This document shows positions 1-64,000 of a DNA stretch of 64,000 nucleotides, piece after piece. The notes under the pieces were generated by a model. That model had not been told where the DNA came from. It searched no databases and was given only the letters and a program-made list of their open reading frames with translations. Within the stretch, counting starts at the first letter, position 1. Each line of letters begins with the position of its first letter. The position numbers and the translations under genes were made by a program. This stretch comes from Propionivibrio limicola (lineage in GTDB: Bacteria; Pseudomonadota; Gammaproteobacteria; Burkholderiales; Rhodocyclaceae), in assembly GCF_009469695.1 (NCBI RefSeq), contig NZ_SSSR01000004.1, forward strand, positions 1-64,000. The letters are read 5' to 3'.

Positions 1-141
1 GCGCTGATCGCGCCGCCTTCCGGTCGGGCCTTCGCCCCTCCCTCTCGGCAACGCGATCAGCGCAAATGAAGTGTCCGGGGTGTGTCAGTTTTGAATCGCT
101 GCCCAACAAAAATCTGTATCAGTTTTGAATCGCCGTTGACA
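1..141 (-). mobile_element. Probable terminal region of an IS21-type insertion sequence (partial, runs off the window)
   Basis: Two copies of TCAGTTTTGAATCGC lie at 85-99 and 119-133, 34 bp apart, and the minus strand reads TGT at 141-139, just inside the end. IS21-family elements typically start with TG and carry several repeated transposase-binding motifs inside each end; this is known of the family. A perfect 12-bp inverted repeat (GCGCTGATCGCG at 1-12, its complement at 52-63) lies further inside. No transposase gene is in the window, so the family call is inference. The end lies 34 bp beyond the imuB stop codon. Confidence 0.4.
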
Positions 142-174
142 AAGGGAGAGTGTGCGATTCGGGCAGAGTTTCCT

Positions 175-1629
175 TCATGAGAAATACCCGTGCAGGAACC
201 AGCCGCCCGGCGTGCGGCATTCGCGATAGATCCACAGCCAGCGCTCGTCCGGCGCCTGCGCGATGAAGTAGTCGCGGCGGATGTCGGCGTTGTCATCGCC
301 GTTCCTTTCTTCCCCTTCGCCTATTTCCCACCAGCCCGATTCGATGCGTTCCGGCCCGGCCAGTAGTTCAAGCGGCCCCTGTCGATACGGTCGGCCGTCG
401 ACTTCGCGCAGCGCTTCCGGCGCCGCCAGCAGCCAGAGCGGGCGCGGCAGCTCAGGAATCTCGGGCGCTGGCAATTTTTCCTGCAACGTCGACCGGCGCG
501 TGGCGCGTTCAGGGCGGTGATCGGCGCATACGGCCAGCCGGTAGACCTGCGCATCGCCCAACCGCGCGCGCAGGCGTTCGAGCAAAACGCCCATGCTCCC
601 CTGTTCGGCGCAGACGTCGTTGAACAGCGTGCCGTCCTGTGCCGTCAGCGGCGCCACGTCGGTCGCTTCGAGGCATAGCGAATCGACCGGCGCCATCAGT
701 TCAAGCCGCTCCAGCCGTTCACGCAGAACGCGTTCGAAGCGCTCGCCATCGGCGGTGAGGTCGGAAAAATTCAGCGGCAGCGGCGTTTCGTCCCGTTCGT
801 GGCGCAAGCGGAGGATGACTTCCCGCACTCCGGATTGCCGCGCCGCCAGCCAGCCGGCGAGAGCCGAAGTCAGCCGACGCGCGGCGAAGACAAGCGCCGT
901 CGCGCTATCGACGGTGGACGGCAATTGCAGCGGCAGGGAAAAACGTTCGGGAAAGACGAAATCCGGGCGCAGATCAGCCGCCTCGCCGAAGGCTTGCGCC
1001 AGCCGTTGCAGGCTCTCGGCGCCGATGCGCCGCGCCAGCTGGGCCGACGGCAAACAACGCACCTCGGCCAGCGTCGATGCACCAAAACGACGCAACGCGA
1101 CGGCGGCTTTCGCTGGCAGCACCTCCACCGGCAATCGCCCCAGATGCTGGCGCATGCGCTCAAGATCGATATAGAACGCCGGCTCGCCCTGCTGCGCCAG
1201 CCACTGCGCGGCCAGCGGAGTCGGCGCGGCAGCCAGCGCCAGCGTGAAACTCAGCGGCTCAGCGCTCTCGCGCAAGGTATCCACAAGACTTTTCAGGCCG
1301 CCGAACAGGCGCAGGCAACTGCCCACTTCGAGCAGCAAGGTGTCGGGCGTCAAACTGACGCGCGGCGTGAAGCGGCCGGCCCAGCAGGCCAGCGTCTGCA
1401 ACGCGGCGGACTCGCGCGAAGGATCGCGCGCCAGCAACGTAAGACCCGGCGCCAGCGCGCGCGCCGCCGCAACGCCAATGCCCGACTCGATGCCGGCCTG
1501 CCGCGCTGCCTCGTCGCCGAGCAGAATGCGGCCGCGCTCGACCACCGCGCTAGGCGACGGACAGGACGCGTTGGCTTCGAGCGGGAGATACGGCAGATGG
1601 AGCGCGAGCCAGACCGGCGACGGAACCAT
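175..1629 (-). CDS. imuB: ImuB, DNA polymerase Y-family-like mutagenesis protein
   Basis: About 484 residues, the usual ImuB size. ImuB works with ImuA and the alternative polymerase DnaE2 in damage-induced translesion synthesis, acting as a clamp-binding adaptor and not as a polymerase. The N terminus (MVPSPVWLALHLPYLPLEA) aligns with the start of Y-family polymerases but lacks the catalytic DxD acidic pair, as is typical of ImuB. Helix-hairpin and little-finger-like regions follow (about residues 180-420). An open frame continues upstream to 2016, but that part overlaps imuA; the ATG at 1629 follows imuA by 46 bp and gives the family-like N terminus. No dnaE2 is visible; it would be expected beyond 175, where the IS-like end lies. 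Confidence 0.85.
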   Translation of the reverse strand: MVPSPVWLALHLPYLPLEANASCPSPSAVVERGRILLGDEAARQAGIESGIGVAAARALAPGLTLLARDPSRESAALQTLACWAGRFTPRVSLTPDTLLLEVGSCLRLFGGLKSLVDTLRESAEPLSFTLALAAAPTPLAAQWLAQQGEPAFYIDLERMRQHLGRLPVEVLPAKAAVALRRFGASTLAEVRCLPSAQLARRIGAESLQRLAQAFGEAADLRPDFVFPERFSLPLQLPSTVDSATALVFAARRLTSALAGWLAARQSGVREVILRLRHERDETPLPLNFSDLTADGERFERVLRERLERLELMAPVDSLCLEATDVAPLTAQDGTLFNDVCAEQGSMGVLLERLRARLGDAQVYRLAVCADHRPERATRRSTLQEKLPAPEIPELPRPLWLLAAPEALREVDGRPYRQGPLELLAGPERIESGWWEIGEGEERNGDDNADIRRDYFIAQAPDERWLWIYRECRTPGGWFLHGYFS

Positions 1630-1675
1630 GATCTTCACGACCTGCGTGCTGCGCCGGCAGGCGCGGCACTTCGAG

Positions 1676-2284
1676 TTACAGCGTGCGGCGGCACGGCGGA
1701 CCGCGCCGCTTGAGCAGTTGAACGCCAAGCCGGCCATGTGCCGTTGCGGCCAACTGCAGACGCAGCGGCGCCGCCGACGATTCGCCAGCGGCACGACTCG
1801 GACGGAACAAAAAAGCGAGGCTGGAACTTCCCGCCGCGGCAACCTGCAGCCGCCGTACTTGGCCAGCGTCGATGCGCGCCGCCCAGCACACCACCGCGCC
1901 GGGCGCACCGCTGGCCAGCGCCTGCTCCGCCGCCCAGAGGGCGTCGCGTGCGTTGTCCGGCGCGACAACAACGAGCCGCGACAGGTCGATGCGCGCCAGC
2001 GCCAAAGCCGGGGCATGTGCGGCGTGCGGCGGCGCGACCAGAACGATCCACTTGCCCTCAGCTTGCACGGTCGTCAGTGCCGGAAAAAGAACGGAACATT
2101 CACCGTGCCCGGCGCTATCAGTCAGCAATTCGGCCAATGAGCCACGCGCCCAGCCGCCGCCCGGCAACTCGGCATCGAGCGCCGCAAATCCACTGGCCAC
2201 CGCCGGCAGACCAGCTTCGGCCAAGTGGTCGCCCCGCCAGACATCGGTACGGGCGATGACTTCATCGAGGGAGACGGCGTTCAT
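1676..2284 (-). CDS. imuA: ImuA, SOS-induced mutagenesis-associated protein (RecA-like)
   Basis: About 202 residues from the ATG at 2284 (MNAVSLDEVIARTDVWRGD). The order SGFAALDAELPGGGWARGSLAEL near residues 32-54 is the diagnostic start of ImuA/SulA-like proteins, which resemble RecA but here lack a good Walker A lysine. ImuA supports ImuB and DnaE2 in translesion synthesis. The frame stays open to 2665, but only the region from 2284 (or the ATG at 2317, 11 codons earlier) resembles the family, and a LexA box sits at 2334-2349. It is the first gene of the imuA-imuB operon. Confidence 0.85.
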   Translation of the reverse strand: MNAVSLDEVIARTDVWRGDHLAEAGLPAVASGFAALDAELPGGGWARGSLAELLTDSAGHGECSVLFPALTTVQAEGKWIVLVAPPHAAHAPALALARIDLSRLVVVAPDNARDALWAAEQALASGAPGAVVCWAARIDAGQVRRLQVAAAGSSSLAFLFRPSRAAGESSAAPLRLQLAATAHGRLGVQLLKRRGPPCRRTL

Positions 2285-2333
2285 CCTGAAAACCTTTGTC
2301 GAAACCACTTTCTGCATAGAGAAGAAAATAATA

Positions 2334-2349
2334 CTGTAATTATATACAG
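2334..2349. promoter_or_regulatory. LexA box upstream of imuA
   Basis: CTGTAATTATATACAG is an exact CTGT-N8-ACAG match with an AT-rich centre, the LexA operator form known from beta- and gammaproteobacteria. It lies 49 bp before the chosen imuA start (16 bp before the alternative ATG at 2317), so imuAB should be induced by DNA damage. Confidence 0.85.
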
Positions 2350-2454
2350 CATTTGCGGCGCAACAAGTTTGTTCCAGGCAATGATCAACCGCTGTTACGC
2401 ACGGAGAAAACTCCGAAAACCGACGAAAGCCAAGCCCCACGAGTGGGCGGCCGA

Positions 2455-2844
2455 TCAAACTTTCTGGCTTTTCTGCGGCTTTTCGGGCAAACGAATCGAT
2501 GGCCGTCGGCCGTCGAGAAGGTGGAGGATGCCGAGAATGGGATGCCGTTTCAGCATCCGCGGACCTGTCCAGCGCATGACGATGCGCATTTGTTCGCGCA
2601 AATCGGCGCTGTAGCAATGGACAAGGCAGTTGGCGCACGTCGGCTTGGCGTCGCCGAAAATGCAACGCTCAAGTCGGCGCGTTGCGTAGTCGAGCAAGCG
2701 GGCACAGTCCGGGCACAAATCGTGGTCTGCCCCATGCCCGTGGGCGTGGCAATACATGCGCAACATGGCGGCGATAGTCCTCTGTTCGCGCGCACGCCGC
2801 ACATAGCGGGGATCGGTAATGAAATCGATGACCTGTTTGGACAC
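2455..2844 (-). CDS. YgbA-like protein (nitrous oxide-stimulated promoter family)
   Basis: 129 residues with a GTG start at 2844. Cysteines and histidines are arranged as YCHAHGHGADHDLCPDCARL (about 30-50), then a cysteine near 61 and CANC with a following CYS near 70-78. This matches the YgbA_NO family, whose E. coli member is linked to nitrosative stress; the pattern suggests metal binding. The molecular role is not settled in what I know. It is a monocistronic gene downstream of lysS on the same strand, with an 80-bp gap. No strong ribosome-binding site is visible before the GTG, so the start is less certain than the frame. Confidence 0.7.
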   Translation of the reverse strand: MSKQVIDFITDPRYVRRAREQRTIAAMLRMYCHAHGHGADHDLCPDCARLLDYATRRLERCIFGDAKPTCANCLVHCYSADLREQMRIVMRWTGPRMLKRHPILGILHLLDGRRPSIRLPEKPQKSQKV

Positions 2845-2924
2845 GATCCGAAAAGTGGAAATTTGGGCAGAAAAAACCGCTACGCCCAGTCACTGGCCGT
2901 AGCGGTGGCAGTAAAACGCTGGTC

Positions 2925-4448
2925 TTACTCGGGGCGCATCTGCGGGAACAGGATTACATCCCGGATGTTGGCCGAATCGGTCAGCAGCATGACGAGGCGG
3001 TCGATGCCGATGCCGCAGCCGCCCGTCGGGGGCAGGCCGTATTCGAGTGCCCGGATGTAGTCGGCGTCGTAATACATGGCTTCCTCGTCGCCGGCGTCCT
3101 TGGCCTTGACCTGTTGCATGAAGCGGTCGGCCTGATCTTCCGGATCGTTCAGCTCCGAGAAGCCGTTGGCGATCTCGCGGCCGACGATGAACAGCTCGAA
3201 ACGCTCGGTGATCTCCGGGTTGGTGTCGCTGCTGCGCGCCAGCGGGCTGATTTCGGCCGGGTAGTCGACGATGAAGGTCGGGTTCCACAGCAGCGCTTCG
3301 GTCGTCTCTTCGAACATCAGCAGTTGCAGCGTGCCCAGTCCGACGCCCGGTTTCGGCTCATCGGTCATCTTGATGAGCTTCTGGCGCAGCCAGTCGGCGT
3401 CGTTCAGCTGTTCGAGCGTGTATTCCGGATGGTACTTGCGGATCGCTTCGACCATCGTCAGGCGGTCGAACGGCTTCGACAGGTCGAGCGCACGGCCCTG
3501 ATATTCGAACACTTCCGTGCCAAGCGCTTCGCGGGCCGCGTGACGGAGCAGACCTTCGGTGAAGTCCATCAGCTTGCGGTATTCCGAATACGCTTCGTAG
3601 AACTCCATCATGGTGAATTCGGGGTTGTGCCGCGGACTCATGCCTTCGTTGCGGAAGTTGCGGTTCATCTCGAACACCTTTTCGAAACCGCCGACCACCA
3701 GCTTCTTCAGGTACAGCTCCGGCGCGATGCGCAGGTAAAGATCGACATCCAGCGCGTTGTGGTGCGTCATGAACGGACGTGCCGATGCGCCGCCGGGGAT
3801 CGGATGCATCATCGGCGTTTCGACTTCGAGGAAGCCGTGACCGCACATGTAATTGCGGATCGACTGCACCATGCGGCTGCGTGCCGTGAACGTGAAGCGC
3901 GACTGCTCGTTCATGATGAGATCGAGGTAGCGCAGGCGGTACTTCTGCTCCTGATCGGTCAGACCGTGGTACTTCTCGGGCAGCGGACGCAACGATTTGG
4001 TCAGCAGACGGATTTCCGAGCACTGCACGGTCAGTTCGTTAGTTTTGGTGCGGAACAGCGTGCCGACGGCTCCGACGATGTCGCCGATATCCCAGCGCTT
4101 GAACGCGGCGTAGGTTTCCTCGCCGACCTTGTCGCGCGCCACGTAAAACTGGATGCGGCCCGACAGGTCGGAAATAGTGATGAACGAGGCCTTGCCCATG
4201 ACGCGCTTCAACATGATGCGGCCGGCCACCTTGACTTCGACCGGCGAAGCTTCGAGCTCTTCGCCCGATTTGGCGTCATAGACTTCGATGATCTTGCCGG
4301 CGGTGTTTTCGCGCGAAAAATCGTTCGGGAAGGCGCGGCCCGTAGCGCGCCATTCGGCCAGCTTGGCGCGGCGTTCGGCGATGATGTGGTTTTCGTCTTG
4401 CTCGGGCGCGTTGGCCGGTGCGTTGTTCACACTGGTTTGTTCGGACAT
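2925..4448 (-). CDS. lysS: Lysyl-tRNA synthetase, class II
   Basis: 507 residues, the standard bacterial length. It charges tRNA-Lys with lysine using ATP in the cytoplasm. An N-terminal OB-fold anticodon-binding domain (about 60-160, with [14 protein letters not shown]) is followed by the class II catalytic core: motif 2 is seen as [20 protein letters not shown] (about 265-284) and motif 3 as [12 protein letters not shown] near the C terminus. The ATG at 4448 is used. It lies 54 bp after prfB on the same strand, the conserved prfB-lysS arrangement. Confidence 0.97.
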
Positions 4449-4502
4449 GGTGTTGTGTCTCGCAATCGATAAGTGATGATGTTTTTCTCGGCAGCGCGGC
4501 GG

Positions 4503-5607
4503 TCAGACGCCCTGCTTCAGGCTCGCCTCGATGAACTGGTCGAGATCGCCGTCGAGCACGCTTTGCGTGTTGCCGACTTCGACGTTGGTCCGCAGATCCT
4601 TGATCCGCGACTGGTCGAGCACGTAGGAACGAATCTGGTGGCCCCAGCCGATATCCGTCTTCGAGTCTTCGAGCTTTTGCTGCTCGGCCTGGCGCTTGCG
4701 CAGTTCTGCCTCATACAGGCGCGATTTCAGCATGGCCATCGCCTCGGCGCGGTTGCGGTGCTGCGAACGGTCGTTCTGGCACTGCACGACGATGCCGGAC
4801 GGGATGTGCGTGATCCGCACCGCCGAATCGGTCTTGTTGATGTGCTGACCGCCGGCGCCGGATGCGCGGTAGGTGTCGATGCGCAGATCGGCCGGATTGA
4901 CCTCGATCTCGAACGAATCGTCGATTTCCGGATAGACGAATACCGAGGCAAAGCTGGTGTGGCGGCGGGCGTTGGAATCGAACGGCGACTTGCGAACGAG
5001 GCGGTGAATCCCGGTTTCCGAGCGCAACATGCCGAAGCAGTAGTCGCCGGAGAGCTTGATCGTCGCCGTCTTGATGCCGGCCACGTCGCCCTCGGATTCT
5101 TCGAGCACTTCGACCGCATAGCCCTTGCGCTCGCCGTATTTGACGTACATGCGCAGCAGGATGGAAGCCCAGTCCTGCGCTTCGGTACCGCCGGCGCCGG
5201 CCTGAATATCGAGGAAGCAGTTGAGCGGATCGGCCGGGTTGTTGAACATGCGACGGAATTCGAGCGAGCCAACCTTCTTTTCGACGCCGTCGATGTCGTC
5301 CACCACGGCATGCAGCGTATCGTCGTCGTTTTCCTCGCGCGCCATGTCGAACAGTTCCTGCGCATCCTTCAGGCTGGCGGCGACCTCATCGAGCGTCAAA
5401 ACGACGTTTTCGAGCGATTTCTTTTCTTTAGAGAGTTCTTGCGCGCGCTCGGCGTTGTCCCAGACTTTCGGGTCTTCGAGTTCGCGGCTAACGGCGCTTA
5501 GTTGATCGAATTTCTGATCGTAGTCAAAGATACCTCCGTAGCTCGGTGGCCCGCTGAGCGAGATCCACGAGCCGGTTGGAGATGATATTGAGCTGTTCTG
5601 CTTCCAT
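4503..5607 (-). CDS. prfB: Peptide chain release factor 2, made by programmed +1 frameshift
   Basis: RF2 recognises UGA and UAA stop codons and triggers peptide release. Zero frame starts with ATG at 5607 ([10 protein letters not shown]...), reads 27 codons and meets an in-frame TGA at 5526-5524; a +1 shift continues to 4503, giving about 367 residues, close to E. coli RF2. The anticodon-like SPF tripeptide is present in [14 protein letters not shown] and the catalytic GGQ in [15 protein letters not shown]. Expression is autoregulated: low RF2 lets the ribosome shift. lysS follows directly. Confidence 0.95.
5524..5540 (-). promoter_or_regulatory. prfB programmed frameshift site
   Basis: On the minus strand the sequence reads ACGGAGGTATCTTTGAC: a Shine-Dalgarno-like GGAGG, short spacer, the slippery CTT, the TGA stop and a following C. 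This is the canonical RF2 frameshift cassette. Gene callers that ignore it lose the first 27 codons or add a false upstream extension. Confidence 0.95.
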
Positions 5608-5680
5608 GGCAATCCGGAGTAAATGTAAAACGCGGAATTATATACGCTGGCGCCCCCATCATTAAGCCTCAATTGCCAGA

Positions 5681-6682
5681 TTACGCGGCTAACCAATTGA
5701 CAACACCGCCAGTTACCAGGAGATGCACAAACAACCCGCCACCGAGCATGAGCGGTCTTATTCCGGCTTTCCTGACGCGCGACAGGTTGGTATCGACACC
5801 AAGCGCCGCCATCGCGGCAGTCAGCAGTAGGATCCCCATTAAACGCAGCATATCGACCAATTCCGGCGGCAAGAGGCGCAGTGAGTTGACGATCGCTAGA
5901 ACAACGAACATCACGGCAAACCACGGCACCTGAAGTTTCGCCCCACCCTCACCCCGTCCGGAGGATTGCGCAACCAACAGCAGGAATGGCACAAGAAGCA
6001 TGACGCGAATCATCTTGACGATTACCGCACTACGCGCCACCCCATCACCGATGGCACTGCCGATGGCGACGACCTGAGCGACTTCATGCACCGTCGATCC
6101 AACATAGACCCCGAAATCGAACAGGCCGCCGAACCACCTGAAGAGCAGTGGATAAACAAGCATTGCCAGCGAGCCGAACAGAACGACCGAAGCGACCGCC
6201 ACAGTACTTTTCTCTGCCGCAGATTCATCGTTGCTGCAACGCAGCATCGGCACCGTAGCTACCACCGCTGCGGCACCGCAGATAGCGCTACCGGCTGCGG
6301 TCAGCAGAACGGTCTCGCGATCCATTCCCAACCATCGCCGCCCGATCAGCCACCCCACGGCCAAAGTCGACGTCACCATGACCACATCCACAACGATGCC
6401 GGTACTTCCGACCTCGACGATTTGTTGAAAGCTCAAATTGAAGCCATAAAGTGCCACGCCAGCACGCAACAGACGACGTTGGGCGAACTGCAGCCCAGGA
6501 CGAAACGCGCCGTGCCCAAAGCGCGGCACCAAATTTCCCAACGCGGCGCCACACACCAATGCCAGCGTAAGCGAACTGGAACCGTAATGCCGCACCACTT
6601 CCCACCGCGCCAGAGCGAATCCGGCCGCAGCCATCACGACCACTAACAGAATGCCCGGAGACAACCGATCTTCGTTCGCCAT
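5681..6682 (-). CDS. yeiH: YeiH-family membrane transporter (UPF0324)
   Basis: 333 residues with about ten hydrophobic segments. The conserved block [17 protein letters not shown] (about 149-165) is typical of the YeiH family, annotated as putative sulfate or sulfonate exporters; the substrate is not proven. The ATG at 6682 has a strong GAGGAGG site upstream. It is divergent from a LysR regulator of the YeiE type, the arrangement also seen in enterobacteria, which supports regulation by that neighbour. Confidence 0.85.
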
Positions 6683-6777
6683 ACATCCTCCTCAACCCAA
6701 GAAATATGACGAACCGTACCGCGCGGCAGTAGAATCCGTAAAACAGATTGTTTTTATACTATTAATCTATTTATTAA

Positions 6778-7659
6778 ATGAAGATCACATTAAGGCAGCT
6801 GGAAATCTTCATTGCAATTGCCAGCCATGGACATGTGACGCGCGCGGCCGAAGCGATCGCCATGACGCAATCGGCCGCCAGCACGGCGCTCGCCGAACTT
6901 GAACAGCAATTGGGGCAAACGCTGTTCGACCGGATCGGCCGTCAGCTCCTCCTCAATGAATCGGGACGAAGACTGCTACCCAAAGCCATCGACGTACTTG
7001 ATCGGGTACGGGATATCGAAGCAATGGCGAAGGGAACTGATGCGGCATTTGACCTGCACCTCGGCGCGAGCCTGACGATTGGCAATTACCTCTTACCGCC
7101 GTTGCTCGCCGAGCTAGGCGAGCGACACCCGCGTGCGGAAATAAAACTGTCGTTAAAAAACACGGAACAGACGATAGCAGACATCGTGAATTATCGAATC
7201 GACCTCGGTTTCATCGAAGGTCCGACTCAGGATGATCGCCTGCAGCGTTTCACCTGGCACCAGGACCGCCTCGCCGTCTTTGTCGCCGCAGATCATCCGC
7301 TGGCGGGGAAAACGGTTACGCACGACGAGCTGAAGAGCGTGCGCTGGGTGCTACGCGAAAAAGGGTCGGGCACGCGGGAGATGTTCGAACGCGCCCTGAG
7401 CAACGCCGCGCTCCCCTGTCAGGTGCTTTTCGGGCTTGAGCAGCCGGAAGCGATTCGCCAGTGCGTACGCAACGGATTAGGCATCGGCTGCCTCTCCGAA
7501 CTTGAACTCCGCGATGCCTTCCGGGGTGGATGGCTGGCGCCGGTCAACACCCCTTTTCTCAATCTCGAACGCCAGTTTCAGATCGTTGTGCATCGCAACA
7601 AACATCTGAGCAACGGACTCAGCGCGATTCTCTCGCTCTGCGGCGTCGATGGCGTCTAG
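6778..7659 (+). CDS. LysR-type regulator, YeiE-like
   Basis: 293 residues. A winged HTH covers about residues 1-60 (MKITLRQLEIFIAIA, then VTRAAEAIAMTQSAASTAL as the recognition region), followed by a periplasmic-binding-like effector domain to the C terminus. No ribosome-binding site is visible before the ATG at 6778. The 95-bp gap to the divergent yeiH contains AGATT (6745-6749) and AATCT (6764-6768) as a candidate inverted repeat for this regulator. It likely controls yeiH and itself; the ligand is not known from sequence. Confidence 0.85.
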   Translation: MKITLRQLEIFIAIASHGHVTRAAEAIAMTQSAASTALAELEQQLGQTLFDRIGRQLLLNESGRRLLPKAIDVLDRVRDIEAMAKGTDAAFDLHLGASLTIGNYLLPPLLAELGERHPRAEIKLSLKNTEQTIADIVNYRIDLGFIEGPTQDDRLQRFTWHQDRLAVFVAADHPLAGKTVTHDELKSVRWVLREKGSGTREMFERALSNAALPCQVLFGLEQPEAIRQCVRNGLGIGCLSELELRDAFRGGWLAPVNTPFLNLERQFQIVVHRNKHLSNGLSAILSLCGVDGV

Positions 7660-7672
7660 CCGTTTCCAGGCT

Positions 7673-8572
7673 TTAACTTTCCTGCGGCATTTCGCCGCCC
7701 AGCGCTTCGATCAGGTGATCGAACAGTTGCGCCAGTTCGCCGGTCATCAGCGTGAAGTCGATATCGAGGCGTTCTTCCTCGTTTTCGGCCAGACCCTCGG
7801 CTTGTTCCTGCAAGACGTCGAGAAAGCCAAGGCGCTTGAGCTGCAGGCCCTCGTTGAGCACGAATGAAATCTTGTCGTTCCACGTCATCGCCAGACGAGT
7901 CACCACCTTGCCGTTCATGATGTGCTGGCGGATCTCATCGCCGTCGAGGGAATGCTTGGCATAACGCACCATGGCGTTCTCCGAGGAACGCAGTTCAAGA
8001 TCCTGATCGATCGTGAATGCGCCGGAAATGCTGCCATCGGCCACCCACGCCGTCATTGCACCGGACGGCGATTGCTGAACTTTCACCGGGCGAACGGCAA
8101 AGCCGTCGACGACCTTGTACAGGCATTCGAGAAATTCCTCGGCCTTGGCGGGCGACGAGGCATCGACGGCCAGCCAGCCGTGCTCCGGGTCGATCCAGCC
8201 GAACGTCGTCCTTTTTCGCACGAATGCGCGCGGCAGAAGCTCCTGCGTCATCGCCTCGCGCAATTCGCGCATCTCTTTGCGGCCGACGCGGCGACCTTCG
8301 GACTCTTCGATTGCCTTGGCGCGGTCGTTGGCGAACTGCTTGACCACCGACGCCGGCAACAGCTTCTGTTCAGCGCCCAGCGCCAGCAACCATTGCCGGT
8401 TGACGGAATGAACAAGCGGGCCGCCCTCGCGCGGCGGAATCCAGCCAATGCTCTGCTCGTCGGAAGCGTTGCAGGGTTGCAAGGTCAGGCGGGCGAGTTG
8501 ATCCTCGAATTCCGTGATTTCGAACGTCCGGTTCTTCGGAAGACGGTACAGCTGAATGTTCTTGAACCACAT
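7673..8572 (-). CDS. rdgC: Recombination-associated protein RdgC
   Basis: 299 residues, the E. coli RdgC length. RdgC binds duplex DNA without sequence preference as a ring-shaped dimer and can limit RecA activity; it is associated with the nucleoid. The N terminus MWFKNIQLYRLP and internal blocks GWIPPREGG and FGWIDPEHGWLAVDASSPAKAEEF are diagnostic. Convergent with the LysR gene (13-bp gap) and divergent from lplT. Confidence 0.93.
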   Translation of the reverse strand: MWFKNIQLYRLPKNRTFEITEFEDQLARLTLQPCNASDEQSIGWIPPREGGPLVHSVNRQWLLALGAEQKLLPASVVKQFANDRAKAIEESEGRRVGRKEMRELREAMTQELLPRAFVRKRTTFGWIDPEHGWLAVDASSPAKAEEFLECLYKVVDGFAVRPVKVQQSPSGAMTAWVADGSISGAFTIDQDLELRSSENAMVRYAKHSLDGDEIRQHIMNGKVVTRLAMTWNDKISFVLNEGLQLKRLGFLDVLQEQAEGLAENEEERLDIDFTLMTGELAQLFDHLIEALGGEMPQES

Positions 8573-8686
8573 AGGTCGTCCCTGAATCGAAAAAGCGGTT
8601 GATTATAGAACCGATCCTGCGGTTTCCCGAGGTTAGGCCTTTCGTGGTATAAACCGGGCTCGATAAAAAGAGCGGTACCGGTTTTC

Positions 8687-9949
8687 ATGCCCTTCGGCTT
8701 CTATATCATCATGGCGGCGCAATTTTTTTCCGCGCTTGCCGACAACGCCCTCCTCATCGTAGCCATCTCAGCCTTACGGGACATGCAGGCTCCGCCAGCC
8801 TATGAGCCGCTGCTGAAGACCTTTTTTACCGTCTCCTACGTCGTTCTGGCTGCCTTCGTTGGCGCCTTTGCCGATTCGATGCCCAAATGGCGCGTCATGT
8901 TCATCAGCAACGCGATCAAGATCATCGGCTGTGGCCTGATGTTCTTCTCGGTTCACCCGCTGTTCGCCTACGCCATCGTCGGCCTTGGCGCCGCCGCCTA
9001 CTCGCCGGCCAAGTACGGCATCCTCACCGAATATCTGCCGCATCGCCTGCTCGTTGTCGCCAACGGCTGGATTGAAGGGCTGACCGTCGGCGCAATCATC
9101 CTGGGCGTCGTTGTCGGTGGCACGCTGATTCAGCCAGCCTTCGCCCAGCATCTGCTGGCTTTCGACCTGCCGCTTGTCGATTCGGGCATCGACACCATCA
9201 GCGAAATGTCGCTCGGCGTCGTTGGGGTTTTCTACCTGCTGGCCTCGATATTCAATCTCTACGTTCCCGATACCGGCGTCGATCACAAGGTTCTGCACAA
9301 AAATCCGGTGTATCTCGTCCGCGAATTTGCTCATTGTCTGGTGCTGCTTTGGCGTGACAGGCTCGGCCAGGTCTCTCTTGCCGTCACAACCCTCTTCTGG
9401 GGAGCCGGCGCCACGCTGCAGTTCATCGTGATCAAATGGGCGGAAGAAGCCCTCAATCTCGACCTGTCGCAATCGAGTATGCTGCAGGGCGTCGTTGCCA
9501 TCGGTGTCGCCATTGGCGCCGTCGCCGCTGCCAAGACGATCACCCTGCGCAAGTCGTTGAAAGTCATCCCGCTCGGTATCGCCATGGGCTTGATCGTGCT
9601 GGTGATGAATTTTGTGCAGGATATGTGGCTGGTTATTCCCCTGCTGATCGCTGTGGGCGCGGTTTCCGGTTATTTTGTCGTGCCGATGAATGCCCTGCTC
9701 CAGCACCGCGGCCACATCCTGATGGGCGCCGGCCACTCGATCGCGGTGCAGAATTTCAACGAAAACCTGTCGATTCTCGTCATGACCGGCCTGTACTTCC
9801 TGATGGTCGAGGCCGAGCTGTCGATCTACAGCGTCATTACCCTGTTCGCCCTGTTCGTCAGCGCCAGCATGTTGCTCGTCAAACGCCGCCACGAAGCGAA
9901 TCAGCGCGCTTACGACGACGTGATCCATCTGGACGACACGGGGCACTGA
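8687..9949 (+). CDS. lplT: Lysophospholipid transporter LplT
   Basis: 420 residues, an MFS inner-membrane protein with about 12 hydrophobic segments. LplT flips lysophospholipids inward for reacylation. The start MPFGFYIIMAAQFFSALADNALLI and the block YSPAKYGILTEYLPH (about 105-119) are typical. In many bacteria lplT is next to an acyltransferase/ligase gene (aas); none is adjacent here. Convergent with the following MFS gene across a 27-bp gap. Confidence 0.9.
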   Translation: MPFGFYIIMAAQFFSALADNALLIVAISALRDMQAPPAYEPLLKTFFTVSYVVLAAFVGAFADSMPKWRVMFISNAIKIIGCGLMFFSVHPLFAYAIVGLGAAAYSPAKYGILTEYLPHRLLVVANGWIEGLTVGAIILGVVVGGTLIQPAFAQHLLAFDLPLVDSGIDTISEMSLGVVGVFYLLASIFNLYVPDTGVDHKVLHKNPVYLVREFAHCLVLLWRDRLGQVSLAVTTLFWGAGATLQFIVIKWAEEALNLDLSQSSMLQGVVAIGVAIGAVAAAKTITLRKSLKVIPLGIAMGLIVLVMNFVQDMWLVIPLLIAVGAVSGYFVVPMNALLQHRGHILMGAGHSIAVQNFNENLSILVMTGLYFLMVEAELSIYSVITLFALFVSASMLLVKRRHEANQRAYDDVIHLDDTGH

Positions 9950-9976
9950 TTCCCCGCCCTGGCGATCCGTTGTTCG

Positions 9977-11188
9977 TCAGGCCAGGCGGTCGCGCTTCGC
10001 CAAAGAGGGGAAGAGTCTGAGCCACAGCGCGGCCACCAGAATTGTGCCTGTACCGCCGAAAACGACGGAGCCGACAGGGCCGAACCACTCGGCCGTCGCT
10101 CCCGATTCGAATTCCCCCAGCTGATTCGAAGCGCCGATAAAAATCGAATTGACCGCACCGACGCGGCCGCGCATGTCGTCCGGTGTTTCGAGTTGCGCCA
10201 GCGTCTGGCGTACGACAACGCTGACATTGTCAGCCGCACCGGAGACGGAAAGCGCCACGAACGAGAGCAGGAAGTTTGACGAGAGCCCGAAAATCAGCAT
10301 CGCCAAGCCAAAAACCGCCACGCCAACCAGCAGAATCTTGCCGACCTGGCGCTCCAGAGGCCAACGGGTCAGCACGAGCGACATCAGTAGTGCACCGATA
10401 GCCGGCGCCGAGCGCAGGATGCCGAGCCCGACCGGGCCGGTCTGAAGAATATCGCGGGCAAAAATAGGCAGGAGCGCCGTGGCGCCGCCCAGCAAAACGG
10501 CGAACAGGTCGATCGACGTCGCCCCGAGAAGGACTTTGTGCCTCCATACAAAGACAACACCGGAAAACATCCCTCGCCAGCCGGGCGGTGCCGACGAGCC
10601 CTGTCGTTGATAACGAATGCCAAGCGTCAAGGCGAACGAGGCGACAAACAAAGCGGCACCGCACGCATAAACGACGGCAGGTCCGGCGACATAGAGCAAG
10701 CCGCCGAGCGCCGGGCCGCCGATGACGGCGATCTGAATACCGCTTGAGGCGGCAGCCACGGCGCGCGGCAGGATTTCCAGTGCCACGAGTTGCGGAATCA
10801 GGGCCTGCTGCGCCGGCATCTGGAACGCACGCGACACACCGAACAAAACCGATAGCCCCAGAATCAACTCCCGCGAGATGAATCCCGTGAGCGTCGCCAC
10901 AATGAGGACAGCGGCGATGAGCGCCTGCAGGAACAGGCTGGCGGCAAAAACCCGGCCACGGTGCAAGCGGTCGACGACCTGTCCGGCGGGCAAGGTCATC
11001 AGCAAGGCGGGAACGAACTGATACAGGCCGACCAGGCCGAGATCCCAGGCACTGTCGGTCAAGTCATACATCTGCCAGGCCACGGCCACCATGAGCATCT
11101 GGTTGGCAGCAGTGGCGCCCAAGCGCGCCAGCCAGAAACGGACAAACTGACGATAGGAAAGAAGACCGGAAAACGTATTGTCGATCAT
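9977..11188 (-). CDS. MFS transporter, EntS/drug-exporter-like
   Basis: 403 residues with about 12 membrane segments, starting MIDNTFSGLLSYRQFVRFWLARLG. The signature LPAGQVVDRLHRGRVF after the second helix is the MFS loop-2 motif, and the overall style matches the MFS_3 (enterobactin exporter EntS-like) group. No siderophore genes are nearby, so the substrate is unknown. Transcribed alone, 74 bp after the glycosylase gene on the same strand. Confidence 0.8.
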   Translation of the reverse strand: MIDNTFSGLLSYRQFVRFWLARLGATAANQMLMVAVAWQMYDLTDSAWDLGLVGLYQFVPALLMTLPAGQVVDRLHRGRVFAASLFLQALIAAVLIVATLTGFISRELILGLSVLFGVSRAFQMPAQQALIPQLVALEILPRAVAAASSGIQIAVIGGPALGGLLYVAGPAVVYACGAALFVASFALTLGIRYQRQGSSAPPGWRGMFSGVVFVWRHKVLLGATSIDLFAVLLGGATALLPIFARDILQTGPVGLGILRSAPAIGALLMSLVLTRWPLERQVGKILLVGVAVFGLAMLIFGLSSNFLLSFVALSVSGAADNVSVVVRQTLAQLETPDDMRGRVGAVNSIFIGASNQLGEFESGATAEWFGPVGSVVFGGTGTILVAALWLRLFPSLAKRDRLA

Positions 11189-11262
11189 GGATTCAGGCGT
11201 TACGGGCGCAAATGGTCAAACAAAACACAGCGATTAAAGTCACCGCCGAAGTCGAAACCAAC

Positions 11263-12108
11263 TCAGCCTTCGGCCTTTGCCGCCCGCATCAAACGGCGCG
11301 CCCTGCACAAGTCTTCCCAAGCCTTGGCCTTGTCCGGCAGGTTGCGCAGCAGGTAGGCCGGGTGATAGGTGACGATGACCGGAATCTCCCGGCCGCCGCT
11401 CAGCTCATCGCGGTAAGTCAGCGTCCGGCCGCGCAGGCTGGCCAGCGAACTTTCGTCGCGCAGCACAGAATTGACGGCCGCGCGGCCGAGCAGGACGAGC
11501 AGCCGCGGCTGGATCAGCGCGATCTGGCGCCGCAGATACGGGAAACAGGTCGCCATTTCCGCAGCATCCGGCGTCCGGTTGTTCGGCGGACGGCATTTCA
11601 CGGCATTGGCGATATACACATCGTCGCCCCGTTCAAGGTCAATGGCCTCCAGCATCGCATCGAGCAACTTGCCGGCCTGGCCGACGAATGGCTCGCCGCG
11701 CGCATCCTCCTCGGCTCCCGGTCCTTCGCCGATGAACAGCCAGTCGGCGTTTTGGTCGCCGACGCCGGGCACGGCCTGTTGCCGGTTCGCGCACAACCCG
11801 CAGGCGCGGCACGCCGCGATGCTCTCATGCAGTTCCGGCCAGTCCATGCCGGCAATACGGGCGGTACGGTCGTCGGTGGTGTCTTGAGACGTGGCGGGTG
11901 GCTCGGACTCAAGATGATGCTGTTCCGGTGGCGGCACGAACAACGGCTCTTCCGGAAATTCGGGTGCCGAAGCGGGCCCGGCATCCGGCACCGTCGGGCC
12001 GGTCACCGGCGCGACATCTTGCGCGGACGCCTCGACCGGCGGCTGGCGCAGCTTCCAGACGGGGCCGAGTCCCATTTCCTCGAGAATCTGCTCACGGGTA
12101 AGCGTCAT
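11263..12108 (-). CDS. Uracil-DNA glycosylase, family 4/5 (Fe-S type)
   Basis: 281 residues. It removes uracil from DNA to start base-excision repair. The catalytic motif [20 protein letters not shown] (about 125-144), the [13 protein letters not shown] block and YHPAYLLRN near the C terminus mark the family; cysteines in CRACGLC and downstream (near 181 and 197) fit the 4Fe-4S cluster. The first 70 residues are a proline/glutamate-rich extension of low complexity, longer than in thermophile enzymes but common in betaproteobacteria. Its ATG overlaps the rimI stop by 4 bp (ATGA), so tsaB-rimI-udg form one operon. Confidence 0.9.
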
Positions 12109-12581
12109 GTCGTCAGCTCCGCGAGCGGGTAAGTCATGACCAGCGCGTCCTCGCGGCCATTTTCGGCCGGATAGTAATTACGCCGCACGCCAATCTGCTT
12201 GAAGCCGAAATGCCGGTACAGCGACACGGCTTTGGCATTGGATGGCCGGACTTCGAGAAGAAAGGTTTGCGCGCCCTGCTCGCGTCCGACATGCATGGCA
12301 TGCCGCAACAAACGGGCACCGAATCCCTTGCCCTGCCATTTATCGGCGACACCGATGGTCAGCAGATGGGCATCGTCAACGGCGAGCATCACGACAAAGT
12401 AGCCGACCAGTTCGCCACCGATGCGGCAAACCCGGCAGCTGTAGCCGCTCTGGAGGCAGTCTTTGAAATTGCCGGGGCCCCAAGGGAATGGGCAAACGCC
12501 AAGTTCGATGGCGAAAACGTCGTCGATGTCGGTAGCGGACATCGGCAGGATTTCGACCGGCAGCTCAATCGCTCCCGGCAT
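12105..12581 (-). CDS. rimI: Ribosomal-protein alanine N-acetyltransferase RimI
   Basis: 158 residues, a GNAT fold enzyme that acetylates the N-terminal alanine of ribosomal protein S18. The acetyl-CoA-binding loop is seen as VADKWQGKGFGARLLRHAM (about 77-95), preceded by the LLTIGV strand and followed by LEVRPSNAKAVSLYRHFGF, the typical RimI C-terminal block. It overlaps the tsaB stop by one base (TGATG) and the glycosylase start by four, indicating translational coupling. Confidence 0.93.
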   Translation of the reverse strand: MPGAIELPVEILPMSATDIDDVFAIELGVCPFPWGPGNFKDCLQSGYSCRVCRIGGELVGYFVVMLAVDDAHLLTIGVADKWQGKGFGARLLRHAMHVGREQGAQTFLLEVRPSNAKAVSLYRHFGFKQIGVRRNYYPAENGREDALVMTYPLAELTT

Positions 12582-13258
12582 CAGGCTTTGCCTCCTTCGG
12601 CCAGACGCTCGGCGACGGTCTTGGCCACCTTGTTGCGCACATAGAGCGGCGCGGCATCGGCCGGATCGATTTGCTCGCCACGCGCCAGACGCGGCGCGGC
12701 GAGCCGAACGACAAACGCGGCGTCAGGCATGATTTCGGGCTTCCAGACATCGACAACTGGAGCCAGCCTTTCGCGCAGCACAGGATAAGCAGCCAGCCCA
12801 TTACCGCAGGCAAGCCAGCCGCCCGTTTCGGGAAGCGGTACCGATTCCGGGGCATAAACGCCGATCTCGCCGCGCAGTTCACCGTGCTCGAACACACCGA
12901 CATACACCTCCCCCATGCGGGCATCGAGCGCCACGATGACGCGCTCGCCACCGCTCGCCAAGGCCATCGCCTCTAGCGTGCCGATGCCGATAAGGGGAAC
13001 ATCGCGCGCGACGGAGAGGCCTTGGGCGACACCGCAAGACACACGCAGACCGGTAAATGACCCCGGTCCCATGCCGAAGGCGATTCCGTCCAGATCGGCG
13101 AAACCGAGTCCGGCTTCTTTCAAGGTCGCTTCGGCAACGGGCAGCAAGGTAGCCGAATTCGACTGCCCGTCGGGGCAGCTTCGCGCGATCACATTTCCAT
13201 CCTGCCAAAGGGCGATGGACCCCGGATCGGAGGCGGTTTCGAGAGCGAGGATTTTCAT
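12581..13258 (-). CDS. tsaB: tRNA threonylcarbamoyladenosine biosynthesis protein TsaB
   Basis: 225 residues, an ASKHA-fold partner of TsaD in making the t6A modification at position 37 of ANN-decoding tRNAs. The start MKILALETASDPGSIAL and the block GPGSFTGLRVSCGVAQGLS (about 68-86) are diagnostic. First gene of tsaB-rimI-uracil glycosylase, an arrangement widespread in proteobacteria. Confidence 0.95.
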   Translation of the reverse strand: MKILALETASDPGSIALWQDGNVIARSCPDGQSNSATLLPVAEATLKEAGLGFADLDGIAFGMGPGSFTGLRVSCGVAQGLSVARDVPLIGIGTLEAMALASGGERVIVALDARMGEVYVGVFEHGELRGEIGVYAPESVPLPETGGWLACGNGLAAYPVLRERLAPVVDVWKPEIMPDAAFVVRLAAPRLARGEQIDPADAAPLYVRNKVAKTVAERLAEGGKA

Positions 13259-13565
13259 GGGCGGCTATTTTACCCGCACAACCGTCAATCGTCGCCGGAC
13301 AACCAAGCACCATGCCTCCGATGTGCACTGGCTAAGACAAGCGAGTGCGCCATGTTGTGTCATATAAAAACCGTATAAAAGACATTCATTATTCGAATAA
13401 ACACTATCGCGTATCGGTAATTGAATTCGACTTTTCACTACACGCATACTCGCGCCCGGCTCGCATGGGGGGTTTGAGAGCCTTAAGCCTTTCGATTCTG
13501 GGACGGTTCGTCCTTTCAAAGGATTCGAATGGCGTTGCTTTTTTCACTTATAAGGGATCAGTACT
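13259..13565. other. Intergenic region between tsaB and the AAHS transporter
   Basis: About 300 bp without a convincing gene. It is more AT-rich than its surroundings in 13360-13440, which fits divergent promoters for tsaB and for the transporter gene. A purine-rich AAGGGA site (13551-13556) precedes the GTG start at 13566. I see no clear operator or terminator. Confidence 0.5.
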
Positions 13566-14973
13566 GTGTCAAATGTTGCAGTAGCCGCAGTCGCGCCAAT
13601 CGGCAAGGACTGGCAGGCAAACACTCTGGATGTACATAAATTTCTGAGTCACAGACACGTCGGAGCGACTCAGTGGCAAGTAGGGATACTCGCCTTCATT
13701 GTCCTCATCCTCGACGGGTTCGACGTCGTATCGTTCGGTTTCATCATCCCGGCCTTGCTTGAATCATGGCAGGTCTCGCGCGAGGCGATGGGTCCGGTTC
13801 TCGTGTCTGGTCTGGTCGGTCTGGCCATCGGCGCGTTTTCCGGCGGCCCGCTCGCCGACATCTTCGGCCGCCGCAAGGTCATCATCGGTTCGGTGCTGTT
13901 GTTCGGCATCATGAGCCTGATTTCCGCTTTTTCACCGAACCTGACCGTCCTCGTCATACTCCGGTTTTTGACCGGTCTCGGCCTTGGTGCATCGCAACCG
14001 AACACGGGAACGCTTGTCTCGGAATATGCACCGGCGCGCCACCGTTCGATCTTCGTTACGCTGACCTATTGCGGCTTCACCGTTGGCGCAGCCGCCGGCG
14101 GCTTCCTCAGCGCTGCGTTGCTGGCCAACTACGGTTGGGAGTCTATCCTGATTGTCGGCGGCATCGTGCCGATGCTGTTTGCCGGTATCTGCTACTTCCT
14201 GTTGCCCGAATCGCCAAGCTATCTCGCCTTGCACCCCGCCCGCCGCGCCAGATTAGCCGCAATTCTCAACAAAATCGAACCGGGCGTCGCCGACAAGGAT
14301 ACGCAATTCATTTCGGCCGAAGCTACGCACCATCAGTCGGGCAAGGCGCCGTTCCTGCAGATCCTGTCGAAGACGCACTTGCCAGTCACGCTCATGCTGT
14401 GGCTCGGTACTCTTCAGTACGATGCTGACCGTCTATCTGATGAATAGCTGGCTGCCAACGCTGGTCAAGGATGTCGGTTTCAGTATCGAGAAGGCGGCGA
14501 TGATCGGCGCCATGATGCAACTCGGCGGCGTCGTCGGAAACATCATGATCGGCTGGGCCATGGACCGATGGGAATCGCACAAAGTCGTGGTGGCCGCACT
14601 GGTGATGGCTGGCGTGTTCGCGGTGGCGATCGGTTCGGCGACCTCGGATGCCAATATCAACATCACGACCATGACGATATTGATTTTCTGTCTCGGTCTG
14701 ACCACGAACTGCGCGAACACGACGTGGGTACCGCTGGCCACCGGTTACTATTCGACGAAGGTGCGCGCCACCGGCACCGGCTGGATGACCGCCGTTGGCC
14801 GCCTTGGCGCGATTTCGGGGGCTTCGATGGGGGCTGTCCTTCTGTCCTTCCATCTGACCATGGGGCAGATCTTCTACTGCCTGTGCGTACCGGTCGGCCT
14901 CGGCATCATTGCCGCACTTGGCAAGCTCCGTTTATCGAAAGGCAGCAAGGCGGTCTCCTCGCTGGCGCACTGA
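13566..14973 (+). pseudogene. Aromatic acid:H+ symporter (AAHS) MFS transporter, frameshifted
   Basis: The first part starts with GTG at 13566 and encodes an AAHS-type N-terminal half with the hallmark DGFDVVSFGFIIPAL (about 50-64) and loop motif SGGPLADIFGRRKV. It stops at 14447 in a non-homologous tail. The rest (NSWLPTLVKDVGFS onward) lies in another frame and runs to 14973. The frames join if one extra base near 14413-14416 is removed, restoring a protein of about 468 residues, the family length. Members import 4-hydroxybenzoate-like acids. Either a real inactivating insertion or a sequencing error; the rest of both halves is well conserved, so the lesion is recent. No aromatic catabolism genes are nearby. 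Confidence 0.8.
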
Positions 14974-15060
14974 GCATCGCCGTGCCGGATTCGTCCGGCC
15001 GGCCGGTTCATCGGCAACGTAAAAGTTTCGGCGTCCGCGGCCAAACCGGGGCGCCGAACA

Positions 15061-16488
15061 TCAAGGAAAATTCAGCGTAAAGCGCGTTTCCCCACCGCCG
15101 GAGCATTTTCCGGCGGCTCTCTCCGAAGTAATCACAATCTTCCCGCCGTGGGCCTCCATGATCGATTTGGCGATGGCCAGTCCCAGCCCGGAGCGCATTC
15201 CATCTCCGCCCCGCGCGGAATCGGCACGGTAAAAACGATCGAAGAGACGTGGCAAATGCTCGGCCGGAATCGTCTCCCCGGAATTGATGACGTCGATGGA
15301 CACACCACTGGCCGTTGCGTTCTTGATGATGACGCTCACCTGTCCGCCCGACGGCGTGTGCCGGATCGCGTTCGACAACAGGTTGCTGATGGCGCGGCGA
15401 ATCATCAAGGAATCGCCCTCGATTTCTCCTTTTCCCGAGCAACTCACCGTCACCCCCTTTTCCTCGGCCGCGATGCGATAAAACTCGACGAGGTTGTCGA
15501 TCAACGGCGCCAGATCAAGCTTTTCCCGTGACGGAATCAGCTGACCTTCGTCGGCTTTGGCGAGGAACAGCATGTCGGCCACCATGCGCGACAGGCGTTC
15601 GTATTCCTCGACGTTCGAAGCCAGTACCTCGCGGTATTCCTCGGGGGAGCGCGAACGCGACAGCGTGACCTGCGTTTGCGTCAGCAGGTTGCTGATCGGC
15701 GTGCGGAATTCGTGCGCGAGGTCGGAAGAAAAATCGGACAGGCGCCGGAACGAGGCTTCCAGCCGCGCCAGCATGGCGTTGAGCGTCTGCGCCAGATCGG
15801 CGAGTTCGGCCGGCACCGCTTCAGCGTCGAGGCGGGCGTCGAGCCGTTGCGCGGTGATACCCGACGCCTTCTGCCGCATGGCCTGCAACGGCGCCAGCCC
15901 GCGCCGCACGGCCAGCCAGCCGAGCACGCCGGTCAGCAAGGCAGCGAGTACGACGAACGACCACAAGGTCCGGCGGAAGCCGTCCATGAACTGCTCGTGG
16001 TGCGAAATATCGGTCGCCACGCCGACGATGGCCGGCAGCGCATCGGGGATGCCGGTCGGCACTGGCGCGGAAATGCCGCGCAGCGGCGTACTGCGCGCGG
16101 TCCGCCAAACGTACGGATGCCGGCCATTGCCATGCACCTGCCTCACCAGCAGCGCTTCCGGAAATTCGGCGCCGCTCGTAGCAAACAACGTCTCGCCATT
16201 CGGCGCCTTCACCACCACGGCCAGCCCCGAATGGCCGATCAGGGCATCGTCAAGGTGCTGCGGGATCGCATCCAGATCGGCTTGCGAGGTCACTTTCGCC
16301 AGCGCCTGCCGGGCCAACTGCAGCTTGCCGTTCAGCACGGCGAGATCCTGCTCCTCGAAATGCTGCTCAACGGCGGTGCCAATCAGGTAGCCGAGCGCCA
16401 ACAGTACCGCCGTCGATGCCGCGGCGAACAGCGCCGTCAGCCGCCGGGCAATCGAAGCACGCGACGCACGGCGGTCGCTCAATCGCAC
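15061..16488 (-). CDS. cusS: Heavy-metal sensor histidine kinase, CusS-like
   Basis: 475 residues. Two membrane helices (about 18-38 and 170-190) enclose a periplasmic sensor region; a HAMP domain follows, then the phosphoacceptor block [15 protein letters not shown] (His near 261), and a HATPase domain with [14 protein letters not shown] and [16 protein letters not shown]. It is expected to sense periplasmic Cu(I)/Ag(I) and phosphorylate CusR. Its start overlaps cusR by 10 bp. The metal specificity is inferred from the linked cus genes. Confidence 0.88.
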
Positions 16489-17168
16489 GCCGCATCCTCC
16501 AGCACGTAGCCCATGCCGCGCACGGTACGGATCAGCTTCGGCTCAAAGTCGTCGTCGACCTTTGCGCGCAGGCGGCGCACGGCGACTTCGACGACGTTGG
16601 TGTCGCTATCGAAATTCATGTCCCAGACCTGCGAGGCGATCAGCGAACGCGGCAGCACTTCGCCCTGCCGGCGCAACAACAGTTCGATCAACGCGAATTC
16701 CTTGGCCGTCAAGTCGATGCGCCGACCGGCACGGGTGACGCGCCGCCGCAGCAGATCGAGTTCGAGGTCGGCCGCACGCAAGAGCATGGGTTCCGACTCC
16801 TTGCTCTTGTTGCCGCGCCGAAGCAGGGTGCGCACGCGGGCCAGCAGTTCGGCAAAGGCAAACGGCTTGACGAGATAATCGTCGGCGCCGAGTTCGAGCC
16901 CGCGCACCCGGTCGTCGACCTGATCGCGCGCCGTCAGAAACAGCACCGGCATCTCCTTGCCGGCCCGGCGAATGCCTTGCAGAATCTGCCAGCCATCGAT
17001 ACCCGGCAGCATCACGTCGAGGATTGCCAGATCGTAGGCCTCGGTCAGTGCCTGATGCAGGCCGTCGAAGCCGTCACGTGCCAGATCGACGACGAACCCC
17101 GCCTCACCCAGCCCCTGCTTCAGGTAATCGCCGGTTTTCGGCTCGTCTTCGACCACCAGAATTTTCAT
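16479..17168 (-). CDS. cusR: Heavy-metal response regulator, CusR-like
   Basis: 229 residues: receiver domain (1-115) with acidic pocket EDE at 7-9, phosphoacceptor Asp in [10 protein letters not shown] (about 51) and the conserved Lys in DDYLVKPF; then an OmpR-type winged helix (130-225) ending [14 protein letters not shown]. It should bind the box at 18148-18163 and drive cusFCBA. The ATG at 17168 overlaps the stop of the broken rhuM gene by 4 bp, so the regulator is presumably cotranscribed with that remnant. Confidence 0.9.
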
Positions 17169-18093
17169 GGTTTTCCGCCGGATTCAATCCGTTTGAGCAT
17201 CCGGTCAAAATCGCTTTCAAACAGGCGATCCTGCAGGATGCGATATTTTTCGAATTCGCTTTCGGCATGGGCCTTGGCGATTTCCGCGGTGACCTTGCCG
17301 GCGTCCTGCAAAACTTCCCGGTCAGTCGCCTCGATGAAGCGGTTCAGGCGCGTTTCCCAATCCTGCATGGTCATCGGAATTTTGCGCAGCGCCATGTCCT
17401 CGGCGACATCCAGATAGGCGGACACCAACCGTTCCAATTGTGCCATTTCGTGTTCGGTCAGGTAGTTCTTGGCCACAACCACATCGAATTTCAGGATCTT
17501 CCCGAGTGGAGAATCCTTCCAAGCGGTCAGGCCCATGTTGTCTTTCCCGGCATTGGCGCGGTTGTAAATAACCTCAGCCGCCGTCTGTCCGTGAATGGCC
17601 CAGTGCAACTTGTTTTGCACGGTGGCAAAAAAGCGCTTGGTAGCTTGGTAAAGCCTTTGACGGTGAATTCTTCGATGATGCGGGTAGCCCACTTGCGAAA
17701 CTGTACCGCGCGCTCGGAATTAACCTTGTAGCCCACCGCGATGATGGCCGCCAGGCTGTAGTGCTGGGTGTCATACGTCTTGCCGTCAGCAGCAGTTATC
17801 CGAAATTTTCGGATAACTGAATCCGCCTCCAATTCACTGTCGGAAAACACTTTTTTCAGGTGATAGTTCACGGTGCGTACGTCTACGTCATAGAGCACCC
17901 CCATCATCTTCTGGGTCAGCCAGATGCTCTCGTCGGCATGCACTGCCTCCACACCGCCTTGGCCGCTGGCGGCGACAGAGGTCAGGTATTCGGCAGCGGA
18001 GGAGCGAACAATGGAGGACATGGCCCCCCGGGCAGACTGCTGCTGTGCGCCATCCGTGATGCGGCTGGTTCTGCCTCTCTTGCTGGCGGTCAT
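17165..18093 (-). pseudogene. RhuM-family protein, broken by internal deletion and frameshift
   Basis: The 5' part (from 18093) encodes the RhuM N-terminal half: IWLTQKMMGVLYDVDVRTVNYHLKKVF and KYSLAAIIAVGYKVNSERAVQFRKWAT-like blocks, up to EEFTVKGF. In family members about 60 residues follow before the block TKRFFATVQNKLHWAIHG, but here that block starts immediately and in another frame (junction near 17640-17665), continuing to 17165. So a deletion removed the middle and shifted the frame. RhuM proteins are widespread accessory proteins of uncertain function, named from a Salmonella pathogenicity island. The remnant sits between the cus promoter region and cusR and its stop overlaps the cusR start. 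Confidence 0.8.
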
Positions 18094-18147
18094 GCGATTC
18101 CTTTCACCTTATTCGCTCGTCCAAATGCATTCACAACGGGGTCGAAG

Positions 18148-18163
18148 ATTACAGCAATGTAAT
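18148..18163. promoter_or_regulatory. CusR/CopR-type operator between rhuM remnant and cusF
   Basis: ATTACAGCAATGTAAT is a perfect inverted repeat of ATTACA around GCAA. This is the shape of known heavy-metal response-regulator boxes. It lies 78 bp before the cusF start and 55 bp before the start of the rhuM-cusR-cusS direction, so it may serve both transcripts. Confidence 0.75.
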
Positions 18164-18241
18164 TTTCCGGTCAGCTTCCCGCCGGCCACCTGATGCCATA
18201 CTGCACACACCATCAAGCACTGATTCGATTGAGGACTGAAC

Positions 18242-18586
18242 ATGAAAAACACCCTTGCCATTTCGATTGCCGCCCTTTTCGCACTGCTCTCCCCGGCCGC
18301 ACAGTCGGCGGGTGGACACAACACCCATAGCGGGCACGGTGCCATGCACTCCGCCGTGGAAGGCGGCATGGTCGACGGCGTCGTCAAGAAAATCGACACG
18401 GCGGCGGGCAAGGTCACCGTCAGCCACGGGCCGCTGACCAATCTCGACATGCCGGCGATGACCATGGTTTTCCGCGTCAAGGACGCCACCTGGCTCGACC
18501 AGATACAGGTGGGCAGCAAGATCCGCTTCGTCGCCGACAACCTCAATAACGCGCTGACCATCGTCCGCTTCGAGTTGGCCAAATGA
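18242..18586 (+). CDS. cusF: CusF-like periplasmic copper/silver chaperone
   Basis: 114 residues. A signal peptide (about 1-22, ending in QSA) is followed by a His-rich stretch and one CusF domain. Metal ligands of the family are visible: His in VSHGPL, Trp in TWLD, and the two Met of DMPAMTMVF (about 71-79). CusF hands Cu(I)/Ag(I) to the CusCBA pump. The stop overlaps the next ATG (ATGA at 18583-18586), and the operon runs cusF-cusC-cusB-cusA. Confidence 0.9.
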   Translation: MKNTLAISIAALFALLSPAAQSAGGHNTHSGHGAMHSAVEGGMVDGVVKKIDTAAGKVTVSHGPLTNLDMPAMTMVFRVKDATWLDQIQVGSKIRFVADNLNNALTIVRFELAK

Positions 18587-19887
18587 AAACCGGCACCCCG
18601 CTCAGGTTGTCGGCAATCGTCGTACTGCTCCTGACGCTCGGCCACGCGGTGCCGGCGGCCGCGCAGAACGCACCGTCGCCCGGCGTTATTGACGCTATTC
18701 CCGGCCGCACCGTCGACAGCCTGCTCGACTACGCCCGCCACAACAACCCGGAATACGCCGCGATGCGCTTCGAGGCCGACGCGGCAAGCGAGCGCATCAC
18801 GCCGGCCGGCGCCCTGCCCGACCCGAAGTTCCGGATGGAACTGATGGACATCACCAAAATGGGCGAGCAGAACGCCACGCTTTCACCCAGCCGGGTTGGC
18901 AGCACCAAGTACACGCTGATGCAGGACCTGCCCTGGTATGGCAAGCGCGACCTCAAGCGCGGCATCGCCGAACTCGAAGCCGAGAGCGCGCAAGGCCGTG
19001 CCCGCGGCACCTGGGCCGAAATCGCCGCCCGCCTGAAAACGGCGCACGCCCAGTTGTTCACCCTGTATCAGAACGAAAAACTGGCGCGCGAAATCCTCGA
19101 CCTGATGGTCAGGCTGGAGAAGATCGCGCAGGTGCGCTACGCCGGCGGACTGGCCGCGCAGCAGGACGTGATCCGCGCGCAGGTCGAGCAGACCGGCATG
19201 CGCAACGATCTGATCATGCTGACGAACGATGGCAACATGCTGCGGGCGCGCATCAATGGGCTGCTCGCCCGCCCGGCCCCCGCCCCCATCGCCAACCCGG
19301 AAGCGCTGCGGCCGATTCCCGCGCCGGCCAGGCTCGATTACGCGACGCTGGAAGACCGCGTGCGCGGCCGCAATCCGCAGCTGTTCGCCGAAGAGGCGCG
19401 CATCCAGGCCGCCGAGAAAAACCGCGAGCTAACCTACAAGAACCGCTATCCCGACTTCACGCTCGGCGTCACGCCGGTCCAGTACGAAAATTCGGTCAAG
19501 GAATGGGAAGTGATGCTCGAATTCAACATCCCGCTGCAGCAATCGTCGCGCCGGTCGATGGAGCGCGAGTCCGAGTCGATGCTCGCCGCCGCCCGCTCGC
19601 GCAAGGACGCCGCCGCCCATCAGGTGCTCACTGAACTCGCCGAGAACCTGTCCGGCATCGAAGCCGCCCGCCGCACCGAGACGCTGACGACCAGCAGCCT
19701 GTTGCCGCAGGCCGAGCTTTCCTTCAAGTCGGCGCTGGCTGGCTACGAAAACGGCAAGGTCGACTTCATGACCCTGATCGAAGCGCAAAAACAGATCCGT
19801 CAGGCCAGACAAAACCAGATCAAGGCGCAGGCCGACGCACAGATGCGTCTGGCGGAAATCGAAAAGCTATTGGGAGAAGATTTATGA
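18583..19887 (+). CDS. cusC: TolC-family outer-membrane channel of the Cus efflux system
   Basis: 434 residues with a signal peptide (about 1-26). Two OEP repeats with long helices are expected; the region LPDPKFRMELMDITKMGEQ (about 72-90) is typical of heavy-metal TolC-type proteins, and the C terminus is helical and Gln-rich (LIEAQKQIRQARQNQIKAQ). It forms the outer-membrane duct for the tripartite pump. Translationally coupled on both sides by ATGA overlaps (cusF, cusB). Confidence 0.88.
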   Translation: MKTGTPLRLSAIVVLLLTLGHAVPAAAQNAPSPGVIDAIPGRTVDSLLDYARHNNPEYAAMRFEADAASERITPAGALPDPKFRMELMDITKMGEQNATLSPSRVGSTKYTLMQDLPWYGKRDLKRGIAELEAESAQGRARGTWAEIAARLKTAHAQLFTLYQNEKLAREILDLMVRLEKIAQVRYAGGLAAQQDVIRAQVEQTGMRNDLIMLTNDGNMLRARINGLLARPAPAPIANPEALRPIPAPARLDYATLEDRVRGRNPQLFAEEARIQAAEKNRELTYKNRYPDFTLGVTPVQYENSVKEWEVMLEFNIPLQQSSRRSMERESESMLAAARSRKDAAAHQVLTELAENLSGIEAARRTETLTTSSLLPQAELSFKSALAGYENGKVDFMTLIEAQKQIRQARQNQIKAQADAQMRLAEIEKLLGEDL

Positions 19888-21464
19888 AACAGGGTCAGGC
19901 TCTTGGCATCGGACTCGTGACAGTCGCACTGGCGACCGGCGGCGGTTACTGGTTCGGCAGCCGCACCAGCGCTCCGGGGAATACCACGATTTCGTCTGCC
20001 GGAAGCGACGACTCGGGTGTTAAGAAGGAGCGCAAACTCCTCTACTACCGCAATCCGATGGGCCTGCCCGACACCTCGCCGACGCCCAAGAAAGACCCGA
20101 TGGGCATGAATTACATTCCGGTCTATGAGGGCGAAGACACCGGTGAAAGCGACGCAGCCGGCACGATCACGGTCAGCACCGAGAAAGTCCAGAAACTCGG
20201 TGTCAGAACCGAAGCTGCACAACGCCGCGTGCTCGACCGGATCGTGCGCGCCGCCGGCCGCGTCGAGCCGGATGAACGCCGCCTCTACGCCATTGCCCCG
20301 AAATTCGAGGGCTACGTCGAGCGCCTGCACGTCAACGTCACCGGCCAGCCGGTCGGCAAGGGGCAGCCGTTGTTCGAGGTGTACAGCCCGGAACTCGTCT
20401 CGGCGCAACGCGAATACGCGATTGCCGCGCAGGGCGTCGACGCGCTGAAGGGCGCCGGCGGCGAGGCACAGGACGGCATGCGGCAACTGGCCGAGTCGAG
20501 CCTGTTGCGGCTGAAGAACTGGGACATTCCGGAAGCCCAGGTCAAGGCGATGGCCAAGTCCGGCCAGACCCGGCGCACGCTGACCTTCCACTCGCCTGTC
20601 GCCGGCATCGTCACCGAGAAGAAGGCGCTGCAAGGCATGCGCTTCATGCCGGGCGAAATGCTCTATCAGGTGGCCGATCTGTCGTCGGTGTGGGTCGTCG
20701 CCGACGTCTTCGAACAGGATATCGGGCTGCTAAAACCGGGCGCCAAGGCCACGGTGCGCATCAACGCTTACCCGGACAAGATTTTCGAAGGCAAGGTGAG
20801 CTACGTGTATCCGACGCTCAACCCGGACACGCGCACCGTGCCGGTGCGGGTCGAACTCGCCAACCCCGGCCTGCTGCTGAAGCCGGCGATGTTCGCGCAG
20901 GTGGAGCTGCCGGTGGCGGCACAGAAAAATGGCATGGCCAACGTCGTCACCGTGCCGGTTTCCGCGATCATCGACAGCGGCAAGCGCCAGATTGCGCTGG
21001 TGCAACTCGGGAAAGACGAGAAGGCGGGCCGTTTTGAACCGCGCGAAGTCAAACTCGGCGCGCGCAGCGACAACTACGTGGAAGTCATCGAAGGCATCAA
21101 GGAAGGCGAACAGGTCGTCGTTGCCGCCAATTTCCTGATCGACGCGGAAAGCAATCTCAAGGCAGCCGTGGGCGGTTTCGGCGCGGCGCCCACCGAAGGC
21201 GCCGGCAAGCTAGCCGCCACCGTCGGCCATCAGGCAAGCGGCACGATCGAGAGCGTCGATGCCGCAACCGGCATGGTCAGCATCGAACACGGCCCGGTCG
21301 CCAGCCTCAAGTGGCCGGCCATGACCATGGAGTTCAAACCGGCCAACGCGGCGCTGATGAAGGGCCTGCAACCGGGCGCCGCCATCGACTTCGAGTTCGT
21401 CGAACGTGGTCAGGGCGAATGGGTGATTACGGGAATCAAACCGGCCAATCACAAACAACACTAA
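19884..21464 (+). CDS. cusB: RND periplasmic adaptor CusB with a C-terminal CusF domain
   Basis: 526 residues. An N-terminal membrane anchor/signal region is followed by the heavy-metal-binding block LLYYRNPMGLPDTSPTPKKD (about 50-69), which carries the methionines used by CusB, then barrel-sandwich and beta-barrel adaptor domains. After about residue 445 a complete CusF-like domain follows (IEHGPVASLKWPAMTMEF with His, Trp and Met ligands). Such fusions occur in betaproteobacteria. The pump therefore has two CusF units, one free and one tethered. Confidence 0.9.
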   Translation: MKQGQALGIGLVTVALATGGGYWFGSRTSAPGNTTISSAGSDDSGVKKERKLLYYRNPMGLPDTSPTPKKDPMGMNYIPVYEGEDTGESDAAGTITVSTEKVQKLGVRTEAAQRRVLDRIVRAAGRVEPDERRLYAIAPKFEGYVERLHVNVTGQPVGKGQPLFEVYSPELVSAQREYAIAAQGVDALKGAGGEAQDGMRQLAESSLLRLKNWDIPEAQVKAMAKSGQTRRTLTFHSPVAGIVTEKKALQGMRFMPGEMLYQVADLSSVWVVADVFEQDIGLLKPGAKATVRINAYPDKIFEGKVSYVYPTLNPDTRTVPVRVELANPGLLLKPAMFAQVELPVAAQKNGMANVVTVPVSAIIDSGKRQIALVQLGKDEKAGRFEPREVKLGARSDNYVEVIEGIKEGEQVVVAANFLIDAESNLKAAVGGFGAAPTEGAGKLAATVGHQASGTIESVDAATGMVSIEHGPVASLKWPAMTMEFKPANAALMKGLQPGAAIDFEFVERGQGEWVITGIKPANHKQH

Positions 21465-21471
21465 GGACTTG

Positions 21472-21569
21472 ACCACCAAGTCACCAAGAACACAAAGATT
21501 CACCAAGAAAATCAAAAGATTAAGCGGCTCTTCTTGGTGCGACTTGGTGCCCTTGGTGTCTTGGTGGTT
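21472..21569. repeat. Long imperfect inverted repeat between cusB and cusA
   Basis: Left arm begins ACCACCAAGTCACCAAG, right arm ends CTTGGTGTCTTGGTGGT; both are built from short CCAAG/CTTGG units. A large hairpin is possible in the RNA. The whole cusB-cusA gap is 148 bp; the rest holds only the approach to the cusA start. A related style of repeat lies at 61858-61968. Confidence 0.7.
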
Positions 21570-21612
21570 CGCAGTTAAGTCAATAACTGATCGCAACTGA
21601 AAGAGTCGCCTC

Positions 21613-24600
21613 ATGCTCGCCAACATCATCGACTGGTCCGCCCGCAACCGTGTTCTCGTCCTGCTGGCAACGCTGTTCATCGTCATCGCCGGTGTTTATG
21701 CCGTGCTACGCACGCCGATCGACGCCCTGCCCGACCTCTCCGACGTGCAGGTCATTGTCTACACCGAGGCGCCGGGACAGGCGCCGCAGGTGGTCGAGGA
21801 CCAGATCACTTACCCGCTGACCACGGCCATGCTCTCGGTGCCGAAATCGAAGGTCGTGCGCGGCTTCTCGTTCTTCGGCGCCTCCTTCGTCTACATCATT
21901 TTCGAGGACGGCACCGACATCTACTGGGCGCGTTCGCGCGTGCTCGAATACCTCAACTTCGCCGCTGGCCGCCTGCCCAATGGGGTGACGCCGCAGATCG
22001 GGCCGGATGCTTCGGGCGTCGGCTGGGTCTATCAGTACGCCCTGCTCGCCAAGGACAAAACGCTGGCCGAACTGCGCTCGATTCAGGACTGGTTCGTCCG
22101 CTACCAGCTGACCAAGGCGCACGGCGTCGCCGAAGTCGCTTCGATCGGCGGCTTCGTGCAGACCTATCAGGTGACGGTCGATCCGGTGAAGCTGCGTTCC
22201 TACGGCATTCCGCTGATGAAGGTGGCGCAGGTGATCCGCGATTCGAACCGCGACGTCGGCGGCCGCACTGTGGAAATGGCCGAAACCGAATACATGGTGC
22301 GCGGCAAGGGTTATCTGCGCGGTGCCAGCGACATCGAGCAGCTGGTGGTGAAGGCCACAGCTGGAAAAGGCGGGGGAACGCCGGTGCTGATCCGCGACGT
22401 CGCCCGTGTCGAGATCGTGCCGGACGAGCGGCGCGGCATCACCGAGCTGAACGGCGAAGGCGAGGTCGTCTCCGGCATCGCCATCGCCCGCTTCGGTGAA
22501 AACGCGCTGGAAGTCATCCACAACCTGAAGGAGAAGGTGGCCGAGATCACGCCCGGTTTGCCGGAAGGTGTCACCATCGAGCCGGTCTACGACCGCTCCG
22601 AGTTGATCCATCGCGCCATCGACACGCTGAAGAACACGCTGATCGAGGAATTGCTGATCGTCGCCGCCGTCTGCTTCATTTTCCTGCTGCACCTGCGCAG
22701 CGCGCTGGTCGCCGTCATCATGCTGCCGATCGCTATCCTGATGTCCTTCATCGCCATGCGCTGGCTGGGCATGAGCTCCAATCTGATGAGTCTGGGCGGT
22801 ATCGCCATCGCCATCGGGGAGATGGTCGACGCCTCGGTAGTGATGATCGAGAACGCGCACAAGCATCTCGAAGCACTTGACCGCAAAATCCCCCGTCATT
22901 CCGGCGAAAGCCGGGATCCAGAGGATGACCAAGAAACCTGGATTCCGGCTTCCGCCGGAATGACGGCCCGGGCCAAGGCCATCATCGCCGCCTGCAAGGA
23001 GGTCGGCCCGTCGCTCTTTTACTCGCTGCTCATCGTCACCGTCTCTTTCCTGCCCGTTTTCGCACTCGAAGGCCAGGAAGGCCGCCTTTTCTCGCCGCTG
23101 GCCTGGACCAAGACCCTGGCGATGGCCGCTGCGGCCATCCTCTCGGTCACGCTGGTCCCTGCGCTAATGGTGATCTTCGTGCGCGGCAAGATCATGCCGG
23201 AAGCGAAGAATCCGGTGAACCGCTTCCTGATCTGGCTCTACCGCCCGGTCATCGCTGGCGTGATGCGCTGGAAGAAGACGACCATCGCCATCGCCTTGCT
23301 GACCCTGTTCGCCTCCTTCTATCCGGCGTCGAAGCTCGGCTCCGAATTCATGCCGACACTGAACGAAGGCACGCTGTTCTACATGCCCGCCTCGCTGCCC
23401 GGCATGTCGATCACCAAAGCCGCCGAAGTGCTGCAGACACAGAACAAGATCATCAAGAGCTTCCCGGAAGTCGCCTCGGTCTACGGCAAGGCCGGCCGAG
23501 CCAACACGGCCACCGACCCGGCGCCGACCGAGATGTTCGAGACCGTGATCAACCTGAAGCCCGAATCCGAATGGCGCGCCGGCATGAACATCGACAAGTT
23601 GATCGCCGAGATGGACAAGGCGCTGCAGTTCCCCGGCATCTCGAACTCCTGGACGATGCCGATCAAGGCACGCATCGACATGCTTTCGACCGGCATCCGC
23701 ACGCCGATCGGCATCAAGGTCTTCGGCAAGGATCTCGATGAAATGGAGAAGCTGGCGCGGCAGATCGAAACCGTGGTCAAGAACGTACCCGGCACGTCGA
23801 GCGCCTTCGCCGAGCGCATCACCGGCGGCTTCTACCTCAACATCGAGCCGGATCGCACGCAACTGGCGCGCTACGGCCTGTCGGTTGGCGAAGTGCAGGA
23901 CGTGATCGGCACAGCGCTCGGCGGCGAGATGGTCACGACGACCGTCGAAGGCCGCGAACGCTACGGCGTGACGGTGCGCTATCCGCGTGAACTCCGCTCC
24001 GACCCGCAGCAGATCGCCCGCGAAGTGCTGGTGCCGACGATGGACGGGGCGATGATTCCATTGGGGCAACTCGCCAAGGTCGAAATCGCCAAGGGCGCCC
24101 CGGCCATCCGTACCGAAAACGCCCTGCTCTCGGCCTATATCTACGTTGACATCCGTGAGCGCGACATCGGCAGCTACGTCGCCGAGGCGAAGAAGGCCGT
24201 GGCCGACAACGTGCAGTTTCCACCCGGTTACTATGCGACGTGGAGCGGCCAGTTCGAGAACATGGAGCGCGCCATCGAGAAGATGAAGGTCGTCGTGCCG
24301 GTGACGCTGCTGATCATTTTCCTGCTGCTCTACCTCAACTTCCGGCGCATCACGGAAACCCTGATCGTCATGCTTTCGGTGCCCTTCGCGCTGGTCGGCG
24401 GCATCTGGCTGATGTGGGCGCTCGGCTACAACATGAGCGTCGCCGTCGCCATCGGTTTCATCGCACTCGCCGGCGTCGCCGCCGAAACCGGCGTCGTCAT
24501 GCTGATCTACCTCGATCAGGCCTGGGAAGAAATCAAGGCGAAACGCCGCGCCGCAGGCCAAGAGCCGACCGCCAGCGACCTCTACGCGGCGGTGATGGAA

Positions 24601-24834
24601 GGCGCCGTAGAGCGCGTGCGGCCGAAGATGATGACCGTCGTCTCGACCATGGCCGGCCTGCTGCCGATCATGTGGGTCGCCGGCACCGGTTCGGAGGTAA
24701 TGCGCCGGATCGGCGCGCCGATGGTCGGCGGGATGGTGTCGTCGACGATACTGACGCTGGTGGTGATTCCGGCGATTTACGCTCTGGTGAAGCAGTGGGG
24801 GGTTGGGAAAGGGCGGGAATTCGGGGGGCTCTGA
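21613..24834 (+). CDS. cusA: Heavy-metal RND efflux pump CusA
   Basis: 1073 residues, the inner-membrane proton-driven pump for Cu(I)/Ag(I). RND features: helix 1 followed by DALPDLSDVQVIV, the TM4 block GEMVDASVVMIENAHKH (about 402-418) with its acidic residue, and a second half with YLNFRRITETLIVMLSVPFALVGG and AAETGVVMLIYLDQAW. Methionines typical of the Cu/Ag subgroup are present (PASLPGMSITKAAE). At about residues 427-452 an extra segment IPRHSGESRDPED...WIPASAGMT is the translation of a dispersed palindromic element; it falls in the cytoplasmic loop after TM4, where E. coli CusA also has a variable loop. The frame is kept, so the protein is probably functional. Confidence 0.93.
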   Translation: MLANIIDWSARNRVLVLLATLFIVIAGVYAVLRTPIDALPDLSDVQVIVYTEAPGQAPQVVEDQITYPLTTAMLSVPKSKVVRGFSFFGASFVYIIFEDGTDIYWARSRVLEYLNFAAGRLPNGVTPQIGPDASGVGWVYQYALLAKDKTLAELRSIQDWFVRYQLTKAHGVAEVASIGGFVQTYQVTVDPVKLRSYGIPLMKVAQVIRDSNRDVGGRTVEMAETEYMVRGKGYLRGASDIEQLVVKATAGKGGGTPVLIRDVARVEIVPDERRGITELNGEGEVVSGIAIARFGENALEVIHNLKEKVAEITPGLPEGVTIEPVYDRSELIHRAIDTLKNTLIEELLIVAAVCFIFLLHLRSALVAVIMLPIAILMSFIAMRWLGMSSNLMSLGGIAIAIGEMVDASVVMIENAHKHLEALDRKIPRHSGESRDPEDDQETWIPASAGMTARAKAIIAACKEVGPSLFYSLLIVTVSFLPVFALEGQEGRLFSPLAWTKTLAMAAAAILSVTLVPALMVIFVRGKIMPEAKNPVNRFLIWLYRPVIAGVMRWKKTTIAIALLTLFASFYPASKLGSEFMPTLNEGTLFYMPASLPGMSITKAAEVLQTQNKIIKSFPEVASVYGKAGRANTATDPAPTEMFETVINLKPESEWRAGMNIDKLIAEMDKALQFPGISNSWTMPIKARIDMLSTGIRTPIGIKVFGKDLDEMEKLARQIETVVKNVPGTSSAFAERITGGFYLNIEPDRTQLARYGLSVGEVQDVIGTALGGEMVTTTVEGRERYGVTVRYPRELRSDPQQIAREVLVPTMDGAMIPLGQLAKVEIAKGAPAIRTENALLSAYIYVDIRERDIGSYVAEAKKAVADNVQFPPGYYATWSGQFENMERAIEKMKVVVPVTLLIIFLLLYLNFRRITETLIVMLSVPFALVGGIWLMWALGYNMSVAVAIGFIALAGVAAETGVVMLIYLDQAWEEIKAKRRAAGQEPTASDLYAAVMEGAVERVRPKMMTVVSTMAGLLPIMWVAGTGSEVMRRIGAPMVGGMVSSTILTLVVIPAIYALVKQWGVGKGREFGGL
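22894..22966. repeat. Palindromic repeat element inserted in frame inside cusA
   Basis: About 73 bp. The arms start CGTCATTCCGGCGAAAGC and end GCTTCCGCCGGAATGACG and are near-perfect inverted complements over about 28 bp, with a short spacer. Three related copies lie in intergenic DNA at 36436-36503, 56771-56847 and 60601-60687. This copy adds about 24 codons to cusA without a stop. Confidence 0.85.
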
Positions 24835-24848
24835 GCTGCGGTTCCCCT

Positions 24849-25295
24849 CTACTGCAAACTCACCACCAGCGAAGCCACCATCTTGTGCCAGCGCAAGGGC
24901 AGGATGTAGGCCTTGACGGTGCTCGGAACCTGAATCGACTTGGCAGTTCCTTCGACAACGACGGGCACGGAAATCATGAAATCCGGCCCGAAGTGGCGGC
25001 GCGCGTTGCCGGAAATGATGTTGGCGACTTCACCGACCAGATCGCCGAGGTTCTTGTCGGAAACGTCCGATTCGCCGACATGCAGCAGCAATTGGCGTAA
25101 CAAGTCGCGCCGGGCGGTGAAATAGACGCAGCCCTGCCGCTGGCCGGAGATGCCGATCACGCCGGTAAAGTCGTAAATAGGCAAGGCGCTACGTTCGCCG
25201 AGATACGGGCTGCCGAGTTCCGGTAGCTTGCCCGTCTGGCTCTCAAAGTAATGGCTGACGATATCGAGGAAAATGTGCAGTTCGCGCTCATCCAT
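24849..25295 (-). CDS. CheX-like chemotaxis phosphatase
   Basis: 148 residues. CheX proteins dephosphorylate CheY-P. The family helix is seen as DKNLGDLVGEVANIISGNARRHFG (about 80-103), which contains the E-x2-N active-site pattern (EVAN). Its start overlaps the end of the upstream receiver gene by 8 bp and it is the last gene of a three-gene set kinase-receiver-CheX. It should shorten the life of the phosphorylated partner at 25288-25665. Convergent with cusA. Confidence 0.85.
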   Translation of the reverse strand: MDERELHIFLDIVSHYFESQTGKLPELGSPYLGERSALPIYDFTGVIGISGQRQGCVYFTARRDLLRQLLLHVGESDVSDKNLGDLVGEVANIISGNARRHFGPDFMISVPVVVEGTAKSIQVPSTVKAYILPLRWHKMVASLVVSLQ

Positions 25296-25665
25296 TTGAA
25301 GTCCCTCCCAGCAGTTCGTCCATCGCTTCGGTCAGATCGGTTTCCGAAAACGGCTTGCACAGGAATCCCTGTGCCCCCTCCTTCAGCGCCTGAATCGCCG
25401 TCGCTTTGTCGGCCAGCGCCGAGACGACGAGGATCAACACCTTCGAATTGATCCGACGCAACGCCCGGATGCATTCGATGCCGTCCATGCGCGGCATCGT
25501 GATGTCCATGGTCACCAGGTCGGGTTTTGTCCTGGCGAACTGGGCGACGGCTTCCTCGCCATTGGCCGCCGTTGCCACCACCTCCATGTGGTGCTCGCCA
25601 AGCGTGCGTGTTATTTTGCTGCGGATGATGTTCGAGTCATCCACGATCATCAGTTTGATACTCAT
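25288..25665 (-). CDS. Single-domain CheY-like response regulator
   Basis: 125 residues, receiver domain only. Acidic pocket DD at 9-10, phosphoacceptor Asp in LVTMDITMPRMDG (about 54), conserved Ser/Thr-equivalent in LVVSALADKATA and Lys in GFLCKPFSE. No output domain. The ATG overlaps the kinase stop by one base, so it is coupled to that kinase. Output could be a motor or another protein; no flagellar genes are nearby. Confidence 0.9.
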   Translation of the reverse strand: MSIKLMIVDDSNIIRSKITRTLGEHHMEVVATAANGEEAVAQFARTKPDLVTMDITMPRMDGIECIRALRRINSKVLILVVSALADKATAIQALKEGAQGFLCKPFSETDLTEAMDELLGGTSNG

Positions 25666-27794
25666 CAGGCGGCCTCCCCGATCAGCGCGTTGCCCAGTTC
25701 ATGCTTCGACTCGTGTTTTGCCGCTTTGCCCGCCGCGCTCGCCTCGGCATCCAGCTTGAGTGGCAGTTGCACACGCAAATGGCAGTACTCGCCGCGTGTT
25801 GATCCGATGCGGATGCGACCGCCCTGTCGACTGATCATTTCCTTTACGGCATCGAGGCCAACGCCGCGTCCGGCATCCTCGTTCGCCTCTTCCTGCGTCG
25901 ATAGCCACGGCTCGAAGATCATCATCGTCAGCCTCCGCGTATCGAGCGATTGCGCCGCTTCGGCGGTGAAGCGGCCGGAACGGACAGCGGCCTGGCGGAC
26001 TTTTTCGAGATTGATGCCGGCCCCGTCGTCGCGGAAACTCAATTCGACGAAACCATCGCCCTGATCGGAAACATAAACCGCCAGATGCGCCGCTTCGGAC
26101 TTGCCGCGCAACTTGCGCTCGGACGGCGTTTCGACGCCATGCACGATCGCATTCCTGACGAACTGATTGACTGTCGTGTTCAGTGTTTCGCGCAGTGAAG
26201 AAGCCAGCGTCGAAAGCTCAAGCCCTTGATAGGTCAGATCGACTTTCTTGTGATGGCGCGTGGCAAGCTGGTTGGCGAAAGCATTCCACTGCCGAACCAT
26301 CGGCTGTACCGCATCTTCACCCGATTCACGCGGTGGGCGCGCCGGTTCGACGCTGACGATGCCGCGTATCTGACCGATTTTCGCGATCACGTCGCGAATG
26401 GCCGCAATCTCCGAAAACAGCGCCTTGACGCGCACGGTGACCGGCAACAGGTCTTCTGAGGTACGTTTCGTCTTCTCGCGCAGTTCGCGCAAGACCGACT
26501 CGAAACCGTGGAAAGACTGCGTGATGGCGTCGAGTTGCAGCGCCGCCGCGTCACCCTTGAGTTGATGCGCTGTTCTCGCAATCGCATCGATACAGCGCGT
26601 CTCGATCCCGGTCGTTGGGTTGCTCGTTCGAAGCATCTCGTTGATTTCGTTGAGGCCGTGGGTGGCGCTCGCGAGAAATTCCTGCAGCAGACGCGGATCG
26701 GCCTGCAGGATGTAGACCATCATCGTCATCTGATCCTGCACGCGGCGCTCGCTCTCGCGCAGTTCGCGTTCCAGACGGACCTGACGGCTGATGTTGTTGG
26801 CCGTGACCAGCAGGTGTGTCACCTTGCCGTTCTTGAACACGCGGTTGAAACGGATTTGCAGGAAGCGGGATTCAACGATGCCGTTCGGGCGCAATGAGCT
26901 GATTTCGACGCAGTCGAGCGGATTGAGGCTGGCGACGAGCTTTTCCTTCACGTCATGGCGCAACAGCAGTTCGATGTATTCCTTCGCCGTATCAAACGTC
27001 TTGGGCGATACCGAGGGTTTGAGCAGATCAAGGAAGTAATCGCCAGGTTTCACCTCAAAGCCGAGAACGCGGGTCAGCGCTTTGGATGTCTGCGCGCCCA
27101 TGCGCAGCTCGTGGTTGAGCAGGAATAGGCCGTCTTGCGTCGTGCGGAAAATATCCTCGATTTCACGGTGAGACGCTTCGACACGCACCGAAAAGAAGAG
27201 ACCGACACCCAGCAGCGCAATGCCGACAATACCAACGCCGATAACGAGATAGTCCATCTGGCTAGCCAGCGCCAGCATTGGGTCGGCAGAACCGTAGTCG
27301 ATCCCGACGAACACAGCCCCGCGCGTGCCATCCTGAAAGGAAACCGGCAGGTAGGTGGACATGTGCCGCCGGTCGAACAGGGTGATTTGTCCGGAATACT
27401 CTTTCCCTGCCTTCAGTGCTTTGGCTGCATCCGAATTCGGGTCAAGCACCGAGCCGACCGCCTGCGCGCCGTCCGCCTTTTTCAGGGTAGTTCTGGCGCG
27501 AACATAGTCACCGTGCTTGAACAGAAACATCGTCACCACCGTCTTGCCGTCGTTGGTAAAGGCATCGAGCAGCTTGGCGCGGGAAAGATAGTCCTCCGTC
27601 CAGTGTTCGGGCGACGCATGGATACCCTTCAGCGAGTGGGCCAGCGCGCTCGTCTGGTTTTCGAGCGCCCGGTTCGTCATCTGGGGAATGATCGAGAGTT
27701 TGATGAACGCCACGATGGCCACGATGACGAGAACGGCTGTCAGGCAGGAAGCGAAAAGCAGCTTGGTGGCGATGGATTTCGACTTGAAGCTCAT
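25665..27794 (-). CDS. Membrane-bound CheA-like histidine kinase with cache sensor, PAS-like and Hpt domains
   Basis: 709 residues. Helix near 12-32, then an extracytoplasmic cache-type domain (to about 185, with RGAVFVGIDYGSADP), a second helix (about 190-212), a PAS-like domain (about 215-345), an Hpt-type block TAHQLKGDAAALQL (His near 411), and a CheA-type ATPase with VNQFVRNAIVHGVETPSERK (about 535) and RGVGLDAVKEMISRQGG. No CheA P5/CheW-like domain and no receptor partner are present, so sensing and kinase functions are in one chain. It heads the kinase-CheY-CheX operon. The ligand is unknown. Confidence 0.85.
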   Translation of the reverse strand: MSFKSKSIATKLLFASCLTAVLVIVAIVAFIKLSIIPQMTNRALENQTSALAHSLKGIHASPEHWTEDYLSRAKLLDAFTNDGKTVVTMFLFKHGDYVRARTTLKKADGAQAVGSVLDPNSDAAKALKAGKEYSGQITLFDRRHMSTYLPVSFQDGTRGAVFVGIDYGSADPMLALASQMDYLVIGVGIVGIALLGVGLFFSVRVEASHREIEDIFRTTQDGLFLLNHELRMGAQTSKALTRVLGFEVKPGDYFLDLLKPSVSPKTFDTAKEYIELLLRHDVKEKLVASLNPLDCVEISSLRPNGIVESRFLQIRFNRVFKNGKVTHLLVTANNISRQVRLERELRESERRVQDQMTMMVYILQADPRLLQEFLASATHGLNEINEMLRTSNPTTGIETRCIDAIARTAHQLKGDAAALQLDAITQSFHGFESVLRELREKTKRTSEDLLPVTVRVKALFSEIAAIRDVIAKIGQIRGIVSVEPARPPRESGEDAVQPMVRQWNAFANQLATRHHKKVDLTYQGLELSTLASSLRETLNTTVNQFVRNAIVHGVETPSERKLRGKSEAAHLAVYVSDQGDGFVELSFRDDGAGINLEKVRQAAVRSGRFTAEAAQSLDTRRLTMMIFEPWLSTQEEANEDAGRGVGLDAVKEMISRQGGRIRIGSTRGEYCHLRVQLPLKLDAEASAAGKAAKHESKHELGNALIGEAA

Positions 27795-28079
27795 GGTGTG
27801 TCACCTCTTCAAAAGCGATCCGAATGCTGACGACTGCATTTGCAACGTATTCCGACATCGCTTCTATCCGGAAAGTCATAGATTGCGCATGTCATGTTGC
27901 GACGGCCATAGTTTCAAAAAAACAGTGACTTGTGCACTCGTAGAAACCGCAATAAAAAGCGGTAATTACGGACCTGCCGCCGCGAAGCAGGAAGGGCATG
28001 ACGCGCCAAAGCCAGCGCTGGCCGGCCCGTCGGCGAGGTTACAATTGCGCCGATTCGACTATCGCTGAGCGTGACCTGC

Positions 28080-31000
28080 ATGCCTCCTACTGTTTCTCCG
28101 CGCACCACGGCTTCTACCGCTCTTTCCGATGCGGTCGTTGCCAATGCCTCATCCGCGCCGGAGGCAATTCCGACCGCCGAACCCCTGCAACGCGTCGTCA
28201 AGATCAGGCGCGACTACAACACGTGGGTCGTCAACGAGACGCTCGAGGATTACGCGCTGCGCTTCACGCCGCACAGCTTCCGCAAGCTGTCCGAATGGCA
28301 GGTGGCGAACACGGCCTTCGGCGCCTCGTCGTTTCTCGTGCTGGAAGCGGTCGGCGCGACGATGCTGGTCAATAGCGGCTTCCTCAATGCCTTCTGGGCG
28401 ATTCTCGCCACTGGGCTGATCATTTTCCTGATCGGTCTACCAATCAGCCATGCGGCGGCCCGCTACGGGCTGGACATGGATCTGCTGACACGCGGCGCCG
28501 GCTTCGGCTACATCGGCTCGACGATCACCTCGCTGATCTACGCCTCGTTCACCTTCTTGTTCTTCGCGCTCGAAGCGGCGATCATGGCCTACGCGCTCGA
28601 ACTGGCCTTCGGCATCCCGCCAGCCTGGGGCTACCTGATCAGCGCGCTCGCCGTCATTCCGCTGGTCACGCACGGCGTCACCGCGATCAGCCGCTTGCAG
28701 ACATGGACGCAGCCGCTCTGGCTCGGCCTGCTGGTGCTGCCGTTCGCCTTCATTCTCGTGCAGGAGCCGGCGGTGCTCGGCGGGCTGCTGAACTACCCCG
28801 GCCAGCACGGCAATGGCGCCGCCTTTTCGATGCCACTGTTCGGCGCGGCGCTCACCGTCGGCATCGCGCTCGTCACGCAGATGGGCGAACAGGCCGATTA
28901 CCTGCGCTTCATGCCCGCCCGCACCGACAAGAACCACCGCCGCTGGTGGGCCTGCATGATCCTCGGCGGCCCCGGCTGGGTCATTCCCGGCATCGCCAAG
29001 ATGCTCGGCGGCGCCCTGCTCGCCTACCTCGCCCTGCGCAACGCGGTGCCGCTGGAAAAGGCCGTCGATCCGAACCAGATGTACCTGATCGGCTTCTCGC
29101 ATGTCTTTGACAACACCTCGCTGGCAATTGGCGCAACGGTGCTCTTCGTCGTCATCTCGCAGCTCAAGATCAACGTCACCAACGCCTACGCCGGTTCGCT
29201 CGCCTGGTCGAACTTCTTCGCGCGGCTGACGCACAGCCATCCGGGGCGCGTCGTCTGGGTGGTGTTCAACACGCTGATCGCCCTGCTGCTGATGGAACTC
29301 GACGTTTTTCAGGCGCTCGGGCAGGTGCTCGGTCTCTATTCGAACATCGCCATTTCGTGGATGACGGCCGTCGTCGCCGATCTCGTCATCAACAAGCCGC
29401 TCGGGCTATCGCCGAAACACATCGAATTCAAGCGCAGCCACCTGTACGACATCAACCCGGTCGGAGTCGGCGCCATGGGCATCGCCTCGCTGCTGTCGAT
29501 CTCGACCTACCTCGGCCTCTTCGGCGGCGCGATGCAGCCCTATGCCTCCTTCGTCGCGCTCGGCGCCGCCTTTGTCACCGCACCGCTAATCGCTTGGTGG
29601 ACGGGCGGCAAGTACTATCTCGTCCGCCGCGACGCACCGGCGCACCAGCACAAGCATCAGTGCTGCATCTGCGAACGCGAGTACGAAAGCGAGGACACCG
29701 CGCACTGCCCCGCCTACAACGGCCACATCTGTTCGCTGTGTTGTTCGCTCGATGCACGCTGCCACGACCTCTGCAAGCCCGGCGCCAATCTCGCCGCGCA
29801 GTGGAACCGCCTGCTGCAACGGCTTCTGCCGGCGTCGCTGCACTCGTATCTCGACGCCGGGCTGATGCACTACCTGCTGCTGATGGGCTGCATCGTGCCG
29901 TTGCTGGCCGGATTGCTCGGATTGCTCTACACGCACGAGGTGCTCGCCATCGGCGCCAGCCAGCCGGAACTGGTGCCACATCTGCGGCAGGTGTTCATCA
30001 AGACCTTCTCGGCGCTGCTGCTTTTTTCCGGCATCGTTGCCTGGTGGATGGTGCTGACGCACAAAAGCCGCAAAGTGGCGCAGGAGGAATCGAACCGGCA
30101 GACACACCTGCTGATGCAGGAAATCGACTCGCACCAGCGCACCGACGAGCAGTTGCAGAAGGCCAAGCAGGCGGCCGATCAGGCCAATCAGGCGAAGAGC
30201 CGCTACATCACGGCGATCAGCCACGAATTGCGCACGCCGCTCAACAGCATCCTCGGCTACGCGCAGATTCTCGATGGCGACGAGACGATTCCCGCCAACC
30301 GCCGGCAGGCGATCAGCGTCATCCGCAAGAGCGGCGACCACCTGCTGACGGTGATCGAAGGCACGCTCGACATCGCCCGCATTGAGGGCGGCAAGCTGAC
30401 GCTGACGGTCAAGCCCTGCGACTTCGCCGACTTCCTGCAGCAGATCGTCGGCATGTTCGAGCTGCAGGCGCGCAACAAGGGACTCGATTTCCGCTACGAC
30501 GCACCCGCCGAACTGCCGGGCATCGTGCGCGCCGACCAGCACCGGCTGCGCCAGATCCTGATCAATGTGCTCGGCAACGCCGTCAAATTCACCGCAAAGG
30601 GGGGCGTCGATTTCCGTATCGACTACCGGCGCGACATGGCCACCTTCGACATCCGCGACAGCGGCCCCGGCATTCCGTCCGACGACATCGAGCGCATTTT
30701 CGAGCCCTTCGTGCGTGGCCGTACGGCACAGGCCGGCGGCAGCGGCGTCGGCCTGACCATCGCCCGCATGCTGACCGACCTGATGGGCGGCGAAATGACC
30801 GTGAGCAGCCAGCCGGGCGAAGGCAGCGTGTTCCGCATCCGCCTCTTTCTGCCGCAGGTGCATTCGCTGCAGGAAGCGCGTGCCCTGCCGCGCCTCAACC
30901 GCATCGGCTATGTCGGCATTCGCCGCCGCATTCTCGTCGTCGATAACGAGAAGGTCGACCGCGACATGCTGCAAAGCGTACTCGACCCGCTCGGCTTTCA

Positions 31001-31556
31001 GGTCGAACAGGCGGCAAGCGGCGAGGAATGCCTGGCCGTGCTGCCGCGCTTTGCGCCGCACCTCGTCTTCATGGATCTGGCCATGCCGGGCATCGACGGC
31101 TGGGAGACGATCCGCCGCATCCGCGCCCAGCATCTCACCGACGCCCATATCGCCATCCTCTCGGCCAACGCCTTCGACAAGGGACTGGACAACGACGTCG
31201 GTCTGCCGCCCGACGATTTCATCGTCAAGCCGCTGCGCGTCGATGAATTGCTCGACTGGATCGGCAAAAAACTCGATCTCGAATGGGTCACCGCCAGCGA
31301 CGCCCCGGCGCCGGTTCAGCCCTCCCCCCAGCCGCCCGCGCTCGTCCCGCCCGGCGAAGACGCCCTGCGCGCGCTCGACGAGCTGATCGGCCTCGGCTAC
31401 GTGCGCGGCCTCCTCAACAAGCTCGGCGAAATCGAACGCGAGAAGCCGGAGTGCGAAGAATTCGTCAAAGTGCTGCGCACCCTGGCGCGCCAATTCCAGT
31501 TCGATGCCGTGCAGGAAGTTTTAAGGAAAGTCCGCAATGTCAGCACTGTCGCCTGA
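28080..31556 (+). CDS. NCS1 permease-histidine kinase-receiver fusion (putative ureide/nucleobase sensor)
   Basis: About 1158 residues from the ATG at 28080 (a GTG at 28071 is in frame). Residues about 45-520 form an NCS1-type permease with about 12 helices (NCS1 members carry cytosine, allantoin, uracil or hydantoins). A Cys/His cluster follows (about 525-565: HQCCICERE, AHC, ICSLCCSLDARCHDLC), then two more helices (about 585-660), a coiled linker, the H-box AISHELRTPLNSILGYAQIL (His near 714), a HATPase with GSGVGLTIARMLTDLMGG, and a receiver (about 950-1075, Asp in LVFMDLAMPG). A helical tail ends the chain. The next gene is a LuxR-type regulator overlapping by 20 bp. Permease-kinase fusions of other families (CbrA) sense transported solutes; the ligand here is inferred from nearby urea and ureide genes. 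Confidence 0.85.
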   Translation: MPPTVSPRTTASTALSDAVVANASSAPEAIPTAEPLQRVVKIRRDYNTWVVNETLEDYALRFTPHSFRKLSEWQVANTAFGASSFLVLEAVGATMLVNSGFLNAFWAILATGLIIFLIGLPISHAAARYGLDMDLLTRGAGFGYIGSTITSLIYASFTFLFFALEAAIMAYALELAFGIPPAWGYLISALAVIPLVTHGVTAISRLQTWTQPLWLGLLVLPFAFILVQEPAVLGGLLNYPGQHGNGAAFSMPLFGAALTVGIALVTQMGEQADYLRFMPARTDKNHRRWWACMILGGPGWVIPGIAKMLGGALLAYLALRNAVPLEKAVDPNQMYLIGFSHVFDNTSLAIGATVLFVVISQLKINVTNAYAGSLAWSNFFARLTHSHPGRVVWVVFNTLIALLLMELDVFQALGQVLGLYSNIAISWMTAVVADLVINKPLGLSPKHIEFKRSHLYDINPVGVGAMGIASLLSISTYLGLFGGAMQPYASFVALGAAFVTAPLIAWWTGGKYYLVRRDAPAHQHKHQCCICEREYESEDTAHCPAYNGHICSLCCSLDARCHDLCKPGANLAAQWNRLLQRLLPASLHSYLDAGLMHYLLLMGCIVPLLAGLLGLLYTHEVLAIGASQPELVPHLRQVFIKTFSALLLFSGIVAWWMVLTHKSRKVAQEESNRQTHLLMQEIDSHQRTDEQLQKAKQAADQANQAKSRYITAISHELRTPLNSILGYAQILDGDETIPANRRQAISVIRKSGDHLLTVIEGTLDIARIEGGKLTLTVKPCDFADFLQQIVGMFELQARNKGLDFRYDAPAELPGIVRADQHRLRQILINVLGNAVKFTAKGGVDFRIDYRRDMATFDIRDSGPGIPSDDIERIFEPFVRGRTAQAGGSGVGLTIARMLTDLMGGEMTVSSQPGEGSVFRIRLFLPQVHSLQEARALPRLNRIGYVGIRRRILVVDNEKVDRDMLQSVLDPLGFQVEQAASGEECLAVLPRFAPHLVFMDLAMPGIDGWETIRRIRAQHLTDAHIAILSANAFDKGLDNDVGLPPDDFIVKPLRVDELLDWIGKKLDLEWVTASDAPAPVQPSPQPPALVPPGEDALRALDELIGLGYVRGLLNKLGEIEREKPECEEFVKVLRTLARQFQFDAVQEVLRKVRNVSTVA

Positions 31557-32490
31557 AAACCATGCCGCCGTCGCCGAACGCGACATTTCCAATATCGTCC
31601 TCATCGTCGACGACATCCCGGAAAACCTCTCCCTGCTGCACGATGCGCTCGACGAAACCGGCTACACCGTGCTCGTCGCCACCAACGGCGAATCGGCCCT
31701 GCAACGCGCCCGCCAGAGCCTGCCCGACGTCATCCTGCTCGATGCGATGATGCCGGGAATGGACGGTTTCGAGGTCGCTCGTCGCCTGAAAGCCGATTTC
31801 GCCACGCACTCGATCCCGATCGTCTTCATGACCGGGCTGACCGAAACGGAACACGTCGTCGCCGCCTTTGCCGCCGGCGGCGCCGACTACGTGACCAAGC
31901 CGATTCGCCCGGCTGAAGTACTGGCCCGCATCGCCGCCCACATGCAGAACGCCCGCCAGATGAAACAGGCCCGCTCGGCGCTTGATGCCTTCGGTCAGGG
32001 CACGCTTGCCGTGCGCGCCCGCGACGGCAAGCTGGTCTGGCAGACACAACTGTCGCGCACGCTGCTCAAGGACTATTTCGCGCTCGCCGACGACCTGTCA
32101 CCGCCCCGCCTGCTCGCATGGATCGGCGAAGCGATCGAAGCCCGCCAAACCGGCCGCGAGCCGAACCCACTGCTCGTCGCCGAGGGCAACAAGCGCCTGC
32201 TCGCCTCCTTCCACGACCAGACCGGCGACGACGAATGGCTCGTCGTCCTGCGCGAAGAAAACGACGCCTCCGCCATCGAATCGCTGATCGCCGCCTTCCG
32301 CCTGACCCAGCGCGAAGCGGAAGTGCTCTACTGGGTCACGCTCGGCAAGACCAGCAAGGACATCGGCGACATCCTCGGCAGCAGCCCGCGCACGGTGAAC
32401 AAGCACCTCGAACACGTCTTCGAAAAACTCGGCGTCGAAACACGGACGGCGGCGGCCAATCTGGCGACGAGCAAGATGCGGGGGGCGTAA
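31537..32490 (+). CDS. LuxR-type response regulator, partner of the NCS1-kinase
   Basis: 317 residues. Receiver domain about 15-135 (IVDDIPENL, phosphoacceptor Asp in VILLDAMMPGMDG, Lys in DYVTKPIRP), a middle region of about 110 residues without clear identity, and a C-terminal LuxR/NarL HTH (about 248-310: LTQREAEVLYWVTLGKTSKDI...SSPRTVNKHLEHVFEKLGV). Its start lies inside the end of the kinase gene (20-bp overlap), so the two are made together. It is the best candidate to bind the TACG-N8-CGTA sites upstream of urtA and urtB; that link is inference. Confidence 0.88.
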   Translation: MSALSPENHAAVAERDISNIVLIVDDIPENLSLLHDALDETGYTVLVATNGESALQRARQSLPDVILLDAMMPGMDGFEVARRLKADFATHSIPIVFMTGLTETEHVVAAFAAGGADYVTKPIRPAEVLARIAAHMQNARQMKQARSALDAFGQGTLAVRARDGKLVWQTQLSRTLLKDYFALADDLSPPRLLAWIGEAIEARQTGREPNPLLVAEGNKRLLASFHDQTGDDEWLVVLREENDASAIESLIAAFRLTQREAEVLYWVTLGKTSKDIGDILGSSPRTVNKHLEHVFEKLGVETRTAAANLATSKMRGA

Positions 32491-32541
32491 AATTTTTCCG
32501 CACGAATGAAGGGTCGTGAAAGCCTGAGCAATAAGACTATA

Positions 32542-32587
32542 GCAATAGCCTTTTTAATAACGGAAGCGCCTATACTTCGTCTATTGC
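32542..32587. promoter_or_regulatory. Inverted repeat around the hipA promoter region, possible HipB operator
   Basis: GCAATAG (32542-32548) and CTATTGC (32581-32587) are exact inverted complements flanking an AT-rich stretch with a -10-like TATACT at 32570-32575. The right half directly precedes the hipA ATG at 32589. HipB-type antitoxins bind such palindromes to repress their operon; the assignment is inference. Confidence 0.5.
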
Positions 32588-32588
32588 A

Positions 32589-33896
32589 ATGAGCGTATCG
32601 TCTAACATCATGCGTTCGATCATCGAAATTCATCAAAACGGAAACTGGATACCAGCGGCGGAGTTCGTACCGGCTGGCGCTCGATATTGCGGGACGTTCG
32701 GCTATTTGCCTGACTATGTATTCGGCGATGCGCCGACGCCGATCTCGTTTGCGCAGCCCGTTTCAATGGAGTACTACGGGATTGATATCGACAAGGGATA
32801 CCAGCCGCTCCCGGCCTTCCTGCTCGACCTCGTCCCGCAGGGGCGCGGGCGGACGTACCTGGCCCGCGAACTCGGAATTGCCGATGGCGACGATGCCGAT
32901 CTGCTTCTGGCGCAACACGGCGCGTTCAATCCGATTGGCAACCTTCGGCTGAATACCGCCGTCGAATTCTACGAATCACACAAAAAAGAGCATCCGGAAG
33001 GCAATCCGCCGGGCTACGCAATTGAGGACATCGCCGCGCGGCAGTCCGCCTTTCTCGAACACATCTGGCTCCATGCCATGCTCACCGCCGGCACAACCGG
33101 CGTTCAGGGCGCCGCCCCCAAATTCCTGCTCACGCAAAACCACGACGGACTCTGGTTTGCCGACGCCGCATTGCCCGATGCCGACCAAGCAAGGCATTGG
33201 CTCGTAAAACTGCCGCGCGGTTCCCACGAAACGGATTACGCGGTGCTGCGCAATGAAGCCGCCTACCTCCGCGTCGCGCAACACTGTGGATTGCGTGTCG
33301 CTGGCGAGCCGATGCTCCTGCGCGACATGCTGTTCGCGCCGCGCTTCGACCGTGCCGTCGATCAGGCCGGGCTGCATCGCCTGTCTCAGGAAACCCTCGC
33401 CTCGCTGGCCGGAATTCGCGCCTTTGGCGTTCCTGTACCGCTCTTCGAACTCGTCCGGGCATTTCAGCCCCATGTGGACGACCCCGTTGGCGAAATCGTC
33501 GAGTTCATTCGGCGCGACATTCTGAACATGGCCATGCGCAACACCGACAACCATGCGCGCAACACGTCCGTCCAACGCCTGCCGGACGGCAGGGTTCAAC
33601 TCACTCCGGTCTACGATTTCGCGCCCATGTACCTCGACCGGGAATTCGTCGTGCGCGGCTGCAAATGGCGGCACGAACGGCACCATGGCCGCGAACTCGT
33701 TGAATGGAACGACATCGTCGACCTCTTGACGCTTTCGGAAGATGACAAGGAAAGCGTACGCGCCGGCCTTCGCTATTTCGCCAAAACCGTCGCAACGCTC
33801 CCCGCCATCATGCAAGACTGCGGCGTCGACGACTTCGTGATCGACGACTGCAAACCGACGATTGCCGAGCAGGCCGAACGCCTGAACAGGGTGTAA
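32589..33896 (+). CDS. hipA: HipA-family serine/threonine kinase toxin
   Basis: 435 residues, close to E. coli HipA. HipA kinases phosphorylate aminoacyl-tRNA synthetases and cause dormancy. The N-terminal subdomain is followed by the kinase-like core: KFLL and WLVKLPRG (Lys for ATP), the catalytic block MRNTDNHARNTSV (about 310-322) and the metal-binding YDFAP of LTPVYDFAPMYL. A later ATG at 32610 (MRSIIEIHQN) is also possible. Toxin precedes antitoxin, the reverse of E. coli hipBA; hipB follows after 3 bp. Confidence 0.88.
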   Translation: MSVSSNIMRSIIEIHQNGNWIPAAEFVPAGARYCGTFGYLPDYVFGDAPTPISFAQPVSMEYYGIDIDKGYQPLPAFLLDLVPQGRGRTYLARELGIADGDDADLLLAQHGAFNPIGNLRLNTAVEFYESHKKEHPEGNPPGYAIEDIAARQSAFLEHIWLHAMLTAGTTGVQGAAPKFLLTQNHDGLWFADAALPDADQARHWLVKLPRGSHETDYAVLRNEAAYLRVAQHCGLRVAGEPMLLRDMLFAPRFDRAVDQAGLHRLSQETLASLAGIRAFGVPVPLFELVRAFQPHVDDPVGEIVEFIRRDILNMAMRNTDNHARNTSVQRLPDGRVQLTPVYDFAPMYLDREFVVRGCKWRHERHHGRELVEWNDIVDLLTLSEDDKESVRAGLRYFAKTVATLPAIMQDCGVDDFVIDDCKPTIAEQAERLNRV

Positions 33897-33899
33897 GCC

Positions 33900-34187
33900 A
33901 TGGACAAACGCCGCAAGCACATCGACCCGGACGCCGAAAGGCAACTTCGCGAACAGTTCTTCGCCGACATCCGGGCCGGCCAACTCTCCCTCCCGGACGC
34001 CATCAAGACCATGCGCCGGATCAGCCGCCTCACCCAGCCAGAATTTGCCAGACACCGCGGCATCAGCCTCGGCGCGCTCAAGCAACTCGAAGCGGGCAAA
34101 GGCAACCCGAAGATCGAGACACTGCAGAAACTCGGCGAGATTTTCGGGCTTGAAGTCGGCTTTGTCTTGAGGCAGCGGACCGATTAG
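33900..34187 (+). CDS. hipB: XRE-family HTH antitoxin, HipB-like
   Basis: 95 residues. The HTH covers about 40-92 (IKTMRRISRLTQPEFARHRGISLGALKQLEAGKGNPKIETLQKLGEIFGL pattern). It should neutralise HipA and repress the operon, perhaps through the repeat at 32542-32587. The 3-bp gap from hipA implies cotranscription. It converges with the next gene; the stop codons overlap by 4 bp. Confidence 0.8.
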   Translation: MDKRRKHIDPDAERQLREQFFADIRAGQLSLPDAIKTMRRISRLTQPEFARHRGISLGALKQLEAGKGNPKIETLQKLGEIFGLEVGFVLRQRTD

Positions 34188-34588
34188 ACCGCACTTCGCG
34201 CCGTAGCCAAATAGTTACGCAGAGGAATGCTCGTTTGGTAAATTGCCTCCTGAATTAGGAGATGAGCAGGCCATATAACAATCTGTTGGTTGAACCACGC
34301 AAGATCTTCGTCAGAAACGCCGCTGATCTCCCGACCAAGAACCTTTCGGTCAAGAGATTCAATGAATATGGTTGGAATAACCTCCTGGCGTTCAGAGTCT
34401 TTTTCGAGAACCGTGACAGGAAAATCCCTGCCGAAACCACGCACATGAACTGAATGGACTGCGAAATCACGTATTTTTTTGAAGATTGCGACAAGCGGAT
34501 GAAAATCGAGCGCTTCCTTAAAGCGGCTGCGCTCCCATTGCTTTGAAAGTCCTGCAGCCTTTAAGTCAGCAGGCAATAGGTCGAACAT
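34184..34588 (-). CDS. Hypothetical protein, probably lacking its original start
   Basis: 134 residues from the ATG at 34588 (MFDLLPADLKAAGLSKQWERS). I do not recognise a family. The frame stays open without a usable ATG, GTG or TTG up to 34750, and the upstream translation (RPGLYFARLIDS, EVARWYFRGALSEFRS) looks like protein continuing into the annotated part. So the true protein is probably about 185 residues with a lost or unusual start, or is 5'-truncated. Base composition is lower in GC than the neighbours. It is convergent with hipB. Confidence 0.5.
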   Translation of the reverse strand: MFDLLPADLKAAGLSKQWERSRFKEALDFHPLVAIFKKIRDFAVHSVHVRGFGRDFPVTVLEKDSERQEVIPTIFIESLDRKVLGREISGVSDEDLAWFNQQIVIWPAHLLIQEAIYQTSIPLRNYLATARSAV

Positions 34589-34750
34589 TGACCGAAATTC
34601 AGATAACGCACCTCGAAAGTACCAGCGAGCGACTTCTGAATTGCCCTCTCGTGCATGGGAGTCAATTAAGCGTGCGAAATAAAGCCCTGGACGTAGTCGC
34701 CAGAAATGACCTGAATGTTCGAAAGAGGCATGGTGCAGTCTTACTTCTAA

Positions 34751-35007
34751 CTATTAAGGAACCCCCCTAAAAGATGGAAAAGGAGGCTGTCTTGTTGAAA
34801 TTTCATAAAAAACATTGAGCCCCCCAAAAACTAGGCATCCTAATGCTTTCGTGACATCGTCATTCGATTGCAATCAACAAAAACGTTGGATCGCACTCGT
34901 AAGCACAGCAGGTCAAGCACCGTAGCATACGAAGGGGCGAGGTTTATGTCCAGAATGCGGACGCTGCGCTTTTTCCATCGCAAGCCACTTCCTTCGACCT
35001 TCCCCAC
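34751..35007. other. Gene-free stretch upstream of urtA
   Basis: About 250 bp of lower-GC DNA before the urtA control region. Short open frames here have no recognisable product. A run of C/G (34760-34767) and A-rich tracts near 34770-34870 are seen, but no clear terminator, tRNA or repeat. Confidence 0.5.
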
Positions 35008-35023
35008 TACGCAATCTGACGTA
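35008..35023 (+). promoter_or_regulatory. TACG-N8-CGTA motif upstream of urtA
   Basis: TACGCAATCTGACGTA, preceded by CAC and followed by TTCCC, ends 108 bp before the urtA ATG. It matches the site before urtB at 14 of 16 positions and shares flanks. Inverted TACG/CGTA half-sites fit a NarL/LuxR-type dimer. Binding by the regulator at 31537-32490 is proposed, not shown. Confidence 0.5.
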
Positions 35024-35131
35024 TTCCCGCATCAATCAGGCTTCCTTAATCTGGCATGGCGCTGTGGTGAATGCCGCAGCAATCGGTAACCCAAAGACCT
35101 GCCACGATTTTCATTTCAAGGAGCCTCCACG

Positions 35132-36403
35132 ATGACATCCCGCCGTTCCTTCATCAAAGCCAGCGTGCTTGCCGCATCGCTTGCCACCATGGGACTGACG
35201 TCCCTTTCCGCTTTCGCCGCCGATACGATCAAGGTCGGCATCCTGCATTCGCTTTCCGGCACGATGGCGATTTCCGAAACGGCGCTGAAAGAAACGGCGC
35301 TGATGACCATCGACGAAATCAACAAGGCCGGCGGTGTCATGGGCAAGAAGCTGGAACCGGTCGTCGTCGATCCGGCCTCCAATTGGCCACTGTTCGCCGA
35401 AAAGGCCCGCCAGCTGCTGACCAAGGACAAGGTCGCCGTCACCTTCGGCTGCTGGACTTCGGTTTCCCGCAAGTCCGTGCTGCCGGTTTACAAGGAATTG
35501 AACGGCCTGCTCTTCTACCCGGTGCAGTACGAAGGCGAAGAGCTGGAGAAAAACGTCTTCTACACCGGTGCCGCGCCTAACCAGCAGGCCATCCCGGCGG
35601 TGGAATACCTGATGAGCAAGGACGGCGGCGAAGCCAAGCGCTTCGTGCTGCTCGGCACCGACTACGTCTATCCGCGCACCACCAACAAGATCCTGCGCGC
35701 TTTCCTCAAGTCCAAGGGCGTGGCTGACGCGGACATCATGGAAGAGTACACGCCGTTCGGCCACAGCGATTACCAGACGATCATCGCCAAGATCAAGAAA
35801 TTCGCTGGCGAAGGCAAGAAAACCGCTGTCGTGTCGACCATCAACGGCGACTCCAACGTGCCGTTCTACAAGGAGCTCGGGAATGCGGGCCTGAAGGCCA
35901 CCGATGTGCCGGTCGTCGCCTTCTCGGTCGGAGAAGAAGAACTGCGCGGCGTCGATACCAAGCCGCTGGTCGGCCACTTGGCTGCATGGAACTATTTCCA
36001 GTCGCTGAAGAACGCCGAGAACACCAAGTTCATCAAGATGTACAAGGACTGGGCGGCCAAGCAGAAGCTGCCGAACGCCAAGACCGTCGTAACCAACGAC
36101 CCGATGGAAGCGACCTACATCGGCATCCATATGTGGAAGCAGGCCGTCGAGAAGGCCAAGTCGACCGACACCGACAAGGTCATCGCCGCCATGGCCGGCC
36201 AGACCTTCAAGGCGCCGAGCGGCATCCTCTCGAAGATGGACGAGAAGAATCACCACCTGCACAAGTCGGTATTCATCGGCGAAGTGAAGGGCGACGGTCA
36301 GTTCAACGTCGTCTGGAAGACGCCCGGCCCGGTCAAGGCCCAGCCGTGGAGCCCGTACATTCCGGGCAACGACAAGAAGAAGGACGAGCCGGAAGGCAAA
36401 TAA
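35132..36403 (+). CDS. urtA: Urea ABC transporter substrate-binding protein UrtA
   Basis: 423 residues. It binds urea in the periplasm for the UrtBC/UrtDE importer. The N terminus MTSRRSFIKASVLAASLATM is a Tat-type signal (twin Arg at 4-5), cleaved near AFA-ADT; the mature protein starts DTIKVGILHSLSGTMAISET, the UrtA hallmark, with KTAVVSTINGDSN later in the fold. A strong AAGGAG site precedes the ATG. urtBCDE lie 9 kb downstream, separated by six genes, which is unusual; a terminator follows this gene. Confidence 0.95.
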   Translation: MTSRRSFIKASVLAASLATMGLTSLSAFAADTIKVGILHSLSGTMAISETALKETALMTIDEINKAGGVMGKKLEPVVVDPASNWPLFAEKARQLLTKDKVAVTFGCWTSVSRKSVLPVYKELNGLLFYPVQYEGEELEKNVFYTGAAPNQQAIPAVEYLMSKDGGEAKRFVLLGTDYVYPRTTNKILRAFLKSKGVADADIMEEYTPFGHSDYQTIIAKIKKFAGEGKKTAVVSTINGDSNVPFYKELGNAGLKATDVPVVAFSVGEEELRGVDTKPLVGHLAAWNYFQSLKNAENTKFIKMYKDWAAKQKLPNAKTVVTNDPMEATYIGIHMWKQAVEKAKSTDTDKVIAAMAGQTFKAPSGILSKMDEKNHHLHKSVFIGEVKGDGQFNVVWKTPGPVKAQPWSPYIPGNDKKKDEPEGK

Positions 36404-36435
36404 TCCTTGCGGAAGTGCTGATAAAACCAGAAATT

Positions 36436-36503
36436 GTCATTCCGGCGGAAGCCGGAATCCAGGAAAAGCACTGAACTGGACCTCGGCCTTCGCCGGGGTG
36501 ACG
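36436..36503. repeat. Dispersed palindromic repeat, copy between urtA and mqo
   Basis: Arms start GTCATTCCGGCGGAAGCC and end CGGCCTTCGCCGGGGTGACG, the same architecture as the element inside cusA with diverged right arm. It lies 32 bp after the urtA stop. Confidence 0.75.
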
Positions 36504-36537
36504 AGCAAATCTGCGTTTGCTCAATTTCTCAACACGC

Positions 36538-36562
36538 AACGGGAGCTTCGGCTCCCGTTTTT
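36538..36562 (+). terminator. Rho-independent terminator after urtA
   Basis: ACGGGAGC, a short loop, GCTCCCGT, then a run of T. The stem is 8 bp with a TTCG loop. It would end urtA transcripts before mqo, confirming that urtA is its own transcription unit. Confidence 0.85.
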
Positions 36563-36621
36563 CCATTGGAGAACTTTCTCCCTGTGATGAGAGTCGTATG
36601 CACCATTCAAAAGGAGGTGCA

Positions 36622-38124
36622 ATGTCGACAAAGGCAATGGACGAACATGTCGATGTAGTGATGATTGGCGGCGGGATCGCCAGTGCGACGATGGCCGGGT
36701 TGATGAACGAGTTGATGCCCGACGTTTCCATCCGCGTTTTCGAACGCCTCGGCGACACGGCCATCGAGGCCAGCCAGGTGATGAACAACGCCGGGACCGG
36801 CCACGCCGCGAACTGCGAGTTGAACTACACGCCGGAAAAGCCGGATGGCTCGGTCGATATCTCCAAGGCGTTGGCGATCAACGAATCGTTCGAAATTTCG
36901 CTCCAGTTCTGGGCGCGTCTGGTCGAAGCCGGACGTTTGCCCGATCCGACCGCGTTCCTGAACCCCGTCCCCCATATCAGCTTCGTCGAAGGCGAAAACG
37001 ACGTCCGCTTCCTGCGCGCGCGCTACGAGCGCATGTCGGCGCACCCGATGTTTGCTGACATGGAATACACGACGGACCGCGGCCAGCTCGCCGAATGGGC
37101 GCCGCTGGTCATGGAAGGACGCGCCAGCAGCGACACGGTGGCCGCCACCCGCGTGCGTCGCGGTACCGACCTCGACTTCGGCATTCTGGCCGGGCTTCTT
37201 TTCGACGGCCTCAAGAACCGCAGCAACTTCGCTCTGCATCTCAACCATCACGTGCACGGACTCAAGCGCGAGAAAGGCCACGGCAAGGGCTGGCGTGTTT
37301 TCGTCAAGAACCAGCTGACCGGGGAAACGAGCGAGGTTCGAACACGCATCGTGATCGTCGGCGCCGGTGGCGGCGCGTTATTGTTGTTGCAGAAGGCCGG
37401 TATCCCCGAGGCCAAAGGCTACGGCGGCTTCCCGGTCAGCGGCCAGTGGCTGCTGTGCCAGAACCCCGAAGTCATCGCCCGGCATCGGGCCAAGGTTTAT
37501 GGCAAGGCGCCGGTCGGCGCGCCGCCGATGTCGGTCCCCCATCTCGATACCCGTATCTGGAACGGCCAAAGCGGTCTCCTCTTCGGCCCCTTTGCCGGCT
37601 TCACCACCAAATATCTCAAGGAAGGCTCGTACCTCGACCTCCCCCGCTCGTTGCGCCTCGACAACCTGAAGCCGATGCTGGCCGTCGCCCGCGACAACTG
37701 GGATCTGACCCGCTACCTGTTCGGACAGGTCGTCCAGTCGCCGGAGCAACGATTGGCCGACCTGCAAAAATACATGCCGGGCGCACGCCTTGAGGACTGG
37801 AAGTTGCAAAGCGCCGGCAAGCGCGTGCAGATCGTCAAGCGCGACGCGCTGCGCGGCGGGAGACTGGAATTCGGCACCGAAATCGTTGCCTCGGACGACA
37901 ACACGCTCGTTTCCATGCTCGGCGCTTCTCCCGGCGCGTCAACTGCCGCCGCGACGATGCTCGGCACGATCTTCCGCTGCTTCCCCGACCGGGCCGCGAC
38001 GCCCGAATTCCAGGCCAACCTGCAACGCATGCTTCCCTCCTACGGCCACCGCCTGACGGAAGAACCTGAGACGATGCGCAGAACCCGCGACCGCGTTAAC
38101 ACCATCCTCGGGCTGGAAGAGTAA
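36622..38124 (+). CDS. mqo: Malate:quinone oxidoreductase
   Basis: 500 residues. A membrane-associated FAD enzyme that oxidises malate to oxaloacetate and reduces quinone. The FAD-binding GxGxxx pattern VVMIGGGIASATMAGLM (about 12-28) and the block SQVMNNAGTGHAANCELNYT (about 51-70) are Mqo hallmarks. The frame is open from 36517, but the ATG at 36622 has an AAGGAGGTG site eight bases upstream and gives the standard length. A single gene, bounded by a terminator upstream and a hairpin downstream. Confidence 0.95.
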   Translation: MSTKAMDEHVDVVMIGGGIASATMAGLMNELMPDVSIRVFERLGDTAIEASQVMNNAGTGHAANCELNYTPEKPDGSVDISKALAINESFEISLQFWARLVEAGRLPDPTAFLNPVPHISFVEGENDVRFLRARYERMSAHPMFADMEYTTDRGQLAEWAPLVMEGRASSDTVAATRVRRGTDLDFGILAGLLFDGLKNRSNFALHLNHHVHGLKREKGHGKGWRVFVKNQLTGETSEVRTRIVIVGAGGGALLLLQKAGIPEAKGYGGFPVSGQWLLCQNPEVIARHRAKVYGKAPVGAPPMSVPHLDTRIWNGQSGLLFGPFAGFTTKYLKEGSYLDLPRSLRLDNLKPMLAVARDNWDLTRYLFGQVVQSPEQRLADLQKYMPGARLEDWKLQSAGKRVQIVKRDALRGGRLEFGTEIVASDDNTLVSMLGASPGASTAAATMLGTIFRCFPDRAATPEFQANLQRMLPSYGHRLTEEPETMRRTRDRVNTILGLEE

Positions 38125-38137
38125 CAATCATCGCCAA

Positions 38138-38169
38138 GCAATGGGCGGCCCGCAAAGGCGGCCCATTGC
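38138..38169. terminator. Hairpin between convergent mqo and araC-type gene
   Basis: GCAATGGGC (38138-38146) pairs with GCCCATTGC (38161-38169). No clear T-run follows on either strand, so it is a terminator-like hairpin, possibly bidirectional. Confidence 0.5.
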
Positions 38170-38205
38170 CTGCTGACTTCCAGTATTCCCCCCTTGATTC
38201 GACGG

Positions 38206-39147
38206 CTACTTCTGAAATTGAATCGCGCCTTGTGGGAAAACATCCTCAGGTGACTCTTCGCAACAATTCCTGCGACGCAACGACGATGGATTGACGCCCG
38301 TATGCTGGCGAAACACTCGCGAAAAATGGGTATGGCTATAGAAGCCCAGGTCCAGCGCAATATCTGCCAAGGTGCGGGACGATAGAGTCAATTGCTTCCG
38401 GGCGGCTTCTATGCGGCGTTGCAGGATGTATCGGTGAGGTGGCGTACCGAACGATGCCGTGAAGCAACGCGCAAAATGATGGGGACTCAGTCCCACTTCT
38501 TCAGCCATCACGGTAACGCTCAGTTCGTCCCCCAGATGCGCCTCGATGTAATCAATCATGCGTTGCCGGTTAACCGGGGAAAGCCCGCCTGACGGTTGGC
38601 CATAGTCCTTCCGGTGGCCGTGTTCCCGGCCCAGATAGGCGATCAGCGCACACGACAGACTCTCCGCATAGAGCGGTCCTTCAGGCGCGCCGCGTTGTGC
38701 TTCGCTGAGCAATTCGTGCATGAACCATTCGATTTTTGGGTCAAAAAACTCAAATGTTGTGGCCACATCGAAATCGGAGACACCTTTGACCAGACGCTCC
38801 ACGATCGACGGCGTGAATTTGACGCCGGCGGTCAAACCCGGCGTTCCATCCCATCGGGCCCATTCCCGCTGATAGTCGTGCCCTTTCAGCTCGATGCCGC
38901 CGGGCTTGGTTTCGAGATTGATGATATTGGTGTTGTAGCGGTAGCAACGCTGGCTATGGCCGCTCAACACGAGGAAAAGCATCGGGTCCACGGCGTGCGA
39001 GGCACCGCGTTCCTCGTTGGAGGGGAGCGGATAAATATTGAGAGGAAGCCCGCCCCAATTGGCCGGCAGGATCAGTAACGGTGCTTGTTTTTCGTCTTTC
39101 GCCACAGCGGAAGCGGTGGCGATCTCGGTTGATTCCTTGACTGTCAT
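38206..39147 (-). CDS. AraC-family transcriptional regulator
   Basis: 313 residues from the ATG at 39147, which follows GGGGAGG; an in-frame ATG at 39195 would add 16 codons. An N-terminal sensing domain of about 190 residues (no family-specific motif seen) is followed by two HTH motifs (about 210-300: LSVTVMAEEVGLSPHHFARCF and TLADIALDLGFYSHTHFSRVFRQHTG). A 120-bp upstream region holds AGTGCCAACTCGCGAAC and GGAGTTGGCTGCGCGAAC, a candidate inverted/direct repeat pair for autoregulation. Target genes are unknown; mqo and urtA are neighbours. Confidence 0.85.
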   Translation of the reverse strand: MTVKESTEIATASAVAKDEKQAPLLILPANWGGLPLNIYPLPSNEERGASHAVDPMLFLVLSGHSQRCYRYNTNIINLETKPGGIELKGHDYQREWARWDGTPGLTAGVKFTPSIVERLVKGVSDFDVATTFEFFDPKIEWFMHELLSEAQRGAPEGPLYAESLSCALIAYLGREHGHRKDYGQPSGGLSPVNRQRMIDYIEAHLGDELSVTVMAEEVGLSPHHFARCFTASFGTPPHRYILQRRIEAARKQLTLSSRTLADIALDLGFYSHTHFSRVFRQHTGVNPSSLRRRNCCEESPEDVFPQGAIQFQK

Positions 39148-39258
39148 GGCGCCTCCCCTGATGAGTGACCAACAGTTCTTTGTAATAAGTGCCAACTCGC
39201 GAACCGCCCTCCCGATTGCCGCAAGACAGCGGGCCGGAGTTGGCTGCGCGAACGCCGA

Positions 39259-40044
39259 CTATTCTATCTTGGCCTTGGCTCGAAGCTCGTCGAGCATTTT
39301 GCTGACGAGCTGACCTTGTGCCTGCTGAACCAGGCGCGGTTTGAGTTCATCGAACGAAGGCGGCGCCACTGGCCGGGAGTCTTCCAGCTTGATGACGTGG
39401 AGGCCGAATGGCGTCTTGACGGGCGTTTCGGTGTATTTGCCTTTGCCCAGATGGGTCATCGCGTTGGCAAACGGTTCGGCGTACCTTTCAGGGCGTGACC
39501 AGCCCAGATCGCCGCCGTTTACCTTCGAGGCCGGATCGATCGATTGGGAGGCCAGCGTCTCGAACTTGGCGCCTTTTTTCAGTTTCGCAATGATGGCCTT
39601 GGCGTCCTCTTCGCTCTTGAGCAAGATGTGGCGCGCCCGGTATTCGGTACCGCTCTGATTCGCCTTGATGACGTCGTAGGTCGATTTCAGCTGGGCGTCG
39701 GTGATCGGGTTTTTCTTGAGATAGTCCTGCAGATAGATGCCGATGATGACGGCCTGCTTCGCCGCCTCGACCTGTGCCGTTACCTCGGTCCGTTTGTCGG
39801 TCCCCGCCTTCTGCGCCGCTTGCATGAGCAGTTCCCGACGGATCAGCTCCTCGCGCACGCTCGCCTGCAATTCCGGCGTATCGGGAACGCCTCTGGCTTT
39901 CTGTTCGGAGATAAATGCATCGGCCGTGGTTTGCGCGACGCTTTTTCCATTGACGGTGACAAACGCCTTGCCGGCGGCGATTGCGGGCGTTGTTGCAATC
40001 AATCCGCCAAGCAGCAATGCCGTAACGTTGAGAAATCGCTGCAT
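39259..40044 (-). CDS. Periplasmic parvulin-type peptidyl-prolyl isomerase
   Basis: 261 residues with a signal peptide (about 1-23, ending IAA). A SurA-like N-terminal helical region is followed by a parvulin domain (about 135-230: YRARHILLKSEEDAKAI, GGDLGWSRPERYAEPF, TPFGLHVIKLEDSR). It assists folding of exported proteins. Transcribed after the tannase-family gene on the same strand, with a hairpin between them. Confidence 0.88.
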   Translation of the reverse strand: MQRFLNVTALLLGGLIATTPAIAAGKAFVTVNGKSVAQTTADAFISEQKARGVPDTPELQASVREELIRRELLMQAAQKAGTDKRTEVTAQVEAAKQAVIIGIYLQDYLKKNPITDAQLKSTYDVIKANQSGTEYRARHILLKSEEDAKAIIAKLKKGAKFETLASQSIDPASKVNGGDLGWSRPERYAEPFANAMTHLGKGKYTETPVKTPFGLHVIKLEDSRPVAPPSFDELKPRLVQQAQGQLVSKMLDELRAKAKIE

Positions 40045-40079
40045 GGTTCGTAATTCCTGTTTTGCGTGGCCAATCGTAA

Positions 40080-40108
40080 CGGTGCCGGTCCTTGGCGAAC
40101 CGGCACCG
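40080..40108. terminator. Strong hairpin between the tannase-family and parvulin genes
   Basis: CGGTGCCGGT pairs exactly with ACCGGCACCG across a 9-base loop. On the minus strand it follows the tannase-family stop by 28 bp. No long T-run is seen, so termination strength is uncertain. Confidence 0.55.
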
Positions 40109-40135
40109 CAAGTGGTTTTATTGCTGGTCGAAGCC

Positions 40136-42127
40136 TTACTTACACGTGTAGCTGGCGGCGGCTTTCACGTTGCCGGTGCCGTTGTAAGTGGCTTTTAGCG
40201 GATAGACGCAGATCGGCATGCTGATCGAGCTGTCGGCCGAGCTAACTTCGATCCGGTCTGGAGCGGTACCGCTTTCGACCCAGTTCATCATCGCCGTGAA
40301 CAATTCGTCGCGGCCTGCCGAAGGTTGCGGCAGCGGCACCTTGTTCTTGACCGGGTATTCCGCGCTCGGATCGATCTGGCCGCTACGCGAGAAGGTCGAA
40401 TCGTGTGCGTAACCGGGGATCATGTAGAGGCGGTTGAACTTTTGCAACTCCGCTTTCCCGCCCATGTAACCGGCCACCCGTTCCCAGTAGTTGATCGAAC
40501 CGGCCGGGGCGATGACTTCGTCGTTCCAGCCGTGGTAGTGCAGAATCTTGCGATTACTGTCACGCGCGGCGCTCAGATCAGGGTCGTCGGTATTGGCCTG
40601 GCTGAAGTACAGGTCGTTCATCGCCAGCGCCTTGTCGTAGGCGTAGGCGAAGCTTGCGTAGTTCAACTCCAGGAACTTGCTTTGACCATTACCGGTTGCA
40701 TTGGTGAAGTTTGTCCAGCCATAGGCCGGGTTCTCCATCACGAGTGCGAGATAGTCGGTGGCCAGCGTCGCGGGCGAGTTGTCCGGCTTGAACACGGCGA
40801 GTTGCGGACCGCTCGGTACCGTCCCGCCTTCCTTGATGCCGGTCAGGTTCGTACCGCGCGTGATGCCGTACCACAACTGGCCTTTGTCGGCGGCCAGGGC
40901 GGTCGCCATGCCGTTACCGTAGGTGGTGGGATCGGGAACGCTGCCGTCGCGGGTCCAGCCGTACCAGATCTTGTTGTAGGCGTTGGCTTCGGCCAGGGTG
41001 ACGCACTTGCCGGTGTCGCTATTGGTGCCAGTGACGCCGTTGCCCGCCACGCCGTTACACAACGCCGCCGCATCCTTGGTCGGGTCGTACTTGCACGACA
41101 GCGGGTCGATGACGAGATCAATGCCGGTGCCGGAGCACGCCTTCACGGCTTGGGCGCTGATGAAGTTGGATTTTGCGGCAGGGAAAATCGTGCTGCCAAA
41201 TTCCACGTTCGCCACAACTTGCGGCCAGAGATGTTCCAGCTGCATCTTGCTCTGGTTGATGGCCGGCGCGCCGATCAGGTAGCCGTCGAAATCGGTCGGA
41301 TATTTCTGGACGAGCTTGTAGCCCTGGCGTCCGCCCATCGACTGGCCGTCCCAGTAGGCGTATTTCTGCTCTTTGCCGTAATACGCCTTGGTCAGCGCCT
41401 TGGTCGTGATTGCCTGCACATGCATGCTGCGTTCGGAATAGTCTTTCCAGAGGACGGTGTTGGGAGTGCCGTCGACCTTCATTGCCCAGGTCAGCGTTCC
41501 ACCCGTGAAGTTGCCCAGCGAGCCGCCGACGTGACCGGCATCGGAGTGGCTGACGACATAGCCTTTGCCGGCGGCGGCTACGTGGAAAGAATTGCCTTCA
41601 CCACGGTTCGGCCCGAGTTTGGTGATATCGGTATGGAAACCGCCACCGGCACCGCCGGTCCCGTAAGCGCGAATGCGCTCGTTCCAGGCCGATTTTTCCG
41701 GTAGCCAGACTTCGATGCCTATGCCTTGCGACCATGAGGGCGCGGTAGTCGGTTCCGATGTCAAGCCGGGACCGACCACGAGCTTGACCAGACACATGTC
41801 GGCCGGCGCCGTCAGCGGCGTAACTCCGGAGGCGAGCGACGAGTTGGGCAGCACCAGCTCGTCGCCCTTCTTGAACTGCTTGACCAGCAACACCTTCGTG
41901 TCGCCGCCAAGCGCGGAGGCGTCTTGCGTAAAGCTGGTCTTGAGACTGTCGTCGCAGCTGAGTGTCGTTGTGGCAGTCGTCGTCGTTGCATCATCATCGT
42001 CACCGCCGCTGCAGGCGGAAAGCAATGCCGTAGCGCCGAGCACGCCGCACAGCGCCATCAGGCGCAAGCTCGTTTTCAGCCGAAAACGCCCCTCGGTGAC
42101 TTCGTCCCTGTCGAATGGTTGAAACAT
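40136..42127 (-). CDS. Tannase/feruloyl esterase-family lipoprotein
   Basis: 663 residues from the ATG at 42127 (AAGGAGG upstream). The N terminus has a basic region, a hydrophobic segment and a lipobox (ATALLSACSGG), then an Asp- and Thr-rich linker (DDDDATTTTATTT). The body matches the tannase/feruloyl esterase family: GTGGAGGGFHTD, the nucleophile region YWDGQSMGGRQGYKLVQKYP (Ser near 268), CKYDP-type Cys pairs with Ca-binding loops, and the C-terminal HYHGWNDEVIAP with GYAHDSTFSRSG. It probably hydrolyses an ester of an aromatic or hydroxy acid at the cell surface; the substrate is unknown. Confidence 0.8.
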   Translation of the reverse strand: MFQPFDRDEVTEGRFRLKTSLRLMALCGVLGATALLSACSGGDDDDATTTTATTTLSCDDSLKTSFTQDASALGGDTKVLLVKQFKKGDELVLPNSSLASGVTPLTAPADMCLVKLVVGPGLTSEPTTAPSWSQGIGIEVWLPEKSAWNERIRAYGTGGAGGGFHTDITKLGPNRGEGNSFHVAAAGKGYVVSHSDAGHVGGSLGNFTGGTLTWAMKVDGTPNTVLWKDYSERSMHVQAITTKALTKAYYGKEQKYAYWDGQSMGGRQGYKLVQKYPTDFDGYLIGAPAINQSKMQLEHLWPQVVANVEFGSTIFPAAKSNFISAQAVKACSGTGIDLVIDPLSCKYDPTKDAAALCNGVAGNGVTGTNSDTGKCVTLAEANAYNKIWYGWTRDGSVPDPTTYGNGMATALAADKGQLWYGITRGTNLTGIKEGGTVPSGPQLAVFKPDNSPATLATDYLALVMENPAYGWTNFTNATGNGQSKFLELNYASFAYAYDKALAMNDLYFSQANTDDPDLSAARDSNRKILHYHGWNDEVIAPAGSINYWERVAGYMGGKAELQKFNRLYMIPGYAHDSTFSRSGQIDPSAEYPVKNKVPLPQPSAGRDELFTAMMNWVESGTAPDRIEVSSADSSISMPICVYPLKATYNGTGNVKAAASYTCK

Positions 42128-42295
42128 GGTTGATCCTCCTTTTTTGATTGGACGGTCATTCATCGATAACCGTGAAAAGGAGAATAACGATCAGCCAAAT
42201 TCCACGCTCCCACGAAACGGACGTCGAACTGCTACAAAAACGCCGTATGGGTACCGAGTCGAATTACCGGGTGAGCTAACGGAATCGAGTTGGCG

Positions 42296-44968
42296 TCAGA
42301 GCGCCAGCGCTGTCTCCGACAAACAATGCTCGGCCCCCCGAAGCGCCGACCGGGACGCCAACATCGCCCCTTCGCCCTGAGTCTTGTCAGGAATGGTCGG
42401 CACCAGCCGGGCAGCGATCCGATCGACGCCGAGAACGACGAGCAGGGTTTCCTTCTCGGGAACGTCGGTCATTACGATGGAATCGGCCAGCAGGTTTCCC
42501 CCGGCCAAAAGGTCGGGCAGTGCTTGCAGCCGGCTCGCGCAGACTTCCGGAATCTCGCCGAGCCCATCGACCAGGATGCCGAAATGGGAGTTTTCGCCTT
42601 TCTTGAGTACGACGACCTGCGAATCAACGCCGGAGCATGGCGGACCGGCATCGACAATACGCCGGATGTCGAAAACAGGGATCGGCACGCCGCCGTACAT
42701 CAGATACCCGGCAAAATCGCTGCCAGCCCCCGGCACGCCGGTCATGCCGCCGAAATCGACGGCCTCGGCAATCTGGCTCGAACGCAGACCGAACCACTTG
42801 TTTCCGACCAGAAAGGTAGCGATTTCAACGGTTTCGCTGTCGACGGCGCGATCGGAGCGAACAACGGGTGGCTTGATTTCGGCCGATGAGCGGGCTTCAA
42901 CCGACTGGCACAGCGGAACGAAAATCAACGCCAGCACATCATTGACGTAGGCGTCCCCTTCCCCCTTGTACTCCCGGTAGCCCGAAGACATGCGCGCACC
43001 GACGGCGTAGCAGGAATTCCCCAGCTGGACGATGCCCGCCCTGCCCTCGCCTTTGGCCAAGCTGAAAAAGGACGCTTCGAGCGGCAAACGGTCGCCCGGC
43101 TTCCGCTCGGGATCGGTGGTGGCGATGATTCGCCCGTTGCCTTCAACAAAGGCGGCAAATGCGCCTTTGGTCACCTCGCCCGCCTCGTTGCGCGGCAGCG
43201 CATCACGGAGCATGGCAACGAATTGCGGTTCTGAATCAAAGACGATGCCAACGCCACCGACAATCCGGTTCTCGCCGGGCGCGCTAATCGCGGCTCCGTA
43301 AACGTAGGTGTGACGGTTGCGATATAGCGGCGTCGCGGAAAAACTCGAAACGGCGTAGCCCTGCGAATCAGGCAGGGTCAGCACATTGCGCACCCATTCT
43401 TCCTGAATCACCTTGCCGACCAGCCCGGATTCGTCCGGCTGGGAGACGGCGACGACGCGGCCTTGGCTGTCGAAAACGATCAGGTTCGAGTAGACCGTAT
43501 AGAGGCTATTGATCGTCTGCAGTATGGAGGTCATACGCTCCAATGCGCTGGCGGAACGATCATTCGAGGCGAGAAGATCGCGGAAGTCCGAGGTCAGCGC
43601 CCACCAGCGGCAGTCGTTGGCCCGCTCGTAGAGGTTGCGATCCATGATGTCGACGGCCAGCGAGGCCAGAAAACGGCTGTCCTGCAGGATCGAAGACACG
43701 ACGGTTTCGTGCAGATTGGCAATCGATCGGGCAAAGACATCCTTTGTCCGGCTACCGGTATTGCTGATTTCCCAGAGCAGTATTTTGGAAAACGACGGAT
43801 TGAGCGCCCGTCTCGACGAGCTTTGGTGGACGTTGCCGTTCCACACCGAGCGGTTGAGATCGCGCTGGATGCGATTGGCCTGAAGCGGAATGTTGCGCAG
43901 CTCGTCACCGAACAGCGATGGGCTGTCCATGACCATGCGCAGAAGCGCCGCATCGATTTCCTTCAGCATTTCCGAGGAATCCTTGTTGAAGGCATGCTGG
44001 ACGGGCAGCATCACGTGGCCCACCCATCCCGGCCCCAAGTAGCCCTGATACCCCTGCGTGGCGCAGCTTGTCGCAAGATACTCCCGTCCGGCAAAGCGGA
44101 CCACCCGGTACTCGTCTCCCAGCACCGGATCGAGTCGCGCTCCGACTGGAATGTGGAAGGCGTCGGAACTGGCGATGACGGTTCCGTTCGCATCGAGCAG
44201 CGCGATCACGGACCAGTCGTCGGGAGCGCTCAGATTGCCGAAAATGCGCGCCATTTCGTTTTCGAAACGGAAACATAGGCAGAGCACTCCGGTTGGTTTC
44301 CCGTCACCATTCGTTACCCGGTAGGAATAGATCAGGGCGCGCTCGCAATCGGGCAATAAATCGATTTTTCCGAACGACTCGACGTAGGACGCCGTGGTTT
44401 CCAGCGATTCGGCTAACAGAGAATGATTTGTTCTGGAGACATCGACACGGCTATCCAGCCGCCCCAGCACGCTTCCCGATGTGTCGAGAAGAACAATGTC
44501 GAAATAAACCGAATACTTGGCCACGTACTCGGCGAAACGGGCGCGCAGGCATTCCCGCTCGGCGTCGAGGTCGATTCCGGCCGACGGATCGGCGGCTTTT
44601 TCATTACAAAGACCGATGAAGCGGCAGACATCCTCGTCCGTCGCCAGAAAGCCGATATCGGCCGTGCGTTCAAAGAGATTCCGGACAAGGATATCGATCG
44701 CCACCTGCGCTTTCGCGGCCATTTCCTGAACGCACTTGTTCAGCGTTTCGGCGCCGAGCTGGTTGAGCAGATTTCCGGTCAGTTGATTGAAGGCCTGACG
44801 CGTGCTGCTCATGTCGGTGCCGGTGCCGGACATCTGCCCGAGCAGGGTCAGGTTATCCCACACCGTCTGCAACCCCTGGAGTACCTCCCGATACTCCTCG
44901 ACCGTATTCATGCAACGAATCACCCCGGCCAGTCTGGCATCAAGCTCGATATTCTTGTAACGCGCCAT
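42296..44968 (-). CDS. Large sensor protein with cache-like domains and a C-terminal CheW domain
   Basis: 890 residues. No signal peptide and no clear membrane helix is seen. An N-terminal helical part (1-110) is followed by a cache-like region with YFDIVLLDTSGSVLGRLDSR (about 174-193) and VIALLDANGTVIASSDAF, then a second cache-like region (about 480-690: YTVYSNLIVFDSQGRVVAVSQPDE). A CheW domain covers about 735-870 (EIATFLVGNKWFGLRSSQIAEA...VPIPVFDIRRI). There is no methyl-accepting or kinase domain. It may link a cytoplasmic signal to a CheA array. It is a single gene with a 270-bp-distant copy of the TACG motif upstream. Confidence 0.75.
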   Translation of the reverse strand: MARYKNIELDARLAGVIRCMNTVEEYREVLQGLQTVWDNLTLLGQMSGTGTDMSSTRQAFNQLTGNLLNQLGAETLNKCVQEMAAKAQVAIDILVRNLFERTADIGFLATDEDVCRFIGLCNEKAADPSAGIDLDAERECLRARFAEYVAKYSVYFDIVLLDTSGSVLGRLDSRVDVSRTNHSLLAESLETTASYVESFGKIDLLPDCERALIYSYRVTNGDGKPTGVLCLCFRFENEMARIFGNLSAPDDWSVIALLDANGTVIASSDAFHIPVGARLDPVLGDEYRVVRFAGREYLATSCATQGYQGYLGPGWVGHVMLPVQHAFNKDSSEMLKEIDAALLRMVMDSPSLFGDELRNIPLQANRIQRDLNRSVWNGNVHQSSSRRALNPSFSKILLWEISNTGSRTKDVFARSIANLHETVVSSILQDSRFLASLAVDIMDRNLYERANDCRWWALTSDFRDLLASNDRSASALERMTSILQTINSLYTVYSNLIVFDSQGRVVAVSQPDESGLVGKVIQEEWVRNVLTLPDSQGYAVSSFSATPLYRNRHTYVYGAAISAPGENRIVGGVGIVFDSEPQFVAMLRDALPRNEAGEVTKGAFAAFVEGNGRIIATTDPERKPGDRLPLEASFFSLAKGEGRAGIVQLGNSCYAVGARMSSGYREYKGEGDAYVNDVLALIFVPLCQSVEARSSAEIKPPVVRSDRAVDSETVEIATFLVGNKWFGLRSSQIAEAVDFGGMTGVPGAGSDFAGYLMYGGVPIPVFDIRRIVDAGPPCSGVDSQVVVLKKGENSHFGILVDGLGEIPEVCASRLQALPDLLAGGNLLADSIVMTDVPEKETLLVVLGVDRIAARLVPTIPDKTQGEGAMLASRSALRGAEHCLSETALAL

Positions 44969-45400
44969 GCTTCATCCCCCTGATAGTTATGATGGACGGC
45001 GCCCGCTCAGAATCACGTCGACGTGCCGTTGCCATATGCACAAGATTTTGATTCCATGCAATTTTCATTCCGTTTTTGGCGCGCCCCGACGAACAAACCG
45101 TCGGCCAGGCATCGGTGCAAGGAATTACAAGCCGTAAGCGACTACAGCGTCCCGATTTTTTTCATCGCCTCTCGCGATTGACTCGCCGTACACAAGAGAT
45201 TGGCACGGGAATTTGCATGCTTCCCTCCAATACGCCCACGCAATTTGTCGTCTTTCTTCCACCCAACACGACCGCAAGCTTCATCGCCGATTTCGGCATC
45301 CTGCTTTTCGACGGACTCAAGCGTGAGAGTGGTAGTGGTAACCAGCAGGGTTTAGTAAAAGACGGGAGTCAGGCCGCCCTGTAAAAATCAAGAGCTTTGC
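44969..45400. other. Gene-free stretch with a degenerate TACG-type site
   Basis: Over 400 bp with no convincing gene on either strand. It contains the degenerate motif at 45237-45252. The stretch around 45226-45275 resembles 45659-45712 before urtB, as if a control region had been duplicated. Confidence 0.5.
45237..45252 (+). promoter_or_regulatory. Degenerate copy of the TACG-N8-CGTA motif
   Basis: CACGCAATTTGTCGTC keeps 14 of 16 bases of the site at 45670-45685 and is followed by TTTCTTCC where the other has TTTCCTCC. Both are followed about 20 bp later by AAGCTTC. It could serve the CheW-domain gene (269 bp away, opposite strand) or be a decayed duplicate. Confidence 0.35.
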
Positions 45401-45499
45401 TCAGTGAACGATTTGTTGGATAACGTAAGCCGCAAGAACTGCCAGAAGCGCATAGGAGCCACAGGCCAGAGAAATATATTTGCTTAGACTGATATTCAT
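45401..45499 (-). CDS. Possible 32-residue single-helix membrane peptide
   Basis: ATG at 45499 (AAGAAAGA upstream) to TGA at 45401. The product starts MNISLSKYISLACGSY and continues as one hydrophobic helix rich in Ala, Leu and Val, ending in QQIVH. I do not recognise it. A clean start, helix and charged/polar end suggest a real small protein, but chance cannot be excluded at this length. It lies between the duplicated control regions upstream of urtB. Confidence 0.4.
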   Translation of the reverse strand: MNISLSKYISLACGSYALLAVLAAYVIQQIVH

Positions 45500-45669
45500 T
45501 TGGACGATCTTTCTTCGAGTGGAGTGAAGGTAAATATGCTTTTAGTCTAAACAGATGATGTGAATTACACGTTACAGAGCCGTTTGGCATTTGATAAGCA
45601 GTCTCCTTCGTGACACCTGATGCCGGGCGCGTCATCTGGAAAAGCTGCTGCCGGAACGAAATTCCGCAC

Positions 45670-45685
45670 TACGCAATTTGTCGTA
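45670..45685 (+). promoter_or_regulatory. TACG-N8-CGTA motif upstream of urtB
   Basis: TACGCAATTTGTCGTA, preceded by CAC and followed by TTTCC, ends 64 bp before the urtB start. It is the best-conserved member of the motif set (others at 35008, 45237, 62004). Half-sites are inverted TACG/CGTA. Confidence 0.5.
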
Positions 45686-45749
45686 TTTCCTCCGTTGAAC
45701 GCCGTCCGTAAGCTTCGCCTCAAGTATTCAAACTGCGGACGGACCGTTC

Positions 45750-47327
45750 ATGTTCAAAACACTTCTCACCCTGCTTTTTGCCGTTTGCGCCCTGTCGGCG
45801 CAGGCAGCCCCCGATCCGGCACTGGTGCGCCAGCTGGCCGACGAGGATTCCAGCCAGAAAGTGGCGGCGATCCAGCAACTGACGCAGACCGCCGACCCGG
45901 ACACGCTGCGCGTGCTCAAGGCGATGTCGGAAGACAGCCTGTATCTGGCGGGCGACAAGGTCGTCGTCATCGATGGCGACGCGGCTTTCGATGCCGCCTC
46001 CGGCGCCGCCATCAAGAAACCGGAGACGGCCGACGCGGTCACCGTCAACAACCGTCTGCGCGGCGAGCTGGCCAACGCGCTGGCGGCGCTCAAGCTGTTC
46101 GACGCCGATCCGGCCGTGCGCCTGGCCTCGGCGCAGAAACTGCAAAGCAGCGTCAGTCCGGCAATGGTGCCGCTGCTCGCCCGCGCCCTCGCGCAGGAAA
46201 GCGACGAGAAGATCAAATCGCTGCTGACGCTGGCCCATGCGCAAGCCAATCTCGGCAACAGAGACCCGGCCGCCCGGCTGGCCGCCGTGCGGGCGCTGGC
46301 CAAGACTTCCTCGCCGGCGATCAAAACGGCGCTGCTGCCGCTGACCGACAAGGCCAACGAGGCCGACAGCCGGGTGCGCTATGCGGCGATCTCGGCGGTC
46401 AAGGCCATTGACAGCAATCTGTCCCGCACAGAGAAGATCGGCCAGATATTTTCCGGCCTCTCGCTCGGCAGCATCCTGCTGCTCGGCGCGCTCGGGCTGG
46501 CGATTACCTACGGCGTCATGGGCATCATCAACATGGCGCACGGCGAATTGCTGATGGTCGGCGCCTATTCGGCCTACGCCATGCAGAGCCTCTTCCGCAG
46601 CTATTTCCCGGAAGCCATCGACTGGTATCTGCTGGCGGCCGTGCCGGTTGGCTTCTTCGCGGCAGCGCTGGTCGGCGTGGTCATGGAGCGCACCGTCATC
46701 CGCTGGCTCTACGGCCGTACGCTGGAAACGCTGCTCGCCACTTGGGGGCTGTCGCTGGTGATGATTCAGGGCGCACGTCTGCTGTTCGGCGCACAAAACG
46801 TCGAGGTCGCCAATCCGTCGTGGATGTCGAGCGGCATCGAACTGCTGCCGAATCTGGTCCTGCCCTGGAACCGGCTGATCATCATCGGTTTCGCGCTGTT
46901 CGTGCTGGCGCTCGTCTGGGTGCTGATGAACAAAACGCGGCTCGGCATGTTCGTCCGCGCCGTCACCCAGAACCGCCAGATGGCCGGCTGCGTCGGCGTG
47001 CCGACCTCGCGCATCGACACGCTGGCCTTCGCGCTCGGTGCCGGCATCGCCGGGCTGGGCGGCGTGGCGCTGTCGCAGATTTCCAACGTCGGCCCGGACA
47101 TGGGTCAGGGCTACATCGTCGATGCCTTCATGGTCGTCGTGCTCGGCGGCGTCGGGCAACTGGCCGGTGCTGTCTGGGCCGCGCTCGGCCTCGGCGTCGT
47201 CACCAAGCTGCTTGAAGGCTGGGCCGGCGCCGTCATCGCCAAGATCGTCGCCCTCGTCTTCATCATCATCTTCATCCAGAAGCGTCCGCAGGGTCTGTTT
47301 GCCCTCAAGGGCCGCTTCGTCGAATGA
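45750..47327 (+). CDS. urtB: Urea ABC transporter permease UrtB
   Basis: 525 residues. A signal-like N terminus (MFKTLLTLLFAVCALSAQAA) is followed by a HEAT-like helical domain of about 200 residues, typical of UrtB, and then a LivH-type permease of 8 or more helices (YGVMGIINMAHGELLMVGAY at about 252-271; GAGIAGLGGVALSQISNVGP near 430). It forms the membrane channel with UrtC. The stop overlaps the urtC ATG (ATGA). Confidence 0.95.
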   Translation: MFKTLLTLLFAVCALSAQAAPDPALVRQLADEDSSQKVAAIQQLTQTADPDTLRVLKAMSEDSLYLAGDKVVVIDGDAAFDAASGAAIKKPETADAVTVNNRLRGELANALAALKLFDADPAVRLASAQKLQSSVSPAMVPLLARALAQESDEKIKSLLTLAHAQANLGNRDPAARLAAVRALAKTSSPAIKTALLPLTDKANEADSRVRYAAISAVKAIDSNLSRTEKIGQIFSGLSLGSILLLGALGLAITYGVMGIINMAHGELLMVGAYSAYAMQSLFRSYFPEAIDWYLLAAVPVGFFAAALVGVVMERTVIRWLYGRTLETLLATWGLSLVMIQGARLLFGAQNVEVANPSWMSSGIELLPNLVLPWNRLIIIGFALFVLALVWVLMNKTRLGMFVRAVTQNRQMAGCVGVPTSRIDTLAFALGAGIAGLGGVALSQISNVGPDMGQGYIVDAFMVVVLGGVGQLAGAVWAALGLGVVTKLLEGWAGAVIAKIVALVFIIIFIQKRPQGLFALKGRFVE

Positions 47328-48457
47328 GTCCAATCATGCATACGCCATTCACCCTGCGTTTTCTTTCCTCCATCGACCGCAAGAGCGGCATCGCGCTCGC
47401 CGTCTTTCTGGCCGTCGCCCTGCTCGCCGTGCCCCTGCTGCACAGCGCGTTTCCGCCGGAAAGCCTCTTCCACGTCTCGACTTACGCCATCACGCTCGTC
47501 GGCAAGATCATGTGCTACGCGATTGTGGCGATAGCGATGGATCTGATCTGGGGCTACGGTGGCATCCTGTCGCTCGGCCACGGGCTGTTTTTCGCGCTCG
47601 GCGGCTACACCTTCGGCATGTACCTGATGCGCCAGATCGGCCGCGACGGCAGCTACGGCGCCGACCTGCCCGACTTCATGGTCTTCCTCGACTGGAAGGA
47701 GCTGCCCTGGTACTGGCACGGCAGCGACAGCTTCCTGTGGGTGGCGCTGCTGGTCGTGCTGGTGCCGGCGCTGGTCGCCTGCATCTTCGGCTTCTTCGCC
47801 TTCCGCTCGCGCATCAAGGGCGTCTATTTCTCGATCATCACACAGGCGCTGACCTACGCCGCGATGCTGCTCTTCTTCCGCAACGAAACGGGCTTCGGCG
47901 GCAATAACGGCTTCACCGACTTCAAGCGCATCCTCGGCTACAGCATCACCGCGCCGGAAACGCGGCTGGTCCTGTTCGGCCTGACGGCGCTGCTGCTGGC
48001 CGCCACCTTCGTCTTTGCCAAATGGCTGGTCGGCTCGAAGTACGGCCGCGTGCTGACGGCGATCCGCGACGCCGAATCGCGCGTCATGTTCATCGGCTAC
48101 AACCCGCTCTGGTTCAAGCTCTTCGTCTGGACCGTCTCGGCCGTCCTGTGCGGCATCGCCGGCGCGCTCTACGTGCCGCAGGTCGGCATCATCAACCCCT
48201 CCGAAATGGGCGTCGCCAACTCGATCGAAATCGCCATCTGGGTCGCCGTCGGCGGACGCGGCACGCTGATCGGGCCGATCATCGGCGCCTTTGTCGTCAA
48301 TCTGGCCAAGAGCTGGTTCACCGTTTCGTTCCCCGAATACTGGCTGTTCTTTCTCGGGCTGCTGTTCATCGTCGTCACGCTACTGCTGCCGCAAGGGCTG
48401 ATCGGCCTGTGGAAATCGCTACGTCAGGCACGCGCCGGCAAAGGAGGAAAAGCATGA
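47324..48457 (+). CDS. urtC: Urea ABC transporter permease UrtC
   Basis: 377 residues, LivM-type permease with about 10 helices; DLIWGYGGILSLGHGLFFALGG (about 70-91) and ISPSEMG-like GIINPSEMGVANSIEIAIWVAVGGRGTL (about 289-316) are hallmarks. The ATG at 47324 overlaps the urtB stop; an ATG four codons later (47336) is equally plausible. The stop overlaps urtD by 4 bp. Confidence 0.95.
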   Translation: MSPIMHTPFTLRFLSSIDRKSGIALAVFLAVALLAVPLLHSAFPPESLFHVSTYAITLVGKIMCYAIVAIAMDLIWGYGGILSLGHGLFFALGGYTFGMYLMRQIGRDGSYGADLPDFMVFLDWKELPWYWHGSDSFLWVALLVVLVPALVACIFGFFAFRSRIKGVYFSIITQALTYAAMLLFFRNETGFGGNNGFTDFKRILGYSITAPETRLVLFGLTALLLAATFVFAKWLVGSKYGRVLTAIRDAESRVMFIGYNPLWFKLFVWTVSAVLCGIAGALYVPQVGIINPSEMGVANSIEIAIWVAVGGRGTLIGPIIGAFVVNLAKSWFTVSFPEYWLFFLGLLFIVVTLLLPQGLIGLWKSLRQARAGKGGKA

Positions 48458-49290
48458 GCACCCGCGAAGTGATGCGCAAAATTTTCGGCATCGAGGACGA
48501 TGAAGATAACGGCTTCGGCTACCCGGACCGGCAAACCCGGCTCGATCTCTCGCACAACGTCATCCTGTACCTGGAAGACATTACCGTCAGCTTCGACGGC
48601 TTTCGGGCGCTCAACAAGCTGAATCTGGCCATCGACGCCGGCGAGCTGCGCTGCATCATCGGCCCGAACGGTGCCGGCAAAACGACGATGATGGACGTCA
48701 TCACCGGCAAGACGCGCCCCGATTCCGGCCGCGCCTTCTTCGGCCAGACCATCGACCTGACGCGCCTGACCGAACCGCAGATCGCCCACACCGGCATCGG
48801 CCGCAAGTTCCAGAAACCGACGATCTTCGAGCAGCACAGCGCCTTCGAAAACCTCGAACTGGCGATGAAGACCGACAAGCGCGTCAGCAAAAGCCTGTTC
48901 GCCACCCTGCGCGACGAGCAGCGCGACCGCATCGCCGCCACCCTCACCCAGATCGGCCTCGGCCACGAAGCCGACCGCCCCGCCGGCCTGCTCTCGCACG
49001 GCCAGAAGCAATGGCTCGAAATCGGCATGCTGCTGATGCAGGAACCGCAACTGCTGCTGCTCGACGAACCGGTCGCCGGCATGACCGACGACGAGACGGT
49101 GAAGACGGCGGAGTTGTTTCTCTCGCTCGCCGGCAAGCACTCGCTCGTCGTCGTCGAACACGACATGAGCTTCATCGAACGCCTCGGCGGCAAGGTGACG
49201 GTGCTGCATGAAGGGTCGGTGTTGATGGAGGGGGATCTGGCGACGGTGCAGAATGATCAGCGGGTGATTGAAGTGTATTTGGGGCGCTGA
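48454..49290 (+). CDS. urtD: Urea ABC transporter ATPase UrtD
   Basis: 278 residues. Walker A GPNGAGKTT (about 68-76), signature LSHGQKQWLEIGM (the LSxGQ form of LivG/UrtD proteins, about 179-191), Walker B LLLLDEPVAGM and switch His in VVVEHDMSFIE. The ATG at 48454 has AAAGGAGG upstream; the frame is open further back inside urtC, but the first 25 residues (MSTREVMRKIFGIEDDEDN) are the normal UrtD leader. Couples ATP hydrolysis to urea import. Confidence 0.95.
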   Translation: MSTREVMRKIFGIEDDEDNGFGYPDRQTRLDLSHNVILYLEDITVSFDGFRALNKLNLAIDAGELRCIIGPNGAGKTTMMDVITGKTRPDSGRAFFGQTIDLTRLTEPQIAHTGIGRKFQKPTIFEQHSAFENLELAMKTDKRVSKSLFATLRDEQRDRIAATLTQIGLGHEADRPAGLLSHGQKQWLEIGMLLMQEPQLLLLDEPVAGMTDDETVKTAELFLSLAGKHSLVVVEHDMSFIERLGGKVTVLHEGSVLMEGDLATVQNDQRVIEVYLGR

Positions 49291-49335
49291 GATGAGGGGT
49301 GTTACTGAACCGCTTTTTTCCGCGCCTGACGCGCG

Positions 49336-49776
49336 GGCATACTTTCTTTTGCTTCGCCAAAAGAAAGTAGCCAAAGAAAAGGCGACCCCACGTTACGCGG
49401 TCGGCTACGCCGACTCCCCTGCGCTACTCGTCAAGCCGGGCGGCTGCGCAACTCGGGGCGATGCCCCTCAAACAGTGCTCGCCGACTTCCCCCGGCTCGC
49501 CTCCGTTGCTCGGCGCTGCACGAGGGGGAGCTTAAAACCATCTGATTTTTACCGCAGGAGGCAAAAAATCCGCTCGGTTGTCCTGTTGCCCTTTGCGTCG
49601 TCGAGCAGCGCAGGGCGCAACGGGAAAAAGGGCGAGGACTGTCTGAGGGCCGCAGGCCCGAGTTCCGCAGCCCCCCGTTGCGCACGAGCAGCGCAGAGAA
49701 CCCGGCGCAGCCGGGCGACGCAGCGGGCGTGCCTTTTCTTTGGGCACTTTCTTTTGGCAAAACAAAAGAAAGTGCC
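49336..49776. mobile_element. MITE-like element between urtD and urtE
   Basis: About 441 bp with terminal inverted repeats of about 45 bp. Left end GGCATACTTTCTTTTGCTTC, right end (complement) GGCACTTTCTTTTGTTTTGC; both continue as GCCAAAAGAAAGT and CCAAAGAAAAGGC. Each terminal repeat can itself fold as a hairpin. The interior is GC-rich with no convincing gene, only frames read through repeats. It splits urtD from urtE by 546 bp where the genes are normally adjacent. No target duplication is obvious. Confidence 0.7.
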
Positions 49777-49836
49777 TCGCCGGTCAGCGGCGAAACCCAG
49801 CCTCTCACCAAACACCCAAGCTTGAGGAACCAAAAA

Positions 49837-50607
49837 ATGCTCAAAACCGAAAACCTCAACCAATACTACGGCGGCAGCCACATCCTCCGCGGCCTCTCCT
49901 TCGACGTCGAACCCGGCAAAGTCACCAGCCTGCTCGGCCGCAACGGCGTCGGCAAGACGACGCTGATGAAATGCCTGATGGGCCTCGTCAAGGTCAAATC
50001 CGGCAGCATCACCTTCAACGGCAAGGACATCACCAACGCCGCCCCGCACGAGCGCGTCAAGGCCGGCATCGCCTACGTCCCGCAAGGCCGCGAAATCTTC
50101 CCGCGCCTCACCGTCGAAGAAAACCTGCTGATGGGCATGGCCACAAAACCCGGCAGCGCCAAAATCCCGGCGCAGATTTTCGAACTTTTCCCGGTCCTCA
50201 AAAGCATGCTCAACCGGCGCGGCGGCGACCTCTCGGGCGGCCAGCAACAGCAACTCGCCATCGGCCGCGCGCTGGCCATGGACCCGCAACTGCTCATCCT
50301 CGACGAACCGACCGAAGGCATCCAGCCCTCGATCATCAAGGACATCGGCCACGCCATCCGCGTCGTCGCCCAGCGCCCGGTGCAGAAGCCCGTCACCGCC
50401 TCCGGCGAAGAGCGCGCCGAGGTCAAGGACGCCATCCGCAAGGTCGCCGAAACCGGCAAAGTCGCCATCCTGCTCGTCGAGCAATACTACGACTTCGCCC
50501 GCGACCTCGCCGACCACTACCTGCTCATGGAACGCGGAGAATTCATCATGCGCGGGCTGGGCGCGGATATGGACAAGGACGGGGTAAGGGAGGCGCTGGC
50601 GGTGTAG
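49837..50607 (+). CDS. urtE: Urea ABC transporter ATPase UrtE
   Basis: 256 residues from the ATG at 49837 (GAGGAA upstream). Walker A GRNGVGKTT (about 35-43), signature LSGGQQQQLAIGRAL, Walker B LLILDEPTEGIQPSII. An insert of about 25 residues rich in Lys/Glu (AQRPVQKPVTASGEERAEV) precedes VAILLVEQYYDFARD, making it longer than the usual 230 residues. An open frame extends upstream into the MITE-like element but is not part of the gene. Expression across the 546-bp gap may need readthrough or a promoter near the element. Confidence 0.95.
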   Translation: MLKTENLNQYYGGSHILRGLSFDVEPGKVTSLLGRNGVGKTTLMKCLMGLVKVKSGSITFNGKDITNAAPHERVKAGIAYVPQGREIFPRLTVEENLLMGMATKPGSAKIPAQIFELFPVLKSMLNRRGGDLSGGQQQQLAIGRALAMDPQLLILDEPTEGIQPSIIKDIGHAIRVVAQRPVQKPVTASGEERAEVKDAIRKVAETGKVAILLVEQYYDFARDLADHYLLMERGEFIMRGLGADMDKDGVREALAV

Positions 50608-50655
50608 ATGTCGGCGGTCTGGTGCGGAATCATCGATCCGAACCCGCTTTCAGAC

Positions 50656-51615
50656 TCATCCACCCCCGACAAACCGCTTCATCGCAATCTCCGACTTTTT
50701 CAGAATCAGAAACCCCAATGTTCTTGTCAAAGGAAGTTCAATCGGGGGCCGCAGATTTCTGGCTACCCGGCAAATTTCGAGATTGAAGAAACGGATCTCG
50801 GTCTCTCGATTTCCCCGAATGTCCTGGAGCGTCGAGATCAGTTGCCCGGATGACCGCTTGCTGATGGCGAGGATCTGCTCAAGAATTTCCTCGACCTCGA
50901 TTGAAATATTGATCTTTTTGGCCACCGGCACGCACTCTTTCACCAGACATTCGGCCATCGCCATGGCATCGGCGTCACGTTCAAAGACCCCGTTATCCGT
51001 GTCCAGCAAAGGGCACACCGAATTGAACACCGTGTTAATGATCCCCTTTTTCCAGACTTCCCGGTCAATGTGGCCCTCCCGGTAAAATGCCAACGCCGTG
51101 GTCGTCAGCAGATCGACCAGACACTCAAGGCGCTCATCGCTGGCGCCATTGACATTGCCGATTGGAGAGGGCTTCACCATTCGGGCGGTGTAAAAGCAAT
51201 CAGCCACTCGTTCGGCGGTGATATAGACCACACACCGCGACAGACTGCGAAACCCCTTGCCGATGAACGGGCCTTCGACGCCGATCCCGTTCTGCATAAC
51301 GACCAGGTCGATCGTCGATGCGTTATCGGATAGCCTTGTGGCTATTTTTTCATTCGCGGTGGCTTTGGTTGCCAGCACGAGCACACCGTCAATTTTCCCT
51401 TGGGCAGATAACGGCTTCGACAAGACCTCCTGCGTCAGCAACGTTCCATCGCCCGACTGCACAGTGATCGTCTGTACGCGCTCTTCTGCGGCGCCCTCCC
51501 CGGCCCGGAGAATGACGACACGTCGCCCCGCCGCTTTGAGATGGGCGGCGAGAGAAAATCCGATAGCCCCACCGCCGAGCACATAAATATCGCTGTTTCT
51601 ATTCAACGGACACAT
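50656..51615 (-). CDS. Ketopantoate reductase (PanE/ApbA)-family protein
   Basis: 319 residues from the ATG at 51615 with CAGGAGTCAGG upstream; the frame is open to 51687. An N-terminal Rossmann motif (IYVLGGGAIGFSLAAHL, about 9-25) and a C-terminal helical domain with VWKKGIINTVFNSVCPLL (about 189-206; Lys and Asn at PanE catalytic positions) are seen. PanE reduces ketopantoate with NADPH in pantothenate synthesis, but paralogs have other substrates. Convergent with urtE and alone on its strand. Confidence 0.8.
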   Translation of the reverse strand: MCPLNRNSDIYVLGGGAIGFSLAAHLKAAGRRVVILRAGEGAAEERVQTITVQSGDGTLLTQEVLSKPLSAQGKIDGVLVLATKATANEKIATRLSDNASTIDLVVMQNGIGVEGPFIGKGFRSLSRCVVYITAERVADCFYTARMVKPSPIGNVNGASDERLECLVDLLTTTALAFYREGHIDREVWKKGIINTVFNSVCPLLDTDNGVFERDADAMAMAECLVKECVPVAKKINISIEVEEILEQILAISKRSSGQLISTLQDIRGNRETEIRFFNLEICRVARNLRPPIELPLTRTLGFLILKKSEIAMKRFVGGG

Positions 51616-51782
51616 CCTGACTCCTGAAAAAATCCAGTGGATAGCGCGAGAAGCACCGGTTTGAGGCGGATGGCCGGGACGGAGCACGGTTTGCTGCGGT
51701 TTCCGGCAACGGCGGCCCGCCCCCTGTTGATTGCCCTCTTCATTCGAACCCCCTCATTCAAGCCCCACGGTGATTGTGATGG

Positions 51783-52400
51783 TTAGCGGGCGATCTGCTC
51801 GGCCAACAGGAAAAGCGCGATTGCCACCATCGCCGCGCCAGAAAATCGGCTGACGATCCGGGCGGCTCGCGGCCGTGTCTGCAGCACGGCCTGGGCGCCA
51901 AAACCGACCAGCAGATACACCACGCCACAACTGAAAACATGGATCAGTCCGAGCGCGACGATCTGCACCGGCACGGACCAGGAGCCGGCCGGATCGGTGA
52001 ATTGGGGCAGCAGCGCCAGAAAGAGCAGGAAGACCTTGGGATTCAGGCCACTCACGCCGGCGCCTTTGAGGGTCCAGCGCGCCCATGCGCCAGCGTCCTG
52101 TGTTTCGCCAGCGCGAGGCACGGCGGGATGGATGAGCATGTTGATCCCCAGCCACAACAAATACGCCGCCCCGACAACGGTGAGCACCGTCAGCGCCATC
52201 GGTTTGCCGGCAACGAAAGCGCCGACGCCGGCCGCCACGATCACCGTCGCCAGCAAATGTCCGAGCAGCAAACCGGCCACCGCCGGCACAACGACCCGCC
52301 CGCGCATTCCCGCCGAGATCGCGTACGCCCAATCGACGCCGGGGGTGATTACGAACAGAAAGGACACCGCCCAGAAGGCAGCGAAAATACCGAAACTCAT
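51783..52400 (-). CDS. LysE/RhtB-family amino-acid exporter
   Basis: 205 residues from the ATG at 52400 (MSFGIFAAFWAVSFLFVITPG); the frame is open to 52430. Six hydrophobic segments and the family block TPGVDWAYAISAGMRGR (about 18-34) with GLNPKVFLLFLALLPQF (about 119-135) are present. Divergent from an Lrp/AsnC regulator, the classical pairing for amino-acid efflux control; a GAATAT-CCA-ATATTC palindrome (52452-52466) in the gap is a candidate site. Confidence 0.85.
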   Translation of the reverse strand: MSFGIFAAFWAVSFLFVITPGVDWAYAISAGMRGRVVVPAVAGLLLGHLLATVIVAAGVGAFVAGKPMALTVLTVVGAAYLLWLGINMLIHPAVPRAGETQDAGAWARWTLKGAGVSGLNPKVFLLFLALLPQFTDPAGSWSVPVQIVALGLIHVFSCGVVYLLVGFGAQAVLQTRPRAARIVSRFSGAAMVAIALFLLAEQIAR

Positions 52401-52451
52401 GAAGATTCTTCCGAAAGTAAAAATGACCAAAGGCCACCAAGACCGAGGAAA

Positions 52452-52466
52452 GAATATCCAATATTC
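52452..52466. promoter_or_regulatory. Palindrome between lysE- and lrp-type genes
   Basis: GAATATCCAATATTC is a perfect 6-bp inverted repeat with a 3-bp spacer, in AT-rich DNA between two divergent genes. Lrp/AsnC proteins prefer such AT-rich palindromes; assignment is inference. Confidence 0.45.
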
Positions 52467-52525
52467 GCTAGAATTTGATTGCTATTCTTTTACCATAAAC
52501 GCTAAACACAGGGAGCTTATTCTTG

Positions 52526-52987
52526 ATGGACAAGATTGATCGCAAGATTCTTGCCGAGCTTCAATCAGACGGGCGCCTATCCGTCACCGAGCTGGCCGAG
52601 CGAATCGGACTCAGCCTCTCGCCCTGCCACCGCCGCGTGCGCGCCCTGGAGCAATCCGGCGTGATCAGCGGCTATCGCACCCAGCTCAACCCGGGCGCCC
52701 TCGGCCTGAATTTTTCCGCACTCGTTTTTGTCACGCTACGCGAAGGCGATCGCCATGCGGTCGCCGCCTTCGAGGCCGCCGTCGTCGATATCCCGCAGGT
52801 CATCGAAGCGCAACGGCTCTTCGGCGACCCCGACTATCTGCTCCACGTCATCACCCGCGACCTGACCGCCTTCCAGCAGTTATACGACGAGCAACTTTCA
52901 GCTCTACCCAGCGTCCAGCGCCTCACCTCGACCCTGGTCATGAAGAGCGTCGTCAAAGACCGCCCGCTTCCATTGCCGCAAGCGTAG
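52526..52987 (+). CDS. Lrp/AsnC-family transcriptional regulator
   Basis: 153 residues from the ATG at 52526 (MDKIDRKILAELQSDGRLSV). An HTH (about 18-52, ELAERIGLSLSPCHRRVRAL) precedes a RAM ligand-binding domain (about 65-148, VIEAQRLFGDPDYLLHVITRDL). It probably senses an amino acid and controls the divergent LysE exporter. higB starts directly at the next base after its stop. Confidence 0.88.
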   Translation: MDKIDRKILAELQSDGRLSVTELAERIGLSLSPCHRRVRALEQSGVISGYRTQLNPGALGLNFSALVFVTLREGDRHAVAAFEAAVVDIPQVIEAQRLFGDPDYLLHVITRDLTAFQQLYDEQLSALPSVQRLTSTLVMKSVVKDRPLPLPQA

Positions 52988-53308
52988 ATGGGCAATAGAT
53001 CGCAGCGATGCGCCTGCATCAGCCACCTGCGCACTTTCCGGGAAACGAACCCGGGCGCTGAGCAAGCCTTGAAATCATGGTTCGACGAAGTGAAGAAAGC
53101 TGACTGGAGCCAGCCGGCGGACATCAAAGCGCAGTACCGCAGCGCCAGTATCCTCAAGAACCGTCGGGTCGTCTTCAATATCAAAGGCAATGATTACCGC
53201 CTGGTGGTTTCGGTGGCGTATCGCTTCCAGGCTGTTTACGTGAAATTCATTGGCACGCACACCGAATACGATGCGATTGATGCCGAAACCGTTGAAATGG
53301 AGCACTGA
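52988..53308 (+). CDS. higB: HigB-family mRNA interferase toxin
   Basis: 106 residues. The core ADIKAQYRSASILKNRRVVFNIKGNDYRLVV (about 44-74) and FIGTHTEYDAIDAETV near the C terminus are the HigB_toxin family blocks. The toxin cleaves ribosome-bound mRNA. Codon 1 (ATG 52988) abuts the lrp stop; the first ten residues (MGNRSQRCAC) are not typical of the family, so translation may be coupled to lrp or start slightly differently. Toxin precedes antitoxin, as usual for hig loci. Confidence 0.85.
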   Translation: MGNRSQRCACISHLRTFRETNPGAEQALKSWFDEVKKADWSQPADIKAQYRSASILKNRRVVFNIKGNDYRLVVSVAYRFQAVYVKFIGTHTEYDAIDAETVEMEH

Positions 53309-53309
53309 C

Positions 53310-53690
53310 ATGGAAATCCGCCCAATTCATACCGAAGCCGACTACAAAGCCGCGCTACAAGTGGTTTCGGCCTATTTCGACAACGAACCGGAACCCGGCA
53401 CGCCAGACGGAGACCGCTTCGAGGTACTACTCACACTGGTAGAAGCCTACGAGGCCAAACACTACCCCGTAGAGCTTCCCGATCCGATAGAAGCCATCAA
53501 ATTCCGCATGGAACAGGGTGGGCTGACGCCAAAAGACCTGGTTCCAGCCATCGGTCGCCTGAATCGCGTCTATGAAATTCTTGCTCGCAAGCGCCCGTTG
53601 ACGCTCGCCATGATCTGGCGGCTGCATGAGAAATTCGGAATTCCCGCTGAAAGCCTGATTCGCCCGAGCAAGCTGACGGTGGCCGCCTAA
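53310..53690 (+). CDS. higA: HigA-family antitoxin
   Basis: 126 residues from the ATG at 53310 (MEIRPIHTEADYKAALQVVS), one base after the higB stop. The C-terminal part contains an HTH-like region (about 70-118: LTPKDLVPAIGRLNRVYEILARKRPLTLAMIWRLHEKFG). It neutralises HigB and represses the pair. The N-terminal block is the typical HigA start of this subgroup. Confidence 0.85.
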   Translation: MEIRPIHTEADYKAALQVVSAYFDNEPEPGTPDGDRFEVLLTLVEAYEAKHYPVELPDPIEAIKFRMEQGGLTPKDLVPAIGRLNRVYEILARKRPLTLAMIWRLHEKFGIPAESLIRPSKLTVAA

Positions 53691-53714
53691 TCAGTTGAGG
53701 AACAATGAGGATAA

Positions 53715-53757
53715 ACCACGGTTTTATAAGTCTGACGAATAGCAGAACCGTGGTCTG
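53715..53757 (+). terminator. Hairpin after higA
   Basis: ACCACGGTT and AACCGTGGT form a 9-bp stem around a 25-base loop, 25 bp after the higA stop. A short T-containing tract follows. It likely ends the higBA transcript and marks the edge before the cassette. Confidence 0.5.
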
Positions 53758-53801
53758 TTCCCTGTTTTGCCGTCGGACAATTTGAACTCCTTGAATATGG
53801 T

Positions 53802-53860
53802 GCCTAACGTTGGAAATCAACCGCCCTCTTTAGCGGGTCGGCTGCATTGAGTTGTTAATT
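53802..53860 (-). mobile_element. attC-like recombination site (integron cassette type)
   Basis: Read on the minus strand the site starts AATTAAC, contains imperfect inverted blocks (CAGCCGACCCGC and GCGGTTGATTTCC around a short loop) and ends GTTAGGC, an exact GTTRRRY core. Length is 59 bp. The stop codon of the unknown gene lies inside the first core, the normal arrangement at the 3' end of an integron gene cassette. The first core differs from RYYYAAC at one position. No integrase or second full attC is visible. Confidence 0.6.
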
Positions 53861-54745
53861 GCCGCCACGCAAATGGGAAGGAAGTATCAGCTTCGACTCA
53901 CTTGTGGCTTCTGCAGCGTCAATGCCTGTCGGTAAAATGGAGTCACCTTTCCATCTCGACTCTTGGACAATACGTTTTATTGTTGTTTCGCCACGAAGTA
54001 AAGCGACAACAACATCAAAATATCCTTTAAGAATATGCTTAATTTCGTGCTGAATTTCGTCGGGGTGCACTAGAGTAGCGGTCGGGTGTTGCTCAAAAAC
54101 AGATTTTTGCACCTCCCCCCAATCACCTTGCAAATCGAAATACAGCACAGGGAAGTGATAATCTTTGATGCTTGGAACTACATATCTAACTCCATTGTGA
54201 CTGGCTTTCACCTGCAAGCCAGCGGGCTTTGCTCCTACACCGTTAGTCGGACTAATACACAGGAGTTGATTATCAGTATTATCCCTTTCCACCCAAATTA
54301 TATCTCTCTGCGTATCGCATGGATTGTAGTGCTGAGGGAAATCATTTTTTGCTCTCATTGAGCCTGTTGCTACTGCTACGTAGGCATCTAGTTTCTTATG
54401 AGGACGTTGGCCAAACCGAGCATACATCCCTAGGGTTCTGTTCACTTCTGGATAAGAATTGCATAAGTTAACCACTAAAGATTCTGCAATGCTTCCAATT
54501 AACCGTGTTGCATCAGCTTGCGCATCACCAGTAAAAATATTTTTTAGAACCAAATCCTCTGAAATATATGATTCTCCAATTAAAACATCTAACAACGTGC
54601 TGCCATATATTGACATCTGCAATTCTATAGATGGCTTTCTAAAATAGTCAGACAAGCCTTGTGAGTGCCTCACCTCCCCACGCTCATTCTCAACGATCAC
54701 TTTTATGTTTGGAGGTATAAATATTGTCAAAATTATCTCTCGCAA
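53855..54745 (-). CDS. Unknown cassette-borne protein, possible PD-(D/E)XK-like fold
   Basis: 296 residues, clearly lower in GC than the neighbours. I do not recognise a family. The segment IAESLVV (about 85-91), then RDIIWVERD (about 148-156) and AGLQVKAS (about 176-183) follow the spacing of a PD-(D/E)XK nuclease core with a QxK end, preceded by many polar residues; this is a weak pattern reading. The N terminus REIILTIFIPPNIKVIVENERG looks like a beta sheet. It ends in an attC-like site and starts about 30 bp from a GTTAGTT core-like sequence (minus strand, 54777-54771), so it fits a single mobile gene cassette of about 970 bp. Confidence 0.6.
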   Translation of the reverse strand: MREIILTIFIPPNIKVIVENERGEVRHSQGLSDYFRKPSIELQMSIYGSTLLDVLIGESYISEDLVLKNIFTGDAQADATRLIGSIAESLVVNLCNSYPEVNRTLGMYARFGQRPHKKLDAYVAVATGSMRAKNDFPQHYNPCDTQRDIIWVERDNTDNQLLCISPTNGVGAKPAGLQVKASHNGVRYVVPSIKDYHFPVLYFDLQGDWGEVQKSVFEQHPTATLVHPDEIQHEIKHILKGYFDVVVALLRGETTIKRIVQESRWKGDSILPTGIDAAEATSESKLILPSHLRGGN

Positions 54746-55202
54746 CTTCCTGAGGGGTAACTATTAGGCAACTAACATTTAGAGTCACTCATGACGGAAT
54801 GTTTCCCGTCATGACGTATAAAACAATGAATGCTTTTTTAAAAACATACGGTCAAAAAAAGCAGCTTTCGCCCCCCCTAAGCGACCTGCTTTGTCGTCGT
54901 CCGCCATGCTAGCACAAGAGCATGACTGGAGGCTTTGGCGGGGAAATGCAAATCGGCCCGCCCTCTGGCTCTGTAGGGCAGAAACTTTTCGCTTTGTTTC
55001 TTTCCCTTTTCATCGATTGGCAACTCCTGAGCGATAGCCTCCCCGCCCTTGTTCGATTTGGTGCATCGAAGCACAAAATCGCCATCAAAACGCCCCGTTC
55101 TCGCGCATCCAACCTCGCACTCCAGTCGTAAATCCTCCACAGATTCCCGGTAAAACAAGGCTTCCCGCCCGCTGGCACGCGCATTGCTAATTGTCTCCTC
55201 GT
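54746..55202. other. Gap between the cassette gene and the gntR control region
   Basis: Contains GTTAGTT on the minus strand (54771-54777), a possible cassette boundary, and a perfect 8-bp hairpin CATGACGG/CCGTCATG at about 54791-54814. From 54880 the GC content rises again. A minus-strand open frame (54877-55251) exists but overlaps the gntR start and has no recognisable product. Confidence 0.45.
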
Positions 55203-55219
55203 AACTGGTCTGACCAGTT
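55203..55219. promoter_or_regulatory. GntR/FadR-type operator
   Basis: AACTGGTCTGACCAGTT is a perfect 17-bp palindrome with the TGGTC-N-GACCA core known for FCD-type GntR regulators; a further half-site GTACCAGTC follows at once. It lies 30 bp before the gntR start, so autoregulation and control of the downstream genes are likely. Confidence 0.75.
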
Positions 55220-55249
55220 GTACCAGTCTTAGAGGAAGAGAAAATCGCC

Positions 55250-55924
55250 ATGCCAAGTCTTTCCAATGTCGCCGCGCAGAATCTGCAACGCCTGATTGCC
55301 AACGGGACGTATGCCCGCAACGCGGCCCTGCCTTCGCAGCGCGAGCTGGCCGAGAATCTGGGGATCAGCCGCACCTGTCTGCGCGAGGCGATTTCGATGC
55401 TCGAAGCGCTGGGGCTGGTGCGTTCGCACCCCGGCAAGGGCGTTTTCGTCACCGCCGGCAATGGGCGCGATGCGGGCGATCTGCCGGCGAATCCGGCGGG
55501 GATGCGGCCGGAGGCGATCTTTCAGTTCCGCTTCGTGCTCGAACCCGCCGCCGCCAGCATGGTGGCCGCCGATCCGAAGGCGAGCGCCGACGAGCTGATC
55601 GAGATCCAGACCAAGATGGAAGCCGCGCTCCACGATTTCGATCTGGTCATGGCCGCCGAGTGGGACATGACCTTCCATCACTGCATCGCCCGCCTCTCCG
55701 GCAACGAGGCGTTTGCCGCCGTGCTCAAGCAATACGAGACGCAGGTGGCTTACAGCCTGCAACTGCCCTTCGCCAATCCCAAAAGCATCTGGGAGCCGGC
55801 TGACGAACACAAGGCGGTGATCGAGGCCATCGCCAGCCACGACCCGGCGGCCGCCCGCCAGGCCATGCAAACCCATTTGCTGCGCGCCGCCGCGCGCGTC
55901 GGCATCCGTTTTTTCCAACCGTGA
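55250..55924 (+). CDS. GntR-family regulator (FadR/FCD type)
   Basis: 224 residues. A winged HTH (about 5-70: LPSQRELAENLGISRTCLREAISMLEALGLV) is followed by an all-helical FCD domain (about 90-215) with the metal-ligand pattern D..H..H..H (WDMTFHHCIARLSGN, DEHKAVIEAI, QTHLLR). It heads the transporter-allantoicase cluster and is probably its ligand-responsive repressor. The ligand may be allantoate or another ureide; this is inference from context. Confidence 0.88.
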   Translation: MPSLSNVAAQNLQRLIANGTYARNAALPSQRELAENLGISRTCLREAISMLEALGLVRSHPGKGVFVTAGNGRDAGDLPANPAGMRPEAIFQFRFVLEPAAASMVAADPKASADELIEIQTKMEAALHDFDLVMAAEWDMTFHHCIARLSGNEAFAAVLKQYETQVAYSLQLPFANPKSIWEPADEHKAVIEAIASHDPAAARQAMQTHLLRAAARVGIRFFQP

Positions 55925-55941
55925 AGTCAAGGAGAATCACC

Positions 55942-56733
55942 GTGAAACCCAGTCGTCTCTTCCGTTCCCTGGCACTGCTCGGCGCTATCGCGCTCGGTTC
56001 GGTCGCGCCCGTTGTTCAGGCCGACGTGCTCGCCAACATTACGAAGTCCGGCACGATCAAGATCGCCGTGCCGCAGGACTTTCCGCCCTTCGGCAGCGTC
56101 GGTTCCGACATGAAGCCGGCCGGCTACGACATCGATGTCGCCAACCTGATCGGCAAGGAGTTGGGTGCCAAGGTTGAACTGGTGCCGGTGTCCAGCGCCA
56201 ACCGGATTCCGTTCCTGACCACCGGCAAGGTCGATCTGGTCATTTCGAGCATGGGCAAAAGTCCGGAACGCGAGAAGGTGATCGATTTCTCGACGGCCTA
56301 CGCGCCGTTCTTCAACGGCGTCTTCGGGCCGGCCGATCAGAAGGTCGCCAAGGCCGACGATCTCGCCGGCAAGACGATCTCGGTGACGCGCGGTTCGATC
56401 GAGGATCTGGAACTGTCGAAGATCGCCCCGGCCAGCGCCACGATCAAGCGTTTCGAGGACAACAATTCGACAATCGCCGCCTACCTTTCCGGCCAGACGC
56501 AACTGATCGCGACCGGCAACGTCGTCGCCGCCGCCGTCAATGAGCGGAGCAAGCTGCGTTCGCTGACGGTGAAATTCCTGGTCAAGAACTCGCCGTGCTA
56601 CGTCGGCCTCGCCAAGGGCGAAACGGCGCTGCAGGGCAAGGTCAACGAGATCGTCCAGAAGGCGAAGAAATCCGGCGCCCTCAACGAGATTTCGCAACGC
56701 TGGCTGCACATCGCGCTGCCGGCCGATCTTTGA
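55942..56733 (+). CDS. Polar amino-acid-type ABC transporter substrate-binding protein
   Basis: 263 residues from the GTG at 55942 with AAGGAGA upstream; the frame is open to the gntR stop. Signal peptide about 1-28 (ending VVQA), then the SBP_bac_3 fold: GTIKIAVPQDFPPFGSVGSDMKPAGYDIDVANLIGKELG, with DLVISSMGKSPEREKVIDFS (about 98-117). The substrate is unknown; linkage to allantoicase suggests a ureide such as allantoate. The permease genes follow after 231 bp holding a palindromic repeat. Confidence 0.85.
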   Translation: MKPSRLFRSLALLGAIALGSVAPVVQADVLANITKSGTIKIAVPQDFPPFGSVGSDMKPAGYDIDVANLIGKELGAKVELVPVSSANRIPFLTTGKVDLVISSMGKSPEREKVIDFSTAYAPFFNGVFGPADQKVAKADDLAGKTISVTRGSIEDLELSKIAPASATIKRFEDNNSTIAAYLSGQTQLIATGNVVAAAVNERSKLRSLTVKFLVKNSPCYVGLAKGETALQGKVNEIVQKAKKSGALNEISQRWLHIALPADL

Positions 56734-56770
56734 GCGGTACGCTATTGATCGACCCGCAAATGCATGAAGT

Positions 56771-56847
56771 CGTCACCCCGGCGAAGGCCGGGGTCCAGCA
56801 GGTGAATCCGCGCCAGTGCTGGATACCGGCCTTCGCCGGTATGACGG
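56771..56847. repeat. Dispersed palindromic repeat, copy before the permease genes
   Basis: Left arm CGTCACCCCGGCGAAGGCC, right arm GGCCTTCGCCGGTATGACGG, same architecture as the cusA copy. It may act as an mRNA hairpin that sets the ratio of binding protein to membrane components. Confidence 0.75.
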
Positions 56848-56964
56848 AAGTTGCATACCTCATCGGGCCGAAGCAATTGTTTGCCGTCACCTCGCTTCAG
56901 TAATCCTTAACACGCGTCGCTCCGCCTGCGGGCGGAATGACCAAAGCAACGCCGGGAGCCCCTC

Positions 56965-57636
56965 ATGGCCTACCAGTTCGACTTCACTTTCATTCCCGAC
57001 TACGCCGGCATGCTCGGCCAGGGCGTCGCCTACACGCTCGGGCTGACGGTCTTTGGCGGCGTGCTCGGCATTGCGATCGGCATCGGCGGCGCGATCAGCC
57101 GCCTGTGGAAAATTCGCCCGTTCGACGGCCTGTACCAGTGCTACGTCGAGCTGTTCCGCAACACGCCGTTTCTGGTGCAACTGTTCCTGATCTTTTTCGG
57201 GCTGCCCTCGCTCGGCATCAAGCTCGTCGAATGGCAGGCGGCGATGCTGGCGATGGTGCTCAACCTCGGCGCCTACAGCACCGAGATCATCCGAGCCGGT
57301 TTGCAGGCAACGCCGAAAGGCCAGCTCGAGGCCGCCGAATCGCTGGCCTTCACGCGCCGCGAAACCTTCTTCTACGTCATGCTGCGCCCGGCACTGCTCA
57401 AGGTCTGGCCGGCGCTTTCCAGCCAGTTGGTGATCAGCATGCTCGGCTCGTCTGTGTGTTCCCAGATTTCCGCCGAGGAGCTGACCTTCGTCGCCAACTT
57501 CATCCAGTCGCGCAACTTCCGCGCCTTCGAAACCTATTTTCTGACGACGGCGATCTACTTCGGGCTGGCGGTCATGATTCGCCAGTTGCTCGGCGCCATC
57601 GGCCGCTACGCTATCGCCCGGAGGGCTGCATCATGA
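56965..57636 (+). CDS. Polar amino-acid-type ABC transporter permease
   Basis: 223 residues with five or so helices. The HisMQ-type block FRNTPFLVQLFLIFFGLPSLG (about 58-78) and the EAA-like loop EAAESLAFTRRETFFYVMLRPAL (about 121-143) are seen. Forms the channel with the next gene product. ATGA overlap with the next start at 57633. Confidence 0.9.
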   Translation: MAYQFDFTFIPDYAGMLGQGVAYTLGLTVFGGVLGIAIGIGGAISRLWKIRPFDGLYQCYVELFRNTPFLVQLFLIFFGLPSLGIKLVEWQAAMLAMVLNLGAYSTEIIRAGLQATPKGQLEAAESLAFTRRETFFYVMLRPALLKVWPALSSQLVISMLGSSVCSQISAEELTFVANFIQSRNFRAFETYFLTTAIYFGLAVMIRQLLGAIGRYAIARRAAS

Positions 57637-58289
57637 TGACGTTTTCGCTGTGGGACATCCTGCGCAACCTGCTCAACGGCGCCGCCCTGACCGCCGTGCT
57701 TTCGATCACCGCCTTCGTGCTCGGCAGCCTCGCCGGTCTGGCGATCCTGTTCGCCCGCATCAGCAAATACCGGGCGCCGCGCGCCTTCGCCAAGCTCTAT
57801 ATCGAAGCCTTTCAGGGCACGCCGCTGCTGCTGCAACTGTTCATGCTCTTCTTCGGCCTCTCGCTGTTCGGGCTCGACGTGCCGGCTTGGCTGGCCGCCT
57901 GCCTGGGGCTGATGCTCTTCACCAGTGCCTTCCTCGCCGAAATCTGGCGCGGCTGCGTCGAATCCGTCCCGCGCGGCCAGTGGGAAGCCAGCGCCAGCCT
58001 CGCCTTGACGTACGGCGAGCAGATGCGCCACGTCATCCTGCCGCAGGCGATGCGCGTGGCCATCGCGCCGACTGTCGGCTTCGCGGTGCAGGTGGTGAAG
58101 GGGACGGCCGTCACCTCGATCATCGGCTTCGCCGAACTGACGAAAACCGGCTCGATGATCGCCAACGCGACCTACCAGCCTTTCCTCGTCTATGTGCTCG
58201 TCGCCCTCGGTTATTTCGCCCTTTGCTATCCGCTCTCCTGGTATGCCCAACGTCTGGAAAGGAAATTCCATGCCCCTCGTACAAACTAA
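57633..58289 (+). CDS. Polar amino-acid-type ABC transporter permease, second subunit
   Basis: 218 residues from the ATG at 57633, overlapping the previous stop. AFQGTPLLLQLFMLFFGLSLFG (about 63-84) and EASASLALTYGEQMRHVILPQAM (about 118-140, EAA loop) mark the HisMQ family. An open frame exists upstream inside the previous gene but is not used. Its end overlaps the ATPase start by 20 bp. Confidence 0.9.
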   Translation: MMTFSLWDILRNLLNGAALTAVLSITAFVLGSLAGLAILFARISKYRAPRAFAKLYIEAFQGTPLLLQLFMLFFGLSLFGLDVPAWLAACLGLMLFTSAFLAEIWRGCVESVPRGQWEASASLALTYGEQMRHVILPQAMRVAIAPTVGFAVQVVKGTAVTSIIGFAELTKTGSMIANATYQPFLVYVLVALGYFALCYPLSWYAQRLERKFHAPRTN

Positions 58290-58998
58290 CCGCCTGCACA
58301 AGTTCTACGGCACCAACCACGTCCTCAAGGGCATCAAGCTCGACGTCGAGGAAGGCGAAGTCGTCACCATCATCGGCCGCAGCGGCTCCGGCAAAAGCAC
58401 GCTGCTGCGCACGCTGAACGGGCTGGAAAGCATCGACGACGGCACCATCGAGGTCGACGGCACGGCGCTCGTCGCCGGCGAAGGCGATCTGCGCGCGCTG
58501 CGCCAGAAAGTCGGCATGGTTTTCCAGCAGTTCAACCTGTTTCCACACCTCTCGGCCGGGCAGAACGTCATGCTGGCGCCGCAGGTGGTGAAGGGAACGA
58601 ACAAGCGCGAAGCCGCCGAAATCGCCCGCGAGATGCTGGCCCGCGTCGGCCTCGACCAGAAATTCGACGCCTTTCCCGACCAGCTTTCGGGCGGCCAGCA
58701 GCAGCGCGTCGCCATCGCCCGCGCACTGGCCATGTCGCCGAAAGTGCTGCTCTGCGACGAGATCACCTCGGCGCTCGACCCGGAACTGGTCAACGAGGTG
58801 CTGACCGTCGTCCGCCGGCTCGCCAGCGAGGGCATGACGCTGATCATGGTCACGCACGAAATGCGCTTCGCCCGCGAAGTCAGCGACAAGCTGGTGTTCA
58901 TGCACGAAGGGCGCGTCCACGAGTCCGGCCATCCGCAGGAAATGTTCGCCCAGCCGGCGACGCCCGAATTCGCCAATTTCATCCGCTCACTGCACTGA
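58270..58998 (+). CDS. Polar amino-acid-type ABC transporter ATPase
   Basis: 242 residues from the ATG at 58270 (preceded by GGAAA). Walker [10 protein letters not shown] (about 36-44), Q-loop [10 protein letters not shown], signature [15 protein letters not shown], Walker [16 protein letters not shown] and the switch His in MVTHEMRFA. GlnQ/HisP-type. The alternative long frame overlaps the permease end. It completes the importer; allantoicase follows after 10 bp. Confidence 0.92.
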
Positions 58999-59008
58999 GG
59001 TTTCCCGC

Positions 59009-60034
59009 ATGACGACTCCGCTCATCGCCCCCGCCGCCCCGCTCCCCGCGTGGGCAATCAAGGCTATCAACCTCGCCGACCCGCGCCTCGGCGCCGAGGC
59101 CGTGGCCTGCTCCGACGACTTCTTCGCGCCGATGGCGCGGATGCTCAACCCGGCGCCGGCCAGCTTCGTGCCCGGCCTCTACGACGACAACGGCAAGTGG
59201 ATGGACGGCTGGGAGAGCCGGCGCAAGCGCGTCGCCGGCCACGACTGGTGCATCGTCCGCCTTGGCTGCCCCGGCAGCATCGCCGGCTTCGACCTCGATA
59301 CCAGCTTCTTCACCGGCAACTACCCGCCCGCCGCTACCGTCGAAGGCTGCCTGGCCGGAGACGATCCGGCTACGGCGGTCTGGTTGCCGCTGACCGGCAT
59401 GGTGCCGCTCGCGGGCAACCAGCATCATTTTGTGGCCAGCAACGCCCGCCCCGAGCAGGTCTTTTCGCATTTGCGGATCAATATTTATCCGGATGGCGGG
59501 CTGGCGCGGCTGCGCGTTTACGGCCAACCGGTCAGCACCGCCTTCGAAACGTCCGCCGACGGCCTGATCGACCTCGCCGCCATGCGCCACGGCGGCCGTG
59601 CCGTCGCTTGGAACGACGCGCACTTCGGCGTCGCCAGCAACCTGCTGCTACCGGGACGCGGCATCAACATGGGCGAAGGCTGGGAAACGCGGCGCCGCCG
59701 CGAACCCGGCCACGACTGGTGTCTGATCGCGCTCGGCATTCCCGGCGAAATCGTGCGCGTCGAAGTCGATACGGCGCATTTCAAGGGCAATTTCCCGGAC
59801 CGATGCTCGTTGCAAGCGGCCTATGTGCCCGATCTGGACGAGTCCGCCCTGCCCGCCCAGTCGCAATTCTGGGCAACGCTGCTGCCGGAAAGCCGTCTTG
59901 CCGCCGACAGTATTCTGAGCTTCGACGCCGAAAAACTCGGCCCGGTCAGCCATCTGCGCTTCAACCTGCATCCCGACGGCGGCGTATCCCGCCTGCGCGT
60001 CTGGGGCCGGCCAAAGCAGAAAGGCGCCGCATGA
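59009..60034 (+). CDS. alc: Allantoicase
   Basis: 341 residues, normal length. It hydrolyses allantoate to ureidoglycolate and urea in purine breakdown. Two homologous allantoicase domains are visible: [20 protein letters not shown] (about 69-88) and the matching [20 protein letters not shown] (about 226-245), each followed by a F-x-GNxPP/GNFPD block. The stop overlaps the ureidoglycolate lyase ATG. Linked regulation by the upstream GntR protein is likely. Confidence 0.93.
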
Positions 60035-60564
60035 GCCTCGCCGCTGCCCCCCTTCGCGTCGAGCCGCTCACCCGCGAGGCATTCGCGCCGTTCGGCGAGG
60101 TCATCGAGGCGGACAAGCAGCACCTGTCGTTTCCGATCAATGCGGGCACCTCGCAGCGTTTTCACGACCTCGCCCGCCTCGATCCGGGGCAGGACGGGCG
60201 GCTGATCGTCAGCATCTTCCGCGCCCAGCCGCGCCCGCTGCCATTCACGATTGCCCTGCTCGAACGCCATCCGCTCGCTTCGCAAGCCTTCATGCCGCTC
60301 AACGGCACGCCATTCCTCGTCGTCGTCGCGCCGCGCGGCGAATCCGTCGTACCGGACACGGTCCGCGCCTTCCTGGCGCAGGGCCATCAGGGCATCAACT
60401 TCGCGCCGGGCGTCTGGCACCACCCGCTGCTGGCCATCGGCCAGATGAGCGACTTCCTCGTCATCGACCGCGACGAACAGGCGGGAAACTGTGAGGAACG
60501 CCGGCTCAACCGGCCGTTGCTGCTACACGTAGAGCCGAACCTGGCCAGCGAGGCGGCCGCATGA
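60031..60564 (+). CDS. allA: Ureidoglycolate lyase
   Basis: 177 residues from the ATG at 60031 (ATGA overlap with alc). It splits ureidoglycolate into glyoxylate and urea. [16 protein letters not shown] (about 11-26), FRAQPRP and the cupin block [17 protein letters not shown] (about 121-137) are AllA hallmarks. The large open frame before it belongs to alc in another frame. Each allantoate thus yields two urea for the downstream urease. Confidence 0.93.
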
Positions 60565-60600
60565 ACCGCTCCGAACGAAGAGGCCGTCTGACGCGCCGTT

Positions 60601-60687
60601 GCTGGATTCCGGCTTGCGCCGGAATGACGGGGCACGCCACCGGCCTCCATTTCCAAACCCGTCGTCCCGGCGAAAGCCGGGACCCAG
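60601..60687. repeat. Dispersed palindromic repeat, copy between allA and lrgA
   Basis: Here the half-arms are in the opposite order: GCTGGATTCCGGCTTGCGCC (60601-60620), then CGTCCCGGCGAAAGCCGG (60663-60680). It fills most of the 178-bp gap. Confidence 0.7.
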
Positions 60688-60742
60688 AACCCAAGGCGAC
60701 AAGGCGCCCAGCCTTCATCGTCGAAGACCAAAGGTACGCCCC

Positions 60743-61102
60743 ATGCTGATCGGATTCCTGCAACTACTGGCCTTCCTGCTGGCCGGCGAAGCCATTGTTT
60801 TTATCGCCGCCATCCCGCTGCCGGCACCGGTCGTCGGCATGGCCCTGCTGCTCGGCTGGCTGCTCTGGCGCAGCGGAAAAACCCCGAAACCGCCGGAATC
60901 GCTGGAGCAGGCGACGCAAGGCATCCTGCAATTTCTCTCGCTGCTGTTCGTGCCGGCCGGGGTCGGCATCATCCTGCATCTTGAACGCCTGCAGCGCGAA
61001 TGGGCGGCGATTCTCGGCCCGGTGCTATTCGGCACGCTGATCAGCATCGGCCTCACGGCGCTGTTGCTGAACCGGCTCGCCGCAGGAAAAAAACATGACT
61101 GA
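60743..61102 (+). CDS. lrgA: CidA/LrgA-family membrane protein
   Basis: 119 residues with four hydrophobic segments; PLPAPVVGMALLLGWLLW (about 27-44) is the family block. LrgA/CidA proteins are holin-like and pair with LrgB; recent work links several of them to transport of small acids. The ATG overlaps no gene; the frame is open upstream through the repeat. The lrgB ATG overlaps this stop by 8 bp. Confidence 0.88.
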   Translation: MLIGFLQLLAFLLAGEAIVFIAAIPLPAPVVGMALLLGWLLWRSGKTPKPPESLEQATQGILQFLSLLFVPAGVGIILHLERLQREWAAILGPVLFGTLISIGLTALLLNRLAAGKKHD

Positions 61103-61814
61103 CCGACTGATTCACCTGTGGGCGCATCTCCAGACGCTGCCCGTTTTCTGGCTGACGCTGACGCTCGCCGTCTTTCATCTGGCCACGCTGATCGCCAAAC
61201 GCAGCGGCGGCTTCCCGCTCGCCAACCCGGTCGGCCTGAGCATTCTGACGCTGGTGCTCGTGCTGTTCTGCATCGGCACACCGTACGCCACCTATTTCGC
61301 CGGCGGCCAGTGGATTCATCTGCTGCTGGCGCCCGCCACCGTGGCGCTGGCCGTGCCGCTCTACCTGCAGCGCGAGCGCATCCGCCGCCTGCTGGCGCCC
61401 TTGCTGATAACGCTCGGCGGCGGTTCGCTGCTGGCCATCGTCAGTTCGACCGGCATCGGCTGGCTGCTCGGCGCCAGTTCGTCGAGCCTGCTGTCGCTGG
61501 CGCCCAAATCGGCGACGGCGCCGGTCGCCATGGGCATCGTCGAAAAACTCGGCGGCATTCCGTCGCTGACCGCTGCCGTCGTCATCCTCACCGGCATCAC
61601 CGGCGCCGTGGCCGGGCCATGGCTGCTCGACCGTCTGCGCATCGAATCACCCGCCGTGCGCGGCTTTTCGCTCGGCGTCGTCAGCCACGGCATCGGCACC
61701 GCCCGCGCCTTCCAGGAAAGCAGCGAAGCCGGCGCCTTCGCCGGTCTCGGCATGGGATTGAACGCGCTGATGACCTCGCTGCTGGTGCCGGTGCTGTACC
61801 GCCTTGTGTCGTGA
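61095..61814 (+). CDS. lrgB: LrgB-family membrane protein
   Basis: 239 residues with about seven helices. LAPKSATAPVAMGIVEKLGGIPSLTA (about 135-160) and RGFSLGVVSHGIGTARA (about 189-205) are the LrgB signature blocks. Its place between glyoxylate-producing allA and urease suggests export of a small acid product such as glyoxylate or glycolate, but this is inference. Confidence 0.9.
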   Translation: MTDRLIHLWAHLQTLPVFWLTLTLAVFHLATLIAKRSGGFPLANPVGLSILTLVLVLFCIGTPYATYFAGGQWIHLLLAPATVALAVPLYLQRERIRRLLAPLLITLGGGSLLAIVSSTGIGWLLGASSSSLLSLAPKSATAPVAMGIVEKLGGIPSLTAAVVILTGITGAVAGPWLLDRLRIESPAVRGFSLGVVSHGIGTARAFQESSEAGAFAGLGMGLNALMTSLLVPVLYRLVS

Positions 61815-61857
61815 GATGGAGGGTAATGTGATGGAAGAAAGGCTTGAAACCGCTTTC

Positions 61858-61968
61858 GACGCAAAGTACACAGAGAGCGCAGAGTTCGCAGAGAAAAACC
61901 AGAAAGCAAGAGCGAGTAAAACCTCGTTTTTTCTCTGCGCTCTCTGTACCTCTGCGATCTCTGCGTTG
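61858..61968. repeat. Large inverted repeat between lrgB and ureD
   Basis: Left arm GACGCAAAGTACACAGAGAG..., right arm ending CTCTGCGATCTCTGCGTT, both made of repeated GCAGAG/CTCTGC units. A long hairpin is expected. It resembles in style the repeat at 21472-21569. The rest of the 240-bp gap holds the ureD control region. Confidence 0.65.
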
Positions 61969-62003
61969 AAAGAGGTTCGTGCGCAACGCATCACGAAAGC
62001 GAG

Positions 62004-62019
62004 TGCGCAATTCTGCGTA
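62004..62019 (+). promoter_or_regulatory. Possible TACG-N8-CGTA-type site upstream of ureD
   Basis: TGCGCAATTCTGCGTA keeps 12 of 16 bases of the urtB site, with the same spacing and a following TT. It ends 35 bp before the ureD ATG. It is a weaker match than the two urt sites. Confidence 0.35.
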
Positions 62020-62054
62020 TTATCGGTTCCGCTCCCTCCGGCGATAATGTCCGC

Positions 62055-62927
62055 ATGAATCCGCATTCCGTCCTCCAGCCGCCGACGCCCCCCACGCTAT
62101 CGCCGGTCTGGCACGCCAAGCTACACCTTGGTTTCGTAAGCAGCGATGGCCGCACCGTGCTGCGCGAGAACCGGCACGCCGGCCCCTTGCGCGTGCAGAA
62201 GGCGCTGCATCCGGAGGGCGAGGCGGTGTGTCAGGCGATTGTGCTGCATCCGCCGTCGGGCATTGCCGGGGGCGACCAGTTGCTGATCAACGTCCATGTC
62301 GGCCCTCAGGCCCACGCGCAACTCACCACGCCGGGCGCGGGCAAGTGGTATCGCTCGGGCGGTGCCGATGCCTCGCAAACACTCGATTTCACCGTCGCCG
62401 ATCAGGCCATTCTCGAATGGCTGCCGCAGGAGACGATTGTGTTCGACGGTGCCAAAAGCCGCATGGAAACGAAGGTGCTGCTCGGCGAGGGCAGCCGCTA
62501 TCTCGGCTGGGAAATCCTCTGCCTTGGCCGCAGCGCCTCCGGGGAACGTTTCGACCACGGCCACATCGGCCTGCACACGCGCATTGAGCGCCATGGCCAG
62601 CCGCTGTGGCTGGAACGCGGCCGCATCGAAGGAGCTGACCCGATGCTCGCCAGCGTCGCCGGCTGGGCCGGGGCGAGCGTCGGCGGCACGCTGCTAGCGA
62701 CCTTGCAGCCTGGCGACGAGATCGCCGCGCTGCTGGAAACCTGCCGCTCCATCGCCCCCGCCGACGGAGCCGAACACGCGCTGACCGCCTTGCCGAATCT
62801 GCTCGTCGCCCGCTATCTTGGACATAACAGCGAGGCGGCGCGCCTGTGGTTCGCCGCGCTCTGGCAAAGCCTTCGCCCGGCCCTGCTCGGCCGCCCCGCC
62901 CTGACACCCCGCATCTGGAACACCTGA
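62055..62927 (+). CDS. ureD: Urease accessory protein UreD
   Basis: 290 residues. UreD binds apo-urease with UreF and UreG during nickel insertion. [31 protein letters not shown] (about 24-54) and [19 protein letters not shown] (about 93-111) are family blocks. The ATG at 62055 has no good Shine-Dalgarno sequence. First gene of the urease operon. Confidence 0.93.
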
Positions 62928-62949
62928 ATTTCCCTCACAAGGAGCCCGT

Positions 62950-63252
62950 ATGGAACTCACCCCCCGCGAAAAAGACAAGCTGCTCATTTTCACCGCCGGC
63001 CTGCTCGCCGAACGGCGCCGTGCGCGCGGCTTGAAACTCAACTACCCAGAAGCCATCGCGCTGATCACCTGCGCGATCATGGAAGGCGCCCGCGACGGCA
63101 AGAGCGTCGCCGAGCTGATGAGCGAGGGCACGAAAGTGCTGAGCCGCGCCGACGTGATGGACGGCATCGCCGAGATGATTCCGGAGATTCAGGTCGAAGC
63201 CACCTTCCCCGACGGCACCAAGCTCGTCACCGTTCACCACCCTATCGTCTGA
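62950..63252 (+). CDS. ureA: Urease gamma subunit
   Basis: 100 residues, exact family length. [20 protein letters not shown] and [21 protein letters not shown] are UreA signatures. Part of the nickel urease that splits urea to ammonia and carbamate. AAGGAG precedes the start. Confidence 0.97.
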
Positions 63253-63267
63253 CCCGAGGAGTTCATC

Positions 63268-63840
63268 ATGTCCAAACGCTTCCTTCCCCTGCTGCTTGCC
63301 GCCCTGCCGCTCGCCGCTTTTGCCCACACCGGCCACGGCGATCACGGTTTCGTGGATGGTTTCGCCCATCCCTTCCTCGGCCTCGATCACCTGCTGGCGA
63401 TGCTGCTCGTCGGCGTCTGGAGCGTCATGCATGCGAAGACGGCACGGCAGGTCTGGCAAGCACCGGCAACCTTCATCGCCCTGCTCGCCACCGGCGCCAT
63501 GCTCGGCCAGCACGGCATCGTCGTGCCGCAACTCGAACCGCTCGTCGCCGCTTCGGTGCTGGTGCTCGGCGTGATGCTGGCGGCGCCGTTCCGCATGCAC
63601 GCCTCCGCCGCTCTCGCGGTCATCGGCGGCTTCGCGCTCTTTCACGGCATGGCGCACGGCGGCGAACTGCAACAAGGCTCGACGATCATGGCCGGCATCG
63701 TGCTCGGCTCGGCCGTGCTGCACGGCATCGGCATGGGCTTCGCCCACGTCGTACTGAAAAACCGTCCGACACTGGCGCTGCGTCTCGGCCAACTCGTTGC
63801 CGTGATTGGCGGCGGGCTCGTTCTCTCCACTGTTCTGTGA
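63268..63840 (+). CDS. ureJ: HupE/UreJ-family nickel (cobalt) transporter
   Basis: 190 residues with a signal-like N terminus (about 1-19) and six helices. [27 protein letters not shown] (about 20-46) is the HupE/UreJ signature with metal-ligand His and Asp residues. It probably supplies nickel for urease. Placement between ureA and ureB is common in betaproteobacteria. Confidence 0.9.
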
Positions 63841-63848
63841 GGCCGAAA

Positions 63849-64000
63849 ATGATCCCCGGAGAAATGCTCGTCGAAGCCGGCGAACTCGAACTCAACGCCG
63901 GCCGCCCGACGCTGACGCTGGTCGTCGCCAACACCGGAGACCGGCCGATCCAGGTCGGTTCGCACTACCACTTCTTTGAAACCAACGCCGCGCTGTCCTT
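63849..64000 (+). CDS. ureB: Urease beta subunit (partial, cut by window end)
   Basis: The first 50 residues are visible: [20 protein letters not shown], then the conserved [19 protein letters not shown]. This is the normal UreB start. The rest and presumably ureC lie beyond the window. Confidence 0.95.

Follow-up and report, generated by a model that had tools for sequence, protein, structure and literature searches.

What does a histidine kinase sense when its sensory part is an entire transporter-like domain? In the 64-kb window (the whole stretch of DNA that was analysed), a single reading frame with a GTG start (1161 codons) encodes, from N- to C-terminus, a permease, a segment with eight conserved cysteines, two helices, and HisKA, HATPase and receiver domains (Table 1). 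The first-pass annotation had described one chain of about 1158 residues with these modules, followed by an overlapping LuxR-type partner, and proposed a nitrogen-supply sensor from the linkage to urt, allantoicase and urease genes. The single chain stands, position 28080 being an in-frame ATG three codons after the GTG, and its modules are confirmed by Pfam, an AF2 model and cysteine conservation, as is the partner, whose gene shares 20 nt with the end of the fusion. As set out below, the urea part of the proposed function is supported and the ureide part is not: the fusion is most likely urea-sensing rather than a ureide sensor.

Table 1. Coordinates of the features discussed (window numbering).
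Feature	Position	Strand	Remarks
NCS1-like permease/HisKA/HATPase/receiver fusion	28071..31556	+	1161 aa, GTG; ATG 28080 also in frame
NCS1-fold permease domain, about aa 37-520	28179..29630	+	AF2 model, structure and profile comparison
Cys-rich segment, aa 531-568, eight conserved Cys	29661..29774	+	possibly small metal-binding module
Two extra long helices, about aa 588-689	29832..30137	+	AF2 model; last one running towards kinase
HisKA, predicted phospho-acceptor His718	30192..30392	+	Pfam
HATPase_c	30534..30851	+	Pfam
Receiver domain, predicted phospho-acceptor Asp1002	30930..31256	+	Pfam
LuxR/NarL-type response regulator, predicted phospho-acceptor Asp69	31537..32490	+	317 aa; Pfam
Predicted regulator site CTACGCAATCTGACGTAT	35007..35024	.	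24.1 bits, best in window, before urtA
urtA, urea ABC transporter binding protein	35132..36403	+	TIGR03407, 588.9 bits, cut-off 492.75
Predicted regulator site CTACGCAATTTGTCGTAT	45669..45686	.	18.7 bits, second best, before urtB
urtB	45750..47327	+	TIGR03409
urtC	47324..48457	+	TIGR03408
urtD (coding region by homology)	48556..49290	+	homology
urtE-like ABC ATPase ORF	49678..50607	+	true start probably later
Allantoicase	59009-60034		homology
Ureidoglycolate lyase	inside ORF 59050-60564		homology
Predicted regulator site GTGCGCAATTCTGCGTAT	62003..62020	.	15.8 bits, third best, before ureD
ureD, first gene of urease cluster	62055..62927	+	homology
ureA (homology extent)	62950..63246	+	homology

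Architecture of the fusion and fold of its permease domain

Pfam places HisKA at residues 708-774, HATPase_c at 822-927 and Response_reg at 954-1062 of the fusion, which has the H-box histidine, the HATPase and the aspartate-bearing receiver of a hybrid HisKA kinase; the partner, with Response_reg at 21-132 and a GerE helix-turn-helix at 256-310, is a NarL/LuxR-type regulator. The frame is not a product of chance: with the first 683 residues as query, the relatives found in other genera are 50-69% identical, and almost all lie in open frames of at least 1007 codons.

The family label of the permease domain was taken from structure and profiles because Pfam and PDB sequence searches gave none: PF02133 (NCS1) does not match the fusion at a threshold as loose as E 10, a PF02133 search of its own genome returned 0 matches, and searches of PDB sequences with the fused permease, including an HMM search, yielded nothing beyond one chance match at E 0.1. 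The AF2 model (pLDDT 77.1, pTM 0.76) has CodB as its best structural match (Z 35.6, 397 of 401 residues aligned) and Mhp1, one of the two comparisons proposed in the first-pass annotation, as its second (Z 29.4), with the next family at 24.0. The domain does not qualify as an SLC5 sensor domain, SLC5 structures scoring only about 20-23 against 35.6 for CodB. At the profile level, hhalign matches it to nine NCS1 proteins at 98.8% (E 6e-17, 405 columns); this required CodB plus eight further NCS1 proteins, whose frames were chosen by length and hydrophobicity, and homology was not recovered against the CodB sequence alone. Furthermore, the R216/Y285 pair of CodB is kept as R279/Y373 in 168/168 rows of the permease alignment, where the permeases of K. 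pneumoniae and of Arthrobacter each appear twice. The fused permease almost certainly has the NCS1 fold, as had been suggested, by fold and profile and not by Pfam.

The ligand site differs from that of CodB, in which, according to passages of PMC9379551, Trp108 and Phe204 stack the ligand ring. Trp108 is replaced by Phe or Leu and Phe204 by Ile, Val, Met or Leu in 166/168 rows, the TM6 register beside a one-residue gap being uncertain. Because the ring-sandwiching aromatics are absent, we call the domain a divergent NCS1-fold subfamily and not a nucleobase transporter. Q270, K366 and N368 are identical in 168/168 rows, standalone permeases included, and Lys366 aligns with the CodB Na2 residue Thr278.

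Standalone relatives connect this subfamily to Pfam. The K. pneumoniae ‘cytosine permease’ WP_002916878, whose permease is 44.6% identical to the fused one, has no kinase and a shortened Cys segment, and its gene is the last of the urease cluster, after ureG. It passes the PF02133 cut-off (37.7 bits, cut-off 23.5), and the family is thus reached through it; against PDB sequences it finds no match. A second standalone permease, in the genome labelled G263, precedes fmdA-fmdB, adjoins a fusion and has no PF02133 match.

The segment that follows the permease contains cysteines 531, 532, 534, 546, 554, 557, 558, 564 and 568; apart from 532, each of these is conserved in 97% or more of 166 rows. 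It is possibly a small metal-binding module, with a weak likeness to RING/FYVE/PHD-type zinc modules (best Z 4.3, no Foldseek match at E 0.001). It is also found in a standalone permease and so is not kinase-specific. No STAC linker was among the Pfam matches of the fusion at E 10.

Gene linkage and predicted regulator sites

Of 398 Pseudomonadota genomes sampled, 52 carry a member of the fusion family, counting the genome of the window. The first-pass annotation had called for a check of homolog neighbourhoods, and this bears out the urea link: ure, urt or fmdA genes lie within about 10 kb in 54/56 sampled loci compared with 1/40 control loci from the same genomes (Fisher p = 3e-23), with linkage classes that rest on homology thresholds of our own choosing and a control set of strictly 39 kinase loci, one region (L243, G615) having been placed arbitrarily and not on a listed kinase. 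Both misses are short contigs (11.4 and 4.8 kb). The sole linked control locus, L227, lies beside urease genes. Genome-wide, urtA scores above its cut-off in 50/52 fusion genomes and in 85/346 others, as counted by eye (p = 2e-24).

In a second set, of named genomes, urea or formamidase linkage was seen in 63/80 loci, and in 45 of the 57 with at least 20 kb of sequence. The other 17 loci, 12 of them with at least 20 kb, have no urea gene within reach, and their genomes carry urtA above the cut-off in 14 cases and ureC in 15. A different pathway for these unlinked loci was considered and rejected, as the neighbours in six of the 17 share no theme. Those neighbours (at L034, L042, L052, L068, L072 and L085) include TolC, an ABC exporter, c-di-GMP enzymes, a TonB receptor, a MurF-like ligase, TrkH, a LysR regulator and a transglutaminase.

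In the window itself, ureB follows ureA and is cut by the window end. A palindrome, ATACGYCANNTGRCGTAT, was found between the fusion and urtA in other genomes, and the three best sites in the window stand directly before urtA, urtB and ureD. The first two score above all 60 shuffled windows, while the ureD site, at 15.8 bits, lies below the highest shuffled maximum of 17.6. All 39 of 39 regions exceed the 95% shuffle level in-sample; the held-out tests are the window, 27 other loci and the plasmid loci, with shuffles in blocks of two bases for the locus sets and of two or three for the window. In 22 of the 27 loci, the top-scoring site of the entire locus lies no more than 600 bp upstream of urtA, and the best or second-best site precedes urtA in 7/8 named plasmid loci. 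The copy on S. meliloti pSymB has a 24.3-bit site some 97 bp ahead of urtA. In the own genome, a stricter pattern with at most one mismatch has 3 sites, two of which precede urtA and urtB. The third (C11:190714), near the 5′ end of a GGDEF/EAL-like ORF as judged by translation, was treated as chance. It should be noted that the stricter pattern is rarer in this genome than its reversed control (3 vs. 11 per strand), so the evidence lies in where the sites stand and not in how many there are.

In loci of the urease type, the signal before ureA is weak: 14/50 exceed the 95% shuffle level and the site ranks first in 8/51. The best site anywhere scores below 12 in 42 of the 80 named loci, and Thioclava and the two split-type loci L158 and L177 lack the palindrome. 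Overall, the regulon of the pair very likely comprises urt and ure genes, and with an 18-bp site predicted, this regulon is directly testable.

Proposed mechanism and rival readings

In soil, in water and in hosts, urea is among the major sources of nitrogen. We propose, with a probability of about 0.7, that the fusion is a urea-sensing transceptor histidine kinase that controls urea uptake and urease. The NCS1-fold domain would bind urea at its broken-helix site, and direct binding of urea or a related amide by this domain is in our judgement probable; that it also transports its ligand is somewhat doubtful. By analogy with CbrA and Ks-Amt5, a conformational change would travel by way of the Cys-rich module and then the two final helices to the HisKA dimer helix. 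As the conserved domains suggest, phosphate would then move from His718 to Asp1002 and on to Asp69 of the LuxR-type partner, directly or via an Hpt protein. The phosphorylated regulator would bind the 18-bp palindrome before urtA, urtBCDE and ureD, sites that were located by comparison, and would presumably switch on urea uptake and urease.

Since many relatives sit with formamidase, the ligand may not be urea throughout the family, whose signal is better put as urea or short-chain amides. Two contexts recur, one with urease/urt, to which the window's part of the tree belongs, and one with urt and formamidase. In relatives with both a urt-type transporter and formamidase the same sensor probably reads formamide or both amides. 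This leads to the strongest rival, in which the sensor binds formamide or acetamide, urea is only an analogue, and urt and ure were recruited to the same regulator. The formamidase gene is indeed present in 37/56 sampled loci, 35 of them with urt, and the standalone permease of G263 belongs to an operon with fmdA, fmdB and a nitrilase gene, separated from the fusion by a stretch that carries a near-perfect palindrome. Against this, the smallest strongly supported tree set that holds the window has no F among its 79 rows (U 54, none 17, urt 7, UF 1, F 0), where the window's U was assigned by us with ureD 30 kb away and a 10-kb rule would give ‘urt’. In addition, the K. pneumoniae standalone permease belongs to a urease cluster, and as few as 6 changes on the tree account for the U and F labels, so that ligand preference may have split. 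The residues that separate the U and F groups are confounded by ancestry, and we therefore make no claim of U versus F specificity. For the window, we regard an amide sensor of this kind as unlikely.

The sensor could also read transporter flux or another signal, the permease fold being kept only as a membrane part; the kinase would then respond to an internal cue such as nitrogen status, a metal bound by the Cys segment, or UrtABCDE flux. Other kinases do read transporter flux via a partner, e.g. BceS in the passages of PMC8534201, and eight conserved cysteines could bind metal or sense redox. Nevertheless, the invariance of Q270, K366 and N368 is more than a mere anchor would need, and the occurrence of the Cys segment in a standalone permease argues against a kinase-specific role, which makes a degenerate anchor more doubtful still.

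A sensor of allantoin, hydantoin, uracil or cytosine is very improbable: the NCS1 fold and the allantoicase and ureidoglycolate-lyase genes about 27 kb from the fusion (within 32 kb) would suit it, but these genes have no predicted palindrome site, probes for them found 0/136 homolog loci (0/80 and 0/56) compared with 3/40 control loci, and the aromatics that stack the ring in CodB are changed, subject to the TM6 register.

Relation to known systems

The urea-sensing reading has parallels in CbrA, CrbS and RpuS, the SLC5-STAC histidine kinases, and the analogy to CbrA drawn in the first-pass annotation is well placed: according to excerpts of the literature, these too join a LeuT-fold transporter to a histidine kinase, and CrbS is a hybrid kinase whose partner is of the LuxR type, with activation depending on an inverted repeat (passages of PMC13022988, PMC5715377 and PMC9100948). 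CbrA has Lys196 in its Na2 site; in the fusion, Lys366 aligns with Thr278 of CodB. The fusion differs in that its sensor is NCS1-like and not SLC5, in apparently having the Cys-rich module and two further helices where the others have STAC, and in its predicted urea/amide regulon in place of histidine, acetate or pyruvate. Ks-Amt5, an Amt-histidine kinase, likewise uses a nitrogen-source transporter as its sensory module, although of an unrelated family and with ammonium as ligand (PMC5764959).

The closest solved folds are those of the NCS1 transporters CodB and Mhp1. The fusion has 77 identities with CodB over 405 aligned columns and shares its R216/Y285 pair; unlike both, it lacks the ring-stacking aromatics and the Na2 threonines and is joined to a kinase. 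That an NCS1 fold can take a non-ring substrate is indicated by passages of PMC13390362 on the metformin transporter MetT, which is a transporter only. We lean slightly towards a subfamily that has left ring ligands for urea and short amides: its standalone permeases would carry urea or formamide across the membrane, and its kinase-fused members, by far the larger share of those sampled, would serve solely as receptors of urea or formamide. Fused and standalone permeases offer a matched comparison for the question of how transporters turn into receptors.

The AraC-type UreR is, to our knowledge, the sole direct bacterial urea sensor. If our reading is correct, we know of no earlier histidine kinase that reads urea directly; a lysine would stand where the sodium site lies in transporters of this fold, and ligand preference would be split between urease-linked and formamidase-linked clades.

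Among the non-subscription papers listed by a full-text literature search, we recognised none that names an NCS1-kinase system, and the word NCS1 is absent from the histidine kinase review PMC8534201. Passages of PMC13296017 place a hybrid kinase and a LuxR regulator beside a second urtABCDE, by annotation only, and those of PMC13209695 describe urtABCDE with formamidase and do not mention the sensor. The family is widespread in bacteria but apparently unstudied. In the annotated records that were examined, the fusion goes by no name other than hybrid kinase, response regulator or ATP-binding protein. The permease domain has matches in 342 Klebsiella plasmid records, with the kinase fusion as the usual form among the matches listed.

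The permease-kinase-receiver fusion and its regulator

The first-pass annotation described a permease-histidine kinase-receiver chain followed by an overlapping LuxR-type regulator, and both genes are present (see table below). Computational analysis establishes HisKA, HATPase_c and receiver domains in the fusion, and a receiver and a GerE domain in the regulator (Pfam). The predicted phospho-acceptors are His718 and Asp1002 of the fusion and Asp69 of the regulator, and a phosphorelay would presumably run through these residues. At a threshold of our own choosing, a regulator match is present in 76 of 80 loci from named genomes and in 50 of 56 fusion loci from sampled Pseudomonadota genomes. 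Among the six sampled loci that have no match, L146, L147, L152 and L154 keep the receiver and helix-turn-helix but lack the regulator's middle segment (~100 residues in the window's protein). The other two, L158 and L177, are split differently: a permease-kinase without receiver adjoins a receiver-HisKA-HATPase protein, fmdA/fmdB lie close by, and no LuxR partner was found at either locus.

Features of the window around the fusion, with predicted regulator sites
Feature	Position	Strand	Length	Basis
Cache-Hpt-HATPase sensor kinase, single receiver protein, CheX-type phosphatase	24849-27794	minus
Fusion	28071-31556		1161 aa	ORF call
Regulator, overlapping the fusion ORF	31537-32490		317 aa	ORF call
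HipA-like kinase, then small HTH protein	32589-34187
Predicted site directly before urtA	35007			weight matrix
Stretch between urtA and urtBCDE	36517-44968		~9 kb
Predicted site directly before urtB	45669			weight matrix
Predicted site directly before ureD	62003			weight matrix

The sensor kinase group lies just upstream of the fusion, while the HipBA-type pair, in A-B order, stands between the regulator and urtA.

Transporter-kinase fusions are already known as a class. CbrA, CrbS and RpuS, in which the sensor is SLC5, and Ks-Amt5, in which it is Amt, are relatives in principle; as far as we have found, the NCS1-fold family is the third transporter class among kinase-fused receptors. No named NCS1 sensor with a urea or amide regulon was found in the searched part of the full-text literature, and urea, if it is the ligand, would be a new sensory input for such receptors.

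The permease half and its cysteine segment

The proposed NCS1-like permease is borne out by fold and profile, although Pfam finds no permease family in the fusion. An AlphaFold2 model of residues 37-690, built from 41 sequences (pLDDT 77.1, pTM 0.76), has Mhp1 and CodB as its top Foldseek matches, with structural Z values of 35.6 for CodB, 29.4 for Mhp1 and 24.0 for the next family. The family profile matches that of nine NCS1 proteins, E. coli CodB among them, with a probability of 98.8% over 405 aligned columns.

In the profile alignment, the NCS1 pair Arg216/Tyr285 is conserved in 168/168 rows. The functions of the CodB sites compared here are taken from PMC9379551. The Trp108 position of CodB is Phe in 144 of the 168 rows and Leu in 24, and that of Phe204 is Ile, Val, Met or Leu in 166/168; the register of TM6, which adjoins a one-residue gap, is less certain. 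The sodium-site Thr278 becomes Lys366, Ser206 becomes Gln270 and Asn280 is kept as Asn368 (168/168 rows each). Because the equivalents of Trp108, Phe204 and Thr278 are substituted, the pocket would probably have neither a ring-stacking sandwich nor sodium coupling. According to PMC13022988, the sodium site of CbrA also holds a lysine, and CbrA transport is proton-dependent. The permease domain of the fusion may retain transport.

Eight cysteines of the Cys segment are at least 97% conserved (166 rows). A standalone permease of genome G263 also ends in this segment, and the one of K. pneumoniae has a shortened form; since the segment is found in standalone permeases, it is a property of the permease family rather than of the fusion. 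Folded by itself (pLDDT 79.5), this module bears a weak likeness to two-zinc modules.

Predicted regulator sites

Inverted repeats were sought between the fusion and the divergent urtA at 39 loci. ATACG-N8-CGTAT occurs in 16 of these regions, compared with at most 3 for any repeat in ten shuffled sets, and an extended 18-bp palindrome is matched at 11 or more of 16 positions in 36/39 regions versus 6.8% of shuffles. A weight matrix was trained on these 36 sites, the window contributing none, and its three best matches in the 64-kb window are those listed in the table. The fourth-best scores 9.4, and the best scores of shuffled windows have a mean of 10.8 and a maximum of 17.6. The putative urtA and urtB sites stand out by score; since shuffled windows reach 17.6, the candidate ureD site rests on its position. 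The regulator would presumably act as an activator at them. The stretch between urtA and urtBCDE encodes Mqo, an AraC regulator, a PPIase, a tannase-family protein and a Cache/CheW protein, and each urt part retains its own predicted site.

Outside the training set, the highest-scoring site anywhere in the locus lies upstream of urtA in 22 of 27 named loci, and the best or second-best site precedes urtA in 7/8 named plasmid loci. The Sphingobium plasmid has a further site ~240 bp before ureD, and the matrix scan found none in the Thioclava plasmid locus. Scores in 40 control loci do not exceed 13.5, and 35 of these loci have no site that reaches 12. At the ureA promoters of urease-type loci the site is mostly weak or missing; a GC-rich variant, picked post hoc, matches at least 12/14 positions in 10/50 ureA promoters and in 0 shuffles. 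The K. pneumoniae urease region, with no fusion in the stretch examined, has no good site (best 7.6).

Gene neighbourhoods, distribution and ligand class

The proposed link to urea genes was confirmed and widened to formamidase: ure, urt or fmdA genes lie near the fusion in 54/56 sampled loci versus 1/40 control loci. Both fmd and urt accompany the fusion in 35 sampled loci and both ure and urt in 8, with urt alone in 5, ure alone in 4, fmd alone in 2 and none of them in 2. At the 80 named loci, ure stands alone in 30, ure together with urt in 20, urt alone in 12, all three in 1 and none in 17. The genomes of these 17 have urtA above the cut-off in 14 cases and ureC in 15. The fusion and urtA also co-occur across genomes. 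According to annotation, the fusion adjoins urease genes on a Mitsuaria plasmid and urt plus formamidase genes on B. vietnamiensis, K. oxytoca, Chelatococcus and Methylobacterium plasmids; it lies near urt and urease on the Sphingobium plasmid and near urt only on the Thioclava and S. meliloti plasmids. An Acinetobacter record carried no annotation.

That the fusion senses ureides, as also suggested at first, is very improbable: allantoicase and ureidoglycolate-lyase probes matched 0/136 homolog loci, versus 3/40 controls, which strengthens the case against it. The settings of two standalone permeases are the best hint of the ligand class, which we infer. The K. pneumoniae permease lies behind ureG, and that of G263 is divergent from a fusion and precedes fmdA, fmdB and a nitrilase-type amidase, in an operon occupying the place held by urtABCDE in other genomes. 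The neighbours of an Arthrobacter standalone permease were uninformative. On a 166-row tree, made by a fast method and with several long branches, the distribution of urease-linked (66 rows) and formamidase-linked (44 rows) labels takes 6 changes to explain; the window falls in a set without formamidase-linked rows.

In a class-wide sample, 18/274 genomes match the query (own genome counted; three matches partial or weak). A phylum sample queried with the K. pneumoniae permease yielded 57 members in 52/398 genomes (own genome counted), none of the members in an open frame shorter than 894 codons. At least 577 relatives occur in the 84,980 species genomes scanned, of which the best 80 were retrieved, and matches to the permease domain were found in 566 plasmid records, Klebsiella accounting for 342.

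Klebsiella plasmids (including locus L029) carry the urt-formamidase-sensor set, which on one K. oxytoca plasmid lies near clpK/hsp20 heat-resistance genes. At K. pneumoniae locus L027 (2347-7790), the annotated urease cluster has an IS110-family transposase in place of a ureC entry. Genome G249 holds two fusion copies (L201 and L202) ~9.5 kb apart, just one of which directly adjoins urt and formamidase genes.
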